48,019 nt of DNA. It comes from Candidatus Zixiibacteriota bacterium (GTDB lineage: Bacteria > Zixibacteria > MSB-5A5 > WJJR01 > JAJRUJ01). The position numbers and the translations under genes are program-made. Below the pieces are notes generated by a model. That model did not search any database. It worked only from the letters and a program-made list of their open reading frames with translations, and was not told the DNA's origin. The stretch's first letter is position 1; each line of letters opens with the position of its first letter. The stretch spans positions 1 to 48,019 of the forward strand of contig JAJRUJ010000067.1 in the NCBI GenBank assembly GCA_024277855.1, read 5' to 3'. This document shows, one piece after another, positions 1 to 48,019 of the stretch.

Positions 1-2
1 AA

Positions 3-686
3 CTATTGACCTATATCTCCGGACTTGGCCCGCAACTGGCTGGAAATATTATCACATACCGCGATGAAAACGGACCGTTTCGTGCGCGGTCACACATCAA
101 AAAAGTTCCCCGACTCGGCCCGAAGGCCTTTGAGCAGGCCGCCGGTTTCCTGCGCATTCCCAACAGCAAAAACCCGCTCGACCGCAGCGCAGTTCATCCG
201 GAAAGCTACTGTGTCGTCGACACGATGGCCCGCGATCTGGGCTGTACGGTCGATGATCTGGTCGGCGACGAAGAACTGCGAGCGTGCATCGAACCGGAGC
301 GGTATGTCACCGACACTGTCGGACTGCCGACTTTGCGGGATATTCTGGTCGAACTCGAGAAACCCGGCCGCGATCCGCGTCGGCAATTCGAAGTTTTCCA
401 CTTTGCCGAGGGTATTGAGGCAATCGAGGACGTTACCGTCGGCGCGAAACTGCCGGGTATCGTGACCAACGTGACCGCCTTCGGCGCCTTTGTCGATATT
501 GGGGTCCACCAGGACGGACTTGTCCATATCAGCGAACTGGCTGATCGTTTTGTCAAAGACCCCGGTGAGGTGGTCAAGGTCCAACAGCAGGTGCTGGTGA
601 CGGTGATCGATGTCGACTTGCCCCGCCGCCGGATTGCCCTTTCACTGCGCAGTAACCCGGAAGTGAGACAGCGGCCGGTTGAATAA
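3..686 (+). CDS. tex: Tex-family RNA-binding transcription accessory protein, C-terminal part (5' end outside window)
   Basis: About 227 C-terminal residues are present; the reading frame is open to the left edge, so the true start lies outside the window. The visible part has helix-hairpin-helix-type sequence near its start (SGLGPQLAGNI, then RLGPKAFEQAAGFLRI) followed by an S1 RNA-binding domain at about residues 145-215 of the visible part (VGAKLPGIVTNVTAFGAFVD, DGLVHISEL). That order of HhH repeats then a C-terminal S1 domain is typical of Tex/YhgF, a cytoplasmic nucleic-acid-binding protein of roughly 750-800 residues that affects transcription and RNA handling. It ends in TAA with no sign of damage. 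The N-terminal YqgF-like nuclease fold cannot be examined here. Confidence 0.9.
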   Translation, partial: LLTYISGLGPQLAGNIITYRDENGPFRARSHIKKVPRLGPKAFEQAAGFLRIPNSKNPLDRSAVHPESYCVVDTMARDLGCTVDDLVGDEELRACIEPERYVTDTVGLPTLRDILVELEKPGRDPRRQFEVFHFAEGIEAIEDVTVGAKLPGIVTNVTAFGAFVDIGVHQDGLVHISELADRFVKDPGEVVKVQQQVLVTVIDVDLPRRRIALSLRSNPEVRQRPVE

Positions 687-802
687 TTTCGCCCAATCCG
701 GGTACTTAAGATTGTGATGGTGGTGAGGATTGTCGTTCTCGATGAAACTCCGCCGATTGTTCTGTGTTGATCATGCGGGGTACAGGAAAGGACGTGAAGA
801 CG

Positions 803-997
803 ATGGCCGGGTTCATTTTGTGGATATTATTGTTTTTGTTGTGCTGGCCCCTGGCTTTGCTGGCGCTGGTCGCCTATCCGATTGTCTGGTTGCTCTCAAT
901 TCCGTTGCGACTGTTGGGAATTACAGTCGAAGCGGTGTTTCGTCTGCTCAAAGCGTTGCTGTTCCTCCCGGCGCGGCTGCTCGGTGGGCGGGTATAA
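803..997 (+). CDS. small hydrophobic membrane protein, 64 aa
   Basis: I do not recognise a named family. From the ATG at 803 the product is 64 residues, almost all Leu, Ile, Val, Ala and aromatic, enough for one long or two short membrane segments (about residues 3-35 and 38-58), ending in a basic tail. GTG 764 and ATG 773 are possible upstream starts in the same frame, but only 803 has a purine-rich AGGAAAGG stretch about 11 bases ahead. The gene lies alone between tex and the dockerin protein on the same strand. A short membrane-inserted structural or regulatory role is possible; no function can be assigned. The composition makes a random open frame less likely but does not exclude it. Confidence 0.55.
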   Translation: MAGFILWILLFLLCWPLALLALVAYPIVWLLSIPLRLLGITVEAVFRLLKALLFLPARLLGGRV

Positions 998-1128
998 TTA
1001 CTTGTCTTCTGCGGTACAATCTCCTGTCGTTGCGATTGGGGTAATCCACCCGCAATTCTCCCCGTCAATGGCCGCTTGACACCCCCGGTCCAGGCCTTAC
1101 CTTATAAAGGGGGAAGGTCGAGTGAAGG

Positions 1129-3141
1129 GTGGTGGTGTTTTTGCTCTTCCGCAATCTGATTTTGTTCTGTCTTGCTGTCTTATGTTTTCCAAAAACCACA
1201 TTTGCTGATACAACCCTGCGTCCGGTTCCGGTAGCGACTCTCTATGAGGGTGGCGGCAGCGATGTACTCCTCTGCGGCGATACCCTCTGGCTGACATCAC
1301 CGGTTGGTTTGGAGATTTTTGATTTTTCAACCGAGAGCGGTCCGCGCCGCCTGAGCCAGGCCATCCGGCTGGACGGCGCCAAAAAAATTTCGCGGGTCGG
1401 TGAGACAGTCGCTGTGGTAACAAGCACCGATTCCCTGGTATTTTATTATGTGCATTCCGGCGAGGTCGTCGAACAGACCGGATCAATGCCCTCTTGGTAT
1501 TCTCCCCGAGCGCTGAAATCGTATCGCGGATATTTTTACTACACCGATAAGTACAGCCTGACCCGAATAAAACCGTCGGACAACCATCGGCCCATAGTCG
1601 ATTATTGGCAAGATGGGGGTGGCCCGCACGGCGGGTTGGCTTTCAGCGGCGATTCACTGTTTTGTTACTTCCTTGACGGCCTGACCAGAGTTTACGATAT
1701 CTTTTCTGTGCCCATTGAACTGGGTACCCTGCAATGGCCGTTGGGCTTGGCATCGTTCGTCCATGAACAACCGAGGATCTACGCAGCAAAAGGAACAGCC
1801 GGGGCGGCAATATACGAGTATTCCATCTCAAACAACGTTCAACTGCTGGGCGATTATCAGACCTACGGGGATGTTATCGACATATTGCATCGCGATTCGT
1901 TGCTCTATCTTGCCGACGCCGTTCGCGGGTTGATGGTGCTGGGTATCAACGATCCCGAGCAATCCTATCTGTATGGCGTCAATGAAGAGCCGGAGGGATT
2001 GGCGGCCATCGCGCTGGACGGCAATTTGATTGCCGCCGCAGCAACCAATGGCGCCTATACAATTGATGTTTCCTACCCCTTTCATCCGCAGACCGTGGCG
2101 AGTCAACGACGGGACTGGAACGTGCGCGATTTGGCTGTCGACAATGAATTCCTTGTGGCCGTCGTCGATCAGGTTGGACTGGCCGTGATCGATATCGGCG
2201 ACCCTGCACAACCGCTGGTGGTTTCTGAAACCGCTTTCGCCGAGGAGATACGCGGGGTCGATATTCAGGGCAATCTTGTCGCAATGGCCTGCGGAAGCGA
2301 AGGTCTGATCCTGGCCGAGCTGACCGATCCGGCAAGTCCGATGGAAATATTCCGCACAAAGACGATTGGCTTCGCCCTTGATGTCGACCTGGATGGGACA
2401 TTTGTCACCGTTTCCGACGGTAACGAAGGATTCCGGATTTTCGATATCACCGACCCGGCCAACGCGCGGTTGGTTGGCGGGAAGTCGGTCAATAAAACGA
2501 TTACCGCTGCAATCCATCGCGGTCGCTATGTCTATGCCGCCGGACCGCAATTCGGATTGGGTGTCTATGATTTGGCGAACATTTTTAAACCCACCGAAGT
2601 TTTCCGGATGGTTCCCCACGATTCCACGCGGCACCTCTATATTACGGACAACTTGCTGTTTCTCAGCACAGCCCGACAGGGAGTGCAGGTTTACGACCTG
2701 GCGGTTCCCTCGACTCCGGTGTTGATTGATCGATGGGATTTTATTTCGGCTCCCCGGGCCGTTGCCGGTGAGGGATCGTTATACCAGGTAATCGACGATC
2801 AGCTGGGGCTGGCGACGGTCGATTATCGCAACACTGGTTCCGCCGAAGTACTCTGCGTGCAGTCACTGGCAAACCGGGCGGGAGCCGTTGCCGTTAACGG
2901 TGAGAATATCTATCTCTCCGGACCGGCGTTTTTGCACATGCTGCAACTCGATCCGCCGCTGTTGATCGGTGATTTCGACAATAACGGGGTAGTGGCTCTG
3001 ACCGATCTTGTCGGGTTTATCAACTTCGTTTTCCGTGATGGACAATCACCGCTGCGGCCGGGTGCGGTCGACTTTGATGGCAACAGGCGGTATAACCTGG
3101 TTGATGTTGCTCTCTTCGTTCAATTGCTCTATCCGCGTTAA
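1129..3141 (+). CDS. secreted LVIVD-repeat protein with C-terminal dockerin type I domain
   Basis: 670 residues. Residues 1-26 form a signal peptide (hydrophobic core LILFCLAVLCF, likely cut after TFA), so the protein is exported. The body carries LVIVD-type beta-propeller repeats such as GLAVIDIGDPAQPLVV, GFRIFDITDPANARLVG and GVQVYDLAVPSTPVLID, each joining a short strand to a 'D.p..P' turn. Residues ~611-670 form a dockerin type I domain: two Ca-binding loops, DFDNNGVVALTDLVGFINF and DFDGNRRYNLVDVALFVQL, spaced as in the family. Dockerins bind cohesins; outside cellulosome makers they occur on many surface proteins of uncultured phyla, where partners are usually unknown. Start is GTG 1129, with GTG codons at 1132 and 1135 as alternatives; GGAAGG lies ~12 bases upstream. 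No cohesin is visible in the window. Confidence 0.85.
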   Translation: MVVFLLFRNLILFCLAVLCFPKTTFADTTLRPVPVATLYEGGGSDVLLCGDTLWLTSPVGLEIFDFSTESGPRRLSQAIRLDGAKKISRVGETVAVVTSTDSLVFYYVHSGEVVEQTGSMPSWYSPRALKSYRGYFYYTDKYSLTRIKPSDNHRPIVDYWQDGGGPHGGLAFSGDSLFCYFLDGLTRVYDIFSVPIELGTLQWPLGLASFVHEQPRIYAAKGTAGAAIYEYSISNNVQLLGDYQTYGDVIDILHRDSLLYLADAVRGLMVLGINDPEQSYLYGVNEEPEGLAAIALDGNLIAAAATNGAYTIDVSYPFHPQTVASQRRDWNVRDLAVDNEFLVAVVDQVGLAVIDIGDPAQPLVVSETAFAEEIRGVDIQGNLVAMACGSEGLILAELTDPASPMEIFRTKTIGFALDVDLDGTFVTVSDGNEGFRIFDITDPANARLVGGKSVNKTITAAIHRGRYVYAAGPQFGLGVYDLANIFKPTEVFRMVPHDSTRHLYITDNLLFLSTARQGVQVYDLAVPSTPVLIDRWDFISAPRAVAGEGSLYQVIDDQLGLATVDYRNTGSAEVLCVQSLANRAGAVAVNGENIYLSGPAFLHMLQLDPPLLIGDFDNNGVVALTDLVGFINFVFRDGQSPLRPGAVDFDGNRRYNLVDVALFVQLLYPR

Positions 3142-3165
3142 TCCAGGTCCAGATTATCATTAAGC

Positions 3166-3203
3166 AAAAAAAGCCCCGGCTGCACGATTCGGCAACCGGG
3201 GCC
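3166..3203 (-). terminator. intrinsic terminator of the aromatic supraoperon
   Basis: The arms at 3173-3183 and 3192-3202 pair over 11 positions (one G-U) around an 8-base loop. An A7 run lies at 3166-3172 on the plus strand, so read leftwards the hairpin is followed by seven U. The other side has no T-run, which sets the direction to minus. It lies ~240 bases past the aroQ stop and is the first good terminator after it. It may weakly act on the convergent LVIVD gene too. I see no gene in 3203-3440. Confidence 0.75.
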
Positions 3204-3439
3204 GCAATATGGTATGTATGGCGCCGATGGGGTCACTTGCCCCTTTTCCGCCGTGGCGCCTGTATTTAATACGAAGAAATTGTTGCCGGCGATGGTTATT
3301 TCGGCTAAGAGGCCGCTAGAGAATCAGTTAGCGAGGAGTACGGCTTGTCTACTGTGAGAGGGTTTTCTGCATAGACGTTATTTACTGTCGATTATATGTC
3401 CAGCTCACCGATATACTTGTCGGTGTGTTTCGGGTTGAC

Positions 3440-3877
3440 TCAGTCACCGTTCAGGTACCGGTACAAAACATCGATTGCTATAAAGTAACTTCGCTTGCCA
3501 TGTCCGGCAATTTGCTCGAGGCAGGCCGGGGCAATGACCGAATGTGCCCGGAATTTTTCGCGCCGGTGGATAGCCGATAGGTGCACTTCAACGCTCGGCA
3601 GTCCCGACGCGCGCAACGCATCGTAAATGGCGTAGCTGTAATGAGTATATGCCGCCGGATTGATGATGATTCCGTCCGCCCAGGTCATCGCCTCGTGAAT
3701 CAAATCGATGATCGCACCTTCCGAGTTATCTTGGGCGGTACGGAGATCAATGCCCTTTTCTTTCCCATACGCCACAAGCTCGGCATCGATCTCGGCAAGG
3801 GTGTCAGTGCCGTAGATTCCCGGCTCCCGCCTGCCGAGCAGATTTAAATTCGGTCCATGAATAACGAGGATTTTCAT
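3440..3877 (-). CDS. aroQ: 3-dehydroquinate dehydratase, type II
   Basis: 145 residues, the usual length for the small dodecameric type II enzyme, which removes water from 3-dehydroquinate to give 3-dehydroshikimate in the cytoplasm. Visible signatures are HGPNLNLLGRREPGIYG (with the catalytic Tyr in PGIYG and the flexible-loop Arg), NPAAYTHYSYAIYDAL in the substrate pocket, VEVHLSAIHRREKFR and the C-terminal IAGHGKRSYFIAIDVL. ATG at 3877 overlaps the aroB stop by four bases (ATGA), so translation is probably coupled. It is the last gene of the supraoperon. Nothing is unusual in the sequence. Confidence 0.97.
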   Translation of the reverse strand: MKILVIHGPNLNLLGRREPGIYGTDTLAEIDAELVAYGKEKGIDLRTAQDNSEGAIIDLIHEAMTWADGIIINPAAYTHYSYAIYDALRASGLPSVEVHLSAIHRREKFRAHSVIAPACLEQIAGHGKRSYFIAIDVLYRYLNGD

Positions 3878-4956
3878 TTCCTGATTCTCTCTAATGCCTT
3901 GAAAACCGTCCGCCGATCAACAAAGTCAATCACCGGCCGGCCGATGGCCTTGAGCAAGACAAATCGTACTTTGCCGCCCTGGACTTTTTTGTCGAGTTTT
4001 ATGGTCTGCCACAGTTGGTCGACTTCTGTTTGCGGAAATCGTTTTCGTTCCAACAGGTCGCGGATCGGCTCGGCCGCGCGTTCAACGACACGTCGTTCGC
4101 CATAACCTAGAAGATGCGAAAGCTCCAATGCCGCCAGCATCCCCCAGCCCACCGCCACCCCATGACTGATTTTCCGATACCCGGCCGCCGTTTCCAGCGC
4201 ATGCCCGAGTGTATGGCCGAAATTGAGAATCGCCCGCCGATTCCGGTCGAACGGATCGACGCTGACAACCTTCGCCTTTTCATGGACGGTCCCCCGCACG
4301 ACACGGTCCAGCGCTGAGGGCCTTTGTTGCCGGATTTCATCAAGATGATCGACTATATATGCAAATAGGTTTTTATTACAAACCAGCCCGGTTTTGATCG
4401 CCTCAAACAGGCCGTCGGATAATGCCTCGTCGGGAAGTGTGGACAACAATTCCGGATCGATCAAAACCTGCCGAGGATTATAAAAACTGCCAAGCATGTT
4501 TTTTGCCCGGGGCAGGTCGATAGCTGTCTTGCCGCCGATGCTGGAGTCGATCTGGGCGACCAGAGTTGTCGGAATATGAACAAGGTCGATACCGCGCAGA
4601 TAGGTTGCCGCGACAAACCCACCCAGGTCACCGACCACACCGCCGCCTAAAGTGATGAGAATCGACTGACGGTCAGCGCCCAGATCAATCAACCGGGCGA
4701 TGATCTTCTGGTACGTTTGCCGGGTCTTATATCGTTCACCATCATTGATTACAATCGGCGTCGATTTCCGGCCCGCCGCGGCCAGGATGCGCCGTAACCG
4801 TCCGAACCATAACTTCTGCACCGTTGTATTGGTCAACACGATCAGCTTGCCGGTCGGCCGCTGACCGACTATCCGGCCGATATCGCTCAACGCTCCCCGT
4901 CGGACAGTAACGGTGTATGACGGCGCGGGCGGTTTGCCGTCGACTTTAATTTTCAT
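3874..4956 (-). CDS. aroB: 3-dehydroquinate synthase
   Basis: 360 residues. It converts DAHP to 3-dehydroquinate using NAD and a divalent metal. The NAD-binding LGGGVVGDLGGFVAATYLRG, HIPTTLVAQIDSSIGGKTAI and NMLGSFYNPRQVLID are all present, as are the metal ligands expected in the GLFEAIKTGLV helix (Glu) and FGHTLGHALE (two His). The family more often has GLAEVIKYG at the first ligand helix, so LFEAIKTG is a mild variant. The ATG overlaps the aroK stop as TAATG, and its own stop overlaps aroQ. There is no feedback domain; control should come from the operon's attenuator. Confidence 0.97.
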   Translation of the reverse strand: MKIKVDGKPPAPSYTVTVRRGALSDIGRIVGQRPTGKLIVLTNTTVQKLWFGRLRRILAAAGRKSTPIVINDGERYKTRQTYQKIIARLIDLGADRQSILITLGGGVVGDLGGFVAATYLRGIDLVHIPTTLVAQIDSSIGGKTAIDLPRAKNMLGSFYNPRQVLIDPELLSTLPDEALSDGLFEAIKTGLVCNKNLFAYIVDHLDEIRQQRPSALDRVVRGTVHEKAKVVSVDPFDRNRRAILNFGHTLGHALETAAGYRKISHGVAVGWGMLAALELSHLLGYGERRVVERAAEPIRDLLERKRFPQTEVDQLWQTIKLDKKVQGGKVRFVLLKAIGRPVIDFVDRRTVFKALERIRK

Positions 4957-5495
4957 TACATGCTGTCCTTCCCCGCCATCAGACTGCGGTACATCCCGAT
5001 AATTTTTGCGGCGACATCATCCGGGCCAAGCTTGGAGGTATCGAGATGATTCGGCAGACGTTGGTAGGCGGATTCCCGCTCAGCCAACAGGGCGTCCAGA
5101 CCCCGCCGATCCTCACCACCACTCAGCAAAGGACGCGAGATGTTGTCTTCCAGTCTCCGCATTAGTATTTCCGGTGTCGCGGTGAGACAGAAAATCAACC
5201 CGGATTGACTTACCCGCTCGACCATAGCTGCATCAAGCAGACTGCCGCCGCCGGTGGCGATGATTCTTCCGGATGACGTTGTAAGTTTACCAAGCGTCTC
5301 ACTCTCGAGCCGGCGAAAATAACCTTCGCCATGATCGGCAAAAAGTTGAGTGATCGTCAGACCGGTTTTCGCGACGATCAATTCGTCGGTATCGATGAAC
5401 GGGCGGCCCAACTCCCGCGCGACAATCCGCCCAACCGTGGTTTTTCCCGTGCCCATAAAGCCGGTCAGGATAATATTTTTATCATCGGATTTCAT
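4956..5495 (-). CDS. aroK: shikimate kinase
   Basis: 179 residues, normal for a monofunctional shikimate kinase, which phosphorylates the 3-hydroxyl of shikimate with ATP. The P-loop is GFMGTGKTTVG at residues ~12-22; the shikimate-binding DTDELI (Asp) follows at ~36, FRRLESETL supplies the Arg/Glu contacts, and IATGGGSLLD is the conserved Gly-rich turn. SRPLLSG near residue 120 matches the lid region carrying the Arg that closes on ATP. The ATG overlaps the aroC stop by four bases. A typical single-domain enzyme, not fused to aroB as in some bacteria. Confidence 0.96.
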   Translation of the reverse strand: MKSDDKNIILTGFMGTGKTTVGRIVARELGRPFIDTDELIVAKTGLTITQLFADHGEGYFRRLESETLGKLTTSSGRIIATGGGSLLDAAMVERVSQSGLIFCLTATPEILMRRLEDNISRPLLSGGEDRRGLDALLAERESAYQRLPNHLDTSKLGPDDVAAKIIGMYRSLMAGKDSM

Positions 5496-6628
5496 TCTGC
5501 AAAAGAGATACCGGATGCCGAGGACTCGAAATTCTCCCGGATCTCATCGATAGAGTCACCGCCGAATTTCTCGACAAAACTCTGGGCAATAATCCAGGCG
5601 ACCATCGCTTCGGCAACCACCGTGATTGCCGGAACGACGCAGACATCCGAGCGCACATAGGGCGCCTTTGCGACCGTTTTCGATTTCAGGTTCACTGAGG
5701 GCAGCGGCTTGCGCAGACTGGAAATCGGCTTGGCAAAGCCCCGAACGATGATATTCTGGCCGTTGGTTACCCCGCCCTCCAGCCCGCCGGCGCGATTAGA
5801 AGTACGGGCAATTTTGCCGCCGTGTAATTTGAATGGATCGTGAACTTTCGATCCCCGCCGGCGAGCGTTACGTACGCCCGAGCCAAATTCCATCGCTTTC
5901 ACACTGGGAACGCTCAGCATCGCCTGGGCCAGCCGGCCGTCGAGTTTTCGATCCCAATGGACATAACTGCCCAGTCCGGGAGGCACATTTGCCACGCAAA
6001 CTTCGATTATCCCACCCAGCGTATCGCCGTCCTCGCGGGCGGCATCGATTTCGGCACACATTGCCGTCGAACTTTCCTCATCGGCGCAATACACCGGCGA
6101 TTGCCGAACTATTTTGGTCATTGCCGACAGAGGCAATTTACATATTTTTGCGGTCGTCTTCCCGATAGCCACCGAGTGGCCGAGGATCTCAAGGCCAAAC
6201 TCGGACAGAAGGCGGATGACCGTTGCGCCGACTGCGGTGCGGATTGCGGTTTCGCGGGCGCTGGCCCGCTCGATTACATCCTGGATATCATCAAACCGAT
6301 ATTTGGCCGCGCCGGCCAGGTCGGCATGTCCGGGACGGGGAACCCGCTTGATCGTCGCCTTTCTGTCTTTGCGAATGGCCCAGTCTTTGTTTTCGATATG
6401 CAAAGCCAGCGGACTGCCGATCGTCCGGCCGTTGCGCACGCCGCCGGAGATACTCACTCGATCCTGTTCGATTTTTTTCATCCTGGTGCCACGGCCGTAA
6501 CAGCGTTGCCGCCGTCGCAGCATCGGATTAATATCTTCTTCGGTGATCGCCAGCCCGGCCGGCAGCCCCTCGATAATTGCCGTGAGACCCTTGCCGTGCG
6601 ATTCTCCCGCAGTCAGGAAGCGCAGCAT
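5492..6628 (-). CDS. aroC: chorismate synthase
   Basis: 378 residues. It converts EPSP to chorismate using reduced FMN. Starts with the family signature LTAGESHGKGLTAIIEGLPA and has RRRQRCYGRGTRMKKIEQD, the RPGHADLAGAAKYRFDD loop, ERASARETAIRTAVGA and, near the C-terminus, FAKPISSLRKPLPSVN. The conserved His of GESHGKG and of PGHAD are both there. ATG 6628 has a good AGGAG about 8 bases ahead and lies inside the end of aroE (16-base overlap). The C-terminal tail after the VAEAMVAWIIA helix is slightly longer than in enterics but common in deep-branching phyla. Confidence 0.97.
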   Translation of the reverse strand: MLRFLTAGESHGKGLTAIIEGLPAGLAITEEDINPMLRRRQRCYGRGTRMKKIEQDRVSISGGVRNGRTIGSPLALHIENKDWAIRKDRKATIKRVPRPGHADLAGAAKYRFDDIQDVIERASARETAIRTAVGATVIRLLSEFGLEILGHSVAIGKTTAKICKLPLSAMTKIVRQSPVYCADEESSTAMCAEIDAAREDGDTLGGIIEVCVANVPPGLGSYVHWDRKLDGRLAQAMLSVPSVKAMEFGSGVRNARRRGSKVHDPFKLHGGKIARTSNRAGGLEGGVTNGQNIIVRGFAKPISSLRKPLPSVNLKSKTVAKAPYVRSDVCVVPAITVVAEAMVAWIIAQSFVEKFGGDSIDEIRENFESSASGISFAE

Positions 6629-7494
6629 GAAGTATCTCCTGTACTTTCCGCTTTCAAGTAACGATAGACTATCCCGTGTTCCAATTGCTGTCCGGTCCAG
6701 ATTCGAAAACTTTCCGCCGCCTGAGCCGCCAGCAGGTACAAACCATCATAGTAGCGGACTGACCCGGACAGACTCCACGAAGATAGTGCGCGACGGCCGT
6801 AATTTAAGTCCCAGACAATGCTGGCGGCAAGGACACCTTGCCGGGCGGGCGGTCTGATGATCGCCGTTAACTCGGCCGGTGTCGATGATGTCGCATTAAT
6901 TATCAAATGTGGAATATGATTACCGATCTGTGTCTGAAAATCGGACAACCGATGAGCGGTAACCTCGATTCTCCGTGCCTGCTCCGGCAGGTTTGCGACT
7001 ATTTTTTCCGCCGTTTCTTTTGTTCGGTTGAATACTCTTACTCGCCGGGTCTGCATTCTGCATAGTTCACTCAGACAGGCGCGAGCCGCGCCTCCGGCGC
7101 CGAGGAGCACAACCTCAGCGTCGCGCAGATCAAGTTGCAGATAATTGCTGATCGATGCCCGGATGCCGGCAAGATCGGTATTGTAACCGACCAGTTTGCC
7201 CGCGTCATTTTTGATCGTATTCACGGCGCCGACACGCGCGGCATCCTTTTCCAGATCGTCCAGGCAGGGAATAACCGATTGCTTGTACGGATGCGTGACA
7301 TTCGCGCCGCCGAAACCGGCCGCGCGCAACTTCTCAATTCCCGCACCCAAATCATCCGGTTCAAATTCGAATATGCCATACGACGAGCTAATCCCCTTTT
7401 CGGCAAAAAAATGATTGTGAATCAGCGGGGAGAGCGAGTGGTCGAGCCGACGGCCGATTATCCCATAAATTATTTTTGTGTTCGGTTTACTCAC
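6613..7494 (-). CDS. aroE: shikimate dehydrogenase (NADP)
   Basis: 293 residues. It reduces 3-dehydroshikimate to shikimate. The substrate domain shows YGIIGRRLDHSLSPLIHN (Ser-x-Ser shikimate clamp), GANVTHPYKQSVIP with the catalytic Lys, and VNTIKNDAGKLVGYNTDLAG with the catalytic Asp. The nucleotide domain begins with VVLLGAGGAARACLSEL and continues with RVFNRTKETAEKI, whose Arg after the second strand fits NADP preference. Start is GTG 7494, five bases after the aroA stop, without a strong ribosome site, so it probably depends on translation from aroA. The C-terminal helix overlaps aroC. Confidence 0.95.
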   Translation of the reverse strand: MSKPNTKIIYGIIGRRLDHSLSPLIHNHFFAEKGISSSYGIFEFEPDDLGAGIEKLRAAGFGGANVTHPYKQSVIPCLDDLEKDAARVGAVNTIKNDAGKLVGYNTDLAGIRASISNYLQLDLRDAEVVLLGAGGAARACLSELCRMQTRRVRVFNRTKETAEKIVANLPEQARRIEVTAHRLSDFQTQIGNHIPHLIINATSSTPAELTAIIRPPARQGVLAASIVWDLNYGRRALSSWSLSGSVRYYDGLYLLAAQAAESFRIWTGQQLEHGIVYRYLKAESTGDTSCCAS

Positions 7495-7499
7495 GATTA

Positions 7500-8783
7500 T
7501 CAGTCCACCAGTGATTGTAACACTGCAAAAAACCCGGGATACGAAATCTCGACTGAGTCTGCCTGTTGGACAATTGTCTCACCTTCTGCGATAAGTCCGG
7601 CAACCGCCAGCATCATGGCCAATCGATGATCGCCGTGCGAATCAACTGTCGTGCCCCGCAACGGCGTCGGGCCGTCGATTTCGAGCTCGTCCTCGCGCTC
7701 GACAATTTCCGCGCCGAGGCGTCTGAGTTCCAGCGCCACGGTGTGCAGGCGGTCACTCTCTTTGAATCGAAGTTCGCGCGCGCCGCTGATCGCTGTCTTG
7801 CCCTCTGCCTGAGTGGCCGCCAGCGCCAGCGCCGGTATTTCATCGACAAGTGTCGGTATTTCCGCCGGAAGAATATCGATTGCGTGCAGCGGAGCACGGC
7901 CAACATGAATATCTCCCAGCGGTTCGCCGCCGTCGGATCGATCGGTTGAATAGGTAATCTCCGCGCCCATGCGGCTGAGCGCCCGGAGGCCGCCTAACCT
8001 CGTGGGGTTAAGTCCCACATCGCGGATATACAAACCGGGACCGGCGATTAACAAGCCGGCGAGAATCAGAAAAAACGCCGAGGAGATATCTCCCGGCACA
8101 TGCAACGATACGCAATTTAAGTCACCACCTTGCACCGAGATCGTCGTCTTACTTTTATCTATCTTCGCGCCCATCTGCCGCATCATCCGTTCAGTATGAT
8201 CACGCGATTGGTCTTTCTCGATGACCGTGGTCTTCCCTTCAGCAAGCAAACCAGCGATTAAAATTGCCGATTTGACCTGCGCGCTGGCCACCGGCAGCTC
8301 ATAGGTGATCGGGGTCAACGCCCCACCGGTGATGCTCAGCGGCGGATTTGTTCCCTCCGCCGCAGCGGCAATCGTCGCACCCATCCGGCTCAGCGGCTCG
8401 ACGATTCGTTTCATCGGGCGCTTACGCAGTGATTTGTCGCCGGTAATTACCGACGAAAAAGTTTGTCCCGCCAACAAACCACCCAACAACCGCATTGTCG
8501 TCCCCGAATTTCCCGCGTTGAGATCGCCGGGCGGCTGTCGCAAACCAAACCGCCCTTTGCCGTGGACAACGGTTGTGCCGTCGGGTCTTGTTTCGATGGC
8601 GACGCCCAACTCACGCAGGCAACGTGCGGTTGAGGCACAATCGGCGGCGGTCGAAAGATTAGTCACCGTGACCTCACCAGCACACATCGCCCCAAGGATC
8701 AGCGCCCGATGTGAAATCGATTTATCGCCGGGGACGCCGGTCATTCCGCTTATTTTTTTGGCGGGAAATATTAGCTTATCCAC
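7500..8783 (-). CDS. aroA: 3-phosphoshikimate 1-carboxyvinyltransferase (EPSP synthase)
   Basis: 427 residues from GTG 8783. It joins phosphoenolpyruvate to shikimate-3-phosphate. GVPGDKSISHRALILGAM (catalytic Lys), NAGNSGTTMRLLGGLLAG, SAQVKSAILIAGLLA, RDHTERMMR, DEIPALALAAT (catalytic Asp) and HGDHRLAMMLAVAGLIA are all present in order. LNAGNSGTTMRL has the plain Gly-Thr-type PEP loop with Ala next to Gly rather than an obvious resistance change. The frame is open upstream to 8855 but that part lies inside tyrA; GTG 8783 has AGGTG nine bases ahead and gives the usual N-terminus, so I chose it. It overlaps the tyrA stop by 8 bases. Confidence 0.95.
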   Translation of the reverse strand: MDKLIFPAKKISGMTGVPGDKSISHRALILGAMCAGEVTVTNLSTAADCASTARCLRELGVAIETRPDGTTVVHGKGRFGLRQPPGDLNAGNSGTTMRLLGGLLAGQTFSSVITGDKSLRKRPMKRIVEPLSRMGATIAAAAEGTNPPLSITGGALTPITYELPVASAQVKSAILIAGLLAEGKTTVIEKDQSRDHTERMMRQMGAKIDKSKTTISVQGGDLNCVSLHVPGDISSAFFLILAGLLIAGPGLYIRDVGLNPTRLGGLRALSRMGAEITYSTDRSDGGEPLGDIHVGRAPLHAIDILPAEIPTLVDEIPALALAATQAEGKTAISGARELRFKESDRLHTVALELRRLGAEIVEREDELEIDGPTPLRGTTVDSHGDHRLAMMLAVAGLIAEGETIVQQADSVEISYPGFFAVLQSLVD

Positions 8784-9645
8784 GCTGAAGCTCACCTGCT
8801 TTTTTCTGAACGTCCGTGACCAATGTCCGCAACGATTTTTCATCTCCCCGGACAATCAACCGGGTAATTTCTGTCAATTCCGCGATAAGCTCATCGACTA
8901 CTCCGGAGATGTTATGTGGATTGGTCATGAACATATCGACGATCAATTCCGGTGCTGAGGCGGCGACTCGGGTCGCGCTCCTGAAACTCCCGCCGATCAG
9001 GTCTCCGAGTGCGGGTGCATGCTCGGCATAATTTTGGGCCAGCCGCAGCAGGGCGAGGGAGAACAGATAAGGGAGATTGCTGGTCAGGGCAATCTGCCGG
9101 TCGTGCTCGGCCGCCGGCAATACCAGCGGCTTGGCGGCTAATCCACAAATGAGCTCTTCCAGCCGCGCCACCAAAACCGGCGGAGTATGGTCAGTCGGGG
9201 TCAATACGAATGTTGTCTCACGAAATTTATCGCGGGACGCGGCCGCCAGTCCCCGACCTTCATTGCCCGCCAATGGGTGACCACCGAGGAATTTATCCTC
9301 CAGGCCCAATTCTGCCACCCGGCGCAGGATTTCGGTCTTGGCGCCGCCGACGTCGAAAATTACCGTGTTGTCGTTGATCTCCGGGGCAATTACCGGTAAG
9401 AGACTAATTATCCCCCGCAGCGGTACCGCGAGAATAACCAAATCGACAAGCGGCAGACCTTCGTCGATTGACGAAACCGCGCGGTCGATTACCCGGCGCC
9501 TGACGGCCTTTTCGCGAACCACCGGGTCAAGATCATAACCGATGACCTCAGAGACCAGCCGCCCCGCGACGAGATCAAGCCCCAGCGATCCGCCGATCTG
9601 CCCCAGGCCGATCAACAACACGGCCATGTCTTGCAGTTTTTTCAT
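8776..9645 (-). CDS. tyrA: prephenate/arogenate dehydrogenase
   Basis: 289 residues, a single-domain TyrA that oxidatively decarboxylates prephenate (or arogenate) on the Tyr branch. The Rossmann motif is LLIGLGQIGGSLGLDLV at residues ~10-26, then VILAVPLRGI and GGHPLAGNEGRGLAAA, which holds the catalytic His. AEHDRQIALTSNLPYLFSLAL matches the conserved dimer-helix motif, usually SHLP, here SNLP. No ACT domain or chorismate mutase fusion; the mutase is a separate gene two positions upstream. ATG 9645 overlaps the DAHP synthase stop. Substrate and cofactor preference cannot be read safely from sequence. Confidence 0.93.
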   Translation of the reverse strand: MKKLQDMAVLLIGLGQIGGSLGLDLVAGRLVSEVIGYDLDPVVREKAVRRRVIDRAVSSIDEGLPLVDLVILAVPLRGIISLLPVIAPEINDNTVIFDVGGAKTEILRRVAELGLEDKFLGGHPLAGNEGRGLAAASRDKFRETTFVLTPTDHTPPVLVARLEELICGLAAKPLVLPAAEHDRQIALTSNLPYLFSLALLRLAQNYAEHAPALGDLIGGSFRSATRVAASAPELIVDMFMTNPHNISGVVDELIAELTEITRLIVRGDEKSLRTLVTDVQKKAGELQRG

Positions 9646-10661
9646 AAACCGCGACCTACCGCCTCGGCGATCTGCCCCAACCCGGCCATCAACTCCACAA
9701 ATTCCTCCGGGTGTAAACTTTGCGCTCCATCGGAAAGGGCTTTCTCCGGTTCGGGATGGACTTCGATAATCAGCCCGTCGGCTCCGGCGGCGATTGCGCT
9801 TTTGGAAACCGGCGCGACCAGGTCACGCTGGCCGGTCGCATGGCTGGGATCGACAATGACCGGGAGGTGGCTGAGTTTTTTGATTATCGGAACCGCAGAA
9901 ATATCAAGGGTGTTGCGCGTGTATTTTTCAAAACTGCGGATGCCCCGCTCGCAGAGTATCACGTTTGGATTCCCCTTAGCGAGGATGTATTCTGCGGCCA
10001 TTAACAGCTCTTCAATCGTGGACATCAAACCGCGTTTCAGCAGGATCGGTTTGGTGGTTCTACCGACTGCTTCCAACAGTGGATAGTTTTGCATATTGCG
10101 GGCGCCAACCTGCATAATATCGGCGTAGGCCGCAACCAAATCGACCGTTTGGGGCGACATCACCTCGGTAACAATGGCCAGCCCGGTTTTTTCCGAAGCC
10201 ATTTTGAGGATTTTCAGTCCTTCCTCCCCCAGTCCCTGGAAGCTATAGGGGGAGGTTCGCGGTTTGAAGGCACCGCCCCGCAAAACTTTGGCCCCGGCGG
10301 CAGCCACTGCCTCGGCGGCGGCCAGGGTTTGTTCGGCCGATTCAACAGCACAGGGACCGGCCATGATCACTACATCATTATCGCCGCCGATTCTCGTGCC
10401 GTCCAAAACCACAACCGTCGATTCGCTTTTGAATTCACGGCTGGCTTGTTTAAACGGCTGAAGAATCGGCACAACATTTTCGACCCCCGGCAGGACCAGG
10501 AAGATTTCCGGATCGAGATGTTTTTCACTGCCGAGTACGCCGACGATGCTCTTTTTTTCGCCCCGGGAAAGATGCGGTTCAAAACCCAGTTCCCGCACTT
10601 TTTTGATTACCACGCCGACTTCTTTGGCGTTGGCGGAAGATTTCATTACGACGATCATCAT
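9642..10661 (-). CDS. aroF: DAHP synthase, type I-beta with N-terminal ferredoxin-like regulatory domain
   Basis: 339 residues. It condenses erythrose-4-phosphate with PEP, the entry step of the pathway. Residues ~1-70 form a small alpha/beta domain (MIVVMKSSANAKEVGVVIKK...) as in the Thermotoga-type enzymes, where it mediates feedback inhibition by aromatic amino acids. The catalytic barrel carries IMAGPCAVES, RGGAFKPRTSPYSFQG, GARNMQNYPLLE, LCERGIRSFE and VIVDPSHATGQRD; the Cys, His, Glu and Asp metal ligands expected for the KDOPS-like group are in these motifs. ATG 10661 overlaps the mutase stop. Placing the pathway's entry enzyme inside the trp operon makes it subject to Trp attenuation. 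Confidence 0.95.
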   Translation of the reverse strand: MMIVVMKSSANAKEVGVVIKKVRELGFEPHLSRGEKKSIVGVLGSEKHLDPEIFLVLPGVENVVPILQPFKQASREFKSESTVVVLDGTRIGGDNDVVIMAGPCAVESAEQTLAAAEAVAAAGAKVLRGGAFKPRTSPYSFQGLGEEGLKILKMASEKTGLAIVTEVMSPQTVDLVAAYADIMQVGARNMQNYPLLEAVGRTTKPILLKRGLMSTIEELLMAAEYILAKGNPNVILCERGIRSFEKYTRNTLDISAVPIIKKLSHLPVIVDPSHATGQRDLVAPVSKSAIAAGADGLIIEVHPEPEKALSDGAQSLHPEEFVELMAGLGQIAEAVGRGL

Positions 10662-11032
10662 GAATTTCCTCCCTGCAGGTCGGGTCGGAGCCGGGCCGTT
10701 TCGCCCACGTACTGATGTTTGATCTGCTGTTGGGTAAGATCAGTATTAACCTGGAGTAAGATCCGGATGACACCGGCCATACTGCCCGGAACATCAATTT
10801 CCCGTGCGCACATCAACGGCACCATCTGCCAGCCAAAATCCCGTGTGGCGCAGGCCGGAAACTCGGCGTCCAAATCGGGCGATACGGTAAAAAACACACT
10901 GGCAATATCCTCGGTGTGTACCTGGTTTGCCGTAAGCAGCAAATCAAGTAATTCGCGAGTGGCGGCGGATATTTCCTCTTTCGTGTTGTTTTTCACTTTG
11001 ATCGCGCCTCTGATGCCGCGCACACTACTCAT
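10658..11032 (-). CDS. aroH: chorismate mutase, AroH class
   Basis: 124 residues, the length of the trimeric AroH-type mutase (Bacillus subtilis style), which rearranges chorismate to prephenate. Matching motifs are VRGIRGAIKVKNNTKEEI (with the first active-site Arg), SVFFTVSPDLDAEFPA, MVPLMCAREIDVPGSM and the C-terminal YVGETARLRPDL. The frame is open further upstream, but that part overlaps trpA; ATG 11032 gives the standard N-terminus and overlaps the trpA stop by 8 bases. It supplies the Tyr (and Phe) branch within an operon headed by Trp genes. No fused regulatory domain. Confidence 0.94.
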   Translation of the reverse strand: MSSVRGIRGAIKVKNNTKEEISAATRELLDLLLTANQVHTEDIASVFFTVSPDLDAEFPACATRDFGWQMVPLMCAREIDVPGSMAGVIRILLQVNTDLTQQQIKHQYVGETARLRPDLQGGNS

Positions 11033-11825
11033 GGTCGATTCCTTCTCGTATTCGGTGGAGAAACGCGCCAATATTGTTGATGGTTTTACGAGAGCCGTTT
11101 GTCCGGCGGACAATGTTTATAATCGCGCTGCCGATGATTACCCCGTCAGCCGCTCGGGAAAGTTCACGCGCCTGTGCCGGTGTGGAAATACCAAATCCGA
11201 CACAAACCGGGAGCGGGCTTTCCTGTTTTACCTTACCAATCCAGCGAGTGAGACCGCGCGAAAATGTCTGCTGCGTGCCGGTCACCCCGGTGACCGAAAC
11301 CAGGTAAACAAAACCGCGAGACCGGCGGATAATCTGTTTACGACGGGCCGGGGGAGAGGTGCGGGCAACCAGGTGAATCAGATCGAGATGATGATCGCGA
11401 CACACCTGTTCGACCTCGCTGGCCTCCTCCCAGATCAGATCGGGGACAATCAGCCCGGAGACACCCGCACGGTAGGCGCGTTCGGCGAATCGGCTCAAAC
11501 CATAGGCGCGAATCGGATTGTAGTAACTCATCAAAACCAGCGGGACCGGGATTGAAGAGTTGGCCGCTCGCAATGATTGCAGCGTCCGGTCGATGGTTAC
11601 CCCGGCGGTCAACGCCTGTTGCGAGGCCTGTTGGATAACCGGGCCGTCAGCCAACGGATCGGAAAAAGGAATCCCGACTTCGATAATATCCGCGCCGGAG
11701 AGCACGAATTGATCCAGTGCCCGTCGAAACAGTTTTTGATCGGGATACCCGGAGGTCAAAAACGGGATCAACGCCTTGCGTTTTTTGGCCGCGCAGGAGG
11801 CGAATGTTTGGGCAATTGAGGTCAT
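11025..11825 (-). CDS. trpA: tryptophan synthase alpha subunit
   Basis: 266 residues. It cleaves indole-3-glycerol phosphate to indole and glyceraldehyde-3-phosphate, passing indole to TrpB. The catalytic Glu and Asp are in [17 protein letters not shown] (residues ~48-64), followed by [23 protein letters not shown], and phosphate-binding [29 protein letters not shown] given in two stretches across residues ~205-235. It ends in TAG at 11025-11027 at the normal length for the family, which shows that TAG works as a stop in this genome. The ATG overlaps the trpB stop by four bases. Confidence 0.97.
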
Positions 11826-13072
11826 GCCGCCCTCGTCTTCCCGGCCCGACCGTTCTTGTTGTTTTTTCCGGGCCGAGCCTTTGTCTGTTCCAGTGACCGT
11901 TTGACCGACGAATTGGCGAGGTCCTTATCGCCACGTCCGGAGAGATTGACCACGATAATCGCCGAGGACATTACTTTTCGCGCAGTTTTACGGACATAGG
12001 CCAGAGCAAAAGACGATTCCAACGCGGGGATAATCCCCTCGTATTCAGCCAGTTCGGTGAAGGCCCGCAGGGCCTCAGCATCGGTCACCGAAACGTAATC
12101 GACCCGGCCGTTATCTTTGAGGAAACTGTGCTCCGGCCCGACACCGGGGTAATCCAGTCCGGCGGCAATTGAATGGGTGGCCTGTACCTGACCATGGCGA
12201 TCCTGCAATAAATAGCTCAAACTGCCGTGTAAAACGCCCGGCCGGCCTTTGCTCAATGTCGCCGCGTGCAGGTGAGTGTTCAGGCCATTGCCCGCCGATT
12301 CTACGCCAACCAACTTTACTGCGGTATCGTCGATGAATCGATGGAAAATGCCGATGGCATTGCTGCCGCCGCCGACACAGGCGACAACCATATCCGGCAG
12401 CCGTTTTTCCCGGCGTTTTATCTGCGTCCTTGCTTCCCGGCCGATTACCGCCTGAAAATCCCGCACCATGATCGGGTAAGGATGCGGTCCGACTACCGAG
12501 CCGATGATATAATGGGTAGACCGGACATTGGTCACCCAGTCGCGGATCGCCTCGTTTGTTGCGTCTTTCAGGGTGCGGCTGCCCGAGTCGACCGGGACAA
12601 CTTCGGCATTGAGCAGTTCCATCCGGGAAACATTCGGGGCATGCCGTTCCATATCCTCGCGGCCCATATAGATCGTGCAACGACAACCGAACAGCGACGC
12701 CACCGTGGCCACCGCCACGCCATGCTGGCCCGCCCCGGTTTCGGCGATAATCCGTTTTTTACCCATCCGGTCGGCCAGGAGGGCCTGGCCCAGGCAGTTA
12801 TTAATCTTATGCGCGCCGGTGTGAGCCAGGTCTTCGCGCTTGAGAAAGATGCGCGCGCCGCGATACTTCCGGGTCAGCCGCCGGGCATAATATAACGGGG
12901 TTGGTCGACCGGCATAGGTCTGCAACAATTCACGCAACTCGCCCCGGAAATTTCGGTCCCGCCGCGCCCGGCGATATTCTCTTTCGAGTTCCTCCAACGC
13001 CGCCATCAGCGTTTCAGGAACGAAGCGGCCGCCGTATGCGCCGAAATAGCCGCGCCTGTTCGGTTGTCCCAC
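11822..13072 (-). CDS. trpB: tryptophan synthase beta subunit
   Basis: 416 residues. A PLP enzyme that joins indole and serine to make tryptophan. HTGAHKINN holds the PLP Lys, and [29 protein letters not shown] (phosphate cup) and [13 protein letters not shown] all match. It is the TrpB1 type that pairs with TrpA. The last ~25 residues after [13 protein letters not shown] are a basic, low-complexity tail not usual in the family. Start is GTG 13072 with GAGGT six bases ahead, which is convincing although it puts the start 67 bases inside trpF. Its stop overlaps trpA. Confidence 0.96.
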
Positions 13073-13674
13073 TTTTGTACCTCGTGGATAAATTGCTTCA
13101 GTTTAACATGATCTTTACGGCCGGGTTCTATTTCCAGACCGCTGCCGGCGTCGACAGCAAACGGCCGGGCAATCGAAAGGGCCTCTGCTACATTAATATC
13201 GTCAAGTCCGCCGGAGAGGATGACTCGCCCATGCCGTGCCGCTTTTCGGGCAATCTGCCAATTAAAACTCCGGCCGGTTCCGCCTCGGGCCTGCTTGTCG
13301 AATGTGTCTAAAAGAAAATGAGGCAGACCGAACGATTCAATTTCGGTGAGCACGCTCTCGTCCTTAACCCGAAACGCCTTGATGATCGGTATTGATAATT
13401 GTTCGAGATATCCGCAATCTTCGTCTCCATGCAATTGTACCGCATTCAAACCGCAGTCGGTAAATAGAGTTTTCACGGTTTCGATGGATTCATTGACAAA
13501 AACGCCGATTTTGGTCATAAACGGGGGCAACTGTCGGATAATTTCTTGTGCAGCTTCGGGCGACACCCGACGCGGGCTTTCGGCAAAGATAAAGCCCAGG
13601 GCGTGTGCGCCTAACTCGGTCGCCGCCAAAGCGTCGGCAAGATTGGTGATACCGCAGATTTTAATTCTGGTCAT
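13006..13674 (-). CDS. trpF: phosphoribosylanthranilate isomerase
   Basis: 222 residues. It catalyses the Amadori rearrangement of phosphoribosylanthranilate. [12 protein letters not shown] has the catalytic Cys; [43 protein letters not shown] (catalytic Asp) and [14 protein letters not shown] follow, then [19 protein letters not shown] at the phosphate site. The fold should end near IHEVQK, but the frame runs ~22 residues further into trpB, giving a tail with no family counterpart and a 67-base overlap. I chose ATG 13674 over TTG 13677. It overlaps the end of trpC by 14 bases. Confidence 0.93.
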
Positions 13675-14455
13675 CAATGCCCCCGATTAACTCGCGGATT
13701 TTTTCACCCGGATCCGGGCTGGTGACAATTGCCTCGCCGACCAATGCGCCGTCGATATGCCAAGCCGCCAGACGTCTGATATCTGCGCGAGTTGAAATAC
13801 CGCTTTCGCTGATGCAGGCAATCTCGGGTGGGATCAATTCACGGAGCGCTTCGGTCGTCTTCAAATCGACAGTAAACGTCGTCAGGTCCCGGTTGTTAAT
13901 CCCGATGATTTCCGGATCGACCGTTAACGCCTGTTCGACCTCATCAGCCGAATGAACCTCGATAAGTACTTCCAGCCCGATTCGCCTGGCCAGGCCATGC
14001 AATTTGTGCAGTTCCTCGACCGAAAGAATCGCCACGATCAATAAAATGGCGTCCGCGCCGATTTGCCGGCTCTCGTAAACCTGCGATTCCGCCAAGATGA
14101 AATCCTTGCGCAGGACGGGCAGGTTCGTGTGCTGTTTCGCTTTGCGTAAATCGGCGACCGAACCGGCAAAAAACTCATCATCGGTCAGCACCGAAATGGC
14201 GCTCGCCCCGGCACGGGTATACCGGTCGGCCAACTCGGCGGCCGACAGATCGAGTCGCAGGTCGCCTTTCGACGGTGAACGCCGTTTGATCTCGGCAATC
14301 ACCGCGACCCCCGGCGCGCGTATAAGGCCCTCCTTGAGACTGCGCACGGGCGGCATCTGTGGCAGATCGGCCGTCGTCGGAGCGAGATCGGTGACCGTCG
14401 AGGCCAGTTGCCGCCGCTTGTGGGCCACGATCTTATCCAGCATGCTCGAACTCAT
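13661..14455 (-). CDS. trpC: indole-3-glycerol phosphate synthase
   Basis: 264 residues. It closes the indole ring from carboxyphenylaminodeoxyribulose phosphate. The catalytic set is clear: EIKRRSPSKGDLR (Glu, Lys), DEFFAGSVADLRK, VLRKDFILAESQVYESR (Lys), LIEVHSADEVEQAL, GINNRDLTTFTVDL, ISESGISTRADI and GALVGEAIVTSPDPG. It is a stand-alone enzyme, not fused to TrpF as in enterics. ATG 14455 overlaps trpD by 23 bases; an ATG at 14443 is a second possible start just four codons later and neither has a clear ribosome site. It ends in TAA inside trpF. Confidence 0.96.
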   Translation of the reverse strand: MSSSMLDKIVAHKRRQLASTVTDLAPTTADLPQMPPVRSLKEGLIRAPGVAVIAEIKRRSPSKGDLRLDLSAAELADRYTRAGASAISVLTDDEFFAGSVADLRKAKQHTNLPVLRKDFILAESQVYESRQIGADAILLIVAILSVEELHKLHGLARRIGLEVLIEVHSADEVEQALTVDPEIIGINNRDLTTFTVDLKTTEALRELIPPEIACISESGISTRADIRRLAAWHIDGALVGEAIVTSPDPGEKIRELIGGIDDQN

Positions 14456-15458
14456 TGCTCAATTGGATATAGTCATTCAACGCCTGCAGGGCACGGCCGG
14501 AATCGATCCTTTCGGCCGCCAGGGCGATGCCATCGTCAATGTTCGCGGCCTGTTCGGCCACATAAAGCCCGACCCCGGCATTTAATAAAACGGTATCGCG
14601 TCGCGGCCCGGTCTCGCCGTTTAAAACTGTGAGCATAATTTCGGCGTTCTCCTCCGGCCCGCCGCCCCGGAGATCTTCGAGTGTACACGGCGAAAAGCCG
14701 TGTTCGGCCGGGTCAAGCATAAATGTGCTCAAGGAGCCGTTGGTCACGCTCGATACCCGGTTAAGACCGGCGGTCGTCAGTTCATCGACCTGCGCCAGGT
14801 TGTAGACAACATATGCTTTCTTGATGCCGATGTCTTTTGCCGCCACGGCAATCTTTTCGGTGTATTCCTCGCCGCAGACACCGATTAATTGATGGGTGGC
14901 AAAGGCCGGATTAGTCAACGGCCCGAGGAGATTAAAAATCGTCCGAAAACCCAACTCGGCGCGGGTCGGCGCGACATGTTTCATCGCCGGATGCAACAGT
15001 GGAGCAAATAAAAACCCGATCCCGACTTCGTCAATACAGCGCGACATCTCCTGCGGACGCAGGGAGATATTCGCGCCGAGCGACTTCAGGACATCGGCGC
15101 TTCCGCAACGGCTGGAAACCGATTTGTTTCCATGTTTCCCGATCGACAAGCCGCAACCGGCCAGGACAAATGCCGCTGTCGTCGAAATATTAAACGTCCC
15201 GGAGCCGTCGCCGCCGGTACCACAGTTGTCGAATAGTGTCTCCTGCTGATGCTCCACCCGGCGCACATTCTCGCGCATCGCCTGGGCCGCTCCGCTGATT
15301 TCCTCGGCGGTCTCGCCTTTTTGCCGCAAGGCGGTCAGAAACGCGGCAATCAGCGCCGGCGAGATCTCGCCGGTCATGATCTCGCCGAGTACCTGCTTGC
15401 TCTCGCCGGTGGTCAAATTCTGCCGGTCGAGTATTTTGTGCAATGCTTCGCGGATCAT
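14433..15458 (-). CDS. trpD: anthranilate phosphoribosyltransferase
   Basis: 341 residues. It transfers phosphoribose from PRPP to anthranilate. DNCGTGGDGSGTFNIST is the PRPP/anthranilate loop, followed by AGCGLSIGKHGNKSVSSRCG (KHGNxSxSS), LFAPLLHPAMKHVAPTRAEL, RTIFNLLGPLTNPA and GVCGEEYTEKIA. The DE-type metal site is seen in VYNLAQVDELTTAG. Start is ATG 15458 with GAGGT six bases ahead, three bases after the trpG stop. A separate gene, not fused to the trpG glutaminase as in E. coli. Confidence 0.97.
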   Translation of the reverse strand: MIREALHKILDRQNLTTGESKQVLGEIMTGEISPALIAAFLTALRQKGETAEEISGAAQAMRENVRRVEHQQETLFDNCGTGGDGSGTFNISTTAAFVLAGCGLSIGKHGNKSVSSRCGSADVLKSLGANISLRPQEMSRCIDEVGIGFLFAPLLHPAMKHVAPTRAELGFRTIFNLLGPLTNPAFATHQLIGVCGEEYTEKIAVAAKDIGIKKAYVVYNLAQVDELTTAGLNRVSSVTNGSLSTFMLDPAEHGFSPCTLEDLRGGGPEENAEIMLTVLNGETGPRRDTVLLNAGVGLYVAEQAANIDDGIALAAERIDSGRALQALNDYIQLSNEFEHAG

Positions 15459-15461
15459 CGC

Positions 15462-16028
15462 TTACCTCGAATTCAGGAAATTGCCGATCAGCATTTTGCC
15501 GTGTTCGGTCAGGACCGCCTCGGGATGAAACTGAACTCCTTCCACCGGCCGGTCTCTGAGTTGAATGGCCATTACCTCGCCGTCCATTGTCTGGGCGGTC
15601 ACTTTTATTGTATCGGGAAGTGAGTCTTCTTTGACGATCAACGAATGATACCGAGTCGCCTCAAACGGATTCGGCAAGCCCTGGAACACACCTTGGCCGG
15701 AATGATAGATTTGCGAGGTTTTACCGTGCATCAACCGGTCCGCCCGCGCAATCTCGCCGCCCATCGCCTGGGCAATACACTGATGCCCCAGGCAAACCCC
15801 AAACACCGGTATCTTGTCGGCGAAATGAGTCACCAGCTCACAGGAAATGCCGGCATCGTTCGGGCCTCCCGGACCGGGGGAGATAATCAGATGTGACGGC
15901 TGCAGAGCAATCGCCTGGTCGAGGGTGATTTCATCATTGCGAAACACTTCAAGAGATTTGCCTAACTCGCCGATGTATTGGACGAGGTTGTAGGTGAACG
16001 AATCGTAATTATCGATCATCAAAATCAT
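15462..16028 (-). CDS. trpG: anthranilate synthase component II (glutamine amidotransferase)
   Basis: 188 residues, a class I glutaminase supplying ammonia to TrpE. It starts MILMIDNYDSFTYNLVQYIG, has the oxyanion loop ISPGPGGPNDAG, the nucleophile Cys in FGVCLGHQCIAQAMGG, and the His-Glu pair in GVQFHPEAVLTEHG. It might also serve a p-aminobenzoate synthase, as such subunits often do; no pabB is seen here. The ATG overlaps the full-length trpE stop as TAATG, so its translation would normally be coupled to ribosomes finishing trpE, and premature termination in trpE could lower its expression. Confidence 0.95.
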   Translation of the reverse strand: MILMIDNYDSFTYNLVQYIGELGKSLEVFRNDEITLDQAIALQPSHLIISPGPGGPNDAGISCELVTHFADKIPVFGVCLGHQCIAQAMGGEIARADRLMHGKTSQIYHSGQGVFQGLPNPFEATRYHSLIVKEDSLPDTIKVTAQTMDGEVMAIQLRDRPVEGVQFHPEAVLTEHGKMLIGNFLNSR

Positions 16029-17491
16029 TAGAATCCACCTTCCGCCAGCTCGATGGCTTTCTGCAACGCCGCAAGTTTGTTGCGTGTTTCTTTGAATTCG
16101 TTTTTCGGCACAGAATCGGCGACAATCCCGGCCCCGGCCTGCAGAGAGTATTCTTTACCACGCATCAGGATTGTCCGGATGGTGATACACCAGTCGGTGT
16201 CACCGGTTAGACTGAAATACCCGACCGCCCCGGCATACGGGCCGCGTTTGATATTCTACAGTTTTTCGATTAGAGACATTGCCTTGATTTTGGGCGCACC
16301 GGAGACCGTCCAGGCGGGAAATGTCGCCCGGAAAAGATCAAACTGGTCGAGCCCGTCACGTAACGTACCCGTGACATTCGAGGTCAGATGCATGACATGC
16401 GAATAGCGTTCCATCTTCATAAAATCGGTTACCTTGACCGTGCCATAATTACAACAGCGACCGAGGTCGTTGCGTCCCAGGTCGACCAGCATCACATGTT
16501 CGGCCCGTTCTTTTTCATCGGCGAGCAGTTCTTCACCCAAGCGGCGGTCTTCCTCGTCATCCTTACTCCGGGGACGAGTCCCGGCAATCGGCCGCACCGT
16601 CGCCACGCGATCTTCCAACCGCACCAAGGCTTCCGGCGACGAGCCGATCATCTTCAGCTCAGCAAAGTCGAGGAAGAAGGTATAGGGTGACGGATTCAAC
16701 ATCCGCAGGGCGCGGTAAATCATAAACGGATCGGCGGCGGTCTCGCCGGAGAGACGTTGCGATAAAACCAGTTGAAAAATATCTCCGGCAAGGATGTGTT
16801 CTTTGGCCTGTAAGACAGCGTTGCAGAATTCGGCTTCGGTAAAATTGGAAATCACCGCGTTCTTGCCGGCCGACCCGTCAACCGGGTCGGGCAGGCGCAG
16901 CGGCATCCGCAGTGCGGCGACGATGTTGTCAAGTTTTTCATCGGCGTCGCTTTCGTTGCCGTCCTCGGCCAGGCACATTACCCGCAACCGTCGCTGCACA
17001 TGATCGAAAACCAACAGTGTGTCCACGAGGTAGAACACCGCCAGCGGCAGGCCCTGCGGGTCGGGAAGTTGATCGGGGATGCGTTCGAAGAAACGAACCA
17101 GATCATAGCTGATATACCCGACTGCCCCGCCAAGTAACCGCGGATGAGACGGCGGCATTGCCAGTTGCATCCGTTGCAGAATATCTTTGACTGCCGTTAG
17201 CGGCGATTTGCCGTTTGTGTGCGGGATCACTTGTTGGCCGGCGGCGTTGGCGATCGTCACGTTTTGTTGGTCGATGATGATCCGGGAGTCCGGCTGCAGA
17301 CAGATAAATGAATATCGCCCGACGATTGTCCCGCTTTCGACGCTTTCCAGCAGTATTTTTGCGCCACGGTCGCGCAGCTTAAGGAAAGCCGAAACCGGGG
17401 TTTCCAAGTCCGCGGGCATCTCACGCCCGACTACTTTCAACGTGCGAATTTCCCGGCCCGCGATCATTTCCGATTGCAGTGTCTTGTTCAT
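16028..17491 (-). pseudogene. trpE: anthranilate synthase component I interrupted by one in-frame amber codon
   Basis: The frame encodes TrpE, which makes anthranilate from chorismate. From ATG 17491 (GAGGAG about six bases ahead) it has the Trp-feedback motif LLESVESG, the QLVLSQRLSG and PSPYTFFLDF strands, IAGTRPRSKDDEEDR, DLGRNDLGRCC and FPAWTVSGAPKIKAMSLIEK. Codon 412 is TAG at 16256-16258. The same frame then continues for 75 codons with perfect family sequence, [40 protein letters not shown], to TAA at 16028 joined to trpG. The residue expected at the amber is usually Glu (IEKLENIKRGPY), so one G-to-T change (GAG to TAG) explains it. The lost part carries Mg- and substrate-binding residues, so the short form should be inactive. 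Nonsense mutation, strain variant, sequencing error or readthrough are all open. Confidence 0.9.
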
Positions 17492-17513
17492 ATGTCTCCT
17501 CGGTTTCGGCAAT

Positions 17514-17545
17514 AAAAAAACCCGCTATCACTGGCTGATAGCGGG
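17514..17545 (-). terminator. trp attenuator terminator hairpin
   Basis: Read on the minus strand, CCCGCTATCA (17545-17536), loop GCCAG, TGATAGCGGG (17530-17521) and then seven T (17520-17514): a perfect 10-bp stem with a U-tract. It lies between the leader peptide stop and the trpE ribosome site, the position of a classical attenuator. Formation would stop transcription before trpE. Confidence 0.9.
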
Positions 17546-17571
17546 CGGCAATTCCTTATTGTTATCGGCGT

Positions 17572-17685
17572 TTACAATGGAATTCTGATCGCACAGGATC
17601 CGCTATCAATATTTATGATATACCACCACCAATATCGGGCAAAGTCGTGGGCGGAACTGCTGAAGTTGGTTTGCATCATCTTCAT
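17572..17685 (-). CDS. trpL: trp operon leader peptide, 37 aa, with Trp-Trp-Trp
   Basis: A short frame from ATG 17685 to TAA 17572-17574 with AGGAG nine bases ahead of the start. It encodes 37 residues beginning MKMMQTNFSSS; codons 19-21 are three consecutive TGG at 17623-17631 (FARYWWWYIIN). Trp is rare, so three in a row upstream of trpE and ahead of a terminator hairpin marks a ribosome-sensing leader: the ribosome stalls there when charged tRNA-Trp is short. The promoter at 17709-17736 is at the right distance. The peptide itself probably has no other role. Confidence 0.9.
   Translation of the reverse strand: MKMMQTNFSSSAHDFARYWWWYIINIDSGSCAIRIPL
17600..17608 (-). promoter_or_regulatory. 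antiterminator segment of the trp leader
   Basis: On the minus strand this is TGATAGCGG, an exact copy of nine bases of the terminator's 3' arm (17530-17522). It can therefore pair with the terminator's 5' arm (CCGCTATCA at 17544-17536) and block the terminator. It begins 14 bases past the last Trp codon. A ribosome stalled on the Trp codons leaves it largely free; one that goes on to the leader stop passes over it. Pairing is seen in sequence; the mechanism is inferred from known trp attenuators. Confidence 0.75.
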
Positions 17686-17708
17686 TGCGATCAAACTCCT
17701 TAGAACAT

Positions 17709-26182: not shown

Positions 26183-27420
26183 TCGATTATCAGCAGGCCT
26201 TAAACAAACTACGGGCCAACGTCGACACACTGCCGCGCAAACGCGTGAAAATCGAAGAAGCGGCGGGATACACACTGGGCCAGAAAATCTCCGCTCGAGC
26301 CGACATGCCGACATTCGATCGGTCCGCCATGGATGGTTATGCGGTTTGTCATGCCGATCTGGCCTCGGCAACTGCGCGTAAACCGGTATGGCTGAATTTG
26401 ATCGGGACAATTTACGCCGGTGATCCGGCCCGGCCCCCGGTGAGGTCCGAGACAGCGGTCAGGATTATGACCGGGGCCGGCGTACCCCAGGGAGCCGACG
26501 CAGTGGTCATCAAAGAAAACTGCCGCGAGTCGGGTGGCCGGGTAGCTGTACAAAAACCAGTCGGTCCGGGTGAGAATATTCGCCGCCGGGGAGGAGAATT
26601 TAAGCGGGGCGCCGAGATCCTTTCTGCCGGGATGAAGATCACTCCGCCGGTTATCGGTTTGTTGGCGACAGATGGACACGCTTCAGTTTTCGTTCATCGA
26701 AAACCCCGGATCACCCTGGTAGTCACGGGAAATGAGTTGATCGCGCCGGGGAAACGTCTGCGTCAGGGCCAAATTTATGATGCGAATTCTGTTGCGGTGG
26801 GCGCGGCCTTGCACGAGATGGGGCTGAAAGCATCGGCGATCCTGCGTCTCAAAGACGACAAACCCGCGCTGAAAGATGCCCTGGCTCGCGCCCTCGGTTC
26901 AGCCGATGTCGTCATCGCTCTCGGCGGTGTTTCAGTGGGAGACCGCGATTTTGTGAAAGACATCTTTGAAGATCTGGGCGTCGAGACAATCTTCTGGCGC
27001 GTGGCGATCAAACCCGGGAAGCCAACCTATTTTGGCCGCAGCCGCAGCAAGGGCCGCACAAAAAAAACCCGGAAGCTTGTTTTCGGACTTCCGGGAAACC
27101 CGGTATCCGCTTTGGTGACATTCCACAAATTTGTCAAACCGGCTTTATCGCAGATGATGGGCACTTTAGACGAAAAACCGATCAAGCTGACGGCCACCCT
27201 GCAAAAGAAATTGCGGAAAAACACGAGTCGGCTGGAATGGGTTCGGGGTGTTCTCTCGACCCGCCGGGGGAAATTTGTGGTTGCGCCCACGACCGGACAG
27301 GATTCTCACATGCTCGGAGGTTTGGCGCACGCCAATTGCCTGATTGAATTCCCCCGGCACAAGACATCTCTGGGGAAAAATACGATCGTCGAAGTAGAAC
27401 TCCTGAATTGGAAAGTATGA
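26179..27420 (+). CDS. moeA: molybdopterin molybdenumtransferase
   Basis: 413 residues. It inserts molybdate into adenylylated molybdopterin. The motifs are in order: RADMPTFDRSAMDGYAV, VRIMTGAGVPQGADAVV, RRRGGEFKRGAEIL, VVTGNELIAPGKRLRQGQIYDANS, VIALGGVSVGDRDFVK and FGLPGNPVSALVTF, with the small C-terminal beta domain closing the protein (RLEWVRGVLS). ATG 26179 overlaps the moaCB stop (ATGA) and its own TGA overlaps the MOSC start. A basic insertion SRSKGRTKKTRKL lies just before the FGLPGNP motif and is somewhat longer than usual. Confidence 0.96.
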   Translation: MIDYQQALNKLRANVDTLPRKRVKIEEAAGYTLGQKISARADMPTFDRSAMDGYAVCHADLASATARKPVWLNLIGTIYAGDPARPPVRSETAVRIMTGAGVPQGADAVVIKENCRESGGRVAVQKPVGPGENIRRRGGEFKRGAEILSAGMKITPPVIGLLATDGHASVFVHRKPRITLVVTGNELIAPGKRLRQGQIYDANSVAVGAALHEMGLKASAILRLKDDKPALKDALARALGSADVVIALGGVSVGDRDFVKDIFEDLGVETIFWRVAIKPGKPTYFGRSRSKGRTKKTRKLVFGLPGNPVSALVTFHKFVKPALSQMMGTLDEKPIKLTATLQKKLRKNTSRLEWVRGVLSTRRGKFVVAPTTGQDSHMLGGLAHANCLIEFPRHKTSLGKNTIVEVELLNWKV

Positions 27421-27875
27421 TGGACAAGTCGACACAGGAGGGCCGGGTCCTTGCTCTTTCGGTGAGCGAAAGAAAGGGGATGCCCAAGAAAAACGTGCCT
27501 TCTGTTGAAATTGTTGCCGATTGGGGAATCAAAGGCGATGCCCATGCCGGCGCAAGGCGGCGGCAGGTAAGTCTGCTGGCTGATGAGAGTATTGAAAAAA
27601 TCCGCAAAAAAGGGCTGGCAGTGCAACCGGGTGCGTTTGCCGAAAATATCACGACAATCGGAGTCGACCTGACCAACATCGCCGTCGGCGATCGAATATC
27701 GATGGGGACCGTTCAACTGGAAGTGACTCAGATTGGGAAGGAATGTCACAAACGATGTGCGATCTATGACCAGACGGGCGATTGTGTCATGCCTAAAGAG
27801 GGCATCTTTACGGTGGTGCTTACCGGCGGTATTGTCCAGAGTAACGACCTCCTGATGATTCTCAGTAACCCATAA
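27417..27875 (+). CDS. MOSC-domain protein
   Basis: 152 residues from ATG 27417, overlapping moeA by four bases (a second ATG follows at 27420). It is a stand-alone MOSC beta-barrel: GIKGDAHAGARRRQVSLLAD, QPGAFAENITTIGVDLTNIA, IGKECHKRCAIYDQTGDC. MOSC domains bind molybdenum cofactor or its sulfurated form; the conserved Cys is the likely ligand and sits here in GKECHKRCAIY, with a second Cys in GDCVMPKEG. Stand-alone MOSC proteins next to moaA/moaCB/moeA are common and are thought to pass or modify the cofactor. The exact step is unknown. Last gene of the operon. Confidence 0.88.
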   Translation: MMDKSTQEGRVLALSVSERKGMPKKNVPSVEIVADWGIKGDAHAGARRRQVSLLADESIEKIRKKGLAVQPGAFAENITTIGVDLTNIAVGDRISMGTVQLEVTQIGKECHKRCAIYDQTGDCVMPKEGIFTVVLTGGIVQSNDLLMILSNP

Positions 27876-28095
27876 TTAATTAACGAGTTATCGGTGAATA
27901 TATCGTCCCGGCCCGGTGACAATCAGACGGCCGACGGAAAGATTTATTCTCCTTCTGTCACAGATTGCCAACACTGAAGCGTAAATCCCCCGTATAGCTC
28001 GCTGTAGATTATAACGGTGGGGCGTGCAACAACCATTTTCTTCCCCGTTTCTTAGTTCAATTGTTTGTATATCGGGGCCTTATGAGGAATGACCA

Positions 28096-30183
28096 ATGGA
28101 CCAGGCAAACATCCACAAGATTAGGAATATCGGCATTGTCGCCCATATCGACGCCGGCAAGACGACGACCACCGAGCGTATTTTGTTTTTTACCGGCATG
28201 ATTCATAAGTTGGGTGAAGTCCATAACGGTCAGGCCGTGATGGATTTTATGAAACAGGAACAAGAGCGCGGGATCACCATCTCCTCGGCGGCGATCACCA
28301 CCGATTGGAACGGCCATCAGGTCAACATCATCGATACCCCCGGGCATATCGATTTTACCCTCGAAGTGGAACGGTCCCTGCGAGTACTCGACGGCATCAT
28401 CATGGTTTTCTGCGCGGTTGGCGGCGTAGAGCCGCAAAGTGAAACTGTGTGGCATCAGGCCGACCGGTACAAGGTGCCGCGCATCGCCTTCGTCAACAAG
28501 CTCGATCGCAGCGGGGCCAATATGTTCCAAACGGTCGAGGCGATGAATGAGATGCTGGGAGCCCATGCCGTGCCGTTTCAACTGCCGATCGGTGAGGAAG
28601 ACAATTTCGAGGGCATTATCGATCTGGTGACCATGAAAGCGACATACTACGATGGACTGCAACGCGTGGAAAAAGATATCCCCGCTGAATTGCTGCCGAA
28701 AGCGCGGGAAGCCCATAATAGTATGGTGGCGACCCTGGCTGATTACGATGATACGCTTATGGAAAAATATCTTGAGGAAGAAGAAATCACCATCGAGGAT
28801 ATCATCCGGGCGGCGCGCACCGCTGTCCTGGGGATTTGTATTACCCCGGTATTTTGCGGTTCGGCTTTCAAGAACAGGGGAATCCAGTTGCTGCTGGATG
28901 CCGTGGTGAATTACCTGCCCTCGCCGATCGACCGGGGCATGGTGCGTGGTATTGACATTGAAGATGCCGCAAGGACAATTACCCGCCGTCCATCGACACG
29001 CGGGCCGTTTTCCGCACTGGCTTTTAAAATCATCAACGATGCGTTTGTCGGCCAGCAGACATTTGTCCGGGTGTATTCCGGCGAATTGAAGGCCGGCACC
29101 TATGTTTTCAACTCCACCCGTTGCAAGCGCGAGCGGATTAGTCGGATCATGCGCATTCGGGCCGGCGACCGCCAGGATATGAACGAGATCAAGGCCGGTG
29201 ATATTGCGGCATTGATCGGCCTGAAATCAACGGTTACCGGCGATACGCTGTGCGCCGAGGAAGCGCCGATCATGCTGGAAAGAATCTATTATCCCGAAAC
29301 GGTGCTTGACTTGCGTATCGAATCTGAAGACAAGAAAAACCGGGATAAATTAGGCACGGCCTTAAGGAAAATCGCCTTGGAGGACCCGTCTTTCACGGTC
29401 AATTTCGACGAGGAAACCGAAGAGACAATTATCTCGGGAATGGGTGAGCTGCACCTGGACGTAATCATCGATCGGCTGAAGACCGAACATAAAGTCGCCA
29501 TCAAAGTCGGCGAACCTGCCGTGGCGTTTCGCGAGACAATCACTGCCGAATGCCGCCACAATTACAAGTACAAAAAACAAACCGGCGGTAAAGGACAATT
29601 TGCCCATATCGAATTCCGCATTGAGCCAAATCCGGGTGAGGGCATCGAATTTGTCAGCCACGTCACCGGCGGGCGCATCCCCAAGGAATACATTCCCGGG
29701 GTGGAGAAGGGATTCCGCAGCGCGGCAGAAAAGGGACTGGTGGCCGGATTCCCGATGGTCGATCTGAAATTCGTCCTGACTGACGGCTCGCACCATGAAG
29801 TCGATTCCAGTGAAATGACCTTTCGCATCTGTACGACCCAGGCGTTAAAAGAGATCATCCACAAGGCCAAACCGCAGTTGTTGGAGCCGATGATGAAAAT
29901 CGAGGTCAACACGCCGGATGAATACCTGGGGGACATCATTGCCGATATTCATCGCCGTCGCGGGAAAATTGAAAGCCAGCGACGTTTTCGTAAGGGTGCG
30001 CAGAAGATAAACGGGACCGTCCCGCTCAAAGAAATGTTCGGTTACGCCTCGACGATTCGCACGCTTTCCAGCGGTCGGGCAAGTTATTCGATGGAATTTT
30101 TAAATTATCACCCGCTTCCGAAGAGACTTGAAGAGGAAGTCATCGCCGAACGGTTAAAAAAACGAGAAGAACAACGCGGTTGA
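28096..30183 (+). CDS. fusA: elongation factor G (possibly a secondary paralogue)
   Basis: 695 residues. A translational GTPase that moves tRNA-mRNA through the ribosome. GTPase motifs: [20 protein letters not shown] (G1), [11 protein letters not shown] (G2), [17 protein letters not shown] (G3), [11 protein letters not shown] (G4) and [10 protein letters not shown] (G5). Domains II-V follow, with [14 protein letters not shown] and the domain IV loop region. It stands alone rather than beside rpsL, rpsG and tuf, and has ISSAA and VMDFM where the housekeeping form usually has ITSAA and TMDWM, which suggests a paralogue such as those in the spd/EF-G2 groups. Whether another copy exists cannot be seen here. 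ATG 28096 has GAGGAATG ahead. Confidence 0.92.
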
Positions 30184-30655
30184 CCGGGATGGTCCTTAAA
30201 ATACCTTCCCGTCCGGGAAGAAGTCCGGGATTTGATTTGACTGCGTTACAGTACGGTCGCCCACAGGCAAACACCTGATTCGACCGAAATTTACTATTAT
30301 CCCCGCTTCGATCGTTTTGCGCTACCGGACAGCGTGATCAATTCGTGCCCGGCGTGGCCTGCCGGATGATCTTGTGTTGAGAATCCTGAAGAACGGTTGA
30401 TGATCGGGTGGAATAGGTTTTACACCAACTGGATACAGCATACAAGGTTGCATCAACTCTCTCGTGTTCTGATCCTGCAGTCCTTTGATCGGTTGGCCGT
30501 ACGATAATCCATCATCTTAAAAAAATGACGAGGGGTGTCCTTTCACAAAGTAATCGAAAACAAAAAGCATTCAAAAAAGACTAATTGGGTCGGACACTGC
30601 CTTGGATAAAACAGGTTGTTCTGATGTTACCGGAATCTACCGTCGGCGGCCGGGT
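30184..30655 (+). other. intergenic region between convergent genes
   Basis: 472 bases between two genes that point at each other. I see no convincing gene. A short self-complementary element (CTTCCCGTCCGGGAAG, 30205-30220) follows the EF-G stop but lacks a T-run, so it is a weak terminator candidate at best. The plus-strand frame that starts at 30585 is antisense to the membrane protein gene. Confidence 0.4.
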
Positions 30656-31627
30656 TTATCGCACGAGTTTTTTGAGACTTTTCAGGAAAGGAAGAATCTG
30701 GGTCACTTCTATAAGGGTCATCCATAATCGCGCAACAACCGCGATGATTGCCGCGATCCCCGGCGGCATGGTCGCGCTGAATAAAAACATAAGAGTTCCT
30801 TCACGAACCCCAATGCCGCCGGGCGCAAAGATAGCCAGGAAGCCCAGGAGATACGCCGCGCTGAATTTGGCACCGGTCTCCAGGAATTCTCCACCGGAGA
30901 TCCCGATCCCTTTCAGCAGACACCAAAACGAGCTGCCGTAAAGAACCCAGGGGACAATATAGATCGAGAGCAGGAAGAGGTTCTGAAACATGGTGAGATT
31001 AACCACCAGCGGCTCACGCCCCAAAAATCGCATGAGCATATTCAGACCTCTCCGGAATAGGGGTGGGTACAAGACGATCGCGCCAATCCCCCCCACAATG
31101 ATGAACGGAAAGACAAGTGTGTCATGGAGTACCTCTGTCCCCAGTATTACCAGAATAAAAATGATCCCCGAAAGGAGAGTAAAAACCTGATGGAGCGAAG
31201 CCGATACGATCGCAACCGAACTGGAAAGCCCTTCCTGGCGAAGCAGATAAATCATCCCCAGTACAGACCAGATTTTACCGGGAAGGTATTTCCCCAGATT
31301 CGCCAGGGCGGCAATTCGGAACAACGAAACAAATCCTAATCTGCAATCTGATATTTGTGTGATCAGATATCGCCAGAGCAAAACAAGGATGATCGACACC
31401 GACCAAAGGATGGCGGCGGCGAGGATCAGCCAGCCGAGATGGATCTGCCATTGGTAGGAACGAATTTCTGACCATTCCGTCCAAATGGAATGCGCCATGA
31501 AATAAGTGATCACCACCAACGCGATGGCGAAGAAAACTCCCATCCACTTCTGTCTTGACCCCCGTAGCATGGGCGGTCCGGACTTACCTTCCGGAGTCGA
31601 GTCGATATTTAGATCTTCTAAGTCCAT
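30656..31627 (-). CDS. flippase-like / lysylphosphatidylglycerol synthase TM-region family membrane protein
   Basis: 323 residues from ATG 31627 (a GTG at 31633 is possible). It is an integral membrane protein with about eight hydrophobic segments, including WMGVFFAIALVVITYFMAHS, LGWLILAAAILWSVSIILVL, the charged loop FRIAALANLGKYLPGKIWSV, ASLHQVFTLLSGIIFILVIL and the C-terminal AAYLLGFLAIFAPGGIGVRE. NLGKYLPGKIW and FAPGGIGVREG are the two conserved loops of the TIGR00374/UPF0104-type family, related to the transmembrane part of MprF. MprF moves aminoacylated lipids; stand-alone members often sit near glycosyltransferases and are proposed lipid-linked flippases. No such neighbour here, so its substrate is unknown. 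Confidence 0.8.
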   Translation of the reverse strand: MDLEDLNIDSTPEGKSGPPMLRGSRQKWMGVFFAIALVVITYFMAHSIWTEWSEIRSYQWQIHLGWLILAAAILWSVSIILVLLWRYLITQISDCRLGFVSLFRIAALANLGKYLPGKIWSVLGMIYLLRQEGLSSSVAIVSASLHQVFTLLSGIIFILVILGTEVLHDTLVFPFIIVGGIGAIVLYPPLFRRGLNMLMRFLGREPLVVNLTMFQNLFLLSIYIVPWVLYGSSFWCLLKGIGISGGEFLETGAKFSAAYLLGFLAIFAPGGIGVREGTLMFLFSATMPPGIAAIIAVVARLWMTLIEVTQILPFLKSLKKLVR

Positions 31628-32065
31628 CCTCACTAATCGTATGCTCGGCCGCTTGATAAGGCAATACGATTATCATCCGGCCCATTCTTCGGGTAAAATA
31701 ACCTGCCAATCCACTCGTCGATCAGTTGGACAATAGTATAGTAATGAAAGTATTCTCTCAACTCCTGCATAGCATCGTGCGTTCAAGGTAATATATCTCT
31801 CTTAGAGATTCGTGATGACCTCGATTTGCCGCGACAAAAACACGGTTTGCGCCTAAACTCCTATCGTTCAGGCAACTTGACGGATGTCGGAAAGCTTGCT
31901 GCAAGCCGGCGTGTACGCCCGGGACTGGGTGCGGCAGGTGGTCTGCCTTGTTTAATCAGCCGGATATCGGCCATGCCATTCTGGAATGATATCCCCGTTC
32001 GGGAAGACTGATGACCAGATCCACGCGGAAGATTTTCTCTCCGCAAGAGATCCGGTATTCGTTGG

Positions 32066-32291
32066 TTAAGGATTTAGTGTCTGTGACCTGTTTTCACCGA
32101 GGCGCGGATTCTCCGGGCAGAGCTTGCGGTTGATCAGACCGATCCATCGTCTTTTCATACCGGAATCTCTCGTTATAGAATGTCTGCCGCGAAATCCTAA
32201 AATGACAACTGGTTTTGCCGACATTACTTCGTTGCTCGGCATACTCCCCTGCCCGCAGTTTACACTGGATGCCCCATTTCGCTTTTGACAT
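32066..32291 (-). pseudogene. decayed N-terminal fragment of an IS481-type (HTH + integrase) transposase
   Basis: From ATG 32291 the frame reads MSKAKWGIQCKLRAGEYAEQ, then NVGKTSCHFRISRQTFY and RFRYEKTMD, closely resembling the helix-turn-helix start of IS481-like transposases (K.R...YA...GNV.KTCR.FGISR.TFY.WK..YEK). The family's next motif, GLINRKPCPENPKLR, appears as GLINRKLCPENPRL in a different frame ~20 codons further, so a frameshift lies near 32140. The DDE integrase domain is not recognisable; 31634-32066 contains only broken frames that may be more decayed remains. No terminal inverted repeats were found. The rest of 31634-32455 looks non-coding. Confidence 0.6.
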
Positions 32292-32455
32292 AGTTGATCA
32301 TCTTCCAGAGCAAGCCGATAAAAGTCATCAAATGTATTAACCGAAGTCGGTCGATTCACCCCTCGGCAGGCAACAACGCTATCAACCGGAGACAATCATA
32401 ACTCCAGTTGACACGTAGAGGTTTGGTCATAGATTGCTCTGAGGAGACAATGACA

Positions 32456-33811
32456 ATGCCCAAGGCCGCCCGCGACATTATCTTAGACTCAATTGCCGAT
32501 GGTGTATTCACCGTCGATCGTGAGTGGAAGATTACCATGTTCAACAAGGCCGCTGAAAAAATGACCGGCATCAGCCGTGAGGACGCCATCGGCCGACGGT
32601 GTTGCGATGTTTTTCGGGCCAGCATCTGCGAGACAGAGTGCGCGCTGAATCAAACTCTGCAAACAGGAAAGTCGCTGATCAATCGTGAAATTTATATTCT
32701 CAATGCTGAAGGACAGCGGGTACCGGTAAGTATCTCTACCGCCTTATTGCAGGATGAAAACGGCGTGGTTATCGGTGGAGTGGAAACTTTCCGTGATCTT
32801 TCGGTAATCAAACAATTGCGCAAAGAGCTGAAGGGACATTTCTCCTTCGCTGATATCATCAGTCGCAATCACAAAATGCAGGAACTTTTCAATATTCTCC
32901 CCGGGATTGCCACCTCGCCGAGCACGGTCCTAATCGAGGGAGAGAGCGGGACCGGTAAGGAACTTTTTGCGCGCGCGGTGCACGATTATAGCCCTCGCAA
33001 GTCCAAGCCGTTTATTGTGGTCAACTGCGGTGCGCTACCCGATACGCTTTTGGAATCGGAATTGTTCGGCTACCGCGCGGGCGCGTTCACCGATGCCAAA
33101 AAAGACAAACCCGGCCGCCTGGCCCTTGCCGAAGGGGGAACGATATTCTTGGATGAAATCGGCGATATCTCCCCGGCGATGCAAGTGCGCTTGTTACGAG
33201 TCTTGCAGGACCGGACCTACGAACCGCTCGGCGCGACTGAAACAATTACCGCCGACGTCCGGGTGGTAACAGCCACCAACAAAGACCTTAGTCAATTGGT
33301 GAAGGACGGCAAATTCCGCAGTGATTTGTATTATCGGATCAATGTCGTCCGCTTGTATCTTCCCCCGCTTCGCGAACGCAAGGAAGATATTCCGCTTTTA
33401 GTGGAGAACTTTGTCTCGCGATTCAATCGACTGATGAGCAAAAATATCAGCGGTGTCTCTCAACAAGTCATGGCTGTGTTGGCGGCGCATGATTTTCCCG
33501 GTAACATCCGGGAACTGGAAAACATTATTGAACATGCCTTCGTACTTTGCCCCGGCGGGGTGATCGAATTACGCCATCTACCGGATATGTTTGCCAAAGC
33601 AGGCGGAACAATTACCGAAACGGCGGCCTCGGTCACATCGCTCGAACAGATGGAACGAATTTTCATCGTCGATGCCTTAAAACGCAATAACTGGAACCGA
33701 CTGGCGGCGGCTCGGGAATTAGGTATTCACAAAAGCACCCTCTTCCGCAAAATCAAGAGATTGGTAATCGAATTGCCGCCACAAGATGGTCGGATGTCGG
33801 GCGGGGTATAG
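32456..33811 (+). CDS. sigma-54-dependent transcriptional activator with PAS sensor (ORP-regulator-like)
   Basis: 451 residues from ATG 32456 (GAGGAG about nine bases ahead; ATG 32450 is in frame but too close to it). Domains: PAS sensor ~8-118; AAA+ ATPase ~130-365 with Walker A GESGTGKE (162-169), the sigma-54 contact loop GAFTDA (209-214) instead of GAFTGA, and Walker B GGTIFLDEIGD; Fis-type helix-turn-helix at the C-terminus (RLAAARELGIHKSTLFRKIK). The PAS part has four clustered Cys (RRCCDVF and ASICETEC), a possible metal, Fe-S or redox sensor. There is no receiver domain. It is followed by a -24/-12 promoter and palindromes, so it very likely activates the cluster to its right. It ends in tandem TAG TAG. 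Confidence 0.92.
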   Translation: MPKAARDIILDSIADGVFTVDREWKITMFNKAAEKMTGISREDAIGRRCCDVFRASICETECALNQTLQTGKSLINREIYILNAEGQRVPVSISTALLQDENGVVIGGVETFRDLSVIKQLRKELKGHFSFADIISRNHKMQELFNILPGIATSPSTVLIEGESGTGKELFARAVHDYSPRKSKPFIVVNCGALPDTLLESELFGYRAGAFTDAKKDKPGRLALAEGGTIFLDEIGDISPAMQVRLLRVLQDRTYEPLGATETITADVRVVTATNKDLSQLVKDGKFRSDLYYRINVVRLYLPPLRERKEDIPLLVENFVSRFNRLMSKNISGVSQQVMAVLAAHDFPGNIRELENIIEHAFVLCPGGVIELRHLPDMFAKAGGTITETAASVTSLEQMERIFIVDALKRNNWNRLAAARELGIHKSTLFRKIKRLVIELPPQDGRMSGGV

Positions 33812-33840
33812 TAGCATAGCGCAACCCTCGACCAACTTAA

Positions 33841-33861
33841 TGGGTCGCATAATGCGACCCA
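33841..33861. promoter_or_regulatory. perfect palindrome, probable activator-binding site (UAS)
   Basis: Two 10-base arms, TGGGTCGCAT and ATGCGACCCA, around a single central A: a perfect inverted repeat 21 bases long. Its centre (33851) is ~107 bases ahead of the -24 GG, a typical distance for enhancer sites of sigma-54 activators. One-base loop and no T-run argue against a terminator of the regulator gene. The bound protein is inferred to be the PAS/AAA+/Fis activator encoded just upstream. Confidence 0.75.
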
Positions 33862-33945
33862 CTTGCCCACTATCAGATTCCTTCGATATCATATATGTCA
33901 TCGTAACCCCCTATTTATTAGCGGATTACGGCGTAGTGACATGAT

Positions 33946-33960
33946 GTCGCAAAATGCGGC
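33946..33960. promoter_or_regulatory. second, imperfect copy of the palindrome core overlapping the -24 element
   Basis: GTCGCAAAATGCGGC matches the palindrome core GTCGCATAATGCGAC (33844-33858) at 13 of 15 positions. Its last bases are also the -24 GG of the sigma-54 promoter. If the activator binds here it would compete with RNA polymerase, giving repression or autocontrol at high occupancy. The similarity is seen; function is inference. Confidence 0.5.
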
Positions 33961-33971
33961 ACACCCCTTGC
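33958..33971 (+). promoter_or_regulatory. sigma-54 (-24/-12) promoter of the ORP-like cluster
   Basis: GGCACACCCCTTGC fits the consensus TGGCAC-N5-TTGC: GG at 33958-33959 and GC at 33970-33971 with exactly ten bases between, preceded by C instead of T. The start site would fall near 33983, fifteen bases ahead of the first NifX-like gene, leaving its ribosome site inside the leader. Confidence 0.85.
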
Positions 33972-33997
33972 TTTCAAAAGCAAAAGAGGTGGGAGAA

Positions 33998-34450
33998 ATG
34001 AAAATTGCGATACCTATCTGGCAGGGGCGAATATCACCGGTAATGGATGCCGCGGCACGCGTGTTGGCCGTCGAGTATGATGGCACTTGTGAGGTCTCGC
34101 GGATCGAGGAATCTTTAGGTGATGAGTTCATCCCCCAACGAGCCAGGCATCTCGCGGATTTGGGCGTAAATGTGTTGATCTGCGGTGGCATTTCCCAACC
34201 GTTGTTGACCCTTATTGCCGCACAAGGTATCACCGTAATCCCGTGGATCACCGGGCCGGCCGAGCAAATATTGGAGGCCTACCGTAATAATCGCCTAAGC
34301 CATCCAAAATTCATGATGCCGGGATATGGCAGATGCAGACGAGGGCAAGGCCGTGGTTACGGACAAGGTTGTCGGCAACGAATGGGGCCGGGCCACAGAC
34401 AGGGACGAAAAAGAAAAGAAATAAATCAAGATGGGGAGATTCTTTCATGA
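33998..34450 (+). CDS. NifX/MTH1175-like metal-cluster-binding protein with Gly/Arg-rich tail
   Basis: 150 residues from ATG 33998 (GTGGGAG ahead). Residues ~1-105 form the dinitrogenase Fe-Mo cofactor-binding fold: MKIAIPIWQGRISPVMDAAA, VLAVEYDGTCEVSRIEES, LADLGVNVLICGGISQPLLT, WITGPAEQILEAY. Family members bind or carry Fe-Mo or Mo-Cu clusters. The usual 'V..HFG' is replaced by ISPVMDAA. The last ~40 residues are Gly/Arg-rich (GRCRRGQGRGYGQGCRQRMG), a tail also common in these clusters. It is the first gene after the sigma-54 promoter and overlaps the next gene by four bases. Most likely an orange-protein (ORP)-related component. Confidence 0.85.
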   Translation: MKIAIPIWQGRISPVMDAAARVLAVEYDGTCEVSRIEESLGDEFIPQRARHLADLGVNVLICGGISQPLLTLIAAQGITVIPWITGPAEQILEAYRNNRLSHPKFMMPGYGRCRRGQGRGYGQGCRQRMGPGHRQGRKRKEINQDGEILS

Positions 34451-34809
34451 AAATCGCGATTACCGCCCAACAGGATAATATGGATAGTCCCGTTGATCCA
34501 CGTTTTGGCCGGGCGCGCTGGTTTGTTGTCTGTGATACCGAAACAGGCGAGTATACGGCCGGCAGCAACGAGCAAAATCTGAATGCGGCCCAGGGCGCGG
34601 GGATTCAGGCCGCGCAAAATGTCGCCCGTTTGGGAGTGGAAGCGGTCATTACCGGTCATGTCGGCCCAAAAGCATTTGCCACCCTCCAGGCGGCCAGGAT
34701 CAAAATCTTCACCGGTATATCCGGTACAGTTAAAGAGGCCGTCGGCGAATTTCAGGCAAAAAAATTGCAGGCCACCGATAAAGCGGACGTTGAGGGACAC
34801 TGGGTGTAA
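34447..34809 (+). CDS. NifX/MTH1175-like protein, candidate orange-protein (ORP) homologue
   Basis: 120 residues from ATG 34447, overlapping the preceding gene (ATGA), with GGGGAG ahead. It is nearly the whole MTH1175-type domain: MKIAITAQQDNMDSPVDPRF, GRARWFVVCDTETGEY, AAQNVARLGVEAVITGHVGP, KAFATLQAARIKIFTGISGT. The 'DSPVDPRFGRA' loop and 'ITGHVGPKAF' are hallmarks of the subfamily that includes the Desulfovibrio orange protein, which holds a Mo-Cu-S cluster. Cluster binding in ORP is non-covalent or weak, so ligands cannot be picked here. Shared promoter and neighbours support the same system; identity as true ORP is inference. Confidence 0.85.
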   Translation: MKIAITAQQDNMDSPVDPRFGRARWFVVCDTETGEYTAGSNEQNLNAAQGAGIQAAQNVARLGVEAVITGHVGPKAFATLQAARIKIFTGISGTVKEAVGEFQAKKLQATDKADVEGHWV

Positions 34810-34812
34810 ATT

Positions 34813-35700
34813 ATGAATACTGTTGTTGAATGTTTGCCCTGTTTTGTCCGGCAGTCATGGGACACAATCTGCTTGTGTACCGACGACTCTGCCCGGCGTG
34901 AACAAGCAATGCGCCAGATCCTGCAATTGGTGGGCGAGATGGACTTTCGTGTATCGCCCCCGGCCATGGCACAAAAAATCCATCGGTTGATCAGGGGCAT
35001 TTGCGACCAGGCCGACCCTTACCTTTCCGTCAAAAAGCATTTTAATGATCTGACGATGAAGTTATCCCCTACCCTGCAACATTGGGTCAAAAACGCGGCT
35101 GATCCATTTGCTACGGCTGTGCGGCTGGCAATTGCCGGGAACATTATCGATGTTGGCCCCCAACCGGATTTAAGCGATAAACATATCATTGACTCCATCC
35201 GAGAAACGGCAGACAAGACTATTGATCGAGATGCGATCCAGACTCTTCGTCGAGCGGCGGCGAAAGCCGAGCAGATTCTTTACCTGGCCGATAATGCCGG
35301 TGAAATAGTCTTCGACCGGGTTCTAATAGAACAAATAGGACCGGAGAAAATCACGGTGGTGGTAAAGGCCGCCCCGATCCTGAATGATGCCACGCTTGAA
35401 GACGCCGAGATCACCGGCCTGACAAAAATAGTCCGGGTTATTGATAATGGGAGCGACGCCCCGGGCACGATCCTGGAAGATGCCCCGTCTGCTTTTCGGA
35501 AAAGATTTTTTGATGCTGATTTGATTATTGCCAAAGGCCAGGGGAATTATGAAACCCTGGACGATACCCATCGCCCGATTTTCTTTTTGCTCCAGGCCAA
35601 ATGCCCGGTGGTCGCCGCACGCCTCGGCTGCGATGTCGGAGCTGCGGTGGTGCACTACTCGAATCTGAAGATCGCGGCAAAACCAGTCGAAAGGGTGTGA
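34813..35700 (+). CDS. DUF89/ARMT1-like domain protein (AF1104-type)
   Basis: 295 residues. It starts MNTVVECLPCFVRQSWDTIC with the Cys-x-x-Cys pair at residues 7 and 10 that marks the prokaryotic members of the DUF89 family. The catalytic core shows ILYLADNAGEIVFDRVLIEQ and DLIIAKGQGNYETL, which carry the Asp, Asn and Gly-rich residues that bind a divalent metal in family structures; known relatives act as metal-dependent phosphatases. It lies three bases past the NifX-like gene, so it belongs to the same transcription unit. The link to metal-cluster proteins is recurrent in anaerobes but its substrate is unknown. Whether it acts on a phosphorylated or damaged metabolite here cannot be told. 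Confidence 0.8.
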   Translation: MNTVVECLPCFVRQSWDTICLCTDDSARREQAMRQILQLVGEMDFRVSPPAMAQKIHRLIRGICDQADPYLSVKKHFNDLTMKLSPTLQHWVKNAADPFATAVRLAIAGNIIDVGPQPDLSDKHIIDSIRETADKTIDRDAIQTLRRAAAKAEQILYLADNAGEIVFDRVLIEQIGPEKITVVVKAAPILNDATLEDAEITGLTKIVRVIDNGSDAPGTILEDAPSAFRKRFFDADLIIAKGQGNYETLDDTHRPIFFLLQAKCPVVAARLGCDVGAAVVHYSNLKIAAKPVERV

Positions 35701-35707
35701 GCCAGTT

Positions 35708-36013
35708 ATGGGAGATGCGCAGCAAACCAGAGGACCGGGCGGAGGCAGACGTTTTCGATTCCGCCGGGCTTTCTCCGGCAAGGGTGGCCGGCGGGCTGGA
35801 TTGGCTTCGTTATTTATTCCCCTGGCCGGATACGTCGTTCAAGATCTCCGTAAACCTGACAGCACGGTCAAAGCCCTGGCCCAACGCGCCTACGCATATT
35901 TCACCCGGCCGAAAACCGATCGTCGGCAGGCGATCAATCCGGCGGGACGCGTCGAAATAATTGGAACCAAGACAAAGGGGCAAATCCCAAAACTGGATGA
36001 AGATCAGGATTAA
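35708..36013 (+). CDS. small basic hypothetical protein
   Basis: 101 residues, no family recognised. The N-terminus is Gly/Arg-rich (RGPGGGRRFRFRRAF), then a hydrophobic stretch with LASLFIPLAGYVVQDL (residues ~32-47) that could be one membrane or amphipathic helix, then a basic region and an acidic end (LDEDQD). It starts seven bases after the DUF89 gene and ends ~20 bases before the next gene, fitting an operon member. The ribosome site is poor, so translation may rely on coupling. The Gly/Arg-rich opening echoes its neighbours. A real gene is likely but not certain. Confidence 0.55.
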   Translation: MGDAQQTRGPGGGRRFRFRRAFSGKGGRRAGLASLFIPLAGYVVQDLRKPDSTVKALAQRAYAYFTRPKTDRRQAINPAGRVEIIGTKTKGQIPKLDEDQD

Positions 36014-36032
36014 TGAAGAAAGGAGATATATC

Positions 36033-36395
36033 ATGCCAAGAGGAGACAGAACTGGACCGTACGGCGCCGGACCGATGACCGGCCGCGGGGCCGGGCACTG
36101 TGCCGGCTACTCCACGCCGGGTTACATAAATCCCGTTGGAGGCAGGTTCGGCCGTGGTTTCGGTGGTGGACGCGGTTATCGCCACCGGCGCTATACCGCC
36201 GGGGTACCTGGGTGGGGATATGACAACTGGGCCATGGAGACGGCAAGACCCTACAGGCATACTCACAGGGCGCCGGTCATGCCTGATTAGTTGCAAATGT
36301 TGAAAAGCCAGGCGAAATACTTTGAAGACGCGCTGGCAGACATTAAACAACGCATGCGGGAATTGGAATCTTCCCCGGCGACGGAGGAGAAGTAG
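36033..36395 (+). pseudogene. DUF5320-like Gly-rich protein interrupted by in-frame amber
   Basis: From ATG 36033 (AAAGGAG eight bases ahead) the protein begins MPRGDRTGPYGAGPMTGRGA and continues GHCAGYSTPGYINP, then a Gly/Arg/Tyr stretch, GVPGWGYDNW and RAPVMPD before a TAG at 36288-36290 (codon 86). The same frame continues for 34 codons, LQMLKSQAKYFEDALADIKQ and on to RMRELESS, ending at TAG 36393. That continuation is exactly the coiled-coil 'LK.QA.YLE..L..I..RI.ELE' tail that DUF5320 proteins normally carry, so the gene was once, or still is, one 120-codon unit. A GAG-to-TAG change would explain it. The function of DUF5320 is unknown; it commonly accompanies NifX-like and MinD-like genes in anaerobes. 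Confidence 0.75.
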
Positions 36396-36434
36396 GCAAG
36401 TGTTGCGGGCGTGAGACAGATATGTTCGTGATGA

Positions 36435-36602
36435 GTGATAGCTCACGATGTGCGCCGATATCTGCTCGGTCGGCGCAATGACATCAAAGACGGCTATCCT
36501 GAGGTCGGGGAGAAACATATTGCCGGTGGCTGGTATGCGCAACAGTGTCCCAATAAAGTAATCACCCTGGTTGCAGGAAAAAGAATAATGCAGGAGGTTT
36601 AA
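36435..36602 (+). CDS. possible small protein, 55 aa
   Basis: A short frame from GTG 36435, just after tandem TGA TGA, to TAA 36600, one base before the next gene. It reads GRRNDIKDGYPEVGEKHIAG in its middle and ends in LVAGKRIMQEV. Composition is protein-like, but there is no good ribosome site and no known relative, and the last bases double as the next gene's ribosome site. A remnant or chance frame is equally possible. Confidence 0.25.
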   Translation: MIAHDVRRYLLGRRNDIKDGYPEVGEKHIAGGWYAQQCPNKVITLVAGKRIMQEV

Positions 36603-36603
36603 A

Positions 36604-36831
36604 ATGCCCAGAGGAGATGGTACAGGCCCAGCCGGACAGGGTCCGGGGGCTGGTCGCGGTCGTGGGATGGGGCAGGGTACCGGCCGTGGCCGGCGGGGAG
36701 GATTTGGCGCAGGAGCGGGCGGGGAATGCGTTTGCCCCCAATGTGGAAAAACACTTCCTCACGGACGCGGCACTCCCTGCATCCAGGTCAAATGTCCGGA
36801 TTGCGGTACGCAAATGACCCGAAAGATGTAA
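36604..36831 (+). CDS. small Gly-rich zinc-ribbon protein
   Basis: 75 residues from ATG 36604, with a strong GGAGG seven bases ahead. It starts MPRGDGTGPAGQGPGAGRGR, the same MPRGD-x-TGP opening as the DUF5320-like protein, has a Gly/Arg-rich linker and ends in a rubredoxin-like zinc ribbon: CVCPQCGKTLPHGRGTPC then QVKCPDCGTQMTRKM, with Cys-x-x-Cys pairs at ~45/48 and ~65/68. Such proteins are widespread beside NifX-like and ferredoxin-ATPase genes in anaerobes. The Cys pairs should bind zinc or iron. Its exact task is unknown; a scaffold or metal-delivery role is inference. Confidence 0.8.
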   Translation: MPRGDGTGPAGQGPGAGRGRGMGQGTGRGRRGGFGAGAGGECVCPQCGKTLPHGRGTPCIQVKCPDCGTQMTRKM

Positions 36832-37116
36832 GCAGGGGTATCATCAGGCCTTATAACGGCATTCAGTAAAGCGCGAAAGGCGACTTTACCGGACGGTAGG
36901 AAAACGACGGAACCGGGGTCACCGAATATGTGGAGGATTAAAGTTGTTGAATTCATCTGAAATACACTGCAAACAGTCAACCCGGCGGGGTTCAGTGAAG
37001 GCCTCCGCCATACGTTGCCCCGTCGGTAAGACTCTGCAGAAGATGGCTATTCAGCCGACTCCGAATAGACCCCGGTTCCCTTTTAATCCGACCGTTGCTG
37101 AAAGAAACGGGCAATC
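36832..37116 (+). other. intergenic region before the first ATPase gene
   Basis: 285 bases with no supported gene and no clear promoter, sigma-54 site or terminator. The longer frames on either strand read as non-coding. It may separate two transcripts or simply be spacer. Confidence 0.4.
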
Positions 37117-37974
37117 ATGAAACTCGCAGTGGCCAGCGGAAAAGGTGGGACGGGAAAGACGACGATAGCAGTCAGTCTGGCCCTGGCTCTGGCCGGGCAG
37201 GGAAAAGTGGTGACATATGCTGACTGCGACGTTGAAGAACCAAATGGTCATATCTTCCTCAACCCGCAGGTCGAGCAGAAAAAAGTGGTGACTGTGCCGG
37301 TACCGCAGGTCGAGCAGGAATTATGTACATTCTGTGGTGAGTGCGCTGAAATCTGCCAGTTCGGCGCGATCGCGTCATTGCCGGAAACAACGCTGGTCTA
37401 TTCAGATTTATGTCATAGCTGCGGTGGATGTAAATTGGTTTGCCCGACCGGCGCAATCACCGAGATCGGACGTGAAGTCGGGTATGTGGAAATCGGTTCG
37501 GCGAAGAATGTCAGGTATGTCGCCGGCCGACTGCGTATCGGTGAGGTCCAATCCCCACCCTTGATCTGTGAAGTCAAGAACCACCTTGACCGGCAGGGTA
37601 TCAACATAATCGATGCCCCGCCGGGAACATCCTGCCCGGTCATCGAAGCGGTCAAGGATACCGATTACGTGCTGCTGATTACGGAACCGACTCCGTTCGG
37701 GTTCAACGATCTTAAGCTCGCCATTGGTATGCTGGACATCCTGCAATTGCCGTTTGGGGTAGTGATCAACCGGGCGGATATCGGCAATGATGAGGTCAAG
37801 CGATACTGTGCGATGGAAAACATTGAGGTATTGCTCGAAATCCCCGACGACCGGCGGATTGCGGAAGCATATTCGCGGGGAATTGCGGCAGTGACCGCAT
37901 CACCCGAGTTGACCGGGAAGTTTGTCCAATTATTCAAGACCATTACCCGGCCCAGAGAAAAACAATTGCGGTGA
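37117..37974 (+). CDS. MinD/Mrp-like P-loop ATPase with 2x[4Fe-4S] ferredoxin insert (ORP-complex type), first copy
   Basis: 285 residues. It opens MKLAVASGKGGTGKTTIAVS with the deviant Walker A (KGGTGKT) of the MinD/SIMIBI class, followed by YADCDVEEPNG. A ferredoxin domain is inserted at ~65-115 with two cluster motifs: Cys 70, 73, 76, 80 (CTFCGECAEIC) and Cys 99, 102, 105, 109 (CHSCGGCKLVC). The ATPase fold resumes with IIDAPPGTSCPVIEAV (switch) and VLLITEPTPFGFNDL. Two such proteins occur with the Desulfovibrio orange protein, in a complex linked to cell division. Cytoplasmic; likely binds or passes Fe-S or Mo-Cu clusters in an ATP-dependent way (inference). The second copy starts four bases after. 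Confidence 0.9.
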   Translation: MKLAVASGKGGTGKTTIAVSLALALAGQGKVVTYADCDVEEPNGHIFLNPQVEQKKVVTVPVPQVEQELCTFCGECAEICQFGAIASLPETTLVYSDLCHSCGGCKLVCPTGAITEIGREVGYVEIGSAKNVRYVAGRLRIGEVQSPPLICEVKNHLDRQGINIIDAPPGTSCPVIEAVKDTDYVLLITEPTPFGFNDLKLAIGMLDILQLPFGVVINRADIGNDEVKRYCAMENIEVLLEIPDDRRIAEAYSRGIAAVTASPELTGKFVQLFKTITRPREKQLR

Positions 37975-37978
37975 ATAA

Positions 37979-38869
37979 ATGAAAGAATTGGTAGTCATCA
38001 GCGGCAAAGGCGGGACGGGTAAAACCAGCATTGTGGCCTCATTCGCCGCCCTCAGTAAAAACGCGGTGTTGGCTGACTGCGATGTCGACGCCGCCGATTT
38101 ACACTTGGTGTTGGAACCAAAGATTCGGCAGGAAGAGGAGTTCAAAGGGGGCAAGAAAGCTAAAATTATTTCCGCGGCCTGCACCGGCTGTGGTAAATGC
38201 GAAGAGGTCTGTCGCTTTAATGCGGTATTACGAGATGGTCCACCGAATTATCTGGTACCGGAAACGTTTCTCATCGATCCCCTTGCGTGCGAAGGGTGCG
38301 GAGTCTGCGCGCATTTCTGTGAAGACAAAGCGATCAAGTTTAGAGAGGTCGTTGACGGAGAATTATTTATTTCGGATACCAGGTGTGGGCCGATGGTTCA
38401 TGCCCGATTAAATGTCGGTGGAGAGAACTCGGGCAAACTGGTCACTCGCGTGCGGACCGTTGCCCGCGAATTGGCCGAAAGCAACGGCCGCGATTTATTA
38501 ATCGTCGACGGGTCGCCGGGGATCGGTTGTCCGGTAATCGCGTCGGTCACTGGCGCTGATTTAGTCCTCGTGGTCACTGAACCGACCCGTTCGGGGATGC
38601 ATGACCTCGAACGCGTTGTAAAATTAACCGGTTTTATGAAGATACCAACGGTTGTTTGTATCAATAAGTGGGATATCAATCCGGAAATCACCGCACAAAT
38701 TGAAAAATTGGCTGACCAGTCGGGTGTACACCAGGTAGGAAAGATCGGTTACGACAAAAGAGTGACCGCCGCGCAATTGATGAAAAGTAGTGTGGTGGAA
38801 TATACCGGCGGTTCAATTGCCCAGGAAATCAATGCACTGTGGCGAAATGTGGTTTATGAATTGGCGTGA
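37979..38869 (+). CDS. MinD/Mrp-like P-loop ATPase with 2x[4Fe-4S] ferredoxin insert, second copy
   Basis: 296 residues, a diverged paralogue of the preceding gene and probably its partner. Walker A is VISGKGGTGKTSIVASFAAL; LADCDVDAADLHLVL follows. The ferredoxin insert has Cys 68, 71, 74, 78 (CTGCGKCEEVC) and Cys 104, 107, 110, 114 (CEGCGVCAHFC), and VDGSPGIGCPVIASVTGADL and VVTEPTRSGMHDLERV complete the ATPase core. Here the helix following Walker A ends in NAV rather than the usual long loop, so the N-terminal part is slightly compact. Pairing of two such ATPases matches DVU2103/DVU2104-type genes in Desulfovibrio. Heterodimer formation is inference. Confidence 0.9.
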   Translation: MKELVVISGKGGTGKTSIVASFAALSKNAVLADCDVDAADLHLVLEPKIRQEEEFKGGKKAKIISAACTGCGKCEEVCRFNAVLRDGPPNYLVPETFLIDPLACEGCGVCAHFCEDKAIKFREVVDGELFISDTRCGPMVHARLNVGGENSGKLVTRVRTVARELAESNGRDLLIVDGSPGIGCPVIASVTGADLVLVVTEPTRSGMHDLERVVKLTGFMKIPTVVCINKWDINPEITAQIEKLADQSGVHQVGKIGYDKRVTAAQLMKSSVVEYTGGSIAQEINALWRNVVYELA

Positions 38870-38994
38870 TTAACCCACGGTCACCCCAAACAAATAAGCC
38901 GTCTCGCATATCCTCGATTAATATCCAAGACCGTCGGGAATAGCAAAACGCAACATTGAACAGATGGAACCATACTTTAAAGGAGTTGTCAGGT

Positions 38995-39333
38995 ATGAAA
39001 ATCGCCATTCCGGTAGCCGGTGGGCAGCTTTGCCCGCATTTCGGACATTGTGAACAATTTGCGCTCTACGATGTGGATCCCGAGACGAAAAATGTGCTGA
39101 AAACAGAATTCCATACACCGCCGCCGCACGAACCGGGTGTCCTCCCCCGCTGGTTGTCCGAGATGGGAGCCACCACAATTATCGCCGGAGGAATGGGCGC
39201 GCGTGCCCAGCAACTTTTCGTGCAAAATAATGTACAGGTCGTCATTGGCGCCGGCGGAGGTGATCCGCAGGCCGTCGTCGAGGCCTTCCTTGCCGATACG
39301 TTATCCACCGGGGATAACCTGTGTGACCATTGA
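38995..39333 (+). CDS. NifX/MTH1175-like protein, third copy
   Basis: 112 residues from ATG 38995 (AAAGGAG is 11 bases ahead). MKIAIPVAGGQLCPHFGHCE is the classic start with the 'HFGHCE' loop of the family, then FALYDVDPETKNVL, GVLPRWLSEMGATTIIAGGM, GARAQQLFVQNNVQVVIGAG and VEAFLADTL. The Cys-Pro-His-Phe-Gly-His-Cys segment offers metal ligands absent from the other two copies, so this one may be the metal-carrying or nitrogenase-accessory-like member. It lies 125 bases past the second ATPase. Closest general match: the widespread 'dinitrogenase iron-molybdenum cofactor biosynthesis' family in non-fixing anaerobes. Confidence 0.88.
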   Translation: MKIAIPVAGGQLCPHFGHCEQFALYDVDPETKNVLKTEFHTPPPHEPGVLPRWLSEMGATTIIAGGMGARAQQLFVQNNVQVVIGAGGGDPQAVVEAFLADTLSTGDNLCDH

Positions 39334-39673
39334 AAAAAACTGGAATATCCAAAAGCGGCACGAGGGTCTCATCGTGATTGTATGGTTTGTGCGGCGAATG
39401 ATCCCTTTGCCCCGGGATCACGATTTCAGCTCGGTAGGCCTCCGTTGCTGACCCCCATCGCCGCCCGGCCGCGCAGCCATCAACGCCACGGTCGATGCAG
39501 TCATGAAATAGTGTTGCCCCGTTGTTCAGACCATGGAAACGGAATGATCATGACGTTCATTTGCAATATTTTTTCACCTGACAATCCGGAAACCGGCGCT
39601 ATTTCCATTTGTGGCGGTAACCGGGGTTTTGGCTGAAACTCTCGAAGCATCGAATCAGTACGGAGGAAATACG
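39334..39673 (+). other. intergenic region
   Basis: 340 bases between the third NifX-like gene and the next gene. Open frames here are short, Pro/Arg-rich and unlike real proteins. I see no clear promoter, terminator hairpin or repeat. Confidence 0.4.
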
Positions 39674-40180
39674 GTGGTTAAGCTACCGGTCGGAGTGCAA
39701 TTGGCTGAGATTCCGCTCGAACGTAAGTATCGCAGCGCCGTTGCCGGATTGACGGCGCGAATCAAAGCATTGTACGACGCGATTTATGATCGGTTTGGGC
39801 CGGACGGTCTTGAGCTTATTGAAGAAGTCTCATCGAAATACGGCCGCGAGATTGCTCTTCGCGCCGGTAACCGGGTAAAACGCAACGACGTCAAATCCAT
39901 GGCCACGTTTCTTCTCTATATTTTCGAGTTGGTAAGTTATGCGTCGGGATTGGAAGTTACCGAGTTTTCCGATGATCGTGTGGTGATCAGGGTCGATCAA
40001 TGCCCCTACCCGCTTGACCGGCCGGAAATCTGCCGGGCGCATACCGCGATGGAGGTAAATCTGGTACATTCGCTTTGCCCCGAGCTGGATTACCGGATCA
40101 GCAGTTGCATACCTGCCGGTGATGCCTGCTGCGAGCATGTTGTGTGCAAAAATGTCGACCCGCTGAAATCAAAGATCTGA
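39674..40180 (+). CDS. cysteine-rich protein resembling L-2-amino-thiazoline-4-carboxylate hydrolase (ATC hydrolase-like) family
   Basis: 168 residues from GTG 39674, chosen because GGAGG lies seven bases ahead; the frame is open to 39611 but without a ribosome site. The N-terminal half is helical (KYRSAVAGLTARIKALYDAI). The C-terminal half has the conserved Cys pattern CPYPLDRPEICRAH, a helix, then DYRISSCIPAGDACCEHVVC. This layout, Cys-Pro, E-x-Cys and 'GD.CCE', occurs in the ATC hydrolase-like/DUF6125 and related heme or metallo-sensor families (V4R-like). Enzyme activity is not shown; a metal- or small-molecule-binding role is equally likely. It ends the ORP-like cluster, with unclear membership. 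Confidence 0.6.
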   Translation: MVKLPVGVQLAEIPLERKYRSAVAGLTARIKALYDAIYDRFGPDGLELIEEVSSKYGREIALRAGNRVKRNDVKSMATFLLYIFELVSYASGLEVTEFSDDRVVIRVDQCPYPLDRPEICRAHTAMEVNLVHSLCPELDYRISSCIPAGDACCEHVVCKNVDPLKSKI

Positions 40181-40354
40181 TCCCGGGCCGGTGGGCGATA
40201 TCCTCAAGCGGTTTGAGCAACGCCCGACTGATTTCGACAACGGGTTATTCCCATTAACCGATGAGCCGACAGAATCAATTGACAAGCGAGTTTTTAAAAG
40301 ACTTGATGTTGGCTCCCAGTATTGCCTAAATTTTATGATGAAGTTGGTCGGGGT

Positions 40355-40753
40355 ATGATGTATCAATTTGGCAAAAGACCGCTGCAGGTATTGTCTCTGG
40401 CCCTTGTTGTCTGGTTTGCATTTGTTTTCCCCTCCCTCCAGATCGTCCACAATCACTCCGGAGTACAATGTGATCGGGACGAATGCACCGGACATATCGA
40501 ACAGGACCACCGCGCAACGCCGCGCAACACTACACTCCTAATATGTAATTCTGAGTCACCTGCTTCGGCCAACCCGTTTTCAAGCCCCTGCCCCATTTGT
40601 CTGTTCCTGGCCAGATATATCCTCGAGTGCCCCAGCACACCGCCCGACCTGACGCCCATTAATGCAAAGACGGAATGGGTAACTTGTGAGCCGGTGTCTC
40701 TTACTACATCATCTGCGCAGCTGAAAACCAGTCCTCGGGCCCCTCCCTGCTGA
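40355..40753 (+). CDS. small exported Cys/His-containing hypothetical protein
   Basis: About 132 residues if read from ATG 40355 (an ATG follows immediately at 40358; the open frame begins at 40322). A hydrophobic segment, VLSLALVVWFAFVFPSLQIV, is followed by HNHSGVQCDRDECTGHIEQD, with His and Cys that could bind metal, and then CPICLFLARYILEC. This is the look of short metal-related exported proteins (DUF2946-like, 'CPxC' after a leader), but I cannot assign a family firmly. It sits directly ahead of a porin and a Zn/Mn-type importer on the same strand, so a role in metal handling is plausible. The ribosome site is weak. Confidence 0.5.
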   Translation: MMYQFGKRPLQVLSLALVVWFAFVFPSLQIVHNHSGVQCDRDECTGHIEQDHRATPRNTTLLICNSESPASANPFSSPCPICLFLARYILECPSTPPDLTPINAKTEWVTCEPVSLTTSSAQLKTSPRAPPC

Positions 40754-40861
40754 TCAATCCCGTTTCCTTATCAATTCCATTAGTTGCACGGCAGGTTTGT
40801 TCCAATAGTGTCATCGACCTGTCGTTGTTCGCATGATAGATATTTCAGGGAGGAGTTCAAT

Positions 40862-42283
40862 ATGCGGCTGAAAATTATGTCTCTCTTAATCTGGCTAATC
40901 GCCTTGTTAATGCTCGCACCGCCAAGCAGAGCAGAGCAAGAGATGGTTGATAGTGGAGAGTTGCAGACGCTAAAAGATCAGTTGCAGGAGGCCATGCAGC
41001 GGATCGGCGAAATTGAGACAGAACACGCGGCACAGATCGCGGCGCTGAATGAAAAAATCCAACAGTTAGAACCGGGCCGGCCCCCAGACACTACCGCTGA
41101 TGAAAAAGCGCAGGCAGGGGATGATCTGGAAGCTTTGCGCCATGCCGCCGCCGCGGAAGCCGACAAGAAAACATCCACGGAGAAACCGCTCGAAGAAACC
41201 ACCTTTGAATCCGGCAACCTCGGTCTCCAGGCGATGAACCCGGAGATCAGTGTTACCGGAGACATGCTTGAATTTTACCGCGAGGGTGATGACGTGCAGA
41301 CATCTTCGGATGTGGTGTTCCGCGGCATGGGTCTTCACTTTGAAGCATACCTTGACCCGTACTCGCGGTTCAAAGCGGCGGTTCCCATCAATGAAAACGG
41401 AGCGGAACTCGGTGAGGTTTACTTCACGCGATACGGGATCCTGCCAAACACCAATATTACCCTGGGTAAATTCCGCCAGCAATTCGGTGTTGTCAACCGG
41501 TGGCATAAACATGCGCTCGATTGGTTTGATTTTCCCCTGGCGCTTCGGATGGTGTTCGGCCCGGGGGGCTTGAACCAAACCGGGCTTTCTCTCGGTTGGA
41601 ATGGCGCGACCGGCCCGGTGACACACGAACTAATTTTTCAAGCGACCGACGGTGACAACGGTCAGATACTGGGGCAGAATGCAAAGAACCGGCCCAGCCT
41701 GTTGACGCACTATAAGATTTATAAGGACCTCAGCCCCAGCACATACGTGGAGCTGGGCGGCACCGGTTTGGTGGGCTGGAACAACGAGTGGCCGACAACA
41801 GACGGCACAATCAACCAAACACTTACCGCATATGTTTACGGACTCGACTTCGCGATTGCCTGGGAACCCCTCGACCGGATGAGGTATCGGAACATTGAAT
41901 TCCGCACCGAAGCATATTTTGTCGATAAGGAAATCCAGGCGCCGGACAATTCGGGGACTGACCGGCTCAATCCCTGGGGCTTTTACAGTTCGCTGCTGGC
42001 CAAAGTAGGACGGACGATCGACATTAACCTGCGTTTCGACTATTACCGCCCGGAAGTGAAATCGTATGGGGATGATCCGGGTATGCCGCTGTCTCCGACA
42101 GTCACGACAGCGGATGCGTACCGGCAACAAGCGGGAGTCAACCTGACATGGTTTCAAAGTCCATTTGTTAAGTTTAGAGCGGGCTATGCCTATGCCAGCG
42201 GGCGAGGCACGGGAGCCGCTGAAAACATCGTAAGGCTGCAAATGGTATTTGCGGCCGGCCCACACAAGCACGAACGTTATTAG
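40862..42283 (+). CDS. outer membrane porin of the metal-import operon
   Basis: 473 residues from ATG 40862, with GGGAGGAG about nine bases ahead. Signal peptide at 1-24 (IMSLLIWLIALLMLAPPSRA), a coiled-coil at ~30-75 (LQTLKDQLQEAMQRIGEIET) as in porins that anchor to the cell wall or trimerise, a low-complexity linker, then a beta-barrel: VTGDMLEFYREG, GMGLHFEAYLDPYSRFKAAV, FGVVNRWHKHALDW, IEFRTEAYFVDKEI, and it ends in aromatic ERY. It resembles phosphate-selective-porin-like/zinc-regulated porins. It stands 19 bases before the substrate-binding protein, so it probably lets the metal cross the outer membrane. It ends in TAG. Confidence 0.82.
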   Translation: MRLKIMSLLIWLIALLMLAPPSRAEQEMVDSGELQTLKDQLQEAMQRIGEIETEHAAQIAALNEKIQQLEPGRPPDTTADEKAQAGDDLEALRHAAAAEADKKTSTEKPLEETTFESGNLGLQAMNPEISVTGDMLEFYREGDDVQTSSDVVFRGMGLHFEAYLDPYSRFKAAVPINENGAELGEVYFTRYGILPNTNITLGKFRQQFGVVNRWHKHALDWFDFPLALRMVFGPGGLNQTGLSLGWNGATGPVTHELIFQATDGDNGQILGQNAKNRPSLLTHYKIYKDLSPSTYVELGGTGLVGWNNEWPTTDGTINQTLTAYVYGLDFAIAWEPLDRMRYRNIEFRTEAYFVDKEIQAPDNSGTDRLNPWGFYSSLLAKVGRTIDINLRFDYYRPEVKSYGDDPGMPLSPTVTTADAYRQQAGVNLTWFQSPFVKFRAGYAYASGRGTGAAENIVRLQMVFAAGPHKHERY

Positions 42284-42302
42284 TCGCCGAGGAGAAATTG
42301 TA

Positions 42303-43382
42303 ATGAAAGCAACTTCGCTGTTTATCGCTATAGTACTTCTGGCGCTGGCGGTCACTGTGTCGGCGTCGGATACCCCCCGCTTGAATGTGGTGACCACACT
42401 TCCGGACTATGCCTACTTTGCGCGGCGGATCGGCGGTGATCGGGTTACCGTCCAGGCAATCGTTCACGGCAACCAGGATGCGCACTTTATTCGGCCAAAG
42501 CCCTCGTTTGTCAACATGGTCCGGAATGCGGATGTCCTCATCTCAACCGGACTCGACCTGGAGTTATGGCTGCCAACCATCGTCAATAAAAGCGGTAACA
42601 CTCATGTCCGCAGCGGCGAAGCGGGCTATGTCGCCGCCTCGCACGGGATGACATTACTTGAGAAACCCAAAGTGCTCTCCCGTTCCGAAGGCGGAGTGCA
42701 TATCTACGGTAATCCGCATATGAACTCCAGCCCGATCAAAATGAAGATTGCCGCCCAGAACATCGCAATCGGGCTGATTAAAAACGACCCCGAGGGTAAA
42801 GACTTCTATAATACAAATCTGAAAACACTCCTCGACGAATTCGACAATCGCCTGTTCGGCAATGAGCTTGTCCGCCTTCTCGGCGGCGAGACCCTTTGTA
42901 AACTTGCCGAAAAAGGAACACTGATTTCGTTTCTCCAAGAACACGAGTATGGCGGCAAACCGATGATCGAATACCTCGGCGGTTGGCTGGCCGGAATGAT
43001 GCCGCTTCGCGGAACGCGGATTGTTACCTACCACAAGAACTGGGTGTATTTCGAGCGCATCTTCGGGATCGAGGAGGCCGGAACGGTCGAACCGAAGCCG
43101 GGTATTCCCCCATCGGCGAAACACGTCAATGAACTTGTCGACAAAATGCGGACGGAAAAAATTCCGATCATTCTGGCGGCAAATTATTTCGACGAACAGA
43201 AAATTCGCACCGTGGCGGAACGCGTCGATGCGGAACCGGTTATCGTCCCACTCTATGTCGGCGGAGGGGAAAATGTCGATACGTACTTCCAGTTGGTCGA
43301 CCTCTGGGTCGACCGGCTGTTGAACGCCGCGGAGAAAAAAGGTCTGCTGAAGATTAGTTCCTTATCAGGATGGTCGAAATGA
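42303..43382 (+). CDS. metal ABC transporter substrate-binding protein (ZnuA/TroA family)
   Basis: 359 residues from ATG 42303 (GGAGAAATTGTA ahead). Signal peptide at 1-22 (LLALAVTVSA). Cluster A-1/ZnuA features: VVTTLPDYAYFARRIGGDRV, then the first metal His in GNQDAHFIRPKPS, the second in HIYGNPHMNSSP, TYHKNWVYFERIFGI (third His), and the acidic ligand in the region of AANYFDEQ. There is no long His-rich loop of the kind seen in ZnuA of enterics; the spacing fits Zn or Mn. The 'GNQDAHFI' form with Ala before His is typical of delta-proteobacterial and FCB members. It binds metal in the periplasm for the two permeases. Confidence 0.9.
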   Translation: MKATSLFIAIVLLALAVTVSASDTPRLNVVTTLPDYAYFARRIGGDRVTVQAIVHGNQDAHFIRPKPSFVNMVRNADVLISTGLDLELWLPTIVNKSGNTHVRSGEAGYVAASHGMTLLEKPKVLSRSEGGVHIYGNPHMNSSPIKMKIAAQNIAIGLIKNDPEGKDFYNTNLKTLLDEFDNRLFGNELVRLLGGETLCKLAEKGTLISFLQEHEYGGKPMIEYLGGWLAGMMPLRGTRIVTYHKNWVYFERIFGIEEAGTVEPKPGIPPSAKHVNELVDKMRTEKIPIILAANYFDEQKIRTVAERVDAEPVIVPLYVGGGENVDTYFQLVDLWVDRLLNAAEKKGLLKISSLSGWSK

Positions 43383-44218
43383 GCGAGGTGTGGAGTTTCT
43401 TCTTGGTCCAGATTGCGCTGATCGCGGTGGTGCTGATTCTTCACACCTACATGGGGCTTCACGTCATCCGGCGGACAATTATCTTTTGCGACCTCGTACT
43501 GGCCCAACTCGCCGCGTTTGGGGCATTGGTTGGCATCGCTTTTGGTATTCATTATGCCACCAGTGGTTCCTATATCCTGCCCCTGCTCACAGTTCTGGTG
43601 GGTTCCTACTTACTGGCCACAATCGACCCGCGATCGCCGCTGATCCCGCGTGAGGCCGTAATCGGAATCATGTTTGCCATGTCTCTGGTCGCTACACTGC
43701 TCCTCGGCGACAAACTTTCCGGCGGCGATGCCTACGTAACAAAGACACTGGCCGGTTCGATGCTCTGGGTCAACTGGCCGCTCGTCGCAATTACCGCCGC
43801 GGTCTACATCGTGCTCCTGCTCTTTCATTACCGGTTCCGGCACAAATTCATCGCCCTTACCGAAAATCCGGAATCACTGCGGCATCGGCGTTACTGGGAT
43901 TTTCTCTTTTTTGCGACCCAGGGTATCATCGCGGTCCTGATTGTCCCGATTGCCGGCGTACTGCTGGCTTACGCGTTCCTGATGATCCCAGCGTCAATCG
44001 CCGCCATGTTTTCCAAAGGGTGGCTTCGCGCCATCATCATCGGGTGGAGTGTCGGTTTTGCGGCCTGCATATTTGGGCTGATATTGTCTTACAATGCAGA
44101 CCTGCCTTACGGCCCGACTCTCGTGCTGGCGTTGGGTATATGTTTCCTGGGGGCGGTGGCGATCAAGTCGTTGAAGCCCGCATTGGCTCGCGGCTGGTTG
44201 AAGGGGGGAACACGATGA
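43379..44218 (+). CDS. metal ABC transporter permease (ZnuB family), first copy
   Basis: About 279 residues from ATG 43379 (overlapping the preceding TGA as ATGA; an in-frame ATG at 43370 is also possible). An integral membrane protein with ~8 helices: LVQIALIAVVLILHTYMGLH, IFCDLVLAQLAAFGALVGIA, LPLLTVLVGSYLLAT, LAGSMLWVNWPLVAITAAVY, GIIAVLIVPIAGVLLAYAFL. It has the family's 'FCDLVLAQLAAFGA' and 'AYAFLMIPASIAAMF' segments, the latter in the cytoplasmic loop that meets the ATPase. Overlaps the next permease by four bases. In ZnuABC systems the ATPase is usually beside it; none is present here. Confidence 0.88.
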   Translation: MSEVWSFFLVQIALIAVVLILHTYMGLHVIRRTIIFCDLVLAQLAAFGALVGIAFGIHYATSGSYILPLLTVLVGSYLLATIDPRSPLIPREAVIGIMFAMSLVATLLLGDKLSGGDAYVTKTLAGSMLWVNWPLVAITAAVYIVLLLFHYRFRHKFIALTENPESLRHRRYWDFLFFATQGIIAVLIVPIAGVLLAYAFLMIPASIAAMFSKGWLRAIIIGWSVGFAACIFGLILSYNADLPYGPTLVLALGICFLGAVAIKSLKPALARGWLKGGTR

Positions 44219-45495
44219 GCACGATATCCCTGTTAGGCCTGCCCTTTCTTGTGGCGCTGGAAATGATTGCCATCCTTGGGTACGTAGGAATTCATGTGCT
44301 CAAACGTGAGATTATTTTTGTCGACATCGCCTTGGCGCAGGTTGCCGCAGTGGGGGCCATTGTGGCTCACCTCGCTTTCGAAGTGCATGGAGATTCGGTG
44401 ACCGGCTATTCATTCGCCTTTGGTGCGACTCTCCTTGCCGCTGGTTTCTATTCATTTGTTCGGCGGCAGACTATCCGGATTCCGTTGGAAGCGGTCATCG
44501 GTGTCACGTATGCCGTTGCCGCCGCACTGGCACTTTTTCTTGTGGGCGTCGCGCCGGGTGGACATGTTCATATCCATCAGATGCTCGCCGGCAGCATTCT
44601 GTGGACGACGCCGAAAGACGTAATTTTGTGTGGGGGAGTATTTGCGGCAACCGGCTTGTGTTTCTACCTGTTCCGGAAACCGCTGGCCGGGATATCGGAT
44701 GATTACGAAGGGGCGGTCCGAAAAGGTACCAACACCATTGCCTGGGATTTTGTTTTCTACACCCTGGTGGGGATTATCATTACATTGGCCGTTCGCATCG
44801 CCGGGGTAGTCATTGTGTTTACTTTTCTCATTATTCCCGCGACGCTGTCGGCAATCTTCGCCAAAAGCTGGGGAATGCGGCTGGTCATCGCATGGATTAC
44901 CGGTGGAACAGCAACTGGCTTGGGCCTGCTTTTTGCCAACGCGTTCGATTTCTCCGTCGGGCCGGCTATCGCCCTTTTCCTGGGCCTGGCCCTGGTGCTT
45001 ACCGCTTTGTTGCGGCAGATCCGAATAACAAAAACCATAACTGCGGTTATTTCCTTCGCGGTGGCAGGGGTACTCTTCGTCTGGTTCTTGTCTTTGTCCG
45101 GGTCTTCCGGCCCGCCGGCCCTGAGTTCTCAAAGTACTCCGGAGCATTCACCAGTCCCTGTTGTCCGGCATGAGGCCGGGGCTGAGGGTCTGGAAAAGTT
45201 TGATCCGAGCCAAATCTCTGTTGTTACCGATCCCGGCAAGCTGAAACAGATCTTCGACGGTTCGAACGATATGGAGGTTCGTACAGCTGTGGTCAGTCGT
45301 TTTCTCGAGATCGATCCGCCAGGGGGGATTCGCCTTGCCCTCGAGTTTTTGAAAACGGACCCTCCGCTCCTCTTTCGACAGGGGGTGATCAATAAGCTAC
45401 AAGACGTATCCGGGTTAGCGAGCGACTACAATATCGAGGAGCCGTTCAACTCGCCTGACAACCAGCGGGCAATCGCGGCGATGTCCAGGCAGTAA
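44215..45495 (+). CDS. metal ABC transporter permease (ZnuB family), second copy, with C-terminal extension
   Basis: 426 residues from ATG 44215, overlapping the first permease stop. Residues ~1-285 are a ZnuB-type permease (LEMIAILGYVGIHVLKREII, VDIALAQVAAVGAIVAHLAF, MLAGSILWTTPKDVI, VVIVFTFLIIPATLSAIFAK). After another hydrophobic segment (TAVISFAVAGVLFVWFLSL, ~280-300) comes a ~125-residue hydrophilic tail: low-complexity SSGPPALSSQSTPEHSPVPV, then helical DPSQISVVTDPGKLKQIF, MEVRTAVVSRFLEIDPP, IRLALEFLKTDPP, resembling HEAT-like helices. The tail should face the periplasm or cytoplasm depending on the helix count. Two different permeases suggest a heterodimeric transporter. The tail's role is unknown. 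Confidence 0.85.
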   Translation: MSTISLLGLPFLVALEMIAILGYVGIHVLKREIIFVDIALAQVAAVGAIVAHLAFEVHGDSVTGYSFAFGATLLAAGFYSFVRRQTIRIPLEAVIGVTYAVAAALALFLVGVAPGGHVHIHQMLAGSILWTTPKDVILCGGVFAATGLCFYLFRKPLAGISDDYEGAVRKGTNTIAWDFVFYTLVGIIITLAVRIAGVVIVFTFLIIPATLSAIFAKSWGMRLVIAWITGGTATGLGLLFANAFDFSVGPAIALFLGLALVLTALLRQIRITKTITAVISFAVAGVLFVWFLSLSGSSGPPALSSQSTPEHSPVPVVRHEAGAEGLEKFDPSQISVVTDPGKLKQIFDGSNDMEVRTAVVSRFLEIDPPGGIRLALEFLKTDPPLLFRQGVINKLQDVSGLASDYNIEEPFNSPDNQRAIAAMSRQ

Positions 45496-45575
45496 GTCCT
45501 GACGCGAGCCATAAGTATGTGACAACTGATTATTTGATGAAGACAGTCGGTAAGCCGGGGTTCTGGCGGCCATGC

Positions 45576-46022
45576 CTAATCGTAATTTTCGCGGGTCACT
45601 TGATCAGTCATCGTCGGCGCGAGGAGCGGCTTCCAGGTGGAGTCCTCCCATGTCCCCAGAGACGTGTGCATCTCAAAGTACTTTTTCGGTATCGGGTGTG
45701 TACCAACGACGACTTTGATCGCATAGCGTTTTTCAAGGAAGGCCTTGAATGTATCGAGATAGGAACAGGGAGGATAACCGACGACCAGTCCGGTAGCTAA
45801 ATGAATTACCTCGGCGCCGTTTTTCACCATCTCTTCGCCCGCATATTCAATGTTGCCGCCGGGACAACCATCGCACGTTGTAAAACCAACCAACTCAATT
45901 TCGGTGTCGGTATACGTACTGAAAGCTCCTTCCCTGCCTCTCAGTGCCCTAAGGCATTTCCCGCCAGCGCAGCGACGGTAGCGATCGCAGATGATTATGC
46001 CGATTTTGGTCTTCGAGTTCAT
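45576..46022 (-). CDS. CGGC-domain protein
   Basis: 148 residues from ATG 46022, with AAAGGAG six bases ahead. The CGGC domain is recognised by KIGIIICDRYRRCAGGKCLR (Cys-Ala-Gly-Gly-Lys-Cys, residues ~18-23), VGFTTCDGCPGGNIEYAGEE, MVKNGAEVIHLATGLVVGYP and KYAIKVVVGTHP-like segments near the end. These are small cytoplasmic proteins with four or more conserved Cys thought to bind a metal; several are induced by metals or occur with metal transporters. It is convergent with the metal-import operon, 80 bases apart, and starts the minus-strand group at the right end. No experimental role is known to me. Confidence 0.82.
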   Translation of the reverse strand: MNSKTKIGIIICDRYRRCAGGKCLRALRGREGAFSTYTDTEIELVGFTTCDGCPGGNIEYAGEEMVKNGAEVIHLATGLVVGYPPCSYLDTFKAFLEKRYAIKVVVGTHPIPKKYFEMHTSLGTWEDSTWKPLLAPTMTDQVTRENYD

Positions 46023-46168
46023 TGTACTCCTTTCGATATTTGCCTAGTCAATCGTTACCACAGCGGAATCGGACCAGATAAAACCAGTAGTGCCCAACCT
46101 TGTCACCAACGGACTACAGCATGCCTGGATTGACCGGATTTTGGACAGAGGTACGGGCACCAACTCGT

Positions 46169-47347
46169 TTATGTTCGATGCCTGTAAAATTCCTCCATTC
46201 TGTCAAATGCGGTATTTATCACGTTTGCCGGAACGCAAAATGAAAGTCTCAGATGCCGTTGTCCGGACGGACCGAATGCAACGCCCGGAGTTGTTGAAAC
46301 TTTGCCCTCCTTCAATAACCTGATACAAAAGGCCGTCGAATCCCGCCCTTCTTCAAGCAATATCCGGGGGAACATTAGATAGGAACCTCGCGGTTTCTGA
46401 TAAGCAAAGACGGAGTCGAGTTTATCCAAGCGTTCGCACATCAAATTGCGGGTTGAAAGGTAATGCTCGCGGAACTCGGTAATGCAATCCTGTGGTCCTT
46501 CCAGCGCGGCGAGCGCCGCATGTTGGGAGACTACCGGAGCACAAATCGCAAACGGGATATGGGCCTTGGTAATTTGCGGTATTAATTCTTCGTCGGCATG
46601 CAGGTAGCCGACACGCCAGCCGGTCATCGCATACGTCTTGGTAAACGTATAACAACTGATCACGTGCTTTCGCAATTCGGGGATAGAGGCAAGCGAGAAG
46701 TGTGTCAGGCCGTCGAAGACAAAATACTCGTACGCTTCATCGGTGATGATCATCAGGTCATGCTCCAAGGCGATTTCGGCCAATTGGCGTAGTTCCCCTT
46801 CGGAATAAACCGTCCCTGTTGGATTATTGGGCGAACAACACACGATTGCTTTTGTTTTGGCCGTGATTGCTTTCCGAATAGCATCGAAATCAAGCGCAAA
46901 GCCCTCTTCTTCAATGGTGGGTACCAGCACGGGTGTTCCCGAGGCCATGGTAACTTGCCGGATATGGGTCGAGTATGTCGGCGGGAACATCAAGACCTCA
47001 TCTCCGGGATCAATAATCGCCATGATTGCTGCCGCGAGACCCTCAATCGCGCCAACGGTAACAATAAGCTGAGATACGTTAGCGTCGATATGGTTGTCTC
47101 TTCGCAACTTACGGACAATGGCCTCGCGGAGGCGGACCAAACCCGCATTTTCAGAATATCCGCCGACCAGCCCGTCTTTAATGGCCGCAATTGCGGCGTT
47201 TCCGATATGTTCTGGAGTCCCGGATGTTGGTTTGGCCCAGGACAGAAACGCCACGTCCTCAACATCCCTGGATAACCTGGTCATCTCGTGGATGGCGGAC
47301 TTTGGGATCTGCGAAACCCGATGCGCTATTCTGACCTCACTTTTCAT
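46169..47347 (-). CDS. PLP-dependent aminotransferase, class I/II
   Basis: 392 residues from ATG 47347 (AAGGAG about five bases ahead); the frame is open to 47590, but the upstream part overlaps the cupin gene. Fold type I motifs: GGYSENAGLVRLREAIVRKL, VTVGAIEGLAAAIMAII, CCSPNNPTGTVYSEGEL (Asn of the PLP site), ITDEAYEYFVFDG (Asp, Tyr), TFTKTYAMTGWRVGYLHAD (Schiff-base Lys) and LRLSFCV (substrate carboxylate Arg). It resembles aspartate- or aromatic-aminotransferase-like enzymes. It could transaminate prephenate or phenylpyruvate for the nearby aromatic pathway, but it lies 30 kb away on another transcript, so this is a guess. Substrate not determinable. Confidence 0.9.
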   Translation of the reverse strand: MKSEVRIAHRVSQIPKSAIHEMTRLSRDVEDVAFLSWAKPTSGTPEHIGNAAIAAIKDGLVGGYSENAGLVRLREAIVRKLRRDNHIDANVSQLIVTVGAIEGLAAAIMAIIDPGDEVLMFPPTYSTHIRQVTMASGTPVLVPTIEEEGFALDFDAIRKAITAKTKAIVCCSPNNPTGTVYSEGELRQLAEIALEHDLMIITDEAYEYFVFDGLTHFSLASIPELRKHVISCYTFTKTYAMTGWRVGYLHADEELIPQITKAHIPFAICAPVVSQHAALAALEGPQDCITEFREHYLSTRNLMCERLDKLDSVFAYQKPRGSYLMFPRILLEEGRDSTAFCIRLLKEGKVSTTPGVAFGPSGQRHLRLSFCVPANVINTAFDRMEEFYRHRT

Positions 47348-47400
47348 GTTCTCCTTCTCTTCTCTATTTTTCTTCAACCAATTGTTAACAATTGGCCGCA

Positions 47401-47727
47401 TCAGGTATGTAACGCACACCAGGTCACCATAATCACAGTCCATTTCGTTGTGATAAATGGGCCATGATCCGATCCAGGCGGGATTGTGCGAAACGTGCCT
47501 TCGGGATATATCCGGCCACGACTTTCGTATTCTCCCTCCAGAATCAGATGTTGCTCGGCATAATGATGAATGTGGCTTTCCATATACCAATCAGGTGGAA
47601 GTTTTAGCAGAATCACCCGTGGGGTCATGCCACTTCCATCAGAGAGGATTTTCACACCAGTGCCTGGCGGGTATTCCTTTGATTCCTCCCATTCCAAGTC
47701 ATTGATATTTACAGTTATGTTTACCAC
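47401..47727 (-). CDS. cupin-domain protein
   Basis: 108 residues from GTG 47727, with GGAGG about nine bases ahead. A single-domain cupin: GTGVKILSDGSGMTPRVILL, then the first motif WYMESHIHHYAEQHLILEGE (His-x-His, Glu, further His) and the second FRTIPPGSDHGPFITTKW (His). The His/Glu set would bind one metal ion. Small stand-alone cupins may be enzymes or binding proteins; this one is not identified further. It is between a partial gene and the aminotransferase, 53 bases from the latter, and is probably co-transcribed with it. Confidence 0.8.
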   Translation of the reverse strand: MVNITVNINDLEWEESKEYPPGTGVKILSDGSGMTPRVILLKLPPDWYMESHIHHYAEQHLILEGEYESRGRIYPEGTFRTIPPGSDHGPFITTKWTVIMVTWCALHT

Positions 47728-47730
47728 GAT

Positions 47731-48018
47731 TCAATCCTCCTTTTTGTTATGTGTTCCCTGACGCCGACTCAAGTGTTTCGGGAACACATAAATTTCGCCT
47801 TGATACACGACTTCAGCCAATTCCTTCTCCTTAATCATTCGTTCGACTGTGCCCGGAACAGCAAATGCTTCTGCGATGCCCTCAGCTTGTTCTTTTCGTA
47901 AGGGATGACGCGAACCGATCTCAATAATTGCCTATTGAGCATTTGAAAATTCTCCCAACCCAAATGCGCCGGACTCTAATCCGGGCAACGCGATGGCATT
48001 CCCGATTATTTGTTGCGC
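47731..48018 (-). pseudogene. partial gene at the right edge, interrupted by in-frame amber; not identified
   Basis: The frame enters from the right edge with 28 readable codons (LPGLESGAFGLGEFSNAQ), meets TAG at 47932-47934, and continues in the same frame for 66 codons to TGA at 47731. The second part reads AIIEIGSRHPLRKEQAEGIA, EAFAVPGTVERMIKEKELAE and VVYQGEIYVFPKHLSRR. The piece VPGTVERMIKEKELAEVVYQ loosely resembles a winged or excisionase-type helix-turn-helix, but I cannot name a family. It stops four bases before the cupin start, so a functional unit is likely. Either the N-terminal part belongs to the same gene and the amber is a mutation or readthrough site, or two separate frames meet by chance. 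The start is outside the window. Confidence 0.45.
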
Positions 48019-48019
48019 C

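Follow-up and report, generated by a model that had tools for sequence, protein, structure and literature searches.

The closest described relatives of the locus analysed here are the orange-protein (ORP) complex of Desulfovibrio vulgaris and D. gigas, the MrpORP protein (Orp9) and the IssA/IssX iron-sulfur storage system of Pyrococcus furiosus. The ORP complex combines the ORP protein (Orp8) with Orp3- and Orp4-type MinD-ferredoxin ATPases and a cognate sigma-54 activator with palindromic sites (PMC3897727, PMC6345978); in D. vulgaris, the genes form two divergent operons (orp1/orp2). MrpORP is an Fe-S cluster-binding protein that supplies its clusters to Orp3-Orp4-Orp8 (PMC6345978), and IssX-type proteins are characterized by a high pI and a Gly-rich tail (PMC5524996). 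A title cited in PMC6345978 calls the ORP system anaerobe-specific. Little is understood of how strict anaerobes handle Fe-S and mixed-metal clusters, and work on the ORP system has been confined almost entirely to Desulfovibrio.

The window is a stretch of 48,019 nucleotides from an uncultured Candidatus Zixiibacteriota bacterium (contig JAJRUJ010000067.1). Positions 32450-39333 form one operon with all genes co-oriented on the + strand, which follow one another as listed, from the PAS/sigma-54 activator to NifX-C:

32450..33811, + strand, sigma-54-dependent activator (EBP) with PAS, AAA+ and Fis-type HTH domains (Pfam PF00158 1.6e-68, PAS_9, HTH_8)
33811..33825, unstranded, putative activator site 1, GTAGC-ATAGC-GCAAC (read from sequence)
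33841..33861, unstranded, putative activator site 2, perfect palindrome TGGGTCGCAT-A-ATGCGACCCA
33957..33972, + strand, sigma-54 -24/-12 promoter element cGGCACaccccTTGCt, core GGCACACCCCTTGC at 33958-33971 (from sequence)
33998..34450, + strand, NifX-like A (NifX-A, IssX-like), Nitro_FeMo-Co domain and cationic Gly/Arg C-terminal tail (PF02579 3.2e-7)
34447..34809, + strand, ORP (Orp8) homologue, NifX-like B (PF02579 4e-24)
34813..35700, + strand, DUF89/ARMT1-like damage-control-type phosphatase (PF01937 2.4e-68, positions 1-311 of 311)
35708..36013, + strand, ORFX, small basic protein with one hydrophobic segment (an ORF overlooked by the first-pass annotation)
36033..36290, + strand, DUF5320 protein, Gly/Arg-rich N-terminal part (PF17253 1.4e-16)
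36288..36396, + strand, in-frame TAG (36288-36290), then DUF5320 C-terminal coding stretch (family model)
36604..36831, + strand, small zinc-ribbon protein with DUF5320-like N-terminus (Pfam search)
37117..37974, + strand, MinD1 (Orp3-type), deviant Walker A ATPase with two [4Fe-4S] motifs (Pfam, two Fer4 matches)
37979..38869, + strand, MinD2 (Orp4-type), deviant Walker A ATPase with two [4Fe-4S] motifs (Pfam, two Fer4 matches)
38989..39333, + strand, NifX-like C (NifX-C), stand-alone Di-Nase domain of the MrpORP type, CPHFGHCE...CDH (PF02579 3e-21)

Thirty-six operons of the window's class share this gene order, as do 72 operons from named genomes and the Desulfovibrionales, a recurrence that places the arrangement beyond chance. 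Pfam searches recover on the + strand every part named in the first-pass annotation (the activator, three NifX-like proteins, DUF89, DUF5320, two MinD-like ATPases and the zinc ribbon), and its assignment to an ORP-like system is borne out by the sequence of the D. gigas ORP structure and by the D. gigas orp locus. The matches run gene by gene to orp loci of D. gigas and other Desulfovibrionales. At the level of sequence, the locus is a gene-for-gene ORP-type metal-sulfur cluster system in an uncultured bacterium. Its occurrence outside Desulfovibrio, pointed out in the first-pass annotation, is not in itself surprising, since the system is called anaerobe-specific in the literature and is found here in many phyla, archaea included. 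A nitrogenase cofactor operon of the NifX/NifB kind is ruled out because the genome holds no match to PF00148, the NifDK family.

With the ORP complex the operon shares the ORP homologue, the Orp3/Orp4-type ATPases, the cognate activator with palindromic sites and the order ORP-MinD1-MinD2-NifX. It differs in forming one co-directional operon, in ending with a gene, NifX-C, that is not of the type 3' of MinD2 in D. gigas, and in having, alone of the two, the DUF89 insert, NifX-A with its cationic tail, DUF5320, the zinc ribbon and ORFX. The co-directional arrangement is also seen in many other loci; divergence is the D. vulgaris layout and not a feature of the protein set. Comparison defines a conserved core of the activator, three NifX-type proteins, DUF5320, the zinc ribbon and the MinD pair, together with a regulatory code. 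The new part appears to be DUF89, built into the ORP-type operon and recurring in bacteria and archaea of many phyla.

The products of the operon probably accept inorganic metal-sulfide units, store them and pass them on in the absence of oxygen; these units would most likely be mainly Fe-S, with Mo or Cu possible at the ORP subunit. This function best explains the gene-by-gene homology and order shared with D. gigas and other Desulfovibrionales orp loci, the ORP clade with 2WFB as its best solved match, the match of NifX-C to the curated family of MrpORP, a protein known to deliver Fe-S, and the fit of NifX-A and its charged tail to the published IssX description. It also accounts for the conserved -24/-12 element, the palindromes, all ferredoxin cysteines and the extra cysteine, and for the presence of DUF89 within the operon in unrelated lineages, with its co-occurrence statistics. 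Several observations count against it: NifX-C bears no Mrp domain, NifX-A has a shorter tail than IssA with fewer aromatics, most operons lack DUF89, the DUF5320 gene contains an in-frame TAG, and the classic ORP complex is linked to cell division, not storage.

The PAS/sigma-54 activator, recognized at the outset and upheld by its PF00158, PAS and HTH_8 matches, is 53-58% identical to activators in Desulfovibrionales orp-type loci, and its PAS cysteines C51, C60 and C64 are 98-100% conserved among 49-50 operon-linked activators. Putative site 1 starts at the EBP stop codon, outside the stretch scanned for palindrome enrichment, and fits the GTNGC..GCNAC pattern enriched 3' of operon-linked EBP genes; the centre of putative site 2 is ~33 bp from it. 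This palindrome follows the EBP gene in 19 of 51 loci, compared with 0.7 in shuffles (maximum 4). The -24/-12 element lies ~27 bases upstream of the NifX-A start, which is at 33998 and not at the TTG at 33863, and the earlier promoter call agrees with its presence in 42 of 51 EBP-NifX-A intergenic regions (shuffle mean 1.8, maximum 7). The ORP-system trait of a cognate sigma-54 activator with -24/-12 promoters is present, the activator being upstream and the promoter and palindromes conserved. The activator may sense redox or Fe-S/sulfide status, probably through the three invariant cysteines, and would bind the putative tandem palindromes 3' of its own gene to fire the sigma-54 promoter.

Three NifX-like proteins were correctly counted from the start (PF02579), but the MTH1175 label does not suit the ORP homologue. 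Its best PDB match is 2WFB, D. gigas ORP (1.1e-20 vs 1.3e-12 for MTH1175), and it forms a clade with that solved protein (support 100/92) from which MTH1175 and TM1290 are excluded; MTH1175 is rejected as its closest relative by both score and tree. Against the frame that encodes ORP in the D. gigas locus, its identity is 49%. NifX-C matches NCBIfam MrpORP at 4.5e-38 (model 265-365 of 365) and shares with MrpORP the C-terminal Di-Nase domain and the CPHFGHCE and CDH motifs (PMC6345978), with 54% identity to the Di-Nase domain of a longer frame in locus L185 and 59% to L187. Whereas MrpORP is a two-domain protein, NifX-C has no fused Mrp/NBP35 domain; only the Di-Nase domain is found in the operon, the genome's Mrp NTPase match lies on another contig without a Di-Nase domain, and the operon is therefore called ORP-type, as it does not reproduce the D. 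vulgaris ORP complex exactly. The NifX protein 3' of D. gigas MinD2 belongs to a different clade from NifX-C. NifX-A forms its own clade with its operon position-mates (support 100/99), and its tail has a net charge of +8, equal to the family median, and 24% Gly. It is likened by description to IssA/IssX, with the same globular domain and a positively charged Gly-rich tail (PMC5524996), but the tail has ~46 residues and few aromatics, compared with 70 residues and 14 aromatics in IssA. NifX-A and the Gly/Arg-rich DUF5320 and zinc-ribbon proteins may hold anionic metal-sulfide oligomers by cationic chains, as proposed for IssA, while the ORP homologue and NifX-C, by analogy with ORP and MrpORP, would hold discrete clusters.

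An ORP complex in the strict Mo-Cu sense, with S2MoS2CuS2MoS2 on the ORP homologue and a system handling Mo and Cu for homeostasis or delivery, is unlikely. The ORP homologue does group with the D. gigas protein that binds Mo-Cu, and the window also contains moaA and moeA further upstream. However, these ordinary Moco genes are at least 5 kb away, beyond EF-G and an unrelated membrane protein, metal content is not readable from sequence, and the reaction demonstrated in the MrpORP paper is Fe-S transfer (PMC6345978).

In the storage and transfer of mainly Fe-S units, MinD1 and MinD2 would act as an ATP-gated heterodimer with four [4Fe-4S] clusters, for which the motifs are seen. Together with a switch-II cysteine that is invariant and has the NifH spacing, these clusters may drive cluster reduction or transfer. 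The pair, described initially as two MinD-like ATPases with two [4Fe-4S] motifs each, matches the D. gigas pair one-to-one with all eight cysteines in each: MinD1 is 45% identical to D. gigas MinD1 vs 29% to D. gigas MinD2, and MinD2 is 46% identical to D. gigas MinD2. The eight ferredoxin cysteines of MinD1 are 97-100% conserved and C173 is 100% conserved (126 sequences); in MinD2, the eight and C184 are conserved (138 sequences). The predicted MinD2 model (pLDDT 94) has MinD and NifH as nearest solved folds. This MinD fold, along with the proposed link of ORP to Z-ring positioning and the location of MrpORP at one pole (PMC4672049, PMC6345978), would suit a cell-division or positioning system in which the MinD pair directs a complex to the pole or septum, with the NifX proteins acting as sensors of it. 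Such a role is quite improbable: the sixteen ferredoxin cysteines conserved in the two ATPases together, and their NifX/IssX-type partners, point to cluster chemistry, and the division link is only a hypothesis in its source.

The DUF89 protein resembles damage-control phosphatases of the AF1104 and PH1575 type in its full-length match and conserved acidic/Asn motifs (DNAGE 160, NDATLEDA 191, AKGQGNYE 240), with a match of 6e-44 to the AF1104 structure 2FFJ; it matches NCBIfam damage_ctl_Phtase at 2.5e-52, under the equivalog cut-off (178 vs 440 bits). C7, C10 and C264 are invariant in 63 aligned sequences. What sets it apart is its location within an ORP-type operon, which no paper in the literature searched describes. 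DUF89 was rightly set outside the classic set, being absent from 15 Desulfovibrionales operons, but elsewhere it recurs as a genuine component: among 72 operons from many phyla, 13 have it inside or next to them. In unrelated lineages it is embedded in the operon, separated from its neighbours by tens of bases, and sits either between NifX-B and DUF5320 or downstream of MinD2. Co-occurrence is strong in two separate clades (p = 9e-8 and p = 5e-24); in the latter, the order of a Sedimentisphaerales genome, DUF89 and DUF5320 co-occur in 77 of 86 genomes (OR 56) and lie within 6 kb of each other in 51 of the 86. A single origin of the linkage is rejected, as the tree forces at least five changes. 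Although DUF89 is missing from most operons and linked and unlinked genes are interleaved in the tree, this two-clade co-occurrence and the repeated tight embedding at two different positions make a housekeeping passenger without functional tie very improbable.

Since it is missing from most operons, DUF89 cannot be essential to the core reaction. Alongside metal-sulfide storage and transfer, the predicted metal-dependent phosphatase might clear a phosphoester or nucleotide by-product of the ATP cycle, or guard metal centres. We tentatively propose that AF1104-type DUF89 could be a dedicated accessory of the anaerobic machine, present in both bacteria and archaea, that would store metal-sulfide units and deliver them at the expense of ATP. 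Its target would be either something produced in the MinD1/MinD2-ORP cycle or, via its invariant cysteines, the clusters themselves. The statistics from two separate clades tie a widespread orphan phosphatase family to the ORP core and suggest to DUF89 biochemists which partners and substrates to try.

DUF5320 and the zinc ribbon, earlier regarded as additions, are indeed present and co-occur with the system, but as common parts and not as extras: DUF5320 is in 34/36 class operons and 37/72 named operons, the zinc ribbon in 33/36 and 27/72. Judged by gene content, both are ordinary parts of the ORP-type system, and DUF89 is the real variation. The DUF5320 family model matches at 1-99 of 99 through the TAG, with the remainder in frame to ~36365, and the frame at this position is open in nearly all relatives among the matches listed. 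The zinc-ribbon protein starts with the DUF5320 N-terminal motif, is 66% identical over 74 residues to an L089 protein, and is fused to NifX-A in two Desulfovibrionales loci, L187 and L182. ORFX, which has no NCBIfam match, is kept in 17 of 36 class operons. The Cys-containing gene at 39611-40180, previously counted as the system's last member, does not belong to the system and is not a conserved neighbour; it weakly matches L-2-amino-thiazoline-4-carboxylate (ATC) hydrolase (26.2 bits vs a cut-off of 28.1), and in four relatives (L006, L195, L196 and L197) its homologues lie away from the operon. The homologue in L194 is followed by a further activator and by a NifX-like gene belonging to another subtype.

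Between 32450 and 39333 every gene lies on the plus strand, and gene reading together with profile matches recovers all elements listed in the first-pass annotation. The order of genes and regulatory elements in the window is as follows.

32450-33811, plus strand: PAS/sigma-54 activator
33811-33825: second copy of the GTNGC-N2..9-GCNAC pattern
33841-33861: perfect palindrome
33998-34450, plus strand: NifX-A
34447-34809, plus strand: NifX-B, the homologue of the orange protein (ORP)
34813-35700, plus strand: DUF89 protein
35708-36013, plus strand: small basic ORF
next, plus strand: DUF5320 protein
next, plus strand: zinc ribbon protein
37117-37974, plus strand: MinD1 (Orp3-type ATPase)
37979-38869, plus strand: MinD2 (Orp4-type ATPase)
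38989-39333, plus strand: NifX-C

The proposed kinship with the ORP system holds, as the parts match. Among solved structures, NifX-B has its top match in Desulfovibrio gigas ORP (2WFB, 1.1e-20), ahead of TM1290 (1RDU, 9e-16) and MTH1175 (1.3e-12). In a 90-row tree all B-type proteins group with ORP (100/92), to the exclusion of MTH1175, TM1290, TM1816 and PH0822; NifX-A is a separate group (100/99), and NifX-C sits within a 20-row group (97/97), the finer branching being unresolved because the alignment is short. In the first tree, the group corresponding to that of NifX-C also held longer-frame proteins of loci L185 and L189, and the NifX protein that ends the D. gigas locus fell in a different, long-branched group. 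NifX-C matches the C-terminal domain of MrpORP (NCBIfam, 4.5e-38, model positions 265-365), a model that NifX-A and NifX-B match weakly. The tails of NifX-A are cationic (median charge +8) and those of NifX-C slightly acidic (median -2).

The D. gigas locus was traced by searching around a Desulfohalobiaceae genome, which brought up one genome identical (100%) to D. gigas ORP in the matched sequence. It contains a Gly/Arg-rich ORF, a domain that we take to be DUF134-like joined to ORP, MinD1, MinD2 and NifX. In the window, MinD1 shares 45% and MinD2 46% identity with its counterpart there, against 29-31% with the opposite paralogue. At 8856-9632 of this locus (L173) the DUF134-like domain and ORP share a single open frame with no stop between, and in many Desulfovibrionales ORP likewise lies inside a long frame; as the solved ORP has 120 residues, it may arise from an internal start or by processing. 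Four Desulfovibrionales loci (L182, L183, L187, L190) run activator, NifX-A, (DUF5320), ORP, MinD1, MinD2, NifX, the same order as the window without DUF89. The window shares with the known ORP system its activator, its MinD pair and ORP itself, but forms one operon instead of two divergent ones, and lacks the two-domain MrpORP in that operon, the Mrp half being missing there.

MinD1 and MinD2 each keep eight ferredoxin cysteines. An additional invariant cysteine (C173 and C184, respectively) follows the Asp of the Dx(P/S)PGxxC segment at a distance of seven residues, the same spacing as between Asp125 and the cluster ligand Cys132 in NifH. The predicted MinD2 model (pLDDT 94) matches MinD and NifH folds with close scores. 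The Orp3-Orp4-Orp8 complex receives Fe-S clusters from MrpORP (PMC6345978). Thioferrate is stored by IssA, which belongs to the domain family of NifX-A and is proposed to bind it through a cationic tail rich in Gly; a non-thermophilic clade, named IssX in the same study, has a high pI and Gly-rich tails (PMC5524996). Judged from sequence, the locus is predicted to work like an ORP-type metal-sulfide handling system, a system already known in itself; by analogy with MrpORP and IssA, it would store and transfer Fe-S units.

Profile models made from the window proteins locate the MinD pair with neighbours in 36 loci from the class of the window (a set anchored on DUF5320, DUF89 or PF02579 matches), 15 of 18 Desulfovibrionales loci and 72 of 80 named loci, whose percentages are not population rates because a genome-collection scan supplied them as the 80 strongest hits to the window-type MinD2. 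The named loci span Planctomycetota, Thermodesulfobacteriota, Bacillota, Chloroflexota, Omnitrophota, Spirochaetota, Acidobacteriota and archaea, among others. DUF5320 and the zinc ribbon, earlier regarded as added components, instead belong to the general system: they occur in 34 and 33 of the 36 class operons, 37 and 27 of the 72 named, and 4 and 1 of the 15 Desulfovibrionales operons. The zinc ribbon protein starts with a DUF5320-like segment, and its fusion to the NifX-A tail in L182 and L187 links it to NifX-A.

The new element is DUF89, embedded in the operon, as seen in two co-occurrence tests and by direct reading in operons of several phyla. This embedding was not found in the literature searched, and priority is not certain. 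Within the window's class, 23 genomes carry both DUF89 and DUF5320, 7 and 23 carry one, and 80 neither (odds ratio 11, p = 9e-8). Among 161 genomes of Sedimentisphaerales, the order of the L089 genome, DUF89 occurs in 86, DUF5320 in 87 and both in 77 (odds ratio 56, p = 5e-24); both Fisher tests ignore shared ancestry. The two genes lie within 6 kb in 51 of these 86 genomes. Twenty regions of this order were read: in all 18 chosen as linked, DUF89 adjoins DUF5320, zinc-ribbon, NifX or MinD genes of the system, with gaps mostly of tens of bases, and the two chosen as unlinked show no system genes beside it. DUF89 is in or near the operon in the window, six other class operons and 13 of the 72 named operons (from the best 80 MinD2 matches), and in 0 of 15 Desulfovibrionales operons. 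The gap from NifX-B to DUF89 is 4 bases in the window, its nearest relative (L043) and L089. On the DUF89 tree, genes must have switched between the linked and the unlinked state at least five times, which means repeated gain or loss of the linkage.

The window DUF89 retains the catalytic motifs, and all 63 aligned sequences have C7, C10 and C264. At position 224, where the window has Ala, 92% of the aligned proteins carry a fourth Cys, which together with these three might form a site for a metal or an Fe-S cluster. One possibility is that DUF89 is a phosphatase that cleans up after the ATP-driven cycle; another is that its cysteines make it a partner that carries a cluster.

Downstream of the 51 activator genes preceding NifX-A, a -24/-12 match lies within 220 bases in 42 (shuffles 1.8, maximum 7) and the GTNGC-N2..9-GCNAC pattern occurs in 19 (shuffles 0.7, maximum 4), the shuffles preserving single-base composition only. 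This shared palindrome and the NifX-A/zinc-ribbon fusion are smaller novelties. Three PAS cysteines of the activator are essentially invariant; related activators away from NifX-A also carry them, so they mark a PAS subtype. In L043 (7292-8618) the activator is broken into several frames in the PAS region, which may be a frameshift or assembly error.

The 35708-36013 product is small and basic, begins with a stretch rich in Arg and has a single hydrophobic segment; it is conserved in operons of the window's class and has no NCBIfam match. An in-frame TAG (36288-36290) interrupts the DUF5320 gene, the family model extends through it to its final position, and relatives are open there; it may reflect sequencing error, a pseudogene or readthrough. 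A fourth NifX-like gene (G000:C20:9743-9997, L003), in a 256-residue open frame, is distant from the operon. The 39611-40180 product resembles ATC hydrolase, with a match below threshold; in L194 a homologue is immediately followed by a further PAS/sigma-54 activator and a NifX-like gene whose C-terminus is long. Further downstream, 40784-45495 encodes a porin-like protein, a ZnuA-like metal-binding protein and a probable ABC permease, likely a Zn/Mn uptake locus.
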